This document shows, in pieces, positions 1 through 64,000 of a DNA stretch of 64,000 nt. A program made the position numbers and the translations under genes. Location of the stretch: assembly GCA_038363925.1 (NCBI GenBank), contig JAQQWL010000001.1:2046001-2110000 (forward strand), in the 5' to 3' direction. Source of the DNA: Apiospora phragmitis (lineage: Eukaryota; Ascomycota; Sordariomycetes; Amphisphaeriales; Apiosporaceae). A model generated the notes under the pieces. It saw nothing but the letters and a program-made list of their open reading frames with translations. It had not been told where the DNA came from and did no database searches. Position 1 is the stretch's first letter; each line of letters starts with the position of its first letter.

Positions 1-1280
1 GCCATGCCAAAGACGCTGGTATTATGTATACCACGGACTGGGACAGCATGCCTCTACCACAGATGTTGGTTCGGACGCAAAGGGCTGCCCAGCTCGAAGC
101 GCAGCGCGCTACTCAGATGTTGGCTTCAGTTTGGTTGAATCCAGCAATGGCAGCGCCCTCGGCAGACCCGGCTCGTGCTACCAACCATCACAACTCTAAA
201 AAGGAAATCGTCTGACCTTAGCGAGAGTGATCCTTCTACTGGAACCCCTTGGCGTAGTAACAAGAAGCTGTCTCTTTCGGATCGCATCAGCCAACCCCCC
301 GGCTTGGATAGTAAGTCTCTCAAGCAGGCCGAGAAAGCCGAGAACCGGAAGCAGCGATTCAACACCGCCGAGTACAAAACGTATCGATCTCCTAGTCCTC
401 CACCGCCCACCGGTCCTATCCTCGGAACTTGTACAAATCTTGAGAAGAACTATCTTCGTCTGACTGCGCCCCCCAAACCCTCCCTTGTCCGACCAGAGCA
501 CATATTGCACCAAACTCTGGATTTACTGAAGAAGAAGTGGCGAAAGGAGAACAACTACAACTATATCTGTGACCAGTTCAAGTCATTACGACAGGACTTG
601 ACCGTTCAACGTATCAAGAACGAGTTTACCGTCTCGGTTTACGAGATCCATGCCCGAATCGCCCTCGAGAAGGGGGATCTTGGTGAGTATAATCAGTGCC
701 AGACTCAACTTCGTGCACTGTACGCTTCGGGCATCAAGGGAAATGCCGTTGAGTTCAAGGCCTACCGTATTCTTTACTTCATTCATACCTCGAACCGTAC
801 TGCGTTGAATGACGCTATTGCCGATCTAACCACAGCAGATAAGGAGGAACGGGCCATCAAGCACGCTTTGGAAGTGCGGTCCGCGCTCGCCCTTGGAAAC
901 TATCACCGGTTCTTCCAACTTTACCTTGACGTTCCCAATATGGGAGCATATCTTATGGATATGTTCGTCAAGCGAGAGCGCCTGGCGGCACTGGCGAATA
1001 TGTGCAAAGCGTGAGTTGCTTCCATTTTACTCTCCGAACGAATACGCGATGCTAACTGTATTTTAGTTACAAACCAGACTTCAAATTGCGATTCATTACT
1101 GAGGAGCTCGCCTTCGAGTCAGATGCCGAGGCCGCGCAGTTCATCATTGATCACAACGGCCAGCATTTACTTGTCGAGCGCGAAGACTCGATCATTTTCA
1201 TGGCAGGTAATGCCAAACAACTGTTTGAGACTGCCCGAGCAGATGCCCACCGGAGAGTCGACTTGAAGGGCCAGATCTGA
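1..1280 (+). CDS. THP3-like SAC3/GANP domain protein (3' part)
   Basis: The product resembles fungal THP3/LENG8-type SAC3/GANP proteins, which bind a PCI partner and act in transcription-coupled mRNA processing in the nucleus. The conserved core is clear: a KKKWRKENNY stretch, then QDLTVQRIKNEFTVSVYEIH, a GDLGEYNQCQTQLRALY helix pair, and the end RVDLKGQI that is typical of the family. The 5' end lies outside the window. An intron at 1011-1066 (gtgagt, branch gctaac, ttttag) keeps the frame. The first about 200 bases read in another frame (ending NHHNSKKEIV) than the rest; ignoring one A of the AAAAA run at 198-202 joins them as NSKRKSSDLS. A short intron there is the alternative, but I find no good donor and acceptor. 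Family assignment is firm; the start and the first exon are not. Confidence 0.85.
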
Positions 1281-4200
1281 TCCTTTTCCATACTTCGTTT
1301 TCTACTTTCTTGCTTTCTCACGCCAGCATCATTGTTTCGCGCCAATTCTTCGTAGGCGTCCCCAGGGGATCTCGCATCTCGTAGTCCCCATACCTAGTCC
1401 TATGTCCCGGCGACCTCGATGCAGCGAATCCACGAAGGCATGATTGAATTCGTATGGAAATTCCAACGACATTCCATTGCTGGCTGGTTTTGGATGCTTG
1501 TTTGGTCTGCAAATCCAGCCGGTCTTGTGATGTGAGCTGTCGACATCCCTTGAACTCAACAGACATTCATCATCGCCCATCAGAAACTCGCATCACGTAC
1601 TCAAGTCGAGTCATGCAACTTGATTCTATATGATGAATGAGTTATATCGGGGGAGGAGGGGGTTTGGGATGCATCCCATGAGTGGTTGCAGGCGAGAGAT
1701 GGCCAGAATGGTAGCCGATGCGAAATTGTGGACCACTTTTGGTGGATGACGAATAAATACGGCCGGCGTTCGATGGAGTGTATAGCGAGAGGGTGAAGGG
1801 CTCTTGGCATTTTTTGGACTGAGTGGTCTTGCTGATACCCCCAAACGAGCATGGCTTAGAGGATGCATTTACTGGCGTTCATGGCGCTTAGGAGGCTTGG
1901 CCAACCCGCTGACGGCAAGATCAGGTGATTTTTATATATACAGTAGTTTGGTATAGTATATTAAACGTGTCTGAGTTACTGGGTGTCTGACGGGCTCTCA
2001 CATCCTCCGTCCCTACGTGATCACCTGCCACTATTTGATAAATGTTACGCCGAGTAAACAATCGCCGGCGAGTTAACTCTTTGAGTACCGAGGTAAGAGC
2101 TGTTGCCATCCCCTGAAGTCGTTCGTCGAGTATGACCGGTAGTTAGAAGCAGACAAGTTCAGATGCTGAAAGCCACGACAGCAAGGCCACTACTACAAAT
2201 GGCCGCCGTACGATCGTCAGTATATTTATAGATGCACTATTCATCTACGAACATTATATTCGAGTCACAGTGCTGAGCACCGAGAACATACGAACGGCTT
2301 GTTTCACGCCCCCTAAAAGCCCATTTCACTTGTCTACATAAGCGAGTATTTCCCATTTCACCACTAAAAAACGCAATAGGTAGTCCTCGAAGGATGTGGC
2401 AAAAGCTGCGGATTCTCCCACGTTCCATTCCAACCCCCCTCGGGAAGTTTAGAAAATATGGTCATTCACCAGACGCTGATATGTCTGGATGTGGCAGCCG
2501 GGTAGCCGCTGGCGTAGGTCGCGCTTGACAGCGTTGTCGTCCCTGCCGGAGGCGGGGAGTGAGTATTGGGGGGTGTCTATCAGGCTTTTGTATCATCGTC
2601 AGAATCGGGGAGATGGGGGCTATATCGGTGTTGAAGCACTGTCTTGTCTCAGAAGCTTGTCCTTGAAAAATACGATTCTGGAGAACACGAGTCTGGTGAA
2701 CGTGTGCAAGGTGCTCCTTCGCGGTTAGCAGGCAAATTGCCAGCAGCTCGGCAGTGTCTACCAGGCAGGCGCGGTGGAGGGTACCGTGAGCGTCTTCGTT
2801 GGCCGCTGTCGTGGAGTATTGACATGTTTGCTGCCGTGCCTCCCAACTCATGGGGGTGCTCGTTGGGGAGAGGGGAACCAGGTACGACTGATGCTGCATA
2901 ACGGCGTCTTTTCCTGCGTCGTTTGATATGCTGCTGATTGCTGTTCAATGACCGGTGCCCTCCATTGCAGCAGCTAACGAAAGTTACGATGGCAAGTTGC
3001 ATATAGTGCCTCGCAAATAGGTAGGAAGGCCAGACTGGTGGACCGGCCAAGGGTCATCCGAGCAGAATCAGAAGGCAGGAGGGGGGAGAGGATTATCGTT
3101 ACTAAGCATTCATGAAGATGGATGGACTGAACGGCTTGTTATGAACGAACTGGTGCTTTCTGAAATGTCTGATGATGCTAGTCTAGCAAGATGAAGAAAC
3201 TACTTGGGGCCACTGAACGGGGAAACTTCGTACGATGGGAGGGACTTCTCTCAAAAAACCAATTTAAAGGAGCTCCCCTTTATCATCTCTGGTTTTCCCG
3301 TCGTAGTCTGTAGCCTGCCCGGCATACTTGCGTGATACTACCTAGGTTGGTACGTAGTCCACCAGGCCGATGTACGGATAAGTACAGCAGAGCTGGACAC
3401 GGTAAGCCCATCAAATGAGTTGAGATAACATGGAGCTTTTCCGTGTAGAGAATAAATATATTCTTTAACTATACATATATACGAGACAGTTTGGCTGATG
3501 CCCCTACTAAGTGGTATCTATCGGTAGGGGTGATTAACTCCCTCCCTCCCCCCCTTTCGCTAGCTGGCCGGCGATGACTTGCACGAAATTACGTCCCGTC
3601 GATGATTCATACCTTTTCGGTTCTTTTGGCTTTCTATATATGACTTTTGGACTCCGGTACGCCCGCCGATGTGCGTGATATGCCCCCTCCTCGGATTGTA
3701 TTAAGAAACCGCCTGGCCCCATGCTTCTACGCAGGCTACACACATAGAATGAGAACGCAGTCCGACTTGACTCAAGGCATTATTTCTTGGGGATCAAACA
3801 ACTCAGTCTTACGATGATATCAGCGGCAATCTACGGCAAACTATCTCGCTGGAGAAACATGTTAGTGATATACCGTTACGTCACCGCGGGAAGCAAGATA
3901 TTCTTTTCAAAACGAATACCAAGGGAAAGATGTCAGGCACTGTGGCGTCGACAGTTTAGGCTATGTCAACACTGGGATTCGGGTATGACCTCGGATGGCT
4001 GTTACAGCTTGACAGCTTGGAGTATTCAACGGGCAGACTTGAGTCTTCGGGTCGTTTCTCATCTCCCGTAACGCGAATGCATATTTACAGACTCTCTCGT
4101 GCCCTCCCTCAGGGGAACTGACTAGGGTCTCTACTACGTAGAGAACGAAAGTCATCCTAGCACCTCTTTGGAGGCCGAGGCAGTAAGTCCTCCCTCCATG

Positions 4201-7200
4201 TTACTTTGGGTTAAAAGAGCGAGGGAAAAGGAAACCATCACCAACGTATCAGATAGAGCTTAACATCGTGTAGCTCCAGCCCAAGCCAGTCTTGATGTTG
4301 TTTCTGTTGCGGGGGTGGATCAGATCGGCCTTCCCGGCTTCTCTCTGCAAAATGGCCTGCAAACCATGGTATGTAAAAAGTCAAAACATTTATGTATATA
4401 TTTAGTATCCGTGGGAGGTGTGGACGATCTGCACGGTACCACTCACATACATATGCACTTCCTCCTTCCTGTATTGTGCCGTTTCAGAGTAGGCGGAGTT
4501 GCCATCTCGTTTCAAGATGCTTGGCGGGCTGACCCCGGAAACAAGTCACGCCGGATGGAGAATGGGCAGTGCATGAACTGCAACAGCAATGAGCGAGTGC
4601 GCGTATAGTTCCATGATGCATCACATCCCAACGTGCCGGGAGGGAGTCTGTATGTTTTGGCTAGTGGGCCACAGAGAATGGGTGGCGGGAGCCTTTGTTT
4701 CTCCTTGGCTATATCCATTATGCCCGGCGTGCCGGCCATGTCGTGGCCTGACGATTCGTACGTCATACACAAAACCCCTGGGACAGAAACCAAAGCCAAG
4801 CCCGCCCACCCGCCTTGACCACCACCTGGGCTGGAGCTTGGATAGCTATATAAAAGTCTTGTCCTTCATGCCACGAGGTGTTAATGTGGTACCCGGGCCC
4901 AGCTGTGGCATGTCATGGTGGGATGGTGGGGTGACAGATACCTCCGCCCGGAAAGCAGCAACTTCCGTCAGTTGGTTAAAGGGGGTGGGTTTCGCTGCGC
5001 GAGGGATTCTTTCCGGACCCAGTTCTGGTCGTCCCCAATATATAGATTGTGCCCAATATGACATAATAATAATGAGGGATCAAGGATTGAAACAAACATA
5101 TTGCCCTGGAAGAAGTGAGGGCGTTTGATCACTTGTGACATATCACTCAACTCACGAGGGAAGCTGATGACAGGTCTGGATCGAGAAGCTGAGCGCCTAA
5201 TCTACATGTAGGAGTTATGTACAGAAGATGTAGCCCAGAGATAGTATTGCTGGAAGCTGTTGTGATTGGCTGGCCGTCGCGTTTAATCCAGGAATAAGAA
5301 AGAAGGCACCTCTTGTCAGGATACATAGCAATATGCAGATGGTACTTTGGGCTGACGTTGATGATTGAGTTCACTTCATGTCGAACTCCATATGCTTCAC
5401 GGACCCGTCTATGATCCATTGTAAAAACAAGGTGAGTTTGATGAAAAGCACGTAAAACAGCCTAGCGGGAGCGGCATCCACGAATGGGTCCCGTCTCTTA
5501 AGATGGAGATCGTGAAATTACCCTCTCTTGATGCTTGCTGGTCTGCAAGTCGACATAAAATTAAGTCTATGAGTTCGACATCGTGAGATAGTTAATAACA
5601 AGTCGTCGGAAGTAATTTCTGTTTGTTTGCCGAAGAATTGGTCCACTGTTGGTGGTCGGTTTCAGTCGCAATCGATAAGGCGCGTGCCGTCCCGGTGCGC
5701 ATCTGTGGATGTGTAAGTTAAAAAAGCTCCAGAGAGAGTTGAAGATACGCCCGTTCCGTTCCAGACCGCGGAAAGACCAGACTGCTGGACGGGCGCTGGG
5801 GTGGATAAACGGCCATGTCCAAGCCAGAATAGGGCACGTTTTTTTTTTTTTTTTTTTTTTTTGGTTTCCAGTTCTTCTTCAAGATTCCCTGATGCGTCAG
5901 GTGGCATCCCCACTGCATAAAGAAAAAGGATCAGCGGGAATGGCACAATGGCACAATGGCCTTGAGCCGGCCGTTGGAAGATATCGTTTCAGCACTATAC
6001 TGTGGATCAAACATGTATTCGTAGGCAAATCGCGACTGAGAAACAGATTTGCCGTTGCTCAGGCACGACCGTTCCACTGATGATATATGCATTTCTCTAT
6101 CCTAGATAAGTAGGTAGTAAAGGAAGAGGGTCCGGTATATTGGGATTGATCGGGCGCGTGTCAAACAGCAGTTTCTCAGTTGCGTTGATAAGTTGCCGGC
6201 GAAAAAAAGTTTATATTGAGGAATGAGACGAATGCAGTCGCCAGATGCCATTGGTCCTTTTATCATGAAACAAGAATGCTTGCAGGCTCGGGGATTGAGA
6301 TTATCAATTTTGGAGCTACGAAGTGGGAAGTATGAAATGCAATGCAGGGGCAGTATCGGGACTCAACGGGCGAACGATTCAACCTCCCGGCCAGACCTTG
6401 CTGGACCGACTACGGGGCTGACGGGCTCCAGGCACTGTGAGTTGTCAATGTTCAGGCTGTCTGTGTGTGTTGCCTTCGTCGTCTGGGCTGTGTAGTGTGA
6501 GTATTTCCATGGCATTCCCCTCGCCCCCCTGAGCTGGGCGAGTGGTGCGGATACACAGCAACCCAGAGATCGGACGAAGAGCTTCGCAAAGCCTTGTTTG
6601 CTTCAATGCTTTGAACGGATGTATCGCCACCTCAGACAATCGCATGAATGGAATCGGTCAAACGTACGTGTACTTGGAGGAGGAGTCCTGCAGGTAGTCC
6701 ATCCCAGGGCAACAGCAGACGAAGGGGAAGAAGAAGATCAAGAAGAAGTCGCGCAGCAATAGCTGGGCGCAGTCCAGTCCAGTCTGCCTGTCCTTGCTGC
6801 CCTTTCCATGGGTACATACCTACAGTACGGCGTGCTTTGACGCTTGCCAGGCTGCCACGGACACCTCCATAGAGTGGGATTGCGAAGGGAAAAAGGGACG
6901 GGACCGATATTCGCTTGAACCCCTCTGATGGTTATTGTTTGGGAGTGTGAATGGTTCGGCACATTGCTGAGCATATCGAATTGCCTCTCTCGTGAAATAT
7001 ATATATTTGGCAGTCTCTGCGAATTCTGTTAACAAGCAATACCAACTAACAATGCAAGTTGAGCACACTTTTCTTCCTCCCCCCCTTTATCCGTGGCATC
7101 ATGCAGAAGGTTCAAACTCATGCGTGCGATATGTTGACTTTGTAGCGGCATCCGTTCTTTTTTAGCGCAAAAGCTAAAGAAATGGCGAGGGGCCACCCAC

Positions 7201-8290
7201 CCTGAAGAAGCGTTCCATCATTCCATGCTACCAAGCTACCCAAAGAGCCGTCCCTTGAATCTGGGACCAAGGACCTCGTGCAGACATCAATACAGCAGCA
7301 TACAGTAGGTGCAGCAGGTACAGCCAGACTTGCAGGCTAGGCGTGCTATGCGGGACTTGGCCTGCTAGGTCGCCCTAGGGTCGCAATGTACTTTCCGAAT
7401 AGGCAAGGTAGGCAATTGTAGCTACTAGAATCCAATATCTCGATCTCGCATGGGTGCTATAGGGACAACAAGATTGCCGCGACTGAGCTGCTTCAACTTC
7501 ACATGCTGTGTATATCTGTATGCCTTGGGCAAAGCCAGTTGGGCTGAGGCTTGAGATTAGTAGCAGCAGATACGAACATGTCGACTGATGAATGTATTGC
7601 TTCGAGCTGCCTGATGGGCATCTATTGATCTATTGCGTTCCGTTCTTCACCAATCATCCGGGCTAACATGGATGAACGCTTGGGCTCTTGTTTCCCCTAG
7701 CAGGTGGTAGCAACATTAAAGAATTCCCACTTTTGTATTTCCTGCCTAAAGGGGCCGGGCTGGGTTAGGAGGGAAAAATTGAGAAACCGCCAAAGCAATT
7801 CTACGTGCATGTACATCAATGATAGGAAAGTCTGGGAACTCCGTATCATTCCATGCGAACAGCGAGCCACTCTGACAAATAACCAAGACATTCTCAGTTG
7901 TCTATCTCATGCGCTGGTCGCTGCAGCGTACTATGAGTTCGAAAAGGAAGAAGAAGAAATGATATCAATCCATCAAGATGTGTTTATCGCTACCATACCG
8001 TACTTGTCGCAAAGAACGAATGGCAGCATGTGTGTACATTCCACCACCACACCACATTAGTCAAGGCAAGCGCAAGCGCAGAAGCCAATCGTCTGGTACA
8101 AGTGGCTCAATACCAGCGGTACTACTGGGCTACTTGGGCCTACAACTAATAAAATCGAGAGAAGTCAGTGCTTTTGGGCAAAAGTCCCGGCTCCATGTTC
8201 CATGCGATTTTTTGATCCATCCATTGATGGTACATCCTCCATGCCCCCCTCCCCGCCTCCCCTACCTGGGCTTAGGTTAGTCTTATGAAA
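1281..8290. other. About 7 kb without a recognisable gene
   Basis: All open frames here are short, overlap on both strands and have no family motif or plausible splicing. A pure T tract of 24 bases lies at 5839-5862. The last part (about 7700-8290) may belong to the regulatory region of the BEM1 gene. A non-coding RNA cannot be excluded from sequence alone. Confidence 0.5.
5839..5862 (+). repeat. poly-T tract (24 T)
   Basis: An uninterrupted run of 24 T in an otherwise mixed intergenic stretch. It is the longest homopolymer in the window and a likely place for length error. Confidence 0.95.
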
Positions 8291-9360
8291 TAGTTGATTG
8301 GGCCGTGTGCCCCCCGATCCCTCCCACCTGCCCCCCCTCCTGCATTTTTGTTCTTAACCCAACTCCCCTCCATTCGATCAGATCCATCCGCGCGCCCACT
8401 CCCGCCCACCTCGTTCGCTCAACCCAAGTCGAGTCAATTTATCCAGCACACTCTAATCAACCCTCTCTGCCTGCCCCATCGTCAACGGTCGCCCGCCCCT
8501 TCCCTCACATCTACCTCTCTCCCTTGGTTTGTTCTCTTTTACCATTGAACAGTACTTGGAGAAGGCGCCGACCAGGACAAACATCGACGACTACGACAAG
8601 ACCACGACGACAAACGCGACACGGCATTCTATCAGTTGTTGGGGATTTGCGAGCTTTCCTCTTGTGTGTTCGCTGTATCATTTTCCCAAGTGACCACACG
8701 CGCCGCATCTCGCATTCAAGGTACACGTAGCGAAGGAAAGCCACGAGTGAAAGGGCATCAGGAAAACACGACCTCCCAGACAAAGAGTGAGCCCGAAGAG
8801 GAAATATCACAAGGTCTCGGGTCCTTTTTTTTCTCGAACCATCATCGGGCATATTCGTCTTCACCAAGCAAGACAAGCAGAACCAGACGAACATAGATCG
8901 GAGCATTAAAGACATCCTTCGAATCTACCGATCTCGAAAACCCCCACGCGCCTCACCGTCAAGAATCCTAGCTCGCATCTCTGCATCTCTTCATCTCTGC
9001 GCCGCGCCAGCTTGGAAACCCACACCGGTCTGCGAGCTCATTCGTCTTTGCCCGCCACCCGCGTTGTCGCACTGATTCAGATTCGGCACTGCTATACTGC
9101 GCCGCGCATCTCGGATCCTCTGTAACCCTTCAGTGCGCCTCCTTGACAGCCATCCACTCAGCTTTGTCCCAGCACAACCTGGTGTAAACTGAGATTTGCA
9201 TAAAGGCCGCCTCTGCACTTCGAATTGGTTGCCACTTTTCGATCGCCATCGACCGAGCGGCGTTTGTACTGCACACCTATTCAGCAGGCATCCTTCAACG
9301 CGACAGTCATCTACACAGCACTCTGGGTGCCACAAGTTTCGAGAGACACATTGTGCCACG
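8291..9360 (+). promoter_or_regulatory. CT-rich promoter and long 5' leader of BEM1
   Basis: From about 8291 the plus strand becomes strongly C/T-rich (runs such as ccctcccacctgccccccctcc), which is typical of fungal promoters and transcription start regions. The stretch up to the ATG at 9361 has no conserved protein and probably holds the transcription start and the 5' UTR, perhaps with an intron. Start sites are not determined. Confidence 0.5.
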
Positions 9361-11428
9361 ATGAAGGTACGCCATTAAATCCAGCGCTTGCCCGTCCTCC
9401 GACTTTGCCCCCCCCCTCTTCCTCTGCTGCATGTCGTCGTCGCATGGGAGTGTTATGCCGTTTCCCAAATGGAGCCATTTGCGATTGCATTTCTCGTATT
9501 GAGTTGCTTCAAATGCCCTCCACTATGCCCCCTCCCACGTCCAACCCCGCGCGCGAATCGCTCACCTCCGATTGTACTATTGCTAACTTGCTACGCATGA
9601 TCCAGGCCCTCCGAAGATCCATCAAGGGCGATAAGGACAAGAATCCTCAGCTCGGCATTGCCCCGAAATCGGCTGTGGCCATTGTGCCACCCAAAAAGGT
9701 TAGAATCGCAGGAGCTTCACCGCGACTTTCAGTACTTCTACACATTCAGGATTCATGGCTGACATCTGTACTCAATAGGTCATTCGAGCTCTCTACGACT
9801 ATACCGCCCAGTCAAACCAAGAACTCGGCTTTTCGCGAGGTGATTTCTTCCATGTGATTGGTCGCGAGAACGATTCGGATTGGTACGAAGCATGCAATCC
9901 TGCCTTACCCGATGCACGTGGCCTAGTGCCGGTGGCATTCTTCCAAGCCTTGGGACGAACCGAGAGAGACAGCGGACAATCAGACTCTGGACGTATGTCG
10001 GCCGGAAAGAACCCAGACCATGATTCAGGCTACTCCGAGACAAACGCTTCTTCTTTGCCACCAACACCTGCTCAAAGTAACCGAAGCTCCAAGAATGGTA
10101 TGAAGACGGGTGCTATGGTCTATGGAATCGTCATGTACGACTTCGTTGCCGAACGTTCCGATGAGTTAGAAGCCAAGGCTGGTGAGGCTGTCATAGTCAT
10201 TGCGCAATCAAACCCCGAATGGTTCGTTGCCAAACCAATCGGCAGACTTGGTGGACCTGGCCTGATTCCTGTGTCCTTCATCGAAATTCGAGACATGGGA
10301 TCCGACGCACCCATTGCCAACGCACAAGATGCCGTACGGCGAGCAGGTGTGCCGAAGGTCGAAGAATGGAAGAAGATGGCAGCCGACTACAAGAACAGCA
10401 GCATCACCTTGGGCAAGTTCGCACCCGGCGGTGACCCAGACGGCATGGAACAAGCCATGGGGCGCATGAGCCTCCAGCAACAAGCAGGAAGCCGCGCAAG
10501 CCAGCAGCGCACTTCTGGGAATTATTCTGCGCAGTCACCGCAACAGCAAAGCACACAACAAGATTTCCAGAGTGCGGGCTCGCAACTACTCGCGCCCATA
10601 TCCGCGCGTATACCGCGCTATTGTTTCGCAGAGGAGAAATACTGGTTCGTCATTGAGACGCAGCTGGAAGATGGTCGCCAGTGGGAGCTTTCTCGCTACT
10701 ATGAGGACTTTTATGATTTCCAGATCGCTCTTTTGACCGAGTTCCCTGCCGAGGCCGGAAACACGAACACCCAGAAACGCACGCTTCCTTATATGCCTGG
10801 CCCCGTTAACTACGTGACAGACCAGATCACCGAAGGACGGTTGCACAACCTGGACGCGTATGTGAAGAACTTGCTGGGACAGCCGGAGTACATTTCAAGG
10901 TGCAACCTAGTGAAGCAGTTCTTTGCGCCAAGAGAAGGCGACTACGAGATCGATTTGCCGAACGGTGACGAGTACAGGCTTTCAGGGGGGTCTGCTCACT
11001 CATCGGCAGATTCGCCTGGAGGTGCATCGAGACAGTCTTCTCGGAACAACCTGAACGGAAATGGCTACGGCGGCCTCTCGGCTGCTCCGCGCCAAATGCA
11101 GAATGGCCAACCAGAGATGACGCGCCAGACATCGTCGATATCACAGCCGTCACAAGCCTCGCTATCTCCAGGGATAAGCCAGCCCGTGTCGGCATTTAAA
11201 GTTAAGCTGTTCTTCAACGGCGATACTTTCCTGATCCGTGTACCTTCAGACACCAACTTCCAGCAACTTTATGAGAAAATAGCAGAACGAACCAAACCGA
11301 CAGGAGAACTACAGCTGTTCTACCGCGACGAGGCCAGCGGGGACAAGCTGAACCTGATGAGCGACAATGACCTTAACTACGCCTTGGACCACAATGAAAA
11401 GCTCGTAATTTTTGTTGAGCAAGATTGA
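9361..11428 (+). CDS. BEM1: Bem1/Scd2-type polarity scaffold (SH3-SH3-PX-PB1)
   Basis: This is the scaffold that links Cdc42, its exchange factor Cdc24 and PAK kinases at sites of polarised growth. Exons are 9361-9366, 9606-9698 and 9779-11428, giving 582 residues without a frame break. The first exon codes only Met-Lys; the second intron ends ctcaatag. Domains in order: SH3-1 at about 34-95 (ALYDYTAQSNQELGF), SH3-2 at about 145-200 (MYDFVAERSDELEAKAGE), a Gln/Ser-rich linker, PX at about 300-415 (PRYCFAEEKYWFVIET) and a C-terminal PB1 at about 504-582 (VKLFFNGDTFLIRV, then the acidic end LMSDNDLNYALDHNEKLVIF) that in the family binds the Cdc24 PB1. All four domains are in the usual order and length. 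Very high confidence. Confidence 0.96.
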
Positions 11429-13170
11429 GGATGGACAGGTCGTTCGGGAGAGTGTGGCACAGTTTTTTCGCTTCTTAATATACCCCCTTTTTCAGCCGTC
11501 CCGTGTGTCTTAACAAACATATATTATTACCTTGCGGTGAAAAGTCCTCCGATGATCGTCCATCGCTTTTGACCAATTGAGCCAAATGACACTTTCAATG
11601 TTTATTTTATCAATTCTTTCGATTCGTTGCATATACTATTGAGCTGTGCTTCCCAGTACTCGTCTGCTTGGCTGCCACTGCTCTAGCAAATGCACCTGCG
11701 TGCTCTTCTCTACAAAAGGATCATACACTCCTACTTCAAGGAGGCTGGTGCCCTTGGCTCTGTCGCCTCAGTTTACTGGCAACGCAGAATCGTCCTTCGC
11801 AAGGACATTCATCATGTCAAGCTGTCGTATGCATTCACTCAAAAGGGAGGAAAGGGGCGCCACGAGTCAATCGCTCGATCTCATGCATACAGAAAGGGAT
11901 GTACGTATGAGACATTTCATCAGGACACATCTGCTTATTGGGAGGGCCATCATCGTGTTTGGGAGGAATCCACCCCCTTCAAACTCACTCGTACATTTTT
12001 CTCAATCCAAACGGATATACGAATTGGTATGAGAGGGATTTTTCTGGAAATTACCTTCAATTCTATTTTCGTCTCCCCTCTTTTTGTTCGCTACTTTTTC
12101 CAGCTTTTCCTTTTCTCACTCTATTTTGCTCTTATCTTGCTCTTCCGGCATGGCATGTGGGGGAGTTGTTTTCGACCAGTTTTGTTTTCGTTGGGAGCAT
12201 CGACTTACTTGACGGACCTTTCCAAACGTCTTCCTTTCGTTGTGTATAGCGTTATAGTTCAGCGATGAACTATTGTCTTTATATGGGTTTATGGCCAATC
12301 AAGGGTGTTGGTTTGGCTGGGATTGTGGGAAACGTGCAGGAGGGGAGAGGAAGAGAGAAGGGAAGCCGGCCATGCAAATCGGCTGGGGATGATGCATGCC
12401 GGTCGAACAACGACAAAACATAAACACCACCACACATGATTAGGTGATGTGTGTACGGAGGGGGAGGGGAAGGGATGATTAGTTTATGAGTAGTCACGCA
12501 TTCAATGGGGTATATGATATGATCAGGGGACTGGGGAACAGGAACCAAATATGTTACAAATTTGTTCTTTCACAACGTTCTCCTTTAGTTGAATGTTTCC
12601 GCTTCGATCCTTGAAGTGGAACGGTGATGGTGCGCATTGAAAAACACAAGTAGGTTCATGATTAGAGCAATTCTTCGCGGTTCTGATTGGAAAGAGAGAG
12701 GAATACATTCTGACGAGAGAACTAGTAAGCACAGTACCCTCAGTCTCACATGGACTTGGAGGAGGCAGAGCAGTATCTACTTGAGATAGCGTTGCGTACA
12801 TGAGTCATCATAATTAGTAGTTGTTATTGCTATCTTTGGTGTTCTTCTCCGCAAATATGAGCCACTGTCCACCAGTTCCGTCGACATTGTAATGGACATG
12901 AGTAATAATAGTAATCTGAATCCAGTGATCGTTCGTGGCTCACTAATGAAAGGTCGACTCCCATCGACACGAAAAAGCAGAATTCGCAGGTACAGAGCAA
13001 CCCTGTAAGCCTTACGCCACGCCGGACCGCAATGCAAGTACTCCATGTACAAAAGTAGAGACTGTTGTTGAAATAGCAGGGTCTGAACGCCTTTTCCCTA
13101 ACCTCCAAGCACTCATCCTACTTGACATCTTTAACCAAGAGCCTTGGTACGATGTAATCACATCCCCATA
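11429..13170. other. Intergenic stretch, 3' UTR of BEM1 and beyond
   Basis: No conserved protein is seen. An open frame of 192 codons at 11690-12268 has no recognisable motif and poor amino-acid composition (hydrophobic, translated T-rich DNA); I do not call it. T-rich and AT-rich stretches directly after the BEM1 stop fit a 3' UTR. Confidence 0.45.
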
Positions 13171-14319
13171 CTAGACGACAACGTGGGTACTCATGTGCTC
13201 AACAGCCTCCTTAATGGTTCTGAGCATGCGATGATTCACGCAGAAGGGGCATCGTAGCGGACGATCACTTTGCGATATGGGTCCACCACTCGAAATTGGC
13301 GTCAGCGTCAGCTCGTCAGGTGCCTGCGGGGTAAAGCGAGCGCCAGCGCCAGATCGGGGAGGGCCCGGCTGAGGGGGCGGAGCGTGGCCCGGCGTGGACA
13401 AGCCCGCGATGGGTGGCAGACCCGACTCCTGGCGCTCTCGTTCCTCGCGAGCAGCAGCCGCTTCGGCTTCCGCATCCGCCTCTTCCTGTTGCAGGGCTCG
13501 CAGCGCGTTCTGGAGGACGACCTCGGGGTCTTCGTCGGTGAAAGCGTCCACTTCTGGCGCATTAGTCATGGGCGGGTGCGCTCGACAGGGTTCTCGATGC
13601 GGCGGACAATCTCGTCGCGAACTCTGGCGCAAGTGCCGAGGGAGGCTTCGACGCCCACGACCCTCATGACAGCATCGCGAATGGCCGCGGGGCTGGTCTC
13701 CTGGTTGATGGTCATGAAGCGCGGTACGGCGTCGACAAGATAAGGAATATCGTCGGCAGGGTTGGGTGCACTGCCATGGCGGCGCTGTCTTCGTATCAGG
13801 AGCCCATAGCGCTTCTTGAAGCGATGAATCCAGCCAGGGAGAATTCGGGAGGGTTCTCGTCCTTGTAGCGCGGTAGCTGGGAAAAGATGGATTTGGCCTT
13901 CTCAGCTAGCTCCTCGTTGGAGGGGTTGCGACCGAGGAGACGACCTGGCCATGCCAGAGCAACACCAGTTTCTCGACATCGGGCCAATTGCCGAAGCGCA
14001 GACGCGACCCGCTAAATTGGCTGTCGTTGTCTAGGCGGGCATACTTGGGAGAGAGGGAATGGGAGATGGTGGATTGGGAAATGCTCTGGCCGAATTGGCT
14101 GTAGAACCATTCAATGCAGGCCTTGTGACTGGGGCGGGTGGTTTGCGAATGCGCCCAGCGACGGAGAGCGCGTCGCTGGTCGAGCGTCAGGGAGTGGCGC
14201 TCCTTGGGGCTCTCGATCGAAACGGTTGAATCGTCGGGATCATTAGTCACGTCCATGGCGGACATGATGGCGGGGGATTGGCAATAGTTCAATGGTAATT
14301 GTTCGAGATGCAATTTCAA
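13171..14319 (-). pseudogene. Abp1/CENP-B-like HTH protein with C-terminal zinc finger, broken frame
   Basis: Read on the minus strand, the N-terminal part (SLTLDQRRALRRWAHSQTTR ... CIEWFYSQFGQSISQSTISH) matches the first helix-turn-helix of fission-yeast Abp1/Cbh and pogo-type CENP-B proteins. The second, CENPB-type HTH follows (NPSNEELAEKAKSIFSQLP ... PEFSLGWIHRFKKRYG). A long tail with a Glu/Ala-rich coiled coil ends in CPFC-x14-H-x3-H, a C2H2-like finger. Three single-base frame changes are needed, near 13940, 13835 and 13575; without them the protein stops early each time. No DDE transposase core is seen, so this looks more like a DNA-binding protein than a transposase. It may be a real gene with sequence errors or a decaying one. 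Such proteins bind centromere or repeat DNA; the target here is unknown. Confidence 0.7.
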
Positions 14320-15390
14320 CTCTTCCTCCTACTCTTCTCAATTGAATAATTCGGGTGATTATTCACTCGACGGGCGCGCTGGACGAGGTGGAATCGACTT
14401 GACGCGACCTTGCCTACTCAACTAGGTGGGCTTAGTGCTTTGTCGGGGAGTGCATGTATTAGCTCAAAGTAAGCTCCAGGCGCGGTGTGGGTGGGGGAGG
14501 GGGGGGGATGTGGATTATCGAGTTGAGCTGAATATTCACGAAGGGAAACTTGCAGGAAAGAAGACGAGGAAATCCGAAAAAAGACGGATATGACTTTGGG
14601 AGAGCTTGGAGAGGTAATATTGGTTTGGCCCAACGAAGGAGAGATGGGTCCACCGCTGCTTGATTGGCTAGTAGGGGGAACGGCACGTGCATTTTTGCAT
14701 ATCCATCTATCCATCCAGATTTCATGCACTTTGGCCGTGTAACCACTATCTGACAGGAGTGACCCACAACCACCCTTTTACTGGCATCGACCACCGCCGT
14801 ACCCTCAGTCAAGTTGTGATCCTGGCACAGGTCAGATCGGTGGTTTGAAGATCTACTCCGCAGAGTATGATGACTGCTGAGCCGTGCGTCACGAGTTGGG
14901 ACAGTCATCTCCTCGATGGTAGAGCTGGTTGAGGACATCCGTCACGTCCTCGATAACTGGCGAGCTGTCCGAAGTTGGGCAAATCACGACGGTTTGCTGC
15001 TTTTCCTTGATAGGGGTAGCTCAAGTGAGCATGAAGCTGGATAGAGCCGCAATGGCGACGGCCTTGGTGTAGTATTGGATCATCACAAGGGTGTAGATAG
15101 GTCTTAAGAATCGAGAGGCAGTAGCTTAGGTAGGTTATATCGCCGGCGAAGGAAAACAATGCAGAGACGACAGATGAATTGAGTGTGATGTATGTGGCAC
15201 GTGTGAAGACTCGAGTTTGGTCTTTCTATTTCCGCTAACCCCAAACTAAGCAGCGACGATGCGTTTGTTCCTGACACTAATCAACACCCAACTGGCAACA
15301 TGGGCGTGGCTTCCTATCAAACGAGTCATGTACGAACCCGAGAGGCCGTTTGTCACCTTAGTGGACTTGCGATTTCCGTTCTGCCTTTTG
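14320..15390. other. Intergenic stretch, no gene supported
   Basis: Minus-strand frames at 14459-14938 and 14905-15159 are open but carry no motif I recognise and end in simple Pro-rich sequence. A short plus-strand frame (15259-15390) could be an upstream exon of the next gene if the first intron-like repeat is spliced; this is unproven. Confidence 0.35.
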
Positions 15391-15560
15391 GTAAGTGACT
15401 TTCGAAGTCTATCTATTTCTGCTTATTCCAGTTGTCTATCTATTCCTACTTATTCCAGTTGTTATCCCTCGTTATCCCAGTATCTCAGGGTAGATGGTTT
15501 CACCGTTTATTCGAGGAGTTACTTTTATTCCCTTCGGAGACATCTCGTTTATTCTAAGCC
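15391..15560 (+). repeat. Intron-like repeat copy 1 (upstream of the J-like gene)
   Basis: Begins GTAAGTGACTTTCG, a perfect donor, and shares with copy 2 the blocks cctcgttatcccagt, tttattcgaggagtta and acatctcgtttattct in the same order. It lies just before the ATG of the next gene. Its 3' end lacks the taatactaacgcc branch block of copy 2; an AG at 15577-15578 (caacccag) could serve as acceptor, which would make it an intron of 188 nt joined to a frame starting at 15259. Confidence 0.75.
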
Positions 15561-17167
15561 ATGCCGCTGCCAACCCAGTTCTACGCCCTAGGGACCGATG
15601 GTACATACATCTACCGGAATGGTAGTTATTGGATTTGGTATGGCCTTTCCCACTACCGAATTACTATGTACTTATACTTGCTAACGAGGTCTGCCGGCTA
15701 AAGTAACAATATTCCAAGCCTTGAAGTCGAGGACTTGGTAAACAAGAACGCGATCAAGATTTTCCGTTGGGCTGCATTTGGGCCAACACGGGAGTGCTAC
15801 TTCATATCATATGAGAGAACAGACGGCATCGTGCAATGTAAGAGTACTTGCTTGTGATCCAATGTACGTTACGGGGCTGACCAAGTGCAGTCTCCTGGGG
15901 TAAGGATTGCCCAGAACTGTTCATGGAGTGTCTTCTTGACTCGAAGGAAAACAATTACTGTCTAGACGCTGATGCGCAAGTTTGGTTCGGACCCGATGGC
16001 AGTTTTCTGGCATTAGACACAAAGACGATAAGGTGGTCAAGATTGCCCGAAGATCTTGAGCGCGCCTTACAGTCACTGCTGTCACCGAGCGGCTGGGTAA
16101 GCGACTTTCGGGGTCTATGTCTATTCCTTCCTATTCCAGTCGTTATTCCTCGTTATCCCAGTGCCTCAGAAGGAGGGGAGGTGGATTCACCGTTTATTCG
16201 AGGAGATCCCAGTCGTTGTTCCTCGTTATCCCAGTGTCTTAGTGTGGGGGGCGTTGGACTTACCCTTTATTCGAGGAGTTGCCTTAATCCCATCCTAAAA
16301 CATCTCGCTTATTCCAAAAAGATTAATACTAACGCCGAAAGCTGGTAGGTTGGAGGACCGCCTAGTATCGTGGCATGGAACACAAATAAAGCATATTGTG
16401 TCGTGTCCGAGTCTGGCTCGTCATGGAGCTGTCATATTCCAGAGTCAAGCCACTTGCTAAAGCGCTCATGGGATGCACACAGAATGGATGAGTTGCTGTA
16501 TGAGAAGAAGGTCCAAGTAAGTGGTGATATAAACCAGAAATTTCAAGTCAAGTCCAGCTAACAATGTAAGGCCGTCTCATTCAGTATGTCTAACCCAGAT
16601 CACTACGTCTTCTCAAACTCAGATCACGACTACGGCCGCAACGTACCCGAAGATGACGAAGAGCTCTGCAAAATCCTCGATACTTCAGCACCAGAAGCTG
16701 TTCGCGAGAGACGTCTGAAAGAACGTGCGGGGAGGAAACTACGCCGTGAACTCCGCGAGGTCGCCGAACTCAAAGCAGAACTCGAGCAGAAGATATGGCG
16801 AGCCAAACTAGCCGAGCACTACTACGTATGGAAGACCGACGTGGACAGTTCTCTGTCGCCCTCGGCCCCGCCGCTCGCCCAGTTCCCGCAGTTGCCCGAC
16901 GAGGTCTGCACATGCGAGGAGCTGGCGTGCAAGTTTGAGAAGGCGAAGGAGGGCGGGCTCGCTGCTTGCGAGCACGACCTCGAGCAAGTCCTCCGGGCAT
17001 CTGGCAAATACAGTCGCGACTGGCTGCGCAAGGAGCGGCTACGATGGCATCCGGATCAGATTGCGAAAAAATGCGACCCAACCATGCGCGACCTACTAAT
17101 CAAGCAAGCCACGACAATGTACGCACAATTCGAGGTTCTGATTGCGAATGAGCGTTCCTCTGTATGA
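15561..17167 (+). CDS. Novel protein with C-terminal J-like (NFKBIL1-type) domain
   Basis: Exons 15561-15637, 15704-15837, 15891-16096, 16349-16516 and 16571-17167 give 393 residues with no frame break. The N-terminal 195 residues contain repeated short aromatic motifs (ALGTDGTYIYRNGSYWI, DADAQVWFGPDGSFLAL, VAWNTNKAYCVVSESGSSW) that suggest a beta-propeller or lectin-like fold, which I do not recognise as a named family. The C-terminal part has a charged coiled coil (RERRLKERAGRKLRRELREV) and ends with SRDWLRKERLRWHPDQI, resembling the divergent J-like segment of NFKBIL1-type proteins (RLRWHPD in place of the HPD loop context). Intron 3 (16097-16348, phase 0) is a copy of an intron-like repeat. 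The last intron (16517-16570, branch gctaac) joins both halves; if unspliced, an ATG at 16586 would give the J-like part alone. Confidence 0.75.
16097..16348 (+). repeat. Intron-like repeat copy 2, used as intron 3
   Basis: 252 nt from GTAAGCGACTTTCGG to a terminal gctggtag, with a consensus branch site tactaac at 16327-16333. It sits at a codon boundary (TGG|GTT) in a well-coding exon. Inside are repeats of TTATTCC and gttatcccagtg. It shares its first 13 bases, allowing one pyrimidine change, with copies 1 and 3, and its 3' block with copy 3. Confidence 0.85.
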
Positions 17168-17277
17168 ACCCAATCAAGGCGTGATTCGTCAAGACAACGT
17201 AAAACTGAACAAATACATTATACAGGGAAAACGAAAAAGACGGACATTTTGACCCCGTGTTCTGGATACCATAGCCA

Positions 17278-17481
17278 GTAAGCGACTTTCTCGGTTTATT
17301 CCTTCCTGTTCCAGTGTTTATTCCTCCTTGTTGCAGTGTTTATTCCATTTATTACAGTGTTCATTCCTCATTCTATTGTTTGCACCATCTTATTTCAGTG
17401 CTTGTTCCTCCTTATTCCAATGTTGATTACTCCTGTTTCTACTGTTCCAAGAAGGGTAATACTTGCGCCAAAAGTCGACAG
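17278..17481 (+). repeat. Intron-like repeat copy 3 (downstream of the J-like gene)
   Basis: 204 nt from GTAAGCGACTTTCTC to aaaagtcgacag. The end block taatacttgcgccaaaagt matches the branch-site block of copy 2 (taatactaacgccgaaagc). The interior is a degenerate minisatellite with units of about 21-23 nt like agtgtttattcctccttgtt. No clear coding exon flanks it, so it may be an intron of the 3' UTR or an insertion without splicing. Confidence 0.75.
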
Positions 17482-17888
17482 GTCTGATGCCACGCATTTG
17501 TAGCTCAGTTGTTTACACAAGGATACTGGGAATAATGAAGATGTTGGACGAGCATGGCTATCAAGGAACAAGGGAGCAGAGCAATGCGCTCGCCATCATC
17601 ATTAGCCGACAGATGAACCCCGAGAACCCCAAGGTGTATTGGGCTCATGAGAGTTGCACGGTTATGACATTAGCAATGCAGTCCACAATCCTGGTATCAC
17701 TTTCTTGCCCATGGCAGCAATGCTAGTTGCCTGAAGATGCATAACCGCGTATAATGAAGAACTTGAGAGGCGTAGCTAAAGTTGTGTGGTAACATCCCCC
17801 GATAGGTGCAACCCCCTTCAAGGCTTGTTCACCTCTGAAGGCTGGCAATTCCTCAGTATAGCTACAGCACGCAAGTCCCTATTCGTTC
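17482..17888. other. Intergenic stretch
   Basis: No gene seen. A tgtagctcagttg string near 17500 resembles a tRNA A box, but no B box and no acceptor stem follow. Confidence 0.4.
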
Positions 17889-19451
17889 TCACTCGATTTG
17901 CTTGTCACACCCAATGCGGTTCAGGATTTCCTTTCGGGACTCCTTCCGGTCGCTAGACCTGCCCAACCGCAAGCCCGATGACTTCTGCTGCCGCCCATTG
18001 GGGCGCCTGCGAGCAGCCAGCAGGTCCACCGACTCGACGCCGACTTCCTGCTCGATAAGCCCCAAAACCTCCCTCGTGCACGTACTGCTGCTGCTTCTGC
18101 TTCTGCTCTTCCACCTCGGCCTCCTCGTCGTCATCGCTCCGGACGTCCTCGGCGCTGCTGCCCTTCAGCACGCGCACGGCGACGCGGAGGATGAGGAAGG
18201 ACCACACGCAGATGACGAGTTCCAGCGCGAGCAGGAAGGTCAAGAAGCCCGTATGGATCCCGTCGGTGAGGCAGACCGTGCCCTCGGGGTCGTAGAAAGG
18301 CTCCAGCAGATGGGACCAGCCCTGCTCGGGGGCCGGAAAGGGGCCTGTAGGTCGTCTGCGGGGCCCTTGTAACAGGGCTCCGTCATGAATCGCGGCAGGT
18401 CGCGGTAAAAGCTCCAGCATACCATCAGGTAGAATATGTGGCGCGTCCAAGCCCACGTGAACATAAATAGGCCGAAGATGACGTCGCAAACCGTCTTGAA
18501 GCCGAGATATTTGAGACACTTGGCCAGCTAGTTCGGTTGTCAGCGGGTGATTGCAACGATAGGTCACCTATGCATGCACAGATGCGGCTACGAACAACTT
18601 ACCGGGAAGACCAGCTCCACGGCGTCCATCAGCACCAATATCAAGTGGCCGACTCGGGTTAGGTGGTAGGCGTAGGATCCGGCGATCAAGGAGGTGGTAA
18701 TGATATGATGGATTACCATTTCCCAATAGTCCTTCCGGGAGGCCTCGAGGTTCACTACAATGAGCTGCTGCATCCAGTACGCCCACTGCACCAAGAAGTA
18801 CCCCTTCATAAGCTCATCGAGTTCCCTATGGGGCCAGCCCGCCCACAGGCCCTCGAGATTGAGAAAGTACGGCGACTGGTAGTATATGTACTGGACATCT
18901 GATTAGCTACGGGGAATCGTGTTAGGTTGGCCGGCTGGGGGCTAAGTACCATTCCCAACGGCCAGGCAGCGCTGTAGTAGGCCAGTACCCAACCCTGCTC
19001 CGCAAACCGCGTGACGTCCTTCTTTGTCGACGCACCCCAGGACCAGCCCAGAGGCACGAGGACATGCTGCATCAGAGCGGCGCGGATCCCGGTGCAGACC
19101 ACGATGTAAAAGGCCACAAAGCACAAGTCGCTGGGCCCGCCGCCATACTTGCCGGTGCGCGGGTTGTAATACGACAGAGTCAGGAACTTGGACGTATAAG
19201 GGCCGCGCCGCGGGCACATAGAAGTGCGCGAAGAGAAGTGGGACGACGATACTGAGCGAGAGGCCTAGTATATCAAGTAAGTGACATTGTCGGCGATCGC
19301 TTTGGGAGATGCGGAGAGTGTTTTCTTATCATCTCCCAGGCGGCGGGGGCAGGGACATACTAGCCTGGTTGTCAAACAGCCATTGGGACAACTTGTTTGC
19401 TTTCTGGGCTATGGGAGGAGGTGCCCGCAATTTGGGGCTGGTTGCGCTCAT
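17889..19451 (-). CDS. Lag1-type ceramide synthase (TLC domain), frame broken
   Basis: Joins a sphingoid base to fatty acyl-CoA in the ER membrane. On the minus strand the exons are 19361-19451, 18950-19264, 18603-18890 and 18527 downward, with introns 19265-19360, 18891-18949 and 18528-18602. The start MSATSPKLRAPPP is chosen by family likeness. Hallmarks: FAHFYVP transmembrane start, SYYNPRTGKYGGGPSD, FAEQGWVLAYYSAAWPLGM, and the Lag1 motif RKDYWEMVIHHIITTSLIAGSYAYH with the His-His pair, then DAVELVFP and FMFTWAWTRHIFYLMVCWS. Frame changes of one base are needed near 19205 and 18350, and probably in the Gly-rich run near 18065, after which a charged tail ends at 17889; without the last one the frame ends at 17953. 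No stop occurs in the corrected frame. Function as a ceramide synthase is secure; integrity depends on resequencing. Confidence 0.85.
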
Positions 19452-20194
19452 GATCTTAAGAAAACCGGGCGATTTTTTTCGGCGGTTGAAAAGGGGGCAG
19501 AGAGATGTGATCGGATTGGCGAATGGCAGAAAATAGTCCGTAGTTGTAGATAACAAACGAGAACTGGCCTCGCAAGCCTCGTTAGGGCAGGGGGACGTGC
19601 CTCTGGAGGTGCCCGCTATCTAGCGTCGAAACACCCTCTCGGCCGCCGCGGTTCCGGTCGCCGCGCACCCCGGCAAGTATACCGACTACTCCCTCTTCCT
19701 CCTCCTGACCACCGTCTGTTGATAGGCCCGGTAATTTACTAGGTCTTGATCCATATAAGATCTGTTAGAGCTGTCAATGAGGCAACGTACATAGAATAAT
19801 ATCCAAGGGGGAGGGGCACGAACGGGTAGGTACTTTACGCACCCCAGCTCCCTAGCCACAGCTCCTCCCATTGGCGATTCCTTGGCAGGAGAAACAACCC
19901 TGTCGCCTGTCCGACTTCGTACGGAATGGACTGCTTACCTTCATAAGCATATATACGAAGACTTCCTTCGGACTGTGATCATGACAGCGGACGATATGCC
20001 TCTGCCTCTGCCCCGTCATCCCACCGGCATACTGCAGCGTCGCATAGGTACAGGACGTTGCGCCCGTGGAACCTGTCGCTAGGTAGAAAGCGCCAACTCT
20101 GGCGCGCCACACCTGTACGTGGCAGGGCAGCCACTCCCCATAGGGCATCGTTTCCTCGCCACCTACGTCCTCCTTCCAACCGAGTCGGATATCG

Positions 20195-20550
20195 TGACGC
20201 CTTTTCATTTTCCTCTCCTACCGGTCGCCGGGACATCATGACCCCCCAGAGTCAGCGCAATATGACAAGGGCCTCTGGGACGTGGGCTTTGTGGGCTTCT
20301 CCGTCGGCCACACTTCACACGCAACTTTTATGTGCAGGAGCTGCTGGCGCCGACCTGAGGGATCCGCGCAAGGGCGAAGCGGGTGCGCATCGGCGAGTTG
20401 ATATCGCGGTGGTGGGGCGCTGGGGCCTGTGTGGGCTATGCACAGGTCCCCCATCCGGATGGGGTTTCGACACACCGCACGGCATGTGCACGGCGTACCC
20501 GCACCGCTCGCTCGGCGCCGGCCTCAAGGCGCATTCACGTTGGCGTTGCC
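20195..20550 (+). pseudogene. Remnant of a second ceramide synthase-like gene
   Basis: Plus-strand pieces in different frames match the N-terminal half of another Lag1 subfamily: FIFLSYRSPGHHDPPESAQY then DKGLWDVGFVGFSV, FTRNFYVQELLAP, RARAKRVRIGEL, and later WGFDTPHGMCTAYPHRSLGA before LKAH. In intact homologues these become the loop FLSY, YDKG, the REF/RNF helix, the ARF-EQ helix and the WYF-PH segment. The catalytic His-His region does not follow; after about 20550 the likeness ends. At least three frame changes are needed, so it is a fragment or a badly broken copy, transcribed away from the intact gene at 17889-19451. Confidence 0.5.
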
Positions 20551-21087
20551 GACACTTTTGCAGGCCCTGCATCTTTTTTTGATTGCACTGCTTGCTTCGG
20601 AGTGCTTATCGCTTCGCTTGCATGGGGGATTGCGAAGGACGATAGATCGGAGATAAGGCCATGGGGGCAAGAGAGGTGAGAGGGTTACGGATGGGGGATG
20701 CGCTGCAAGCCTCACAGATGGAAAAGCAAGCAAGAAGTCCTGGGAGTCTACCCGGAAGTCAGCCCGTCACGGACTTTTGCCATCAACAGAAGTATGTATG
20801 TAAGCTTCTGTGTAAGCCTAAAAAGTCTCCAATCCAGATCGGAATAATTCTTACTCGTCACACCCCAGAAGCCAGACTTAGTGGCCGGGTCTGCGGGGCT
20901 TCTGGAGAACCATGCAGGCCCAGAATCTTGGCTCCGTAGGGGGAAATGACCTGCAGTTTCAGCTCCACCACACTTGATCATCCTCAACAGACAATTCGCC
21001 ACTTATACCCACCCTCAATTCCAAGCGTTTAAGTATGGGTAGAGTAGCATCCCGATCATACATAGCCCCCAATCTCAACTTTAATAT
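20551..21087. other. Intergenic stretch
   Basis: No gene is supported. Several overlapping open frames on both strands reflect high GC content only. Confidence 0.4.
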
Positions 21088-22238
21088 TTGGTCGTTCATT
21101 ATCAGAGTATGAGGGTAGTAAGAAGGATTATGCCCTCTTCTGCGAGAAGGTCTAGCAGTGCCGTATCTTCTCGTCGCCCCTCATCAATACCGTCCCCTCT
21201 ATCTCCATCATCCACAACCCCCACCACTTCTTCATCTAGGAGAATGTCTTCTACGACCACCACTACCACGGCGACAACCGCCACGGTGACGCCGCCCGGG
21301 TCGACCACGAAGATTAAAGTCTCGCTGACCGGCCCGCAAGAGACTCTGCTCGTGCCCCTCATGGCGCGGGCCGAGGACGCCGCGCGGTCAGAGCCCATAC
21401 TGGGCGACCCGCACGCCGCCGACATCCTGCAGCGCCTCGACACGGACCTGTCCAAGTTCCGCGCCGAGAGCCCGTTCGGCATGGGCTCGCGCGACATGTG
21501 CCTCGTGCGGGCGCGCCAGTTCGACGAATGGGCCAACGCCTTTCTGGACAAGCACCCCGAGGCCACCGTCGTCCACCTGGCCTGCGGCCTCGACACGCGC
21601 TGTCACCGTCTAGACTGGGCTTCGTCGTCGTCATCTTCTCCTTCAGCGGGGATGAAGGGAAAGGCCGTAAACGCAATGTGCGCTGGCTCGACTACGACCT
21701 GCCCGACGTGGTCAAGCTGCGGCGCCGCCTCGTGCCGCCCCCGGAGCACGGCGACTACAAGCTCATCGCGGCCGACGTGACCAAGACGAGTGGCTGCGCC
21801 AGATTCCGACGGACCGGCCGACGCTGGTCCTCATGGAGGGCCTGACGCCGTACTTTGACGAGGCGACGGGCAAGCGGCTGGTGCGGCGGCTGGCCGAGCA
21901 CTTTTCCTCTTCTTCTTCGTCTTCTTCCTCCATCACGTCCACGAAAAACAACAGCAACACGAGCACCAGCTAATCTGCGACGGCGTCGGCTCGGCCATGA
22001 AGTTCTTGGGGGGCTGCTAAGCATCACGCGCGCGACGGGCTCGACCTTCGCCTGGGGCTTCGACGACCCGCGCGAGCTCGAGCGGCTGCACCCGCGGCTC
22101 CGCCTGCGCGACTGCGTGCGGCCGGCCGAGCTGGCCGAGGCGCGCCGCTTCGTCTGGCCGCACCGCGTCTTCATGTCGACGTGCTCGTACATCCCCAAGC
22201 TGGACAACCTCATGTTCTACTTGCGGTACGACTTCTGA
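21088..22238 (+). CDS. TcmP/LCM-type SAM-dependent methyltransferase, several frame breaks
   Basis: Resembles the leucine carboxyl methyltransferase/TcmP group of O-methyltransferases, often found beside secondary-metabolite genes. Seen in order: KVSLTGPQETLLVPLMARAE, ILGDPHAADILQRLDTDLSK, SRDMCLVRARQFDEW, the SAM-binding motif VVHLACGLDTR, WLDYDLPDVVKLRRRL, EWLRQIPTDRPTLVLMEGLT, QLICDGVGSAM, and ATGSTFAWGFDDPRELERLH ending in MFYLRYDF. The pieces lie in different frames; changes are needed near 21655, 21785, 21920-21960 and 22012. Each corrected piece is free of stops. Ser/Thr-rich stretches (residues 20-60 and near 21920) are unusual and may be low-complexity insertions. The start is uncertain: the first Met codons lie in a Ser-rich lead that may be transit-like or untranslated. 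The substrate is unknown. Confidence 0.7.
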
Positions 22239-22975
22239 ATACCTAGGTTGAAGGGGATTGAATGAAGGGCTGGGCTGAGCCGAACCGGCGGAGAATTCTG
22301 GTTTCGTCGGTCCATGGGGAAAGAAACTCGATAGCATTGGCCCGATGCCTCCCCAGGGCGGAAAGATGCATATTTGATCTGTCTAGGCATATTTATAGAG
22401 ATGAGATGGTATGAGGGATGAGAGAAGAAAGCAGTTAGATTAGACATAAGAACTTAGCGACGGCGTTGGAGAAGACGGGAAATACATACGGCCCTGTACA
22501 GATCGTTTGCACCTCATTGGCTTTATCTCACCATTTCGCATATGCTTAGACATCGTGATTCTGTGAGGGTGTATTAAGTCGCTTGAAACACTCATGTGTT
22601 AGGTATTTGGTTGGATTTGAAGCTATTCTCGTCTGAAAAACTATATACAAGGATTGGTGGTGCATATATATAAAGTATGTAATGCTGCCAATATACCCTA
22701 AATATCTCATCCAACACCCCTAACAGCATGCAAAGTCTAATAAGCAAGTAGCACACGTAACTGCTCATCCATCGCCCGGGGGAAATGCATCAAGGCCATT
22801 AAGTAAAAGTCATAAAATCCCCTTAACGCATTCCGTGATTGCCGTAACTCCTGCGAGTGAAAGTCCACCCTAGATGCATAGTACAATAGGCGTAAACATA
22901 TATACTTTCGAATGCGAGATAAAAGGACGGGTTTTTAGTTTGTTTCTTTCTTTCTTTGTGTGGTCTCCCCAGTCA
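22239..22975. other. Intergenic stretch between converging genes
   Basis: This is the shared 3' region of the methyltransferase (plus) and the membrane protein (minus). It is AT-richer than its flanks, and no frame has support. Confidence 0.5.
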
Positions 22976-24925
22976 TTACAACCACATCAAATTCCGGCTC
23001 TGCCGCCTCGTCTGCTGCCAAAGCGGTCGGTCGCCCCTCCGCGACGGAGTATAGGAGCTCGTGGAGGTCATAGAGCCCGAAGACCCGGGCGCGGGCGGGC
23101 GCTGCTGGTACGGCTGCAGCATGTTCGCGTTGTTGCCGCCACCACCTCCCGTTGTGCTCCCGTCGTTCATGGGATAGTTATGCATCGACGAGCTCGCCGT
23201 GAGCGGCTCCGTGTCTTCGTCGTCCTGCACGTGGCGCATCGTCGCCGGGGCGTCGCGGGACAAGTCGTCGACCTTCCGCAGCAGCCCGTTGCTGTTATTG
23301 TTGCCGTGGTGGTACATGTCGTAATTGTGCGCCCGGGTGGGACCAGTCGCTGCTGAAAGAGTGGGGGTTGTTGGAGTGGTAGGGCGTCAGGGGCGTGACG
23401 ACAGCGCCGGCACCGCTGCCGTTGTTGTTATAATTGCTGTTGTAATTGTTGTTTAGGTACTCGTTCGCGATGGGCGTCCGGGGCGCGCGGCCCTGTCCGG
23501 CGCCCGCTGCGTGCGCCGCGCTGTAGGCTAGAGGCCATCCTCCTCCTCCTCCACCGTTGGGTGTATTCGGCGACGGGCCCGAGACAGCCGAGACGGGAGC
23601 AGGCGCTCCATAACCGCCGCCATCGCCACCTGCGACATGCCTAGTGGCTGGGTGCTCGTACTGGTAGTATGGGTGGGTATGGTGGGTTGGCGGCGTAGGC
23701 TGCGGCTCTTCTTCCTCTTGCCATGTAGGCAGAGGCGCGAATGCGGCGCCATGGTTTCGCACGGGACTGGTTTGGGAATCAAAAGGTTAGCATATTGACT
23801 GTGATTGACAATGGGATTGGATTCCAAGCCGCTAACTAGGTGGCTGGCTCGAATTGCGAAACAGACGCCGAACCCGTCTTGAAACACAGAGAAACAAAAA
23901 ACTGCTCGTCGCAGATTCGCTAGGACTTCCTTTGACTTACTTCGCGTACTCGCTCGTGGGTGCCGCGACAGGAGCCGGACCTGGACCAAGCCGCCTATTT
24001 CGCCGCCGTCGCATACAGCAGAACAGTAGCGCCAACAGCGCCGCTAAGAAGGCCAGACCCCCGATGGTTCCCCCACAATGGCGCCGGTGCGGTTGTACCC
24101 TGGGCCTTGCTGCGCTGATGTCGGAGGGGCAGCTGGCGAGGAGTTGGCCGTGTCGGCTGGGGTGTGGGAAGAGGTCGGCGTGCCCGACGAGCTCCCTGAA
24201 GTTGTTGATGTTGCCGAGCTCGAGGAGGCTTGCGAAGAGCTTGAAGTTGACGCTGCACTAGTAGACGAAGATGATGATGATGATGAGGCGGATTGCGACG
24301 ACGACGTCCGGGAAGTGGATTGTGAAAACGAGCTCGCCGGCTTCGTGAGCGCAATCGAAGTCTGCACCAGGGGCAGAGTGGGCTTGCCGCTGGCTCCCGT
24401 TTGCACGGACGTCGCCAGGTCGGAAGCCGTCCCGCAGCCGTACTGGAAGAAGCCGCTAGGAAACGAGTTCTTATAGCACACATTCGACCCCGTGCAGGTG
24501 TAAACGTAGGGGTTCAACTCCGTCTGGGGCCCGCTGTTCTGGTCCACGCAGCCGGTGAAGACGCCGGTCGTGCAGCTGCCGCTGTTCGGACAGCACCCCA
24601 TCACCTTGTTCGCCTCGTCCAGCACGCAGTGCGACCCGGCCGAGCACGTCGCCGGCAGCCCGGAGTCGCCGCCCAGATACCCGCAGATCGTGTTGTCGGC
24701 CTGTCGTCGGAGCAGCTCCAAGGGCGACATCAGCGGGGCCGCCGTGGGCAGCGGCGGCCACATAACCACGTTCAGTTCATGGGGCTCGATCGTCTTGGTC
24801 TGTCGTGGGAGTAGGGCGTGCCCGTCCGCCAATTCCCCCAGCACGGTCGAGAGCAAGAATACGGCCGCGGCGGGCGGCAGGCGGAGGAACATGTCGCGGG
24901 ATATTGGAGTTGTCGGGAGAGCCAT
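22976..24925 (-). CDS. Cys-rich, Ser-rich single-pass membrane protein
   Basis: Minus strand, exons 23941-24925 and 22976-23766 with an intron at 23767-23940 (branch gctaac). The protein begins with a signal-like helix (FLRLPPAAAVFLLSTVLGEL). A Cys-rich outer domain follows (TICGYLGGDSGLPATCSAGS ... CCPNSGSCTTGVFTGC ... YGCG), then a long Ser/Thr stalk, a transmembrane helix (GGLAFLAALLALLFCC), a basic stop (MRRRRNRR) and a Pro/Asn/Gly-rich tail. This is the layout of fungal wall-stress-sensor-like proteins, but the outer domain is not a WSC domain and I do not name a family. One base is missing in the C run at 24070-24074 (plus strand), exactly before the membrane helix, and another shift is needed near 23330. 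Role at the cell surface is inferred from layout only. Confidence 0.75.
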
Positions 24926-27900
24926 GGCTCGCTATACGCCCGAGGACATCGGATGGGAGAGATTCCGGGTCTGAAGCTACGAGGGTTCGGATTTCGTAGG
25001 ATGAAAGTCGCATCAAAAGAGTAAAGAGGCAACAAGACGAAGTCGAACGACGGGGATGAGTGGCACTTTAACTATGAGGACACACAAGGCCTCGGCACTG
25101 ACTACAAAAGAGGCAAACACCGCCAAGTGATCCGTAACGTTTGGATCAACTTGCATATACGCAAAAGGTAACCAAGGATCAGACGGCAAAAAGGGCCCAG
25201 GCTGTGTAGTTGCGGTATGGGAGCAGGCTGTTACCTGCAGCAGATTTGGTTTTTCTGGCGTCCGAATCAAGAGCAACCTTCATGTTGCTGTGCTGACTAC
25301 ATGCCCTCATCCTTCATGTTCGTCATAAATAACACCTTGGCGAAGGCAGCTGGGTCCGGTGTGCTGTTCCTGTGTTGTTTCCTACAAGGGTCTGAGCTCA
25401 AAAGAGGGCTGCCTTGGTCCCGGTATCGTCAGATCTGATCCATTATCCAATCCTTGCGGCATGGAAATAGTAGGTGAGGTAACCGCATGGTGGAGATTCT
25501 GGATTTAGACGAGCCAATACACAGTAAGTCAGTTGCGGCAGTGAACGGACGGGTTTGTTGGCTTCGCCACCCGTGTCACTAAAACATTTTCAAAGGTTGA
25601 CGTTAGCGCACGCAGCATCGTATTGGGGAGAGTTGGAACACCCACCCATCCCGCCCGCTAGAGACACCCACCACCCGGGCACCACGCCAAGTAACGCTGA
25701 CCTGGCCACTGGCCACCAAGCACCCAAGGGCCGATAGGTGTAAAGTTGGCTCACCTGCATCGCTCCCCTGCTGGCTGGGAATAAGGAAGGCGGGGTGCGC
25801 GAGGGGGATACGACGAATCAGACATAGCCTCCACCAATCTCTAGCTCGGCTGTTTCTATTTTCATCTCAGCCTGCTGGTGACATTAATTGGTGACTGCGG
25901 GCTGTGCACAAGGCCGTTGGCGCTATTGGCTATGTCGGATTCCAGACGAGACTTTTCTCTTGCTTTCCCAAGACCTTCGAAGGATTGCATTCTAGATAGT
26001 GGTAAAGATGCCGAAAAACACGATCGAAGTTGTGTGTCCCTGCAGTAGCATTAAAATCGCAGCAGTGCAGGGCAAGCTTTGAGCGGTGTCCAAGGCCGAA
26101 AGCAACAGGTGAGCTGAGAAAAGTATGTATGCACTTCGACGTCCCCAACATGAATCGTGGGGGCGACATAGCTTCATCGCCAATGTACATACTGAGGCCA
26201 GCCAACTGTACGCCAGTTGGCCAGGTAAGGTGGAAAAACCAGTATCAAATTGGTTCCAGAATTCCTGTCAAATTGGCGGCATTGTGCTAAGCGAAGTATT
26301 GGGAATTGGGAAGCAAACTCGTGGAGTCGAGGAGGGAGCTTTCTCGTAACCCTTGTCGTGACTCCATTGCGGTACCGTACCGAGCATACATACTCATGCT
26401 TGGCGGGCCTATTCCTCCCCTCATGCTCCCAAGATCTTCATCTCTAGGAGTATCCAAAGGAATGGCGAATGATGATAAGATGTGTGTGTATACATAGTAT
26501 GCGCCCGATGTCGTAACATTAAAGTTGTATTTCCCCATCGAGTCATTTTCATGGGAATGCGATCCTGGACAGAGTTGCCAATTGGCTTTCGGGTGCGACG
26601 ATCATTTGGCGCTCCACAGATTTGCACGGCGGTCCGGGCCCTCTCCGAATCCACGTGCTACTTATCCCAGAGGTGAGGTAGAGAGATAGCGGTAAGTTCC
26701 TGGAATCCTTCTTGAGCTAAAATGCCATTTTCATCGTGAGTCCCGTGATTCGATTGAGAAAGTATTCGAGTTTTACGACGAATGTTGAGCAATGTTGGGA
26801 TGTCGTAGCTAGTAGGCAAGCAGGGCCAGCACTAACACTAACACTACTGCCATCAGCCTGGGCACGATTCAAATCGTGTATCCAAGGCCGTCGCATACAT
26901 TGCCAAAGTGATAGATGGGGCGTGTTTGCTTGAAGTTTGCCTCCCTTGCTGGCCTCAAGCAAGCAGCTTGTGGTGAAGTATGGTCTGGAAGAAGCTGTTC
27001 AGCCACAATCATGGCGCCACCTAATAAGCCCAAAGCCGGGCAGTAATCAGCCCAGCACGGCCACCGCGACTCTGATTCAAGACATCCATCTGCTCTACAT
27101 GCGCCAATCTTATTAGTAGCAGATGCTCTCTCGTCTGAGTCTCGACCTTCTCCTTCGGGCCTTGACCAAAGCTGAGAAGTCGCTCTCGCCGAAGAACGTG
27201 ATCTAAATTTTCATATGGGGCAGATCAGGAAGGCCCTTCTTGTCGGCTCTCTTGGGTCGTGCTTGGTAGTCACTTACATACCTAGGTACACAAGCGAGCG
27301 ACCGAGGCCTGAGCGAAAGGCATCCACTATATTTTGACGAAGGACTGCGAGGAAAATAGTCTGAAATAAGGTTTGGCTAGCAGAGAAAGGCAGGCCGGAT
27401 ATGAGAAACGAAACGCGCTCCGCACTCTCCGCCTATCCTACCCGCTGTTCAGGGTGACATTTGCTGCTTTGCTGCTTCGCGCAGCTGAACCCGTAAAGGT
27501 TGGCACAAACAAGGATATGTAGCCGGTTGGTGAATTTTTCTTTTCTGAGTCCTCTTCCGAGGGATGGCAGGCCTGAAGCCACGGAATCCAGACCCCCTGA
27601 CCAACATCGGCTACGTGTTGTGTTGAATTGTCTAGCCTACCAAGATCTCTCATTTAAGCAAACAAGATCGAAGCAAACATGGTCTAGTCATATCGCACAC
27701 GATAGATTCGATCTTGATAGAGAGATCTGTTCTGCTGGTATTTGATAGTGTCTGCCTGGAGGCAGGCTAGGCCTGAACAATCACCAATAGGACACTTTTA
27801 AGTAAGCAGCCGCAGCAAGTTAAACTCTTAAAGTTGAGAATAGGCACCGGGTCTGTAGCTTGCTTGCCCTGAAAGCTTACAGGAACTCTCTGGGTCGGGT

Positions 27901-29288
27901 TAGCAAGAAAGTAAGGGGAGTGACCTGGCACCCAGCTACTGAGTCTCCCTAACTTGAAGAAACGGCCATGTTCTGCAGGTGGGCATCTATATACATCCAA
28001 CATGAACGGCTCGGAGCACATGTCACTCCACGTACCTAACTAGGGGCACGAATGGATGGAGTATATTACATATAAAATACTGCATGGCATACTCTCGGGC
28101 GCTGCTCCATCCCATCCCACCTATGAGCTGTCAACCTGATGGATCCGGAGAGCAACCCGCGAAGCAAGCTATCAGACGCCGTCGAATCTAGTTTTGACAA
28201 GACCCAATACCTTGGGTCTCACTGGACCATTTCGGCAGGTGAAACGGCGACGTGGAAAGCCGGAGCCGAATCTAAGTAAAATCTTGCACACGTTTCGTAA
28301 GTAAGTAGTGGTAAGTAGGCAGGTACGCTTTCCTGAGACCAGATGCAATGTCATATGTATTCCTTCCATGATTCCATCAATGTCATGACGCTAGCAGCAA
28401 TATTGATGTGCTTGAGTAGGAGATGCATCAGACCCTTACATAGAGTCTCCTTGGCTAAGTCGCATTGATTGACATTGATGAATGCTAACAAACAACAGTG
28501 TAGCGAATAGCATGACCAGCATGCACAATGACGATCAGCCACGCTGCCCAGCTCCTGTGAGCTATAACCAAAGGCGTCACGGCAACCTATAGTTCTCACG
28601 TGGATAGGGACTCCGATAGGCAGCTGTCACGAAATAGCGGCGCCGAATACTTGATTTGGAGAGGGGTGCAAAGTCAAAGCTCAAAGCTCAAACGCCCAAC
28701 CCAGGAAGAAACCACCTTAGCCCAGCTTGCGTCGTTGGTCTGGACCGCTATCTCGATCATTAGTCTTCGTTAGGTCCGGCAAATGGTCCCCAACACGGCC
28801 TTAGTTTCTCGGCGCAAGGGCCGTAGTCCATCCAGCTGTCGTGATGGGAATGTGAAGTGAAGATCAGCAACCTCGCCTAAATGGGCTCCAGAACCCCCCC
28901 CCCCCCCCACAAGTAGCGGCCGCGTTGAAGGATTTATCAATAGAAACAGCTAATACCAGGTACGTATGTAAGTAGGTATATATGTAGTGTTTGCCTAGTA
29001 CCTACCTAATTTACTTATTTCATCCATCCTGATTGCTGCGGAGTCATACGTGGGATAACCCAGACCCCTCCTGGCATAACCAACTTACCTGACCTGATAA
29101 ATCCAGCATCCTTCCTACCCAGGAGGTGCCAACATATCCTACAGAAGTTTCCAGTGACGGCTCCTTCCCGTTACCGAAGACAGATTACAACAACAATACC
29201 TACTGCCCCAAATCTTCCACCCGAGGCTAGAACACGTCCATCGAAGTACTTTGTCCAGTGCGTGAAGGCACACTTCGACGTTGTAGCC
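24926..29288. other. About 4.3 kb without a recognisable gene
   Basis: Only short frames without motifs are present. A run of 15 C lies at 28894-28908. The last few hundred bases are likely promoter of the ankyrin gene. Confidence 0.5.
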
Positions 29289-32200
29289 ATGGCTTCGATC
29301 AAAAGTGAGGCTGTACTCAGCCATTGTCACAAGGTGAGACCCGAATATCCAACGATGACGATATTGGACGACCTAGAAGCTGATCCTATCTATCGCAAGG
29401 CCACAGTCTTGGGCAATAAGATCGCCATTCACATGCTCGACTTTCTCAGCACAGTCAAGGCTCATCCTTACGGTTTCGTGGAGTTGGCCAACGAGTTCTT
29501 GGACCTCTGCCGGATCATGTGGGCACTGGAAGGTGGGCTCACGGAATGCACACGGACGAACCAACAGTTTCCGGCCGAGATGATCCAAGAGATGGACAAG
29601 AAGTTCAAGTCGACCTATACGGATTTCCAGCACCTCGACCAATGGGTTGGCCGCTTCCTCGAGTACGAGAAACGCGGAACCATGGGCAAGATCCAGCGGG
29701 GTTGGCGCAACATGTTTGCGGACAACGATGTCGGTAAGATGAGAGAAAGCATTGGAAGGGCGAGAGAGTCCTTGAGGATGAGTTCCCTGGTCTTTCAATG
29801 GTCTCTAGGTGACTCCCAGATCGATGACTCTTTCGGAATGGGCTACACAGGCCTCGCCGCCGCCCTCGAACGACTGCAGAGGGGCCGATCAGTGACCGGA
29901 ATTACCAACTCAAGACGCTTGAGCCGCACCTTACCCAAGTAGAGGAGCTGTCGCCGATGTCGTCAGTCTTTCCTCTTCCTCCGGTCCTCGAAATCGGCAG
30001 AGGTTCCTCGCCAAATATTTCACCCTTTGATGTGATCCGAGATGATAACAGTTACCAACGTAAACTCTCGTTCTCTCATCGCGCACCGTCAGTCTCCAAG
30101 TCGGTCTCCAACCATACAAGCTCGTCGGTGTCAGACAGAGAGCGCGTTTTCTCACAAGCTGAAAGTTTCGACAGAAGGGGCAGACAGGATGCTTTTGGCT
30201 TGAGTGGTATTATTGATATTGAGACGACCATTGGCGACTACGAGTCATCTGACTCTGGCCCTATCAAATTTACTCGGGTCACAGCAGACCCCGTCAAGAT
30301 GCCTCGTTGGAGCCCAAGGAATTCTACCGGCTCAAGCACCCCGGCCCTCAAGTCGGCTCTGGTTTCAGCCATCCAGGACAGGAACAGCAAGCTTGTCGAG
30401 CAGCTTCTTGATCGCGGTGTCCCGCCTGACACTGGACCCGGGAGCCACGCTCTGAAAGAAGCTGTTCTGCGGCACGACCTCGAATCGGTGCGTCTCTTAT
30501 TGGTCTTTGGAGCCGATCGTAAGTATCCCCTTGGTGTTTGAAGTGTTCATACTAATTAGACTTTAGCAAACTCAGCCGATAGAGATGGCACCACTCCCTT
30601 GTTTGCGGCTGTGGAAGAGTCCTTCATCGATGGTGCGTGTTTGCTACTAAAGTACGGCGCAGACGTAAGCACACAATATATTCCTTCGACCTTCGGGACT
30701 CGCGACTAACTTTTCATGGCAGGCCAACCTCGCCGCTGGTGTGGGCCTTGAGACGCCTCTTGGACTGTCTGTCGTCGAGGATAAGTTTAGCTTCACGAAG
30801 CTGCTGCTGACTTATGGAGGAGACTCCAAACACGTTATGAGTGATGGCGACACCATTTTGATCAAGACGATTACCAAAGTACGGCCAATCAGATTCATTA
30901 AGCTCATGTTAGCTTATGAAGCAGATGGTAAGTTTCACCAATTCCTACCTCATCCTCCTTCCCATCGTCAAACTCCGCGGCGTACTAACATGGAGATGTA
31001 GCGAACGCCAAGAACAGGGAAGGGAAGACACCTCTTTTGAGGCAATCACAACAAGCCGGGCCGATATTGTGGCGGAGCTGTTGGATGCAGGAGCCAACCC
31101 CAACCTACCTGGACCAAAGCACATGCTGTGGCCCGCGATACATCATACACCTTGCCTGAGGCTGCTGCTTGCGAGGGGTGCCGACCCTAAGAAGGCCCCT
31201 GGAGTCAGTACGTATTCCCCCATCACATCAAGGTTCCTGACTCCCCTATTGTGGGCGTACTCATCTTAGATGTCTCGTGATGGCTAACACATCGTCTACA
31301 GTGGAGCTGGCGGCTTCGATTAATAACATCGAATCAGTACGATGTCTGCTCAAAGCCGGTGTTGACCCTAACGCAAAGAAGGATGGCGTCTACACGCCAT
31401 TGTGCACTTCCATCCGAGACAATCGTGCCGACATCTTCCACCTTTTGCTGGAAAATGGCGCCGACCCTAATGTCCCAGCTTCAGAATATCCCGCATTCAA
31501 ATGTGTTACTCACTACCGCCCCCAGTACCTGGCTCCTCTGGTGAAAGCGGGCGCCGACCTTCACTCGCCGCGAGGAATCTTGGAGACGGCCGTTCAGAGT
31601 AATAACGCAGAGGCACTGGACTGGCTGTTGAATGCTGGAGTTTCTCCAAACGACAAAGTGCCCAAGACCGGAGCAACGGCTCTGACGACGGCCATCCGAG
31701 AGAATCGACCAGAGCTGGTTGACCTACTACTAAGCCGTGGTGCTGACCGTAAGTTCCGGGCCCCTTACCCCTTAAAAGACTGATGACTGATTCTTTGGAT
31801 AGCCAACGTGAGAGGCCAGGACTGGCCCGTGTGCATGGCCGTCAAGCAACCACAAATCTTGAAGAGACTCCTACCTGCATTGGCCGAGCCCAGAGCCTTC
31901 AAAGGTGTGATGGAATTGGCAGTGGTAGCAAACCAGTTGGAGAGTGTCAAACTCTTGCTGCAGGCAGGAGTGAGCGTAGAGGATCGCAACGGTGGTGTCT
32001 TCTCCCCGCTCACCACGGCCATCCGTGAACGACGCAAGGACATCGTGCGCTTCCTTCTCGAGGAGGCCGATGCAGATGTGAATGCACCTGGCGAGCATCT
32101 TCCGATCGTGAAAGCGCTACGACGTTACGAAGACGGCGATACCGAGATCATCGAGATGCTCCTGGCCAGCGGAGCCGACCCGAACAAGATCTATCGTGGT

Positions 32201-32383
32201 CATTCCGCCTTTATCCAGACAGTGGAGAACGGTGACGCGCATATACTTCAACTTCTTGTCGACAAATGCGGCGTTGATCTGAATGCCAAAGATGATAGCG
32301 ACATGACCATTCTGGAGATCGCTGGGCGCCGTGGTTGGGAGGAAGGAAGCGAGATCTTGATGAATGGCAAGAAAGCTCGTTAG
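29289..32383 (+). CDS. Ankyrin-repeat protein with helical N-terminal domain
   Basis: Exons 29289-30518, 30567-30664, 30723-30927, 31002-31207, 31302-31748 and 31803-32383, about 922 residues after two single-base corrections. The ATG at 29289 has a good context (gccatgg). The first 200 residues are helical (DDLEADPIYRKATVLGNKIA, FVELANEFLDLCRIMWALEG) and resemble the helical N-terminal domain found in many fungal NLR-like and ankyrin proteins. A Ser-rich linker follows, then at least ten ankyrin repeats (KLVEQLLDRGVPPD, GTTPLFAAVEE, LLLENGADPN, LLNAGVSPN, LLLASGADPN). All introns fall near the GAD-PN turns of repeats. Frame changes lie in the G run at 29881-29884 and the T run at 31035-31038; the flanking repeats fit the consensus when each run is one base longer. 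The binding partner is unknown. Confidence 0.85.
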
Positions 32384-33332
32384 GGTACGGAATCGTCGCG
32401 GCGTTGTTGTTGCCGTTATATTTCAAGGCGTTTTATTTGTTTTATGATACACCCTTCAAGCGAAGACGTTTCTTATGTCAGTCAGCTTTCCATTCTTTGC
32501 CCCCGCATTTCTATTCCCGAACGAACAAAATGCACGATAGGAGATATGAGACATCGATGTGCTCGGGGCATATCCGTGTACGAGCAGTAGATGATGAATG
32601 AGAGATTCTCAATTAGATAGCTAGGGTAATCAATCATTTGATTGAAATAAATGATGCAAGATGTAATTGGGGCCTTGGATATTCCGAATCACGAGCAAAT
32701 GGCCCCTGTCAGCATGCCGTCGGATGTCAGCTCCCAACCCCCAACATCAGGCCAACCCTGCATGATCGGGTAGTACAAGCCCTGCATAAGCGGCTGCAGG
32801 AAATGCGCCTGGTCAAGCCACAGTAATTTTAACAGGACAATCCAAGAAGAAGGTGGGATGCCTTGCGTAAAGATGCATGACCCCCTTCCTTAGCATACTG
32901 GTTTACGCAGGCATAGATAGGCATCCTCCACCGTAGCAACAAGTGACATTGTGTGGTCGATTGAAGTTTGGTCATCTGGCGTGATTCAAAACGACGATCG
33001 CAGAGTGTGACGAGAGATAGCGGGGTCCCCACGCCGTCGCACAGCCCAAAACCCGAGTCAGTGGGTTGGGATTGGCTTGGGATGGCATGAAAAAGATAGG
33101 CCAAACAAGCTTTACCTGTATCTGTCTAGCCCAGATAACGGCTTAATGCACGGGCCCTGTGGTCCGCTTCAAACGCCTTGGATATCTTCAAAAACTCAAA
33201 GACCCCTGATGGGGGAAGCAACATCAACAACATCTACCAACAGGGCTTTGGTCTTGTTAAAAGATTCGGATCTTTCCAGTTGTCCCTGGTGCTCCTTCAA
33301 ACTCGGAAAACTCGCACTGATCCGATATCAAG
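32384..33332. other. Intergenic stretch
   Basis: 3' UTR of the ankyrin gene and promoter of the channel gene. No gene or RNA is recognised. Confidence 0.5.
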
Positions 33333-35852
33333 ATGCCCATCCGTGTCAAGATGCGGCCCATGTCCCAAGGTGATCGGGCACCTTCACCTCATTGGGACAA
33401 TGGCCAATACGACTCCGATCTGCCCGACATTGCCTACGAGGACCAATTCCGGGAAGTAGTCAAGAAACTGTCGCTGTACGGTTCATTCTGCCGCATACTG
33501 ATGTGTGTTTGCAACTGACCAAGTGTGCCTGCCCAGTTACATTGCCGACGTTATCTCACGTCCCCAGCACTTTCGAGCAGCTTCGGACTACGTCCAATGG
33601 TGACTGTCTCGTACCCTGGTCGATCACTTGAGTACAAACGTGACAAATCCTTCCATTGTGAATGCCCTCTTGTAAGTTGAGCCGGTCGCCTGTTCTGTTT
33701 TGTGACGATGACCTTATCATCGATATATCTATACGTGGGGCCAACGCTGCCAAGCATTCACCCCTCATGACCTTGGTGGATGCTGAAGCTGCATATATCG
33801 CTAACCACGTCTCCGTCTCAAGAGCCTTACGTTGGCACTATGGCACGCAGAATGACGGAAGGGGACTGGGTGAAGCTCGTGCGAACGCTTGCGAGATCGT
33901 GGCATGGCGCTTCTTGATGCGCTTATCGGAGCGCGAAGCCGTCGAGTACTGTCTGTACGAGATACCCGATCTTAGTGAGAGCTGCAGCTCCCCCCATCAA
34001 GGGGATTGTGCCGACCAGGGCGAGAGCAATGAGAGGACGGCCCTTCTCGGGGACAGCAGCGGCCACCAATTGCCGCGGTCGCGCCGCCACTCCGAGCATC
34101 AGGATTCAAGTTCTGGGAAAATGGGCTCCCACAAGCGGAGTCAACTGCTCCAGTCCATCTCCAAACTCACCATGAGCTTCACCGGCGGTTCTGACAGCGA
34201 GGACGATTCGGACGGTGACGACCCGACCGACTCCTTCGTCCACTTGAACGCTCTAGAGATTGCCGCCGTGGCGGACGCCAAGAGGTTCCTCAGCCAGCAC
34301 GTGGTGCAGAAAATCATCACCGGCATCTGGGACGGCGACATCATCTTCTGGGACCGCCTCTCGGTGCACTCGATCAAGAAGCCGAGGTTCTACAACCCCC
34401 ACACGGCCGACCCGTTCTGCCGTCTCCGTGTTCCCAAGTACCTAAAAGCCTTCGAGGTCATGTTTTTTGCCGCCTTTATGTGCATCTTTTACGCCGTCTG
34501 CATTGACCAAAGTCTCCACAAGGTGACACACATGGAAGTCATGCTCTACATATGGTTCGCGGCCTTCTTCTACGACGAGGTTAGCGAGTATCTAGATGCG
34601 GGATCGATATTCTATGCCGCGGACGTATGGAACATGTTTGATATGATTATGATAGCTATCGGGATTTGCTTTGCGGTATTGAGTAAGATATCCTTTGTTA
34701 ATCCTGAATGCCCATGGTCATCCACTAAACTCATTTCGCAGGATTCGTGGGCCTCTACAACGACGATCCGGTACTGATCGCCATTGCATTCGATGTTCTG
34801 TCCTTGGAGGCCCTCTTCATGGTGCCCAGGATCTGCTCTATCCTGAGCCTGAGCCCGTATTGGGGCACGCTCATTCCTTGTCTTAAGGCGATGGGAATGG
34901 ACTTCTTGAAGTTCATGGTGCTCGTCGCCATCATCTACTGCGATTCCTCACAACATTTCTCCCTCGTCGGACGGGAACTGTACACCTTCAAGCATATGGC
35001 GATGATCGTGACCAAGATCTTCTTTGGTTCGAGCTACGTCGGATTCGACATCATGAAGGATATTGACCCAATCTTTGGTGCGTTCACGGCTCGACCCTTT
35101 CCATTGAAGATTCAACGCGTGATGGCTTACCATTTCATTTTTCCTGCAGGACCTCCCCTGATGTTCATTTTCGTGACACTCAGTTCGATCCTCCTGATGG
35201 GCTCCCTCACTGGTATGCTCAGCAATAGCTTCTCCAGGGTCATCTCCCACGCCAAGGAAGAGTACCTCTACGTCTATAGTGTTTACGTCCTTGAGGCCTC
35301 GACCAGTAATCGGCTAACGCACTTCTACCGTGAGTTTGATACATCCACCCATTACAGAGGCTATCAAATGGTTAACTCCTGGGTACAGCACCGTTCAACT
35401 TGATTGCCTTTTGCATATTCCGGCCGCTTCGACTCTTTCTGCCCTCAACCGACAAGTTTCGACAGGCCCGAATCGTCCTTCTCAAGGCGACCCATTCCCC
35501 GATCGTGGGGGCCATCATGCTTTACGAGTGGACCACCGGCAAGACGGCGCCGAAGGATGGCTTCGGCTCGTTCCGTGGGCCACGGCAGAGCTCCATCAAG
35601 CGGTCGCCCGCGCCCCCTTTGATGACTGACCGGATAGGGCGTCCTCGCCTTCATTCGCCGGTCCCTACGAGCATCCACCAGCCGTCGCGCGTATCCAAAA
35701 CGAGGCAGCGGCAAGCGGAAGACGATACGACCGACACACCCACGGACGTCGAAGTCCGCATCGCGGAGCTTTCGAGCAAGATTGACCGGCTTACCGCCAT
35801 GGTCGCCGGGCTGCAATCGGGGGCTGCTGGAGATGATACCGTGCGACAGTAG
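33333..35852 (+). CDS. YVC1-like TRP-type cation channel
   Basis: Resembles fungal TRPY/Yvc1-like channels, which release Ca2+ from the vacuole or act at other membranes. Soluble N-terminus: EDQFREVVKKLSLYIADVIS across an intron at 33476-33536, then TFEQLRTTSNGD. Several hydrophobic helices follow (KAFEVMFFAAFMCIFYAVCI, VMLYIWFAAFF, MFDMIMIAIGICFAVL, FLKFMVLVAIIYC), a pore-like segment (VTKIFFGSSYVGFDIM ... GPPLMFIFVTLSSILLMG), the family-typical KEEYLYVYSVYVLEASTSNR, then HFYPPFNLIAF across an intron. The C-terminus ends in a short coiled coil. Introns also lie at 34683-34741, 35078-35149 and 35330-35388. Frame changes are needed in the C runs at 33562-33565 and 33614-33616, and the joint near 33672-33754 is unresolved. 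DSSQHF near 34950 reads better as FLTTF in the neighbouring frame, which would need two compensating indels. Confidence 0.82.
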
Positions 35853-36761
35853 GTTACGGAGGGTTTTATCTTGGTTTGACCGGCTAGATATGTATGGTGG
35901 TGTATACAGCCTCGTGTGTGTGCTTTATAGGTTGTGTCAGGCAATATTATATGGCAAGGAAGGTTGGAATCCTGAAACTAGGCAGCGTCCGCGACCTTTG
36001 AAGGCACTTTTTGTTTCGTAGTGACTGCGTGCTTGCTTCCGGCATAAGGTGATAAGTCGCGCGCACCGCCCGAGCAGTAGATCGTACAGCTTGTCGCGCC
36101 TGGCAGGCAACCGGTTTCCAGGACGTAAGAAAGGACAGAAGCTTGTAGAGCATTTCTACCCCCAAGTTAGCATGGCAGCTGGTTTCGAATATCATTTTGG
36201 CGTGATCAAAGTAGCCTAAGTACTTCGCGCTTGGTAGATGGAAATTCTTAGGCGACTGAACGGATGTCAGCCTGTTCCGTGGTAAGGCGTCGAAACAGTT
36301 GCGTGTATATCAGGAAGCAGAGCAGAGATGATTGAAACATCAGTCCACGTTGGTCAATGCTAAACACTCATCTGTATGGTACATGGTTGGGGTAACTTGA
36401 TACATAAATCATCTAGCTACCGCCTCTCAATTCGTCGTAAGCCTTAAGGCACAACTATAAAATCATGGCATACATGGCTGCAAGGTTCCTCATTGCTGTT
36501 GGTCATCATGAGCTAGGCCTTGATCAGTTCGTAGTACCCCCCGCCGTATGAGCGGCAAATAACTCCGAGCCGACTCTTGGCATTCCGCCGACGGACTGGT
36601 CTTCCACTCTGCTGTTACGCTATTTATACCTGTGATAGACCCGTTGTAGTCCAGGCGTTCCTCGAGCGCTTCGTCCAGTGATGATGCGACGGAATCCATA
36701 ATGCTCTCTAACTCGAGGTGCAATCGAGGCATGGGGTTGCAGCCGTCGTGCGATAAGCAAC
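35853..36761. other. Intergenic stretch between converging genes
   Basis: Shared 3' region of the channel and the BTB gene. No gene seen. Confidence 0.5.
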
Positions 36762-37790
36762 TTAAAGGATCTGTAACATTCTCCACGGCTGTGATGTGGG
36801 GAGGTTGAGTATCTTGATGTTCTTGAGTCTCTCGTAGGTGTCATTGATGCTTTCCGTGTCCTCGCCGTGCTGCTTGGCCTGCCCCACCACCTCGTCGTGG
36901 AAACCGCGGGATAGGGAATCGGCCACGATACATTCGCACATGGACATCTCGTTATCGAAGCAAACCCTTGCATTGCGGCAAAAGGACTCTGTGCGGTCCT
37001 TGCGCTTTCGCATCTCCTGGAAAACATCAAGAAGCTGACGAGGTCTCTCTTTGCGCTCCTTCTCCATGTATTCTTTAAATAGGTAGTCAGCACAAATACT
37101 CCTTGCATCATGGTACGGCAACGACGGGGGATGCCAGACTTGAGGCATGTTCAAAAATATGGAACTTACCAAGGAGACCAGGAATGTTGGGTGTCATTGT
37201 GAAAGTGTCTTGGCAAATCGAGAGCTTAGAGTCTTCGTCGAGATAGGCGTCTTTGATGACGATACTTATGAGCTCTTTGAAGAGATCCTTCTTTCCAAGT
37301 ACCCAGGCAATCCAAATTCGTTCCCGGAGTCTGTACAGGAAGTAGTTGTTGTATTCGTATGGGCCGGACCGGGCCATGCTTGGTGACGTTGGATCCATGT
37401 AGCAGCCCAGGGACGTAGCAAATGCGTGACTTGATACTCTTCGGAGACCTCAAGCAGTTCAAAGATCTCTGTCTCTCCAAGACTACGGGGAACGCCCGCA
37501 AACTTACAATGCATGATGGAAAATAGTATCTCATGAGACGCGGCGTTACCTTCCAGGGCTACCACCTTCTGTCCAGTATCGTGGCCACTGGCGGCCACAA
37601 GGTCTTTCCACTTCTCCGACGATCGCGATACAGCGTTTGAGTCAACAAGGAACTGTTTGTTGCCGCACGGATGAATGGTCTCGCAGGGATTAATGGTCAC
37701 GCACGGAGTATTGGTATCGGAAATCTTGATGATCAGGTCACCATCTTCGACCAAAGTCACCTGCGTGAAAACCTCTTCCGATGACTCCAT
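36762..37790 (-). CDS. BTB/POZ domain protein
   Basis: Minus strand, exons 37170-37790 and 36762-37072 with an intron at 37073-37169. The ATG at 37790 (MESSEEVFTQVTLVEDGDLI) is used because the longer frame upstream begins with TTG. The N-terminal half is a fungal BTB/POZ domain: DGDLIIKISD, FLVDSNAVSRSSEKWKDLV, HEILFSIMHCKF, IFELLEVSEEYQVTHLLRPW. The C-terminal half is helical and charged with Cys (CRNARVCFDNEMSMCECIVA), common in fungal BTB proteins of unknown role. A one-base frame change near 37395 separates ATW from MDPTSPSMARSG. BTB domains mediate dimers or Cul3 adaptor contacts; the partner is unknown. Confidence 0.8.
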
Positions 37791-38258
37791 GTCGATCAGC
37801 GGAAGGGTTTTCTCTTCGTAAAGTTGTTTTGTTATGTGATCGAGAAGTAGAGGCAAAGTCGCGATCGCTTTTGTGAGCTGTTCAGGATAGTAAACTCTGC
37901 AGCTGATCGAATCCAGCCCAGTTTTAAAAGAACGATGGAATTTGAAGGCCTGAGATGTGATACGTGGTATCTAAGTCCTTGGGACACCACACCACTCTCT
38001 CTCCTTTGTCACGCGTCAAAAGTACCAAGGCAGCTGTCCACGTATCTCTGCTGCCAGGCATCCGGCTCCCAAGTCATGAGCAGAATGACAAGCTCCAAGA
38101 AGCATCTCTTCCTCATCAGTTGAAGTGACAACGGGTTCCAGCAGCTTACTCAGGTGTTGCTTACTTTCCACTTGCTCCATGGCAATTCGTAAATACCTTG
38201 GTACCTGAAGGGACAATAACAAAAGGAACACTTTCATGATCCCCTCGTAGATGCCTAA

Positions 38259-41200
38259 TCAAAAAGAAAAACAGACGTCGGTACCAATAACCGTTTCTGG
38301 GGGACTGAATCGCACCAGGCGCCCTCCTTCCATTAGTCCCACCATATCCGCATCCGCTACGGACTCGATTCGATGTGCCACCATGATGATGGTAAAGTCC
38401 TTGAACTCTTCTCTCATCAGGCGCTGCACCTTGGCGTCCGTTTCGGCATCGAGATGACTGGTGGCCTCGTCCAAGAGTAATATCTTGGGTGTCCAATAAC
38501 GTTGAGCTAATGAGACGCTCTGTCCTCCTGACGCATACAGACCGCCGACGACGGGTGGGCACTCTGATTCAGAAGATCTTGCTGCTGCTCTCGCGTTGAA
38601 AATGTCCTTCCTGACTATTGTCCTGGCGAGAGCAAGCAGCTGCATTTGTCCCTGTGACAGCGACTCCTGTGTAATCTGTCCGTCCAGACCACCTCGCGTC
38701 TCAATGATGTCCCAAAGCCCGACAGACCTAAGAGCTGAGGTCATCAAGTTGTCATGTAACTTGTGGTTATCGCCCAGAGATTTGTTGCTACTCGCTGCCG
38801 CCGTGCGGGTGGGATCCATGTTATAGCGAACGGTTCCTTGAAGTATAAGACTCTCTTGGGGTATTGCTAGAATGCGATTTCTGAGAGTTGTACGGGGGGC
38901 CGTGGTAATGGGTTAGGTCATCTATAAATATCTGACCTGCCGCGTTGGAAGTGCCGTGGCCTGCTGAGGGAACAGTGTCCAACAGGCGGAGGAGAGTCGA
39001 CACCAAGGTACTCTTGCTACTGCACAGGGTCAATAACAGGTGGACGATAGCTTGCGCGCATCCATACTTACCTTCCAGTACGACCAATGATACCGATCTT
39101 TTGCTTCCGATCCACGAGGAGAGATAAATCACGCAAGGTCAAATTATCTCCACTAAGACATTATTAGGACAAGAACGGAAGAGAATGGTGTGGGTTGAAG
39201 TCACTTACTCATAGGATGCGGAGATGTTGCGGAACTCGATGCGACCTTCCCTCGGCCAGTCAGCCGGCGGAGACTGCACCTTGTCGTTGGCTTCTTCCGG
39301 GGAAACAAGAGCCTCCAGACTCTTGGTCCTCGCAACCGCTCCCAGAGATGTCTCCATCTGGGTCCAGCTGACTAGCATACTCTGTAGCCCCTGGCTGAAT
39401 GACAAGATGGCTGTCAAAGCAACACCGAGTGAGCCGCGACTTGTCGTCGCACGTAACGACAAGGCTAGCGCAACGAGAATGGTGGCCATGGCCGCGACTG
39501 TCAGATACAAGACCAGGTTCAGCCACCTTTGTATACAGAACATGAGGTAGTATGGCTTCTGCGAATTGTCCAGACACTTCAAGTTCACGTCAATGAAGTG
39601 GGCTTACCACTTAAAGGCCCGGATACTGGCAAGTCCTTCCATCGTCTCGGTAAAGTGCGTGAAAAGCGGGCTCTTGGCCTCGAGATCGAGGAACCTCAGT
39701 TGCCTTGAGGTCCGCAAGTAGAATTTCTGGACCAAGTAGAGGACAGAAATCAGCACTGGGATGCAGATAGCCATATAGCTAGACCCCAAAGTAATGAAGA
39801 TTAGTTGAGCAAGGCATTGGATCAAAGCTGTGAATACATAGTTAACCCCTGAGTTGAGCTGCTCGAGAACGTAACGGACTGGACCCACAGAGAAATGTGC
39901 CAAAAGAGACCGTAGGGAGCACCACGTCCACGAGCGTCATGTCTTGGCTAAATCGATTGAGAATCAAACCAGAATCCGTGGTGGAGAAGAAACGCATCGG
40001 GGCATGCATGACTGTACGCAGGAGGATCTGGTGAAGCACCGCGCCTGATTGCGGCACGATACTGATCATAATTTTCCTGTGATACGGGTTACTACCGTCT
40101 TTCCCTTGGAATAGGCGACTGAGCTAAATACCATATCATCGCGCCTTGACTCAAAGAGACGACAACTACAAGCATGACGTAGACGCCGGTGAAGATCAGA
40201 ACCCGCGGCGCCGGGTCGTCGGTATACCACTGGATCCAGAATCTCGGAAAGTTCGAAACAAAAGTGAAGACGAACAAGATCCCGACGGTGGCCAAAGTTC
40301 TTGCTGGCCCAATGGATCGGTAGTATTACATATAGAGTGATGTGTCTCCGGTGCGTCTCGCTAGATCTTCTAGATCTTCCTGGGTAGCCTCCTGGGTGGC
40401 GTTGTTTGTTTTTCCAGATATAGCTGAAGTCTTCGCGTTACTATCTGGATCTTTTGAGGCACCGGAGCCTTCAGGTAGGATTGATAAGAGACCCAACCGC
40501 GATAAATCGTCGGGACTTTGGGCATGGATCGTTCTGGCGTTAGGGTCAAATACCAGAACATAGTCGGCCATTGATATGTAATGAACTATAGGGGATTAGA
40601 ATATGGCATGTAGAATTATGAAGGGACCGTAGACGAGAGTAAAGCGTACCTGCATGTGTGACCAGAAGCGTTGTACAGTTTGACTTTCGTAATAGCCCCG
40701 TTCCGAAAACAGTCTTTCGGCAATATTTAATGCAGTATCCCGATCCAGGGCGCTCATGACGTCGTCAAGTAACAGCAGCCTTTTATGGGCGTAGACAGCA
40801 CGAGCCAAAGCCTGTGGTGGGTTAGACAGACCTTCAGTGTTCAGGCGACTCGACTCACTAGTCGCTGTCTCTGTCCTGCGCTCAAAACAGATCCTCGAGT
40901 TCCTATCGTTGATAAGTCACCATGAGGTAGTTGCAGGATGTCTTCTTGTAGGTCACAGGCATACAATACGGTATTGTACCAAACTTCGTCGAAGGATTCC
41001 GAGCCGCAGAGCACATTGCGAAAAGGCCCGTTTGGCAGCCATGGGGTCTGCGAGCAATAGGCTATAGAGCTTGTATGTTTTGTGATGGAGCCCCTTTGTG
41101 GGGAAACCTCGCCGAGTATGGCCTTCAACGAAGTGGTTTTCCCACACCTGCTCGGGCCGGTAATGACTGTTAGCTTTGCCTCTGGGATGCTAATATTGGC

Positions 41201-43390
41201 GTTGTTGAGTATCAAGTCGGCCTCCTTTATAGGTCGTAGATCAAGTCCAGTTACGCTGACAAGGCCATATTCGATATCACGAGCTCCCGCGGGCATACTT
41301 GTCATCTTGACCGAGGTATTGGGCGTGGTGGGACTTTGACTCAGGTCATCGTCTTTCATGTTCCTCTTTTGACCAGGCTCGGTACATATTGACCTTAAAC
41401 AGGTCTGTATCCGGTCGAGGCAGCCTTCTGAAACTCTCAAGGCCGGGATTGATGAAAGTAGGTCGACCGTGGGTCCTGTGACTAACGACACTATCGCAAG
41501 TGAGCTAAAGGCCTGAGCAGTCGACAGTGGCTCGCTGTTATCGACCCGAGATCGAATGGCATACGCAGCAAAAGTCACCAAAGGCGCCAGGATATGCGGC
41601 ATGGAAGCTGCCGATTGATTGTCAGTGATACCACAATTTTTGACGGGCAAAGAATTCAGAACCAGACCAGCCATATTAATCCATACGATCATCCATCGAA
41701 ACTGCTTGGACAGGTGCAGCTCTCTGATACGCCCACTCTGCAAGGTCTCCTCGATCGCGTTTGTTAGGCCTGTCATACGAACATTTTTCACATTGCGAAG
41801 CACCAACGATGTTCTCCCGACTCGAGTCTGCAGAGCTTCTAGCCATGGTCCCTGCCTAGGGCCCATATACCGAGCGAGCCAGATCTGCCACACGAAACAG
41901 ACTGCTATCCCGTTAGACAGCTAACCAAAAGATTGAGACAAGGAATAACGTACCCAGCGCGACCAGAATCGGGGAGGCGGGAATAGCGCCCATCTGTCTG
42001 GCAAGAAGCCATACACCAATCGCGATTTCGAGCAGTCGAGCCCACGTCTCATGGACCATCTCCAGACCGGTGACCGTTCGTTCCACATCAGTACTCATCA
42101 GAGTGATGACCTTGGCTTCATCCTGGTCGTCCGCGACAGTTTGCAGAGAGGCGACATATATCAAAGAAACTAGTGCACCGCGTGCTATGGTCAGCGATCG
42201 ATAGAGTAGATATTGATATGCCGCGGTGGAGATCTAGGATATGTCAGAACATCACGATTTTGTGTGCATTCTCGAGGCGAGCCAGCTTACGGCGATGCCT
42301 AGGTAGATCAGAGCTGTAGCTCCAATGAGACCACGACCATCATTTGTTGTCTCCTCGTTCGCCGCCTCTGTGATGAGTCTGATCGCTCGGTCTATCAGAA
42401 ACGGCTGAGCATAGTTGAAGCCTACAAGGCATAGTCTTGGCAGGATCACGATAAGCAGCGGTAGCTGAATAGCGGAGTAAAGCGCGAGAACCAGCGCATG
42501 ACGGCCTCCGGTGGCATCTATGAGGTTTGAGTTGATACACAGTGTAACGGGACGAAGCGTGCCTAAATATGGGAATACGAAGTATGGGTAGCTTACGCAA
42601 GTCCCAAGCACGTAATATTCGTGCTTATGCGGTCGCAGACTTTAGTGAACCATCGATATCGCATAAGGAGTCTAACGTCAGGCCAGTTTTGTAGCCCAGC
42701 ACGAATGTGGGATTCAGCCACCAAAACACCGCTCGGTTGAAGATGCTAGCGAGAATTTCCGGGGGATATAAGTTGTAGGGATCTCTGAGATAGTTGCGCT
42801 TGCTCTTGGCTTCAAGGCATAGAAGAGCCAACTTCAGTAGTACCGCTGCTAAGAGGATTTCCTTGAGGGCATCAAAATGGCCACGTAAGAATAGAGTTCG
42901 GACTTGAACTGCATCGAAAACACACGAAACGAACAGGTAGACAATGAACAGAGACGAGGGCAGCAGGGAGCGATCATGTTCGACGAGCACCGCGGAGGTT
43001 GACAGGGCTCCTAAGGCGATGAGGGAGACAACGGCGTAAGGAACGGCCGTTCTGGCAGAATCATCCGTCTTGGTCCACAGTGCTACAAGTGTGACCTGCA
43101 AGCCAAACAAAAGGACACTGAGAGTCTGTACCAGGTGTCAGCAGGTGCACAATTGGGGCGTCGAACAAGAAGACAGAACTCACAGCTTTCCCAGCATATA
43201 CATGGCTTGGATGTGTTTTGGTCGTTGAACGCAAGATTTTGTACAGACGTAGAGGCAAGAGGAGTAGACAGATTGCTGAAGAGGCGATGGAGAAGATGCT
43301 TTGTTCGAAGACTAACGTAAAGTCGAACGAGCCATGGCAAGAAAGCGCAGGACCGAACGCGTCGTCTGAGCAATTGGAATGGGCGGTCAT
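38259..43390 (-). CDS. ABCC-type multidrug exporter
   Basis: Minus strand, many introns, start at 43390 (MTAHSNCSDDAFGPAL). The N-terminal domain carries the fungal ABCC pattern FGPAL-CHGSFDFTLVFEQSIF with several helices. First nucleotide-binding domain (about 40640-41230): Walker A GPSRCGKTT, signature LSAGQRQRL, Walker B LLLLDDVMSALD with Asp in place of the catalytic Glu, as in other ABCC first domains. Second transmembrane domain about 39205-40295. Second nucleotide-binding domain: Walker A GRTGSSKST split by an intron near 39010-39070, signature LSQGQMQLLALAR, Walker B ILLLDEATSHLD with Glu, and H-loop IIMVAHR. One frame change lies in the G run at 38894-38899. Exact exon ends in the middle part are not worked out. 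Position beside two UstYa genes makes export of the cluster product a reasonable inference. Confidence 0.88.
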
Positions 43391-43875
43391 CTCGTGGAGT
43401 TCGAATTATCATTAGGTGACTTACATCTGGTGGTGAATCAATCGTCGGTCTTTTGCTTAAAAGTCGGCATCATCGCACCGAAGTCGATGGGGTTGACTGC
43501 CACACTAATCAATGGTCCAGGGAAAGAGAAACCGACGCGTCTCTGCTGCTGCTGCCTTACTTGCAGAGCGAGTCGTTCTTGCCATGGTCAACTTCTCCCA
43601 AAAAAGGGTTCCAATACTTCCAAGGGGCAGGGATCAGAATCAACCAACGGCAGGTGAGTTGATGAGCTTGCCAGGTAGGTGATTAATGTGGTATCTTTCA
43701 ATGCTACTGTATATTGCGTATCTTGGCTACTTCAAGCTTTCTTTGCATTGGTACTTCAAAGTCTTGTCTCACCAAGGCCGTCTCGGTGCTCGTCTGCTGC
43801 ATGCAGTCCAATACATCAAAACCAACAAACTTATTGGATATTGCAACCGGCAAGCGTATTACCCCGCTCCCTCTC

Positions 43876-44681
43876 TCACACACAGCTCCAGTCAGCTTGC
43901 GAGAGAACACTCGTCACAGTATCGCCGGGTTGGTGCTCCCAAGATTCCCATGGTTCCTTAGCCGAACCTGTACTTGCATCCCATAAGTGACGTGCGGGCC
44001 GACATTTGTGGACGCTCCCGCTGCCGAGTCCGTCGACGAAGTCGATCGTTTCTCCACTAGGCATGGTAACCGTCTTGGGGGGCTCGAGGGTTTCATCTGC
44101 TGCGCACAATATGCCCTAAAGTTTGTTGGCATCTCTACTACTGAAATGCAATACGACCTCTTCTACCCCAACATCAATGAGGGGGTGGAATTGGGTAGGG
44201 CGGATGGAAGGGGAGTTCGGCTTACCTCGGCTAGATAATCCAGACAATGTACCCAGTGAACCGACCCGAATTCTTGAAACATGAAGTTTTCATGATCCTC
44301 CGGTCGGCGAGATGACCCATGGTGATGATGAGTCTCGCCGCTCAGCAGTGCCCGGAACAACGAAAGGCAGTGCAGCTGATGCCACATCGATACACCCCAC
44401 TTCCGAGCGGGCCCGTCTGCCGTCTGCACCGACACCATGCCACCGTTGGGTATTTCCTCGACCGACTTCCAAAAGTCGTTCATGGTCGAGTTTGGATAGG
44501 TCATCGGCCTAAAGATCTTCGGTATCGTGTGAGCCGGGCCAGCGTCTGGTAATGTCTGCACCGCAAGGACGCCATATCCCAACACGCCTTCCGCGTTCCA
44601 AGGGATCAAGAAAAAGGTGGCTACGCAGAGCACGATTGTGAGCACTATGGCTGTGACCGTGAAGGTCTTATCAAGCGACAT
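43876..44681 (-). CDS. UstYa/DUF3328 family protein (first copy)
   Basis: UstYa-family proteins are membrane-anchored copper-dependent oxidases known to cyclise ribosomal peptides in ustiloxin-type (dikaritin) pathways. Exons 44226-44681 and 43876-44115, with an intron at 44116-44225, give 231 residues and an intact frame. An N-terminal membrane helix (TAIVLTIVLCVATFFLIPW) is followed by the first motif HQLHC (MWHQLHCLSLFRALL) and the second HWVHC (GSVHWVHCLDYL), the pair of HxxHC motifs that defines the family. Exon 2 resumes ILCAADETLEPPK and ends with a His/Cys-containing tail (HKCRPARHLWD). A His-rich insert (HHHHG) lies between the motifs. It shares strand and neighbourhood with the second copy and the exporter, so co-regulation is likely but unproven. 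Confidence 0.88.
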
Positions 44682-45326
44682 CTTTCTGGTCTAAGTGAAG
44701 TGAACAGATGTTTGAGTCGAAGTAAAGGGGGATTGCTTGGCCGGTCACTGCCCCGGTCTCCTAATCTTTCCTACTTCTTATACATACCGAGAGTTATACG
44801 ACTACTGGAACCCATATTGAGTTGATCCTCTTCTTCTAGGTGCATATGCCTCGGCTACACAGTTCCTATGAAAGTACCTTGAGTTTGTCAGGCATAGGGA
44901 ATGGGTGGCGTCGGCCTTCTTCCTTACGACCCTGTTTGAACTGGCTACCAATCGCTGAATCCGTGGCCAATCGACGTGTCAAAGGTTCTCACAAGTCCCC
45001 GGAATGCAACATCATATGCAGTCCATTTGCCTTTTGCAAGCAAGTGTGGAACTGCCGGACCATAGGACACGGTCCGAGTTCACAAGACCGGCTGTGCCGC
45101 TGATGGCGTGTTTAATGTGACCATGTACCATGGGGATTTCAACTGCACTTCGTGGGACTATGGGAGAAGATGTGAATGTATCCGTGTCTGTATTGGTATC
45201 GATCTGCCTGTCTCCGTGTTCGGGATGCACTACAAGCATCCAGGTGAACACATCATATCTGCACCGTCTCACTATTTGGGATGGGAGAGAGTCATACGAG
45301 CATCCCGTATCTGCAGGCACCCTCCT

Positions 45327-46354
45327 TCAGGCAACCTCGCCCCCTTCAAACCGATCTGGGCCCTCGTAAGAAAAGAGCTCCTTGAACTCAGGGGTCATCT
45401 TTCTCGGCTTTTCACCAGGAGGCCGCCTAACAGCGCCGAACTCCTCCAAGTCGACCGAGTTCTCTTCTTGCCACCTCAACAGACGCTCAAAGTCGACGCA
45501 CTTGTGATGGACGTTGAAATCGGGAAATGCGTTCGGCTGCGCATCGGCCCAGAAGTGCAGGTACACGTCCAAGTTGGGCGAACACATGATGTTCTGCAGG
45601 ATGATGTGGACGCAGTGGGAGATATGCGTCTTGTGCAGCTCCGAGGCATTGGCGTGCGTGCCCCAGTTCTGGCCGTAGTAGTGGTCGAAGTAGGCCTCCC
45701 GCCGGACCTGGTCCACGCAGTGGAGGACGTGGAAGATGTCCAGGCGGCCCATGTAGGCGTCCGGGCCGAGGCCGAAGCGCTCGGGGAACTTGGCGAACTG
45801 GTCTGGGTCTTTTCCTAGCTTGACTACGTCTTCGCGCGCGATGGGGATGGGACGCACGTTGGTGATCCTCTCCCAGGCATCATCGACTTCCCGGCTGGGT
45901 GGGTTTCGGAATACGGAGGAAGAATCGGGGCGCAGCAACGTCGCTTCCGTTTGCCTCGTTTCCAGAGGTATGTGAAGCTTATCGAGAATTGGGGCTTTTA
46001 ATTGATCAACGTCTTTGCTCCAAGGCGTGAAACCAGTTTTAACTTACAATATTCAGTCACCTTCCTGAGGTAATGATTATCATCGCCTAGTTTCCCGAAG
46101 TCGATGGACACTGCTGAGATGAACATGACAAGGGATGCCAAGAGAATTGTAGCGTTAATGAACAGATACTATCTCATTCTCCGCAATTGAGCGGTATTGG
46201 CCAACTCATTATTCTGTTTCTCAGTGAAAAGCAATCCAGCTCGGTCGTGTGACGAAGAGGGATCATCAATGTATACGTCGTCCTCTACCTCCGTTTCAGG
46301 GACTCGGTCCAATCCATGCAAGAGTATACAAACGCGATGGGAAATGCTGAACAT
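45327..46354 (-). CDS. UstYa/DUF3328 family protein (second copy) with in-frame TAG
   Basis: Exon 2 (45327-45994) contains both family motifs, HVLHC (IFHVLHCVDQVRREAY) and HISHC (HKTHISHCVHIILQ), and the usual downstream HKCVDFERLLRW. An intron at 45995-46047 joins it in frame (VTEY|SPILDKLHIP). Exon 1 codes a soluble lead from about 46354 and a membrane helix (NATILLASLVMFISAVSI). A TAG at 46169-46171 interrupts the same frame right before that helix. It is either a true nonsense mutation, a base error, or the end of an intron whose donor I could not place. The catalytic part is complete, and a start downstream of the TAG (Met in the helix) would lose the anchor. Likely partner of the first copy in modifying the precursor coded 1.3 kb away. 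Confidence 0.82.
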
Positions 46355-47500
46355 ATTGAAGTTCGTAATAGTCTAAGTGATGGCTAATACCAAAGACGTG
46401 AAAGTTCCAGACATGGCCAAAGTCAGAACCAGCTAGCTAGTCTTGATACAAGGTCAACTTTTAATATTGAACTCCGTATTCGGGCATGATGCGAAAGGAT
46501 CTCCCGAATCTTCCTTCGGAACACAACTCAGTTTGTGCCTTCGTAACCTGCATATACCAAGCCCCGGGACAATCCAACAGACGCCAGTATTGACACCCAT
46601 ATGATAGCTATGTTACATTTCCCATGTTGAAGGGAAACTAATGACAGCAAATGTCAATAGTCCTGTATTGCTGGGTTCCCCTCTCATACATCACACTTGT
46701 CCCGCAGAGAGTCTCTCTTATCAGTGGAACATGACCAGTACTGTCAGTCTTACTTGATATTGATGCATGCATTCTTGATGTTCATTTCTCCCGCATTGGA
46801 TTATTAAGGCTCCCTTTCTCGTATATGCAGCTACTCTCATAATGTGAAGGATCGACCCGTCAAGTTACTTGGCGGCCATCTGAACCGATGCAGTTTGCTA
46901 CTCATATCATATGAGGGATGTAACACGCGCTCGTGACGAAGCGTAACAGTAGAGGGCAAGGCTGGACAGGACTTGTCTACGCTGTTTCAAGCACACAAAA
47001 TCCACGTGGCCTGTGGGTTGACGTTATGGAGTTCGTATCTGGAAAGACTAAGGGCTTGCATCCCCTTTGCCATCAGAGTCCCTCGTACTATACTTTATAC
47101 AGCCTATATTGTACAGTTCCGTAATAGCCGCCCTGCCCAAGTTCGAGGGAAGTCGCATTCGGGATCTGTACAGGCTCTTTTCCAACCTCTGGGGATTGGC
47201 TCGTGACGTTCTCCCCCAGATGCAAGGTCTTATTAGGGATATCTTAAGGTCGTCCCTCGGCAGCAGCGGTAACCCTCCAAGGAGTGGGATCATCACGGCG
47301 ATCCTCAAGTCTGTCACTGTTGTCGTCAGCAATGGGCGATAAGAACAATGTAACGATCCCCGCTTCAATCATATCTTGGAGGGTCGTTTCGATGTACGCG
47401 GATGAATAAAGCATTGGCAGCATGAATCACAATCGACGCATGGAGATGACTGGAGCCGGCATATGCTGCTGAGGAATTGTCTCCTGGCTGCTGAGGCTTT
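46355..47500. other. Divergent promoter region of UstYa copy 2 and the precursor gene
   Basis: No gene is recognised. The short open frames here have no motif. The stretch separates two divergently oriented cluster genes and is the natural place for shared regulation; I see no site I can name. Confidence 0.45.
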
Positions 47501-47502
47501 AC

Positions 47503-47508
47503 TATAAA
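47503..47508 (+). promoter_or_regulatory. TATA-like box of the precursor gene
   Basis: A tataaa string in ctttactataaagacc lies 107 bp upstream of the precursor ATG, a usual distance when the 5' UTR is short. Support is positional only. Confidence 0.35.
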
Positions 47509-47614
47509 GACCTAGGAAAGGGGTAATTAATAGTACTCATCGACAACATTTCCAGATTATCTTCAGCTTAACCTCTTCCTTTCGGCCCAGCTCTCCTCTC
47601 GCCATTCAGATACC

Positions 47615-47899
47615 ATGCAACTTCCCAAGATCTTGAACCTGAGCGCTCTGTGCCTCCCAGCCGTCTTCAGTGCCCCTGTAGAAGGTAGGACAGCCACTCC
47701 ATCACTCCAACCACGTCTGCTGATTGAAACTTTAGTCCCTGGCAAGGATATTGATCAGAAGCGTGGTACCAACGGTTTGTACAATTACATCGTCGTTGAC
47801 GCCGCGGAGTTGGCCAAGCCCGAGGAGAAGAGCGGCGTCAATGACTTATACAGCAACATCGCCGCCGATGCGGCCGGGTCCACAACACCGTCTGAGTAG
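47615..47899 (+). CDS. Candidate precursor peptide of a UstYa-dependent RiPP
   Basis: A 94-residue intact frame. Residues 1-23 form a signal peptide (basic start, hydrophobic ILNLSALCLPAVF, cleavage after a small residue near 20-24). A spacer follows, then a Lys-Arg pair at 49-50, the cleavage site for a KEX2-type protease. Behind it are two imperfect copies of one motif, 23 residues apart: G-T/V-N-G/D-L-Y-x-x-I-x-x-D-A-A, with YNYI in the first and YSNI in the second. Signal peptide, dibasic site and repeated Tyr-containing cores are the known design of precursors for ustiloxin, phomopsin and asperipin. The two UstYa genes lie 1.3-3.7 kb away on the other strand. Only two copies are present, and only one clear dibasic site, fewer than usual. 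No homologue is recognised; the function is inferred from design and neighbours. Confidence 0.65.
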   Translation: MQLPKILNLSALCLPAVFSAPVEGRTATPSLQPRLLIETLVPGKDIDQKRGTNGLYNYIVVDAAELAKPEEKSGVNDLYSNIAADAAGSTTPSE

Positions 47900-48269
47900 G
47901 CTGTGTGGGATATTAAGTTGATGTCTTGATTGTGACGGCTACACCCAAATAAGATTCAGGTAGGACATACGGGTGTATGAGTGCCGCTATGGAAAACGGG
48001 ACTGCACTGGAATTATATCAGACTTGTTCTCGTTTTCTCCAATTGGATGGAATAGGGTAACTGAGACCTAGTACAGGGTGTTCCCAATCAGTCAGATTGC
48101 CTATGAAATATGGTCAGATGTCGTTAAGTTAAGCAATGATTATTATCCACATGCCAAGTACATCACTTCATGGGGCTGCGACGAAAGTAAGTATGTGATT
48201 TACGATGGCAAGATGGTAGGGCACCGATGTTGATGGTGTGCTGAGGCTCTGTAGTCTGGCGGCTAAGCC

Positions 48270-48343
48270 ACTAAAAGTCAGGCCTTGTTGCACTAAAAGT
48301 CAGGCCTTGTTGCACTAAAAGTCAGGCCTTGTTGCACTAAAAG
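48270..48343 (+). repeat. 22-nt tandem repeat, 3.4 copies
   Basis: Perfect direct copies of actaaaagtcaggccttgtt plus gc, without spacer. The perfect identity points to recent amplification. It lies between the precursor gene and the Tc1/mariner element. Confidence 0.95.
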
Positions 48344-48585
48344 AGAGGAAACTAAACCTCCACAGGCACTGGTATTTCAACTAATGACCTAACTGCGGCG
48401 CTCTTATTTCACTACAGTATTTCCAAGTATGAAAAGGATAGTGTTTAAATGAGAAGACAGACTCCTTTAATAGAACTGGTACATAACCGTTTTCATTGAT
48501 TCACTTATTCACAACCCCTACGCTTTGAGGTAAGCCCTACGCTACGATAATCGTTCTATCTAGTAACCGGTATAGGATATACCTA

Positions 48586-48619
48586 AAGTGACCGTCCAAA
48601 AGTCTGCGCAAGGACCACC
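48586..48619 (+). repeat. Left terminal inverted repeat of the Tc1/mariner element
   Basis: Contains gtccaaaagtctgcgcaagg followed by accac; preceded by TA. Confidence 0.85.
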
Positions 48620-48692
48620 CTCATCAAAACTCACATTCCACCACCCTTTTACCCCTTCTAACTTCATCTTTAAATAACTCTATCAATTCAAC

Positions 48693-49707
48693 ATGGATTT
48701 GAGCGAAATTGGTCGCATTCTAGCCGCAGAGCGTAAGCCTGATGGGGAATACACATCCGAGGCTGTCGCGGCCATTACGGCGCTGGCTGCTGTCGGGGTC
48801 AAAAAAGAAGGCCATTGCCGACGCGTTCCGAACGCGTCGGCCTGCCACCATCAGCAATCTCATAAAGCGCTTCATTCAACGAAAGTCACCTAAAATAAAG
48901 CCAAGACCTAGTCGCCCTCATAAATTATCGACTCGGTAAAAGCGCTATCTATCTTAATTGGTGCGTAGAAAGCCCCGTGCCACTTGGAGAGAGCTTTGTT
49001 TAGACATCAATGTTATGCTAGGCCCCAAACGACGCTCCTTCTCGATCAACACGGCAAGGCGCGCTCTACGCAAAAGGAAGATCGGCCATTGGCGCGCTGC
49101 GAAGCGCATCCTCTTGACGAAGGAGGACGCCAAAGAGCGGCTCGAATTCTGTCGTTATTGGTCCTCTCGTGCGCGCCTTAGGCGGCTGATGCTTTCCCTT
49201 TTCTCGGACGAATGTACGATCCAGAACGAACCCTTCACACCAGGTCGCTGGGTCTTCCGGTACGGTTCAGAACGCTACCGGAAGGATCTCATCACCCTAC
49301 GTCTCACGGACGGCCTCGAATCAGCCTTATGGTGTGGGCTATGGTGTGGCAAAGGGAAGGGGAGGCAGGAACCTCCCCTTTGATTTTCTGCAAGGGAGAT
49401 CCGGACTCTCCCGCCGGCGGCTTTACTTCTGCCAGGTATATTGAGGTCTTAGAGGCTGCTCTCCTTCCCTTTTATAAGCCTGGAGACCCTTTCATGCAGG
49501 ACAACGCGCGTATACATCGATCTAATACCGTCAAAGAGTTCTTGGAATCGAGGGGGCATCTGGACGATCAAGTGGCCGGCACATTCACCTGATCTGAACC
49601 CTATTGAACAGGTCTGGAAGGCTCTAAAGGCTAAAATCTATGAAATTGAGCCTTCCTTTCAAGACCTGAAAAATAACATGCCACACCAAGTCTATCGAGA
49701 GAGGTAG
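48693..49707 (+). pseudogene. Tc1/mariner transposase, broken
   Basis: N-terminal DNA-binding part starts MDLSEIGRILAAERK and continues in another frame as KKAIADAFRTRRPATISNLI; the change lies in the A run near 48803. The middle part has WRELCLDINVMLG and RRSFSINTARRALRKRKIGH, then a DDE core: FSDECTIQNEPF for the first Asp, MQDNARIHRSNTVKEFL for the second, and HSPDLNPIEQVWKALKAKI for the final acidic residue. There are at least three frame changes and a stop between the DNA-binding part and the core, so no active protein is expected. The family is certain; the subfamily is not. Confidence 0.85.
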
Positions 49708-49932
49708 TCCAGTCGGCGTGGGCAGCCTTAGATCCAGGCCTTATTTATAGACTCTTGCGTTCTCTCCCTCGTCGCCTTTCTGCTATACGTCGCGCTAGGG
49801 GCTGGTATAGTCATTATTAAAATTCATTAAATTAGCCACGTAATAATATAAACTTTTATTGAATTCTCTATTAATTTGGGTGTGTTATTAATATTTAAAC
49901 GTAGGTGGTGTTAGAGGGGGGAATCGGCTGAA

Positions 49933-49968
49933 AGTGGCCCTTGCGCAGACTTTTGGACACTGATTTTT
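49933..49968 (-). repeat. Right terminal inverted repeat of the Tc1/mariner element
   Basis: On the minus strand it reads aatcagtgtccaaaagtctg then cgcaagggccact; followed on the plus strand by TA. Confidence 0.85.
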
Positions 49969-50256
49969 TAGCAGGGAGCTGAAAACTTACCCATAACACG
50001 TAACCTAGTAGTGACTGTATACTTGCTTCCAGCCTCTGGGCCCATTTCCATCGAATAGGCGATGAGGGCTAACCTAGACTGCTTCCAGCTCCAACCAATA
50101 ACGTGAGAGAGGCGTCACTAGCCGGGGTTCACATTAGTGAGTCAACTCACAGCCAAGTTGACATGTCATGTATAAGGCGCTCTCCAATCCCATCGCGGTA
50201 CAATCGTCGTCCCTTGCTCAGATATATCAATTTGACAGGCGACCCAAATCGCCATC

Positions 50257-51286
50257 ATGCAGTTGCCCTTTGTGACTTTGGACGTCTTCACCAGCACGCG
50301 GTTCGAGGGCAACCCCCTCGCCGTGATCTCGGTCCCCGCATCGCGCAAAACGGAGCTCACCCAGGCCAAGAAGCAGAAGATCGCGCAGGAGTTCAACCTT
50401 TCGGAGACGGTCTTTATGCACGAGCCTTCTTCCTCCCCCTCTTCAAATGATGATGATGATGACCAGAAGAAGGAGAAGGAGGGGGCAACACACCTTCAGA
50501 TCGACATCTTCACCATCGAGTCCGAGCTGCCCTTCGCCGGCCACCCCACCATCGGCAGCGCCGTCGTGGCCAAGTTCCACTGGTACCCCGCCGTAGACAC
50601 CCTGCTGACCAAGTCCGGTCCCATTCATATCGCAGAATCCCCGCCGTCGGGTCAGGGTCGGTCCATGCGCGCCCGCATCTCCCACGATGTGCGTCTGCAC
50701 CAGAAGACGCTGGCGGACGTCATCCCGGCCGCCCAGCACGCCTCGTTCCCGGGTCTGTCGCACCGCCTCCCCGCGGTCCGCGACGCCGAGCTGCGCGCCC
50801 CCGTCTTCAGCATCGTCCGGGGCATGACCTTCGCGCTTGTGCAGCTGCCGTCGCTCGAGCTCCTCGGCCGCCTCGACCGGGGGCTCCGGCTCGACTTCGA
50901 CCACCTGCCCGGCCCGTCGCTGTTAGACGAGGACCGTCAGCCGGCCGGGTTCGTCGCTCGGTACTACTACGTCGACCAAGGGGAAAGAAGAAGAAGAAGA
51001 CGGTGATGTGAATGTGCGCAAGATTCGCACGCGTATGCTCGAGCTGGGCTTCGAGGACCCTGCGACCGGCAGCGCCGCGAGCGCGCTCGCGGCCTACCTG
51101 ACTGGGGCGGATAGGGCGGAGCACGTTCGGTTCGAGATCACGCAGGGCGTGGAGATGGGGCGCCGGAGCGTCATTCAGGTGGAGACCAAGGCCGAGGTGC
51201 AACAGGGAGGAGATATGAAGATTCGGGAGCTCTGGCTTGGTGGCGAGGCGGTCGTGGTACAGTATGGGACGTTGGTGGTCGACTAG
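50257..51286 (+). CDS. PhzF-family epimerase/isomerase-like protein
   Basis: PhzF-fold proteins catalyse isomerisation using a conserved Glu; fungal members are mostly of unknown substrate. The start MQLPFVTLDVFTSTRFEGNP is the family start; NLSETVFM holds the catalytic Glu; ELPFAGHPTIGSA is the conserved substrate-binding motif; FEDPATGSAASALAAYL is the second-half signature. Full length is about 340 residues. Two acidic low-complexity inserts are unusual: an Asp run with DQKKEKEG near residue 70, and a Glu run coded by a (GAA)n microsatellite at about 50983-51003. The reading frame changes at the second insert, in the GGGGAAAG or (AGA) run, so length error there is likely. It may belong to the neighbouring peptide cluster, but PhzF is not a standard dikaritin gene. 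Confidence 0.85.
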
Positions 51287-51610
51287 ATTTAAGTAGAGGT
51301 GATGCATGCATTGGGGGGCGCGAGGGACAGAAATTGCTAAAGAGGATCACTTTAATTTTCTCCCACGGCGACTTCCTGAAATATATTCTCGCCCTGATGC
51401 ATTACCCCTGAACCGTGATAATTTCCCCTATTTCCCTTTTTTTTATCTAGTACAGATTTCCTCGTCTTTTCGTTTGTAGCTCGGCTAGAGCTATATACCC
51501 TCCGTCCCTACCCGTCGTTCCTAGACGCTGACACGAATCGGACACTGCATGGCTGAGCTCGCCCCGGCTGGCCAGGGTTTAAAGCTTCAAGAGGCTCTAT
51601 GAGCGAAAGA
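51287..51610. other. Intergenic stretch between converging genes
   Basis: Shared 3' region of the PhzF gene and the P450-like gene. Nothing recognised. Confidence 0.5.
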
Positions 51611-53167
51611 TCAAACCGTGCAAAGATCTAGTAATTGCTCGTCAGTGAAATGGCGTGACAGCCAAAGGATGTTCTCTTGACATACCATAACAAGTATCTT
51701 GCCGAGCACCATCTCCGCGGCAGTCCTTGCCGGGTAATAATCATTCGTGCTGCCCGTGTCTCCCCACATGATACTGAGAGCACTCTCCATCGTAAGACGT
51801 AAGTTCCTGTCGTCGTTGGCTTCTAGCCACCGCTCGGGCCGGAAGGCCTCGGCATCGTCGCCCCAGTACTTCTTTGCCCGCATGATACCGAAGGAGTCTG
51901 GCCCGACTTCGGTACCTCCCGGGATCTGGAAGCCCAGGATGGTATCGACCGTCTTCGGGGACTTCCTGAAGACTGGCGGTGCTGTAATAACAGCATCAGA
52001 CATACGGCATCCCTCTTTTACCACGGCTTGGAGATATGGTAGTAATTTCAGTGGCGGCAGGGCGCTGGGGATATGAGCTGCTGCGGGGAATCGGCTTCCC
52101 GAAATGATGCCCCATCCGATCTCTGCTTTCAGCTTGTTGTAAGCGGTAGGGCTTGACAAGAGATGAAGGATGATCGTCGTCAGGGCATCGGCCGTCAGAT
52201 GGGCCCAGCGTCGTCTTTTGGCTTGGTCAACAATTATCCCCGAACGCGCAAAAGCCGACGACTAGCTAGCGGCAGCGAACGACTGACTCACAACTCATCA
52301 GGTACCCTCTTTATTTCCTCTTCGTCTACATTACAGACTGATGTCCTGTTATATTCTTTAGTATTGCACCAGAGTCTGGGTCAAGAACGAAGCACACCCA
52401 ATTTACTTACTTCAAGTGATGTGCCAAATCGTCATACTCATTCCGGGGGCGGGAGCCCTCCATGTCGGAGCCAAAATGACGACGGCATGTACGCATCATC
52501 CGAACAGGAAGTAACGCTGCAACCAGCCTTGAGTAACATTGAGGTCTCGTTCTCGGCATGTTACACCGGCCCTGACCTTCCTCGAGCGAAGCGCAAGGTT
52601 CACCATACATAAGATCCCTGAGGATATTGGACACAAGCCATCGGCTGGCCGATGTCATCTCCAACGGCCTGTAGGAGGCCACTTTGGTCGGAATGCACTC
52701 GCCTTCTACCAAGCGGATGAGACGGCCACACTGCCTGTCCACTGTTGCCTTGAGATGCGAGTCTCTCTTGTAGCCACATGGGTTCTTCCCGTCAGGGCGG
52801 AAGAAGGGGTAGAGGCCCTGGCTTGGACATGATGATGACGATGCAGGACCTCCAGAGTAGCCAGAGCTTGGGGTGTTGATTCTCAGAAGGCTTTCGATGT
52901 CCGATGTGACAAGCTGGTCAGGGCCGACACGGATAAGGCCCCCTTGCACGAGGGAGGAGTTAGCCTTGGGTTGGGAATCATGGGGATGGACCCCACCCTA
53001 CCGTACTGATCCGATAGCCTCCTCAGATCCAGGGGCCGGAGGTAGTAGCTCCAGCGAAAGGAAGCCCAGAAGGGCCCGGGGATGTGGCATAGTCGATGCC
53101 ACCGGTAGGCGAACTGGGCGAGGCAGCAGAGGAGCATCAACAATGGCACAAGAAGTATAAAATCCAT
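51611..53167 (-). pseudogene. Cytochrome P450-like gene lacking a recognisable heme cysteine
   Basis: Start at 53167 with an ER anchor (MDFILLVPLLMLLCCLAQFA) and proline hinge (HIPGPFWASFRWSYYLRPLD). An intron at 52943-53001 leads to GGLIRVGPDQLVTSDIESLL. Then come DRQCGRLIRLVEGECIPTKV and YRPLEMTSASRWLVSNILRD, and after further breaks LPYLQAVVKEGCRM with the ExxR motif, FGIMRAKKYWGDDAEAFRPE with the PERW motif. Where the heme loop should follow, the sequence reads WGDTGSTNDYYPARTAAEMV: the usual C-x-G-R position has Tyr-Pro-Ala-Arg, with no Cys. Several frame breaks occur between about 52160 and 52860. The gene is probably dead; P450s are common partners in dikaritin clusters, so it may once have acted in this one. 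Confidence 0.7.
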
Positions 53168-55181
53168 GATGGTCCTCGAGGATTGGGGGTTTGCCGGCTG
53201 AGCGGGCACATGGATCCAGTGAATGTGCTTGCGCAAGGTTTTATCAAGATCGAGCCATAAGGTCGGAGGGATCCTTGACTATTACTAGCCATTCTGTAGA
53301 GCTGGTAATATCAACAATACCGGACTCTCTCATGTGCCCTCTCTCAAGCCAGCCGAGTAGGTAAAGCCGTGCCAGGCTAGGCCCGAGCAGTACTTTGTGG
53401 CGGCTGCAAGGGAGTCCTGCATCCCTGGCATCTAATCCCAAGAGGCGTCAAGCCCTGTCCAACCACAATGTTCGGCCAAAGACACGCCATAGTTGAAAAC
53501 AGTAGGCCAAGCATATGATTAGGGCTCGGATTGTAAAGCCTAGGCATATAGACCATTCTTGGTTGGCCGTTTGGCTCTTCCATCTCGAAATGCAGTTGCC
53601 TCAAAGCGAGCGTGTCCCGAGTCCTGCCGGCACCCGGACCGCTTACTGCCTATAAGACAGGAGCATGTGTGTGCCCTATTGGAGATAAGGCGTGGGGGCG
53701 GTCTACACGATCTTGCCTTGTATCACGTTCCACGACATCGTGAATCACACAGTTCCGTCCCCCCGATTGGCAAAGCTAAGGGTGCGCTGCTACTCTGTTT
53801 CCGCATACCAGGGAGAGCAAGTATTCATTCAGATGACGCGCGGCACGAATTGACCGACCGTCTGGGACATCCCCGGTGCAAATCAAACCTGGTGATACAA
53901 TTGGCCTCGTTATGCCACTACCCGTCTCCATCGGCGTACTGCTTTCTTTCCGACGTGACGTGACGTGACCTACCTAGTGGACGGGGCAAGTTCCGGCGTG
54001 AAACAAGATTCATCGTTGCTCTCTGTCCTGCAGGAAGACCAATATCGGCGTGCATGTTCAGTGTCTGCCAGGTATAGCCTCAACACTGGAAATGGGGCGT
54101 ATGTCTCGGGAAGCCGCAGTCCTTCAACCTCGTCTTCGAGATGCCATTGTTCAGGTCCAACGCCGAGTTCCAAGCCACCGAGAACAGTAATCAATACTGC
54201 AGGATCTGTAAGTAGGTGAAATCCCAGTTGATCGGTTTGCCCAGATCTCCGACGCAGCCGCCTCCCGGAGTGGTTGTAGTATCTGCAGGCCAGTCCTGCG
54301 CATGCACATTGCGAGCCATGCTTGCACGTGCGAACGATTGGAGAAGACCTCTCCCACCACGTGTTCATGAAGCCAGGGGGATAAAACCATCGCGACGCTC
54401 ATGGCTCCTGTGTAGGCACCCGGCCACTTTGCTTGGAGCATGTTGCTAGGCCACACACTACTTTGATCCAAACAAAGCTCGGATAGTAGGTATAAGTTCC
54501 GGTGGAGACAATACGAAGATCACCGACGAAGTAGGTAAAAAGGAACTATTCAAATCCAACCCCGAAACTTAGAGCAGGTGGATCAGACAGGCTTGTGGTG
54601 GAATGTGTCCTCGGGACATTGACTGACAAGACACCGGAACTAACGAAGTCAACGGATGTGGCCGCAACTCGGAAACTGGCCAAGAGGTTGTGGATGCGCA
54701 TCCGGCGGCAGTGCGCACTTCATTGCGGCACAGCAACCCACTACTTGGCGAACCAATTTTGTTGAACCACACGACGTGTCGTACGTCAAGGCCAGTCAAA
54801 GGGGGCACCGGCGACTGTGCCGTAGAGAACCCCCGTTGATCGCCTGATGCGCCGCTGAGGATTGGGCAAAAGCCTCATCGTGATCGGCAAGAACGGGAGG
54901 AGCTTCACGAGAAGAGTCCTACACTAGTTGATAGATACCCCAGCTGAAAGGGGCTGGAGGTTTTGGGCTCGGTCGTGGCCGCCTGGTCTCCCAGGAGGCA
55001 CCGCCTCGCTGATGATCAGCTGTCCGTCTTGTCAGGGTATGAATAAATGCTTCTACTTGCCGGCCTACATACTTATAAGGGGCTTCCATTCCCTCTGGTA
55101 GACGACTCACCCTTTCCCACTGACAATCCACACGGACAACCACCTGAACATACCTATCTGCCTTCGTAGTTCGCCGCAAAG
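53168..55181. other. About 2 kb without a supported gene
   Basis: Open frames at 53377-53604 and 53970-54471 on the minus strand carry no motif I can name and lie in overlapping frames; they could be a decayed gene. gacgtgacgtgacgtgac at 53953-53970 is a small 5-nt tandem repeat. Confidence 0.4.
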
Positions 55182-55975
55182 ATGCGCGTTTCTAACCCAA
55201 CCTCGAGATACCTCACCGCGCTGGCGGTCACCGGCTTCCTAGCCCGCACCGCCTCGGCCGTCTGCACCAACTGGACGCAGGACGGCACCGTGATCTACCG
55301 GCCCGGCCACAACACCATCATGTTCCAGCAAACCCTGGACCGCATCGAGTGCCCTGGGACGCCCAGAAGGACTGTACCCTCCCGGCCCGGGCCTACGACG
55401 TCAGCGTGGAGCCGCAGATCTGGGTCGAGAACCACGCGATCAGCCTCCCCCAGGAGGAGTCGGACGCCGTCCTCGCGCTAGCGTCGGCGGGCTTCTTCCG
55501 CGCGCGCCCCGGGCTCGCGTACGGCAACACGGGCGCCGCCCCGACGAACGACGAGGCCAACGTGCGCCTCGACGACAACGAATTCACGCCGCTCCGCTTC
55601 CACGTCGACACGGCCGACGCCCGCGAGGACCAGGAGGGCGCGGCCCGGCTGTCGCGGGACCTGTTCTCGGCCGCGCCCGGCGCCAACCACACGTTCAATT
55701 TCGCGCCCGACATGGTCGGCTCCAAGGGGACGCTGGGCCGGTGCAGCAACGAGTCGCTGGATGGGCTGCAGGTCTGGGTGTATGCGCCCTACACGCGGCG
55801 GGATTCGAGCCGGTACCACGCGAATCGCACGTACGTGTCGGGTACATTCGGCTGGCGCGAGACCGCTTTGAAGAACGACACGAGTGGTGCGGGATCTCTT
55901 ATCGCGGGAAACAGGGGTCTCAGTGCGTGGGCAAGTCTGGCGACGACGATAGCGGTGGTGCTGGCTTTTGCATGA
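55182..55975 (+). CDS. Secreted, probably GPI-anchored protein of unknown function
   Basis: A signal peptide (SRYLTALAVTGFLARTASAV) is followed by a domain with Cys pairs (VCTNWT, RIEC, KDC, GRCSNES), several N-glycosylation sites (NWT, NHT, NES, NRT, NDT) and a C-terminal hydrophobic tail (AWASLATTIAVVLAFA) behind a small-residue stretch, the pattern of a GPI signal. One C too few at 55352-55354 breaks the frame between IEC and WDAQKDCTLPARAYDV; when allowed for, the frame is open to the end with no intron. Family not recognised; role at the cell wall is inferred. Confidence 0.75.
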
Positions 55976-56230
55976 GGAGATGCCTGTCTATAGCGAAGTG
56001 TAGGATAATGGATTAATACCAGATCATCGTTTCCGTGGCAGCATTCATTTTTGTTAATACTGTTATTGCCAGTTTTAAAGATATCAACAGAAACTGGATG
56101 ACGAGAATCAACCACGTCTTTTTCATACTGCACTGAGTAAAAAGTAGACAATCAAATACGAGCGACGAATTGGGAGATACCAACGACGAGTGTGCTCCGA
56201 GAATATAGGCACGCGTGACTTGTCGACGAA

Positions 56231-57632
56231 CTATTGCAGCATGTCCACGGCGGAGCCTCTGGAACGGACTTGGAGTCTGAAAAGCCTCTGCTTCGCACAT
56301 AGAAACATCTCGCCCTGTTTCCCGAAGCAGAAGTTCGAGCAGCCTCCCGTTGCCGCAATGAGCCCCAGGGGCACGCCACCAGGGCTCCAGATCTCGATGC
56401 CGTCTCCGCATGCCGCATATACATTTCCCATATCGTCGCATTGCACTGCGGCTGGAGCCCCTTCCATAGCAAATGCAAAGACACGCTTGTTTGCGAGGAA
56501 TGGTTGGCCGCCACGGATCAAGATATCAAAGGCATAAATCGTAGCTGGTCTTTTCACGTTTGTATTAGTGCCTGGCCGTTGGTCGAGTATCATCCCAGAA
56601 AGACTTACTGAATGGAAGCGATATCACCGCTGTCTCTTTGCGCCCCCGCGTCTGTGATGTAGAGCATCTCCTCGTCCGGGCTGAAACACAACCCCGTCGG
56701 TGCCCCGAAGCCGTCGGCCATCACACGGAGACCACCAACCAGCTCGGGGTCGTACCGGTACACGTGGCTCGGTAGCTGGGGCGGGGGCCGGATCTCCTTG
56801 GCAAACCCCAGGGGCGGGTCCGTGAACCAGATAGAACCATCGCTGGCTACAGTAGCCTGCTGGGGCGAGTTGAGCGGCCGGCTACCGAACGAAGTGACGA
56901 CTGGCCAAGGGGCTTTGCCATGCGGCACTATCCATTGCAGCGTCAGTAATGGTGTTTCGATCAAGAAGGCTTCCAGTTCTGAAATTATTATGGTTATTCC
57001 GCAATTCCAACAAGAGCAGGTCTTACTGTAGTACAGCCCTCCTGTTTCGGGTTTCAGTGTGCCCTGCGAGCAGTACAGGAGGCCTTTAGCGTAGGCACAT
57101 GCACCGGCCGGCATGACCATGTTGGGTGGCGGACGGAGCTTCGACCACTCGACCGCCACGATACGGTCATCATCGTCAGCTCGCTGTACGCGGATCTTGG
57201 ATATCAGCACTACGGGAAGCTGCGAGCTGCTTGTGGTCTGTAGCAGGTCTGACGTGACCCAGAGCTCTTCAAGCTTTCCGAGCTCTGCGTTTTCCGGAAG
57301 GTGGACGCATGCATTGTGAAAGAAGGGACTGCGGGATGTGGGCGCCGAAGTAAGAAGAAGAGTACTTCGCACCGGCTCTCTCAATGATGGATTCAAGGCC
57401 CGTGTGGTACTGCTTGATGGTCACGGCGTCCGGGTCAATGGCAGTCGGGGGCTGTCTTGTGTATAATATGGTCATCAGTGGAAAATAGCCAACAGCGAGC
57501 CAAAGTGCATACTTGTTTCTCAAATCAACGACCTGTGATTGGCTAATTAGCCTTCTGGTTCTGTCAGCTGGACCTGCCGATTCCTACCTCAAAGTCTGCT
57601 ACAGTAGGTTCAGGCTGTATGACGGCAGTCAT
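56231..57632 (-). CDS. SMP-30/gluconolactonase-like beta-propeller protein
   Basis: Minus strand, start at 57632 (MTAVIQPEPTVADFE); two small exons then lead through VVDLRNK to PPTAIDPDAVTIKQYHTG. The core shows the six-bladed propeller pattern of this family: FFHNACVHLPENAELGKLEE, ELWVTSDLLQTTSSSQLP, QATVASDGSIWFTDPPLGF, YRYDPELVGGLRVMADGFG followed by PTGLCFSPDEEMLYITDAG (the strand with metal-binding Asp), and after an intron near 56540-56605 FAMEGAPAAVQCDDMGNVYA and GDGIEIWSPGGVPLG. A frame change near 57330 (YSSSYFG to PTSRSPFF) and the mid-protein segment SKTCSCWNCGITIIIS (possibly an unremoved intron) are irregular. Members hydrolyse sugar lactones or similar esters; the substrate is unknown here. 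Confidence 0.82.
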
Positions 57633-58483
57633 CGTGAGTGAATCTCTGGGACACCTACTAATGGTGAGCTAGGACATGTATGCATTTGCACGCATGTTGG
57701 GCAAGTTCTTGACCCTGTCACTGCAATACTCGCCTAGCAACGTCCTACCTATGTTACCTCCTTACATGCATGTCGCTACCCCGCCTAAAGATGCCTCAGC
57801 GGACCTCATTTAACATCGATTGCATGTACAAAAATTGGTAACTTGTCGCCTTTTTTCCTTGCCTCCGACCACATATACCCAGCCGTGATAGTCGAGGCTC
57901 ACCTTGGGTTTTCCACAGCTCTCGGCAATCTTCGGCTGAAGAGGGAACCACGCATGCATCCCCTTAACGGCGAAAGCGCTGCTCTCACTAGATTCCGCCG
58001 TGCTCTACGGATCAGGGATAATTTAATGCCATTGGCACGAACTACAGGCACGTGAACAACTACTTACCCAACATGAAAAGATCCAACCGCAAGCGGAATG
58101 ACGTTCCGCTCGTGCTGAGATCTATCAGGACTTGGCCAAATTGTCAGCATTTCCTAAAGTCCGGAAAACTGCGTCCCCTGGTCTAGGCAGCCTAGTTTAA
58201 GCTTAGCAGCGCACCTGCCCCCAGATTCAGGGAATTGGATCTTCCCCATATTTTCTGTCCTGTATCGCCCAAAACCGAAAGTCGATGATAACCGTCCGCA
58301 TTGCCGAATCCCGCCCCTCTTGTCCTTTTTATTTCTGTCGCCCATCACCATCGCCGTTGACGTAGAGAGCCCCGGCATGACCTATTCTTACTAGGGCAAC
58401 TACAAAGTCTTCCCACCCGATCCTTCCTTTTTCTACCGACAGAGAAACCCCCGGTCGATCTATGGTGCTCGCAGTCTAGAGGC
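57633..58483. other. Divergent promoter region
   Basis: Lies between the lactonase-like gene (minus) and the carrier gene (plus). No gene is seen. Confidence 0.5.
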
Positions 58484-59790
58484 ATGCCACCATCTTTCGG
58501 CGCACACGATGCTGCCATGTCCGAAGCGTCCGGTACCAGGGAAACCCATGCGGACTCAATCGTCGGCAAGATGGATGGAGTCGTCAAGAAGGCCGGCAGT
58601 GCCATCTCTGGAAACAAGAGGCCGGAATCCCCTCCGCCACTCCCGGACGACACCGACAGCCCGGTAGCCGCCAAGGCGAAACGCCCGGATAAGCATAGCA
58701 TGGACTACATGGTGCGCTCCGGCATTGCGGGGGGTATCGCAGGTTGTGCCGTATGTCCCTCCCACCCTACTGCGCTTGGGATCTCCGTCGAGACAGAGTG
58801 ACTAACATTCATATTCCTGACCAGGCCAAAACATCCGTCGCGCCTCTCGACCGTGTCAAGATCCTCTTCCAAACAAGCAATCCCCAGTTTGCGAAATATA
58901 CGAGTTCATGGGTAGGCCTCGCGCGAGCGCTACGGGATATATATGGGCGCGACGGCATCATGGGTCTTTTCCGCGGCCACTCTGCGACCCTCCTGAAGAT
59001 CTACCCCTACGCCGCCATCAAATTCGTTGCCTACGAACAATACCGCGCGTTTATAGTCGGCTCCAAAGCACAGGAAACTTGGGGGCGGAGGTTTACAGCT
59101 GGTGCATTGGCAGGCGTCACATCCGTCTTTTTCACATACCCCTTAGAGGTCATCCGTGTGCGCCTGGCCTTTGAGACGAAACATAGAAGCTCTTCACTGG
59201 TGGACATATGCAGGAAGATATACCATGAGCAACCAACCCCGAAAGCGACACCTGCCGTTCCCGGAGTTACCTCGGGGGCTGCCCAGGGCATCGCATCAGC
59301 TGCCTCGGCAACTGCTGCGGTGATCACCACGCGGACCGGCATGATCAACTTTTACAGGGGTTTCTCTATGACGATGGTCGGCATGGTTCCGTACGCCGGA
59401 ATCTCGTTCTTAACACACGACACAATGGGCGACCTGTTTCGCCTAACCTCGATCAGGGATTACACCACACTGCCGCAGCCAGCGACTGCGCCATCGGACA
59501 AGCCAGCGCCTTTGCGCGCATGGGCCGAGCTGACCTCGGGAGGCATCTCGGGAGCAGTATCGCAGACGGTTTCGTACCCGCTCGAGGTGATTCGACGGCG
59601 GATGCAAGTTGGTGGCGCCGTGGGAGATGGACACCGCCTTCGCATAGGAGAGACGGTGGGTCTGATCTTCAAGGAGCGTGGTCTTCCCGGATTCTTCGTT
59701 GGGTTGAGTATTGGTTATGTCAAGATAATACCCCTGAGCGCCGTGAGCTTCTATACATATGAGAGGATGAAGACGGTATTTGGTATATAA
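58484..59790 (+). CDS. LEU5: LEU5-type mitochondrial carrier
   Basis: Mitochondrial inner-membrane carrier of the Leu5/SLC25A42 group, needed for coenzyme A in the matrix. Exons 58484-58750 and 58825-59790 (intron 58751-58824) give 410 residues with an intact frame. A Pro/Lys-rich lead precedes three carrier repeats: YMVRSGIAGGIAGCAAKTSV then PLDRVKILFQTSN; RRFTAGALAGVTSVFFTY then PLEVIRVRLAFE; ELTSGGISGAVSQTVSY then PLEVIRRRMQVGG. Each holds the P-x-D/E-x-x-R/K signature. A long insert rich in Ala/Thr (about residues 245-275) sits in the second repeat, as in fungal Leu5. The start could also be the Met at 58517. High confidence in the group; substrate by homology. Confidence 0.92.
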
Positions 59791-61072
59791 ATAAAGGGAT
59801 GGGGATCTTGAGAGGGTGCTTGAACGGAGCAAGGCGTTGGGTTTCTTTTCTTCTATCTAGAGGGCAGCCTGCAGCATTTACGTGTGTGCATATGGATATC
59901 ACAGGGTTCGTTAGACCAAGGAGCACGGCATCACAGCTGTCTGCGCCATATTAGAAGGGGGGTTCAGTGTAGCATTTTGTGGCATACAGTACGTGAAGAT
60001 GAATTGGTATTCTTCACATGACAAACCCACGGAGCATAGTTGACTCTTTTATGCGAAGCTGACAACTCAGCTGTTATTGCTTTCTTTTCTTTTGTTTACT
60101 TTTCTTGGTAGAGTTCACCTGCATATGGACCGAATTACTTTTTGCTGATCAAAATAGCGCCGAGATCATCCAGGGGAAAAGTCAGCAGCCACTAAAGCAA
60201 GACCAGCACAGAAGCCATTCCTCTTTCAGCATCTCTCTCTCTCCCTCATCTTCCTCTTCCTATTTAGGACGGCTGGCCGTCTTTAGCATTTAGCAATATG
60301 ACGTCTACCATCAAGTTCTGGCTGTACTAGCCAAGTGGGCCACGCACTGTTAGTTATGTATTACATATATCGTCAGCTTTGCGGACCGTAGCCAAGCACG
60401 TACGTACATTAGCTCCCCCCAAGCCTTGATCACGATCGATCACCCTTCTTCAGCTTCAACAACATGTCTCAGCTCGCACTGCCATAACAGCACGCGACGA
60501 GTCTCTCCCCGGTGGTAGTGGCCCGGGACGCGCCTCCGCGGTACGCTAATTCGCCCGATTGGGTGTAGCTGTCGCCACCGGCGCTGTGGGGAGGCGAGAC
60601 GGTGTCTCTGCCTCTGGTGTCAATGGCTTGGCTTGGGTTCTGCACCGCGCGCCCAAAGCTGAGGGAAACGAGCAGGAAGATGATCTGCAAAGGTTCGGAT
60701 GCACCTGATCTGGGGTTCATACCTAAGTAGTGAGACAGGCAGAGAGAGAGCGAGAGAGACGGAGGCCGCAGCTTTACATAAATACGGGGTTGGAAAATAC
60801 CGAGGCGTTTCGTCTGGAGATGCATCCTAGACACCTCGTTTTCTTTCCTTCTTCCACACGAGCCGCATGATCAGCTAGGACGATCCAACCGGCACTGCTG
60901 TCAAATATACATAAACACGTGCTAACACTTGAGCCTCTTTCTCTCCCGTGTGCCCTTCGCAATCTGTACCTACACACTATTCCTGTAAATCTTTATATCA
61001 TTTCCCCCCTGCCCTCTTATATAGAACCCGAACACCCGCGTATACACGTGGATACACACCAAAAAGATCAAT
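59791..61072. other. Intergenic stretch
   Basis: No gene is supported. Contains CT-rich segments (about 60220-60260) and, near 61020, the leader of the thioesterase gene. A minus frame at 60469-60834 is Ser/Leu-rich without motif. Confidence 0.5.
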
Positions 61073-62386
61073 ATGGCGGATCAATACGCATTGCAAGAGG
61101 CCGTGAAGCCCTCGTCGGCGCCCACCGAGCACAATCAGGCGGTGCCCGACCCCGTCGCGCATTTCAAGGCGATACCCTGGTGCCGCGCCCTCCTCGAGGA
61201 CAAGGCGAACTTCGGCGACATCCTCGTGCCGGACCGCCGGCCGCTGGCCTCGGGCGAGTCCAACTTTGTACGCAAAACGAGTATGTGTCTCCGTCGTGAT
61301 CCCACCCATCAGCATCCATTGCGAAGAGTCATATTCCTCCTTCACCTCCCTCCGCTGCCTAGCATAAAAGAAGAAGATGAAGAAAAAGAAACAATGACGG
61401 GGGGGGGAAATAATCGAAACTAAGAAGAAATCAGTGAACACACCAACCACAGTCAAAGCCACCGTAACCTTCCTCCGCCCCGTCCGCGCCCACCCCAAGC
61501 TCCAGGCGGCGGCGACCAAGTCGGGCCGCGACCTCATCAGCAAGAGCGCGGAGCTGCTGTCGGGCGGCGGGCCCGAGAACCACGAGAACCCGAAGAACCC
61601 CTTCCTGCTGTTCAGCGCCCTCGTGGACCTCGGCGTCGACTGCCAGAGCTACGCGGGCACGATGCACGGGGGGCTGTATGCGGTCCTCATGGACGAGGTG
61701 ATGGGGACGGCGGCGAATTTCCAGAGTGGTGAGTTTGTTTCTTTTCTCCATTTTGTTTCTTCTTCTTTTCTGTCTGTCTTTTTGCCCCCATCCCGCCCCC
61801 CCCTATTCTTTCACCAGTGTGTTAAGAGCACAGCGTGTTACTCCTTTCGCGTGCCTTTCTTTCTTTTGTATAATTTATACCGGGGGAGAAAGTAAGAGCG
61901 AGAGTGGGAGTGTGTGTAGAGAGAGAGAGAGGAAGGAGAAGAAGAAGGGAAAAAATCATTTGGTCCTTGTTTTTAAACTCCTCCCTTGCCCATCCGGTGT
62001 TCTTTAGGCCAAACCAGCGTAAATGACGTCCACGACAACGACCTGACGACCTCGGCCCTAGCCAACGGCGCCTACACGGTGCGCTTCACGACCAACTACC
62101 GCCGCCCCGTCCGGACGCCCCAGGTCGTCCTCATCCGCGGCCGCGTCATTAAGCGCGACGGCCGCAAGCTGCACCTGCGGGGCTCGATAGAGGATAAGAA
62201 CGGTGAGTTTTTTCCCCATGCTACATTGGGACCTTCTCCTCTCCAATTGAGGACACAACAAGACAAGACGATAAAAGACAAGGCAAACGCTAATGAGGGG
62301 GCTATGTATCGACAGGAGAGGTTTTGGCTGAAGCTGATGGACTTTGGTTGTGCATGGCCGAGAATGTTGGACGAAGCCAGCTTTAA
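61073..62386 (+). CDS. Hotdog-fold (PaaI/4HBT) thioesterase
   Basis: Exons 61073-61280, 61435-61728, 62008-62202 and 62316-62386 give 255 residues with an intact frame; introns start gtatgt, gtgagt and gtgagt. The hotdog helix motif MHGGLYAVLMDEVMG (His-Gly-Gly and the acidic residue) is in exon 2, followed by YTVRFTTNYRRPVRTPQVVL and RGRVIKRDGRKLHLRGSIED, the beta strands of a 4HBT domain, and EVLAEADGLWLCM near the end. Such proteins cleave acyl-CoA thioesters; a mitochondrial or peroxisomal place is possible, but no clear targeting signal is seen. The introns at 61281-61434 and 61729-62007 are long for this window and purine- or pyrimidine-biased (poly-G run, GAGA run). Confidence 0.9.
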
Positions 62387-62810
62387 GGGGGGTTGATACG
62401 CTTTTTGAGGGATGCCATTTTCGTAGGATTACCGGGGAAGGTAGTCATCGATGTATTGGTATGGCTAGTTGCAGAGAAAACTTGCAATCCTGATATTGAC
62501 ATTTGCTAATATTAGGTAATTACATCGACTTTTTACTCAGCTGTCCGTCCCCCTAGTTCATTACAACTGCGCCCTATTTACAGGTTGTTTAAGATAGATA
62601 GGATCAAATAAATATTATGGCTTTTCCGGTGATAATTTTGCAAATTGTTCCCCAAAAACGCCAAGTTATCTCCCCCAACTGCTGCGCCAAAATACAACTA
62701 CATCTATATCCATTACTTCGTTTGCCACATCGGTCTTAATCTCAGTCCACCTTAATAGCGCTGTAGTCCAGGTTAGTACGAGTGTTATCATGCTAATATG
62801 AAAATGGAAC
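62387..62810. other. Intergenic stretch between converging genes
   Basis: AT-rich 3' region shared by the thioesterase and the EMP70 gene. Nothing recognised. Confidence 0.5.
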
Positions 62811-64000
62811 TTACTTATATATCCTCCGGACAAAGGTATAGGCCGTCAGGAAGCCAACCGTGCCCGTCAACAGCCCGTATACGCAGCATGCCATGAAGCT
62901 ATAGCTGAAAAAGAGCATCGAGCTAACGAAGCCCGTAATGTGCAGTTTGACAAAGTAGTACCACACGCAGTACAGGAACACCCAGACGGCACTCCCGCCA
63001 CCGACGAAGAAAGACTGCCACCACCAGTGGTAGTTCTCGGAGCAGAGTTGGATGTAGACCGTCACCACCGTGACCTCGGCGATGGTGACGATGAGTATGA
63101 CGGAAACAACCGCGAGGAAGCCGAACACGTAATAGTAGCCGCTCTTGTCTTGCCACATGGACTGGAAGACGAAGAGGAGCTCGATGAAGATGACCGCGAA
63201 CGGGATGAGGCCGGCTAGCAAGATCGACTGGATGCTCTTGGCGTACCAAGCCTGGTGGGGAATCTGTCGAGGGATGCTGCTGGTTTTGGTCGGGTGTTCC
63301 CAAGCACCGGTTCGGACGAATCCGTACCACGCGCCGGCGTAGACCAGAGGGACCTGGATGCAGAGCCAGAGAAGAGCCAGCGCAATCAGGGTGCCGAAGG
63401 GGATCGCCGTGCTCGAGGCTTGGGCCCAGACAAACAGATTCAGAATGAAAATCAGACCGAACAGCAAGCCAGGAAATAGAACCGCCGTCACCAGTGCATT
63501 CCGTCTGAAGTCTTGGCCATCAAATGTTCTGTACACTCGGGCAGAGAAGTACCCAGAGAATGCGCTGCCGAAGATGAACAAGCCAACACCAGCACTAATA
63601 AAGCCACCCCGGAAGCTTGGGTTCAAGACACCGATAGCGCTGAGGAGCACGAGTCCCACAGCCATGAACAGCAATTGCATGCCGGATCCTACCAGGGGAG
63701 CCAGAAGATGCCCATACTCGGGTTTCCGGAAGACGTCAGCATGCAGGAGTTTCCATCCCGTGACGTCCTCAAGAGCCTCATCTTCGGATGTGATGTCGCC
63801 GTCTTTTTCGCCAACACCTTCCTGGTCCAACAAGCCAAGACCCGCAGCCTTTTCGGAAATAATCCTTGGGCTCAGACTTCCGGGCAATCTCCTGCGCTTG
63901 ACACGGAGTTTGCCGTCTTCAGCAATCCCTTCCCTATAGTTTCTGATGTCGCTTCGGATTGTCTTTGCCAGAATCATGAGGACAATGCCCGTAAGAAGAC
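62811..64000 (-). CDS. EMP70/TM9 superfamily protein (C-terminal part)
   Basis: Minus strand; the frame is open to the window edge, so the N-terminal lumenal domain lies outside. Nonaspanins of this family sit in endosome/Golgi membranes and sort membrane proteins. Seen in order: the end of the first membrane helix (LLTGIVLMILAKTIRSDI) with the cytosolic segment (GWKLLHADVFRKPEYGHLLA), then eight or nine helices (LLFMAVGLVLLSAIGVL, GLFIFGSAFSGYFSARVY, LFPGLLFGLIFILNLFVWAQ, LIALALLWLCIQVPLVYAGA, FAVIFIELLFVFQSMW, YYYVFGFLAVVSVILIVTIA), the family-typical QLCSENYHWWWQSFFVGGGS, and the end TFVRRIYK, which resembles the C-terminal K-x-D/KIYK-type sorting end. No intron or frame break in the visible part. 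Confidence 0.95.
   Translation of the reverse strand, partial: LLTGIVLMILAKTIRSDIRNYREGIAEDGKLRVKRRRLPGSLSPRIISEKAAGLGLLDQEGVGEKDGDITSEDEALEDVTGWKLLHADVFRKPEYGHLLAPLVGSGMQLLFMAVGLVLLSAIGVLNPSFRGGFISAGVGLFIFGSAFSGYFSARVYRTFDGQDFRRNALVTAVLFPGLLFGLIFILNLFVWAQASSTAIPFGTLIALALLWLCIQVPLVYAGAWYGFVRTGAWEHPTKTSSIPRQIPHQAWYAKSIQSILLAGLIPFAVIFIELLFVFQSMWQDKSGYYYVFGFLAVVSVILIVTIAEVTVVTVYIQLCSENYHWWWQSFFVGGGSAVWVFLYCVWYYFVKLHITGFVSSMLFFSYSFMACCVYGLLTGTVGFLTAYTFVRRIYK

What the first reader, a model, noticed from the sequence alone, without database searches (positions are those of the whole stretch)
38259..53167. A candidate UstYa-dependent RiPP (dikaritin-type) gene cluster
Seen: two proteins with paired HxxHC motifs, a 94-residue secreted precursor-like protein with a Lys-Arg site and repeated Tyr/Ile motifs, an ABCC exporter and a P450-like gene within 15 kb. 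Known: this set of functions makes ustiloxin, phomopsin and asperipin type cyclic peptides. Inferred: the locus makes, or made, a new cyclic peptide based on YNYI/YSNI cores. The core differs from the published ones I know.
Basis: partly seen in the sequence, partly recalled or inferred. Interest (0 to 1): 0.88.

Follow-up and report, generated by a model that had tools for sequence, protein, structure and literature searches.

The report
Decayed, duplicated fungal cyclic-peptide gene cluster
A fungus carries two copies of a small gene set of the kind that turns a tiny secreted protein into a cyclic peptide, but both copies look broken, so the locus is probably the remains of such a pathway and points to a simple kind of precursor that repeat-based searches would miss.

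Summary
The window lies in the genome of Apiospora phragmitis: its UstYa B is identical to NCBI protein PG994_000623. Two UstYa (PF11807) genes and a 94-aa secreted-type ORF with two imperfect repeats are real; 0 of 2000 shuffles reach the repeat score. The strongest new evidence is in the same genome. A second, colinear copy of ABC transporter + UstYa B + UstYa A + precursor lies on contig 6, at 73% DNA identity. That copy defines the cluster as about 38.26-48.2 kb; P450 and PhzF have no match there. Both copies look disabled. In the window, UstYa A has an in-frame stop and the transporter a stop and a frameshift. The contig-6 copy has many stops, a broken precursor and a GC-to-AT excess compatible with RIP. 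Differences concentrate at third codon positions in most gene pieces, so both copies were probably functional for long before decay. A third UstYa pair has its own two-repeat, one-KR precursor with Trp-rich cores. Such precursors fall below the published three-repeat KEP threshold. Best reading: a remnant dikaritin-like RiPP cluster, a new member of a known kind; no product was shown.

The parts
38259..43412 (-). ABCC-type transporter gene, broken: in-frame TAA at 39606 and a 1-nt frameshift near 38.9 kb in the second nucleotide-binding domain; 5' end and several exon borders uncertain
   Evidence: ABC_tran and ABC_membrane matches; ABCC relatives in the PDB; lesions compared with the contig-6 copy
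43876..44681 (-). UstYa B, intact, 231 aa, two exons (44681-44226 and 44115-43876; intron 44225-44116), motifs HQLHC and HWVHC
   Evidence: PF11807; spliced model identical to NCBI PG994_000623, Apiospora phragmitis
45327..46354 (-). UstYa A, two exons (46354-46048 and 45994-45327), motifs HVLHC and HISHC; exon 1 carries an in-frame TAG at 46171-46169, just before the membrane-anchor stretch
   Evidence: PF11807 E 2.8e-51; 23 relatives listed; stop and frame; splice sites
46355..47614 (.). shared divergent upstream region of UstYa A (-) and the precursor (+)
   Evidence: gene positions; partly conserved in the contig-6 copy
47615..47899 (+). precursor-like gene, intact 94-aa ORF: hydrophobic N-terminus, one KR site, two imperfect repeats with LYNYI and LYSNI
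   Evidence: repeat test; scan; decayed homologue on contig 6 beside the UstYa genes
48585..49967 (.). Tc1/mariner-type element with 39-nt terminal inverted repeats (82% complementary) and transposase sequence in several frames; lies just outside the duplicated unit
   Evidence: HTH_Tnp_Tc3_2 match; inverted repeat 48585-48623 / 49929-49967
50257..51286 (+). PhzC/PhzF-family gene, outside the unit (only 50257-51003 was scanned)
   Evidence: PF02567; no match in the 20 kb fetched around the contig-6 copy
51611..53236 (-). cytochrome P450 remnant without a recognisable heme-Cys motif, outside the unit
   Evidence: PF00067 match to profile positions 278-393 of 462 only; frames; no match at the contig-6 copy

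Best explanation
The locus is the remains of a compact UstYa-dependent (dikaritin-like) RiPP gene cluster: a secreted precursor with two imperfect repeats, two UstYa-family oxidases and an ABCC transporter. Inferred working when intact: the precursor enters the ER; the two membrane-anchored UstYa proteins oxidatively cross-link aromatic side chains in the Tyr/Ile repeats; Kex2 cuts at Lys-Arg and further peptidases trim the rest; the transporter exports or sequesters the peptide. The unit existed twice. Both copies diverged for long under selection for protein function, and then both were disabled, the contig-6 copy with a RIP-like mutation bias. Shown: gene content, the two copies, the repeats, the codon-position bias, the lesions in this assembly. 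Inferred: chemistry, processing, product, and that the lesions are real rather than assembly errors.
For: UstYa A and B by profile. Precursor homologue (E 1.8e-12, 46% identity) and UstYa A homologue (70% identity) on contig 6, 1.6 kb between the two matches. Colinear match of 38256-48188 and no other match of the window to those 20 kb (blastn; tblastx of the rest of the window, 0 hits). 9595 aligned columns at 72.8% identity. Third-position excess: UstYa A exon 2, 89 of 222 against 68 of 444, P 5e-12; UstYa B exon 1, 47 of 147 against 49 of 294, P 4e-4; an ABC piece, 37 of 112 against 24 of 224, P 2e-6; precursor repeats, P 0.014. Window lesions: 1 stop in UstYa A exon 1, 1 stop and 1 frameshift in ABC. 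Contig-6 lesions: 4 stops in UstYa A exon 2, 1 in UstYa B exon 1, 10 in one ABC exon; precursor with leader stop, frameshift and deletion. GC-to-AT against AT-to-GC differences 1105 against 610, highest rate in CA context. A third UstYa pair has a precursor of the same build.
Against: No transcript, peptide or mass data. UstYa proteins also act in non-RiPP pathways (PMC12048977, passages). Only one dibasic site is present, and the second repeat lacks one. UstYa B and the precursor ORF are intact in the window, a little surprising for a long-dead cluster. UstYa A exon 1 shows almost no third-position excess (26, 19 and 28 of 103). If the assembly is long-read only, the frameshift, less likely the stops, could be an error; I found no record of how this genome was sequenced. 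There is no outgroup DNA, so the RIP signal cannot be polarised; it is confined mainly to ABC and UstYa A and is absent in the precursor (23 against 24) and in two of the three intergenic parts (35 against 48, 113 against 109; the third 69 against 46).
Confidence: 0.7

Rival explanations
1. The cluster is alive: the stop and frameshift are assembly or strain errors, or are bypassed (for example by a private intron), and the fungus makes a cyclic peptide from the YNYI/YSNI repeats now.
For: Precursor and UstYa B frames are intact; UstYa A has a single stop in its two exons; the transporter may be dispensable (inference).
Against: Three separate lesions in two genes of the unit, two of them stop codons; the neighbouring P450 also looks degenerate.
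Confidence: 0.17
2. The UstYa pair and transporter belonged to a non-RiPP pathway, and the 94-aa protein is a linear secreted peptide precursor (pheromone- or effector-like) that happens to lie beside it.
For: UstYa proteins occur in polyketide and non-ribosomal peptide clusters (PMC12048977, passages); 6120 of 7878 published KEPs have no DUF3328 gene nearby (PMC7329392, passages).
Against: Precursor and UstYa genes are linked in both copies; a different two-repeat precursor sits at a third UstYa pair; no NRPS or PKS domain among the 45 of 240 open stretches of the window scanned with Pfam (count of stretches).
Confidence: 0.1
3. The 94-aa ORF is a chance frame and there is no precursor here.
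For: No Pfam family and no relative in the protein collection; no source name for it in that collection.
Against: Repeat score above all 2000 shuffles; third-position bias in the repeat part; homologue beside UstYa genes on another contig.
Confidence: 0.03

Closest known systems
Dikaritins (ustiloxin, phomopsin, asperipin-2a), DUF3328/UstYa-dependent fungal RiPPs
   Same: Secreted precursor with Tyr-containing repeats and a Kex2-type site beside UstYa proteins with two HxxHC motifs, and a transporter.
   Different: Two imperfect repeats with one KR, not many KR-flanked cores; no tyrosinase, methyltransferase or peptidase in the duplicated unit among the stretches scanned; both copies disabled.
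KEPs (Kex2-processed repeat proteins)
   Same: Signal-like N-terminus, tandem repeats, dibasic site; 22% of KEP genes lie near DUF3328 genes (PMC7329392, passages read).
   Different: The published definition needs at least 3 repeats of at least 8 aa between dibasic sites; this precursor has 2 repeats and 1 dibasic site.
DUF3328 clusters of lichen fungi without a repeated precursor (PMC12048977, passages read)
   Same: UstYa-type signature genes with two HxxHC motifs and no high-copy repeat precursor nearby.
   Different: Here a two-repeat precursor is identifiable and a homologue of it lies in the second copy of the cluster.

Membership tests
UstYa (PF11807) family | profile match above the curated cut-off and two HxxHC motifs | tested here: met
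   UstYa A 174.9 bits and UstYa B 39.7 bits against a cut-off of 25; His and Cys of both motifs invariant in 6 aligned sequences
Dikaritin BGC (five-gene definition of Ding et al. as quoted in PMC12048977) | precursor with N-terminal leader and repeated core motifs | tested here: met
   two repeats, 0 of 2000 shuffles; signal peptide judged by hydrophobicity only, no signal predictor was available
Dikaritin BGC (five-gene definition of Ding et al. as quoted in PMC12048977) | multiple DUF3328 proteins | tested here: met
   two genes, one of them with an in-frame stop
Dikaritin BGC (five-gene definition of Ding et al. as quoted in PMC12048977) | transporter or peptidase | tested here: met
   ABCC-type transporter sequence, broken
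Dikaritin BGC (five-gene definition of Ding et al. as quoted in PMC12048977) | tyrosinase | tested here: inconclusive
   none among 45 of 240 open stretches of the window scanned with Pfam; the rest were not scanned
Dikaritin BGC (five-gene definition of Ding et al. as quoted in PMC12048977) | methyltransferase | tested here: inconclusive
   among the stretches scanned only an LCM-type methyltransferase at 21.1-21.8 kb, about 16 kb outside the unit
KEP (PMC7329392 section 13) | at least 3 tandem repeats of at least 8 aa between KR/KK/RK/RR sites | tested here: not met
   2 repeats, 1 dibasic site
Dikaritin (chemical class) | UstYa-dependent cross-linked cyclic peptide product | not testable with these tools
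   no peptide or expression data

The most novel reading that the evidence does not exclude
Low-repeat precursors (two imperfect repeats, one dibasic site) beside UstYa pairs form an overlooked set of fungal RiPPs that repeat-based mining cannot see. This genome would hold two unrelated kinds, one with Tyr/Ile cores (here) and one with Trp-rich cores (WRWSTW / WAWTKW, contig 6:239162-239404), the latter suggesting UstYa-made Trp cross-links; the Tyr type would be a cluster lost twice in one genome.
Probability: 0.3. Interest if true: 0.6.

Novelty: new member of a known kind. Interest (0 to 1): 0.42.

Why it matters
The second copy gives an in-genome test that separates the cluster (transporter, two UstYa genes, precursor) from bystanders such as the P450, which a single locus cannot do. 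It also suggests that fungal RiPP precursors with only two repeats exist and are missed by the three-repeat rule used in one large survey. It gives a candidate example of a RiPP cluster that was duplicated, kept for long and then lost.

Tried and rejected
Considered and rejected: that the P450 and PhzF genes belong to the cluster (no match to them in the 20 kb fetched around the contig-6 copy, by blastn and tblastx; the tblastx list was cut when printed, so one search was run for this). That an intron removes the UstYa A stop: the aligned contig-6 frame is open across it, and the 40 residues after it align with the anchor of P0008 (E 2.7e-5), P0009 and P0010 (P0006 and P0007 weakly, E 0.19 and 0.48; P0005 and P0017 over 7 residues only; P0020 not at all); a private new intron is not formally excluded. 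That the two precursors of the genome are homologous (no local alignment).

Rows dropped: UstYa A exon 1 was counted in a wrong frame and was recounted; two ABC stretches (40122-39846, 42639-42258) were in no clear frame and are not used. In the first, looser scan (8 ORFs listed) the top score was a 282-aa Ser-rich protein at 24044-24892 (-), low complexity and longer than the 200-aa limit, so it is not in the 36.
Full report
Source. The window is contig 1:2046001-2110000 of a 52.67-Mb genome in 19 contigs. UstYa B, spliced from the window, is identical over 231 aa to PG994_000623 of Apiospora phragmitis, and the contig length given with that protein, 2,906,023, is that of contig 1. The host is thus this sordariomycete (taxonomy).

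What is there. On the minus strand lie an ABCC-type transporter (38.26-43.4 kb), UstYa B (44681-43876) and UstYa A (46354-45327); on the plus strand, across a 1.26-kb divergent gap, lies a 94-aa ORF (47615-47899). UstYa A and B match PF11807 with 174.9 and 39.7 bits against a cut-off of 25, and both HxxHC motifs are present. The ORF has a hydrophobic N-terminus, one KR and two repeats: DQKRGTNGLYNYIVVDAAELAKPEE and EEKSGVNDLYSNIAADAAGSTTPSE align with 11 identities at an offset of 23, and 0 of 2000 shuffles reach that score.

A second copy. In the same genome the precursor finds one other region, contig 6:564140-564400 (E 1.8e-12, 46% identity; a shorter match inside it is listed too), and UstYa A finds contig 6:565984-566697 (70% identity; the next best of 9 matches is 42% over part of the protein). 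DNA comparison of the window with 20 kb of contig 6 gives colinear matches for window 38256-48188 and nothing beyond (blastn); tblastx of window 1-38200 (in two pieces) and 48300-64000 gives 0 hits at E 0.001. Over 9595 aligned columns identity is 72.8%. The unit is therefore transporter, UstYa B, UstYa A and precursor. The P450 and PhzF genes have no counterpart in those 20 kb. A Tc1/mariner-type element with 39-nt terminal inverted repeats (48585-49967) separates them from the unit.

Constraint. Between the copies, differences are concentrated at third codon positions (positions 1, 2, 3): UstYa A exon 2, 44, 24 and 89 of 222; UstYa B exon 1, 27, 22 and 47 of 147; ABC 41920-40856, 74 of 355, 76 of 354 and 129 of 355; ABC 39543-39208, 18, 6 and 37 of 112; NBD2, 28 of 181, 29 of 182 and 73 of 182; ABC 39933-39544, 26, 22 and 41 of 130. 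UstYa A exon 1 shows little bias (26, 19 and 28 of 103). In the precursor the repeat part shows 8 of 41, 6 of 41 and 16 of 42, the middle of the leader 8 of 28, 8 of 27 and 9 of 28, and the signal part 3, 2 and 4 of 20 (Fisher P 0.014 for the repeats and 0.80 for the middle). The repeats behave as a selected coding sequence and the middle of the leader does not. This agrees with core and leader roles but rests on few sites. It also suggests that both copies worked for long after they separated.

Decay. In the window copy UstYa A has an in-frame TAG at 46171-46169, where the contig-6 frame is open; the piece after it still aligns with the membrane anchor of Aspergillus relatives. The ABC gene has an in-frame TAA at 39606 and a 1-nt frameshift in NBD2. 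UstYa B and the precursor are intact. The contig-6 copy has 4 stops in UstYa A exon 2, 1 in UstYa B exon 1 and 10 in one ABC exon, and a precursor with a leader stop, a frameshift and a 14-base deletion. Transitions from GC in the window to AT in contig 6 outnumber the reverse 1105 to 610; CA dinucleotides are lost most often (27.6%, against 17.6-21.9% for CC, CT and CG), whereas in the other direction the four rates are alike (12.7-15.2%). The bias is strong in ABC (631 against 258) and UstYa A (158 against 61), weaker in UstYa B (58 against 39) and one intergenic part (69 against 46), and absent in the precursor (23 against 24), the two other intergenic parts (35 against 48, 113 against 109) and the downstream part (18 against 25). 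RIP is a fair but unproven reading, as no outgroup DNA was available.

Other UstYa places. The genome gives 31 UstYa matches, a lower bound, which I grouped into 19 places. All 19 were scanned, with 64 kb here and 10-20 kb at the others (259 kb). Of 36 ORFs of 50-200 aa with a hydrophobic N-terminus and a dibasic site, 2 pass the repeat test at 1 or fewer of 200 shuffles, where about 0.4 would be expected by chance (the expectation is my arithmetic). One is the precursor above. The other is an 80-aa ORF at contig 6:239162-239404 (minus), about 1 kb from a UstYa pair, one member of which is 42% identical to part of UstYa A. Its repeats hold EPRWRWSTWADA and AKRWAWTKWEDA; 2 of 2000 shuffles reach its score. 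It has one dibasic site, no relative elsewhere in this genome at E 0.1, and its wider distribution was not searched. The second UstYa gene of that pair seems to end before its second HxxHC, so that cluster may also be damaged. The scan sees single-exon ORFs only and would miss spliced precursors.

Relatives. UstYa A has 23 listed relatives among 274 candidates: three unnamed proteins at 84, 68 and 68%, Aspergillus proteins at 47-58%, and others down to 30%. UstYa B has two besides itself, at 55 and 39%. The precursor has none. That search needs exact five-residue words and limits length, so absence is weak evidence. Neither UstYa A nor the precursor of this genome appeared there under an NCBI name.

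How it works. By the established role of UstYa proteins in ustiloxin, asperipin-2a and phomopsin (PMC7329392, passages), the pair would cross-link aromatic residues of the repeats and Kex2 would cut at KR. The second repeat has no dibasic site, so either both repeats stay in one peptide or another protease acts. This part is inference.

Comparison. It meets the UstYa-protein, precursor and transporter features of a dikaritin cluster as quoted in PMC12048977. Tyrosinase and methyltransferase remain inconclusive. It fails the KEP definition (at least 3 repeats; PMC7329392 section 13). It is best filed as a dikaritin-like remnant, a new member of a known kind.

Noticed in passing
L014:4162-4404 (contig 6:239162-239404, minus): An 80-aa secreted-type ORF with two Trp-rich repeats (WRWSTW, WAWTKW) and one KR beside a UstYa pair: a second, unrelated precursor candidate.
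   Followed up: partly
L014:7577-8314 (contig 6:242577-243314): A UstYa gene whose frame seems to end before its second HxxHC motif, in the same cluster as the Trp-core precursor.
   Followed up: partly
window 48585-49967: Tc1/mariner-type element with 39-nt terminal inverted repeats and transposase sequence in several frames, between the unit and the PhzF/P450 genes; a tandem repeat of 22-bp period lies just upstream at 48269-48348.
   Followed up: partly
window 51611-53236 (-): P450 remnant without a recognisable heme-Cys motif; its decay suggests that loss extends beyond the unit.
   Followed up: partly
window 41.1-41.2 kb and contig-6 counterpart: The first Walker A motif of the ABC gene departs from the usual pattern (recalled) in both copies, at different residues.
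   Followed up: no
window 46501-47614: The main part of the divergent region between UstYa A and the precursor keeps 64% identity with the contig-6 copy over 1006 aligned columns; it could hold shared regulatory sites.
   Followed up: no
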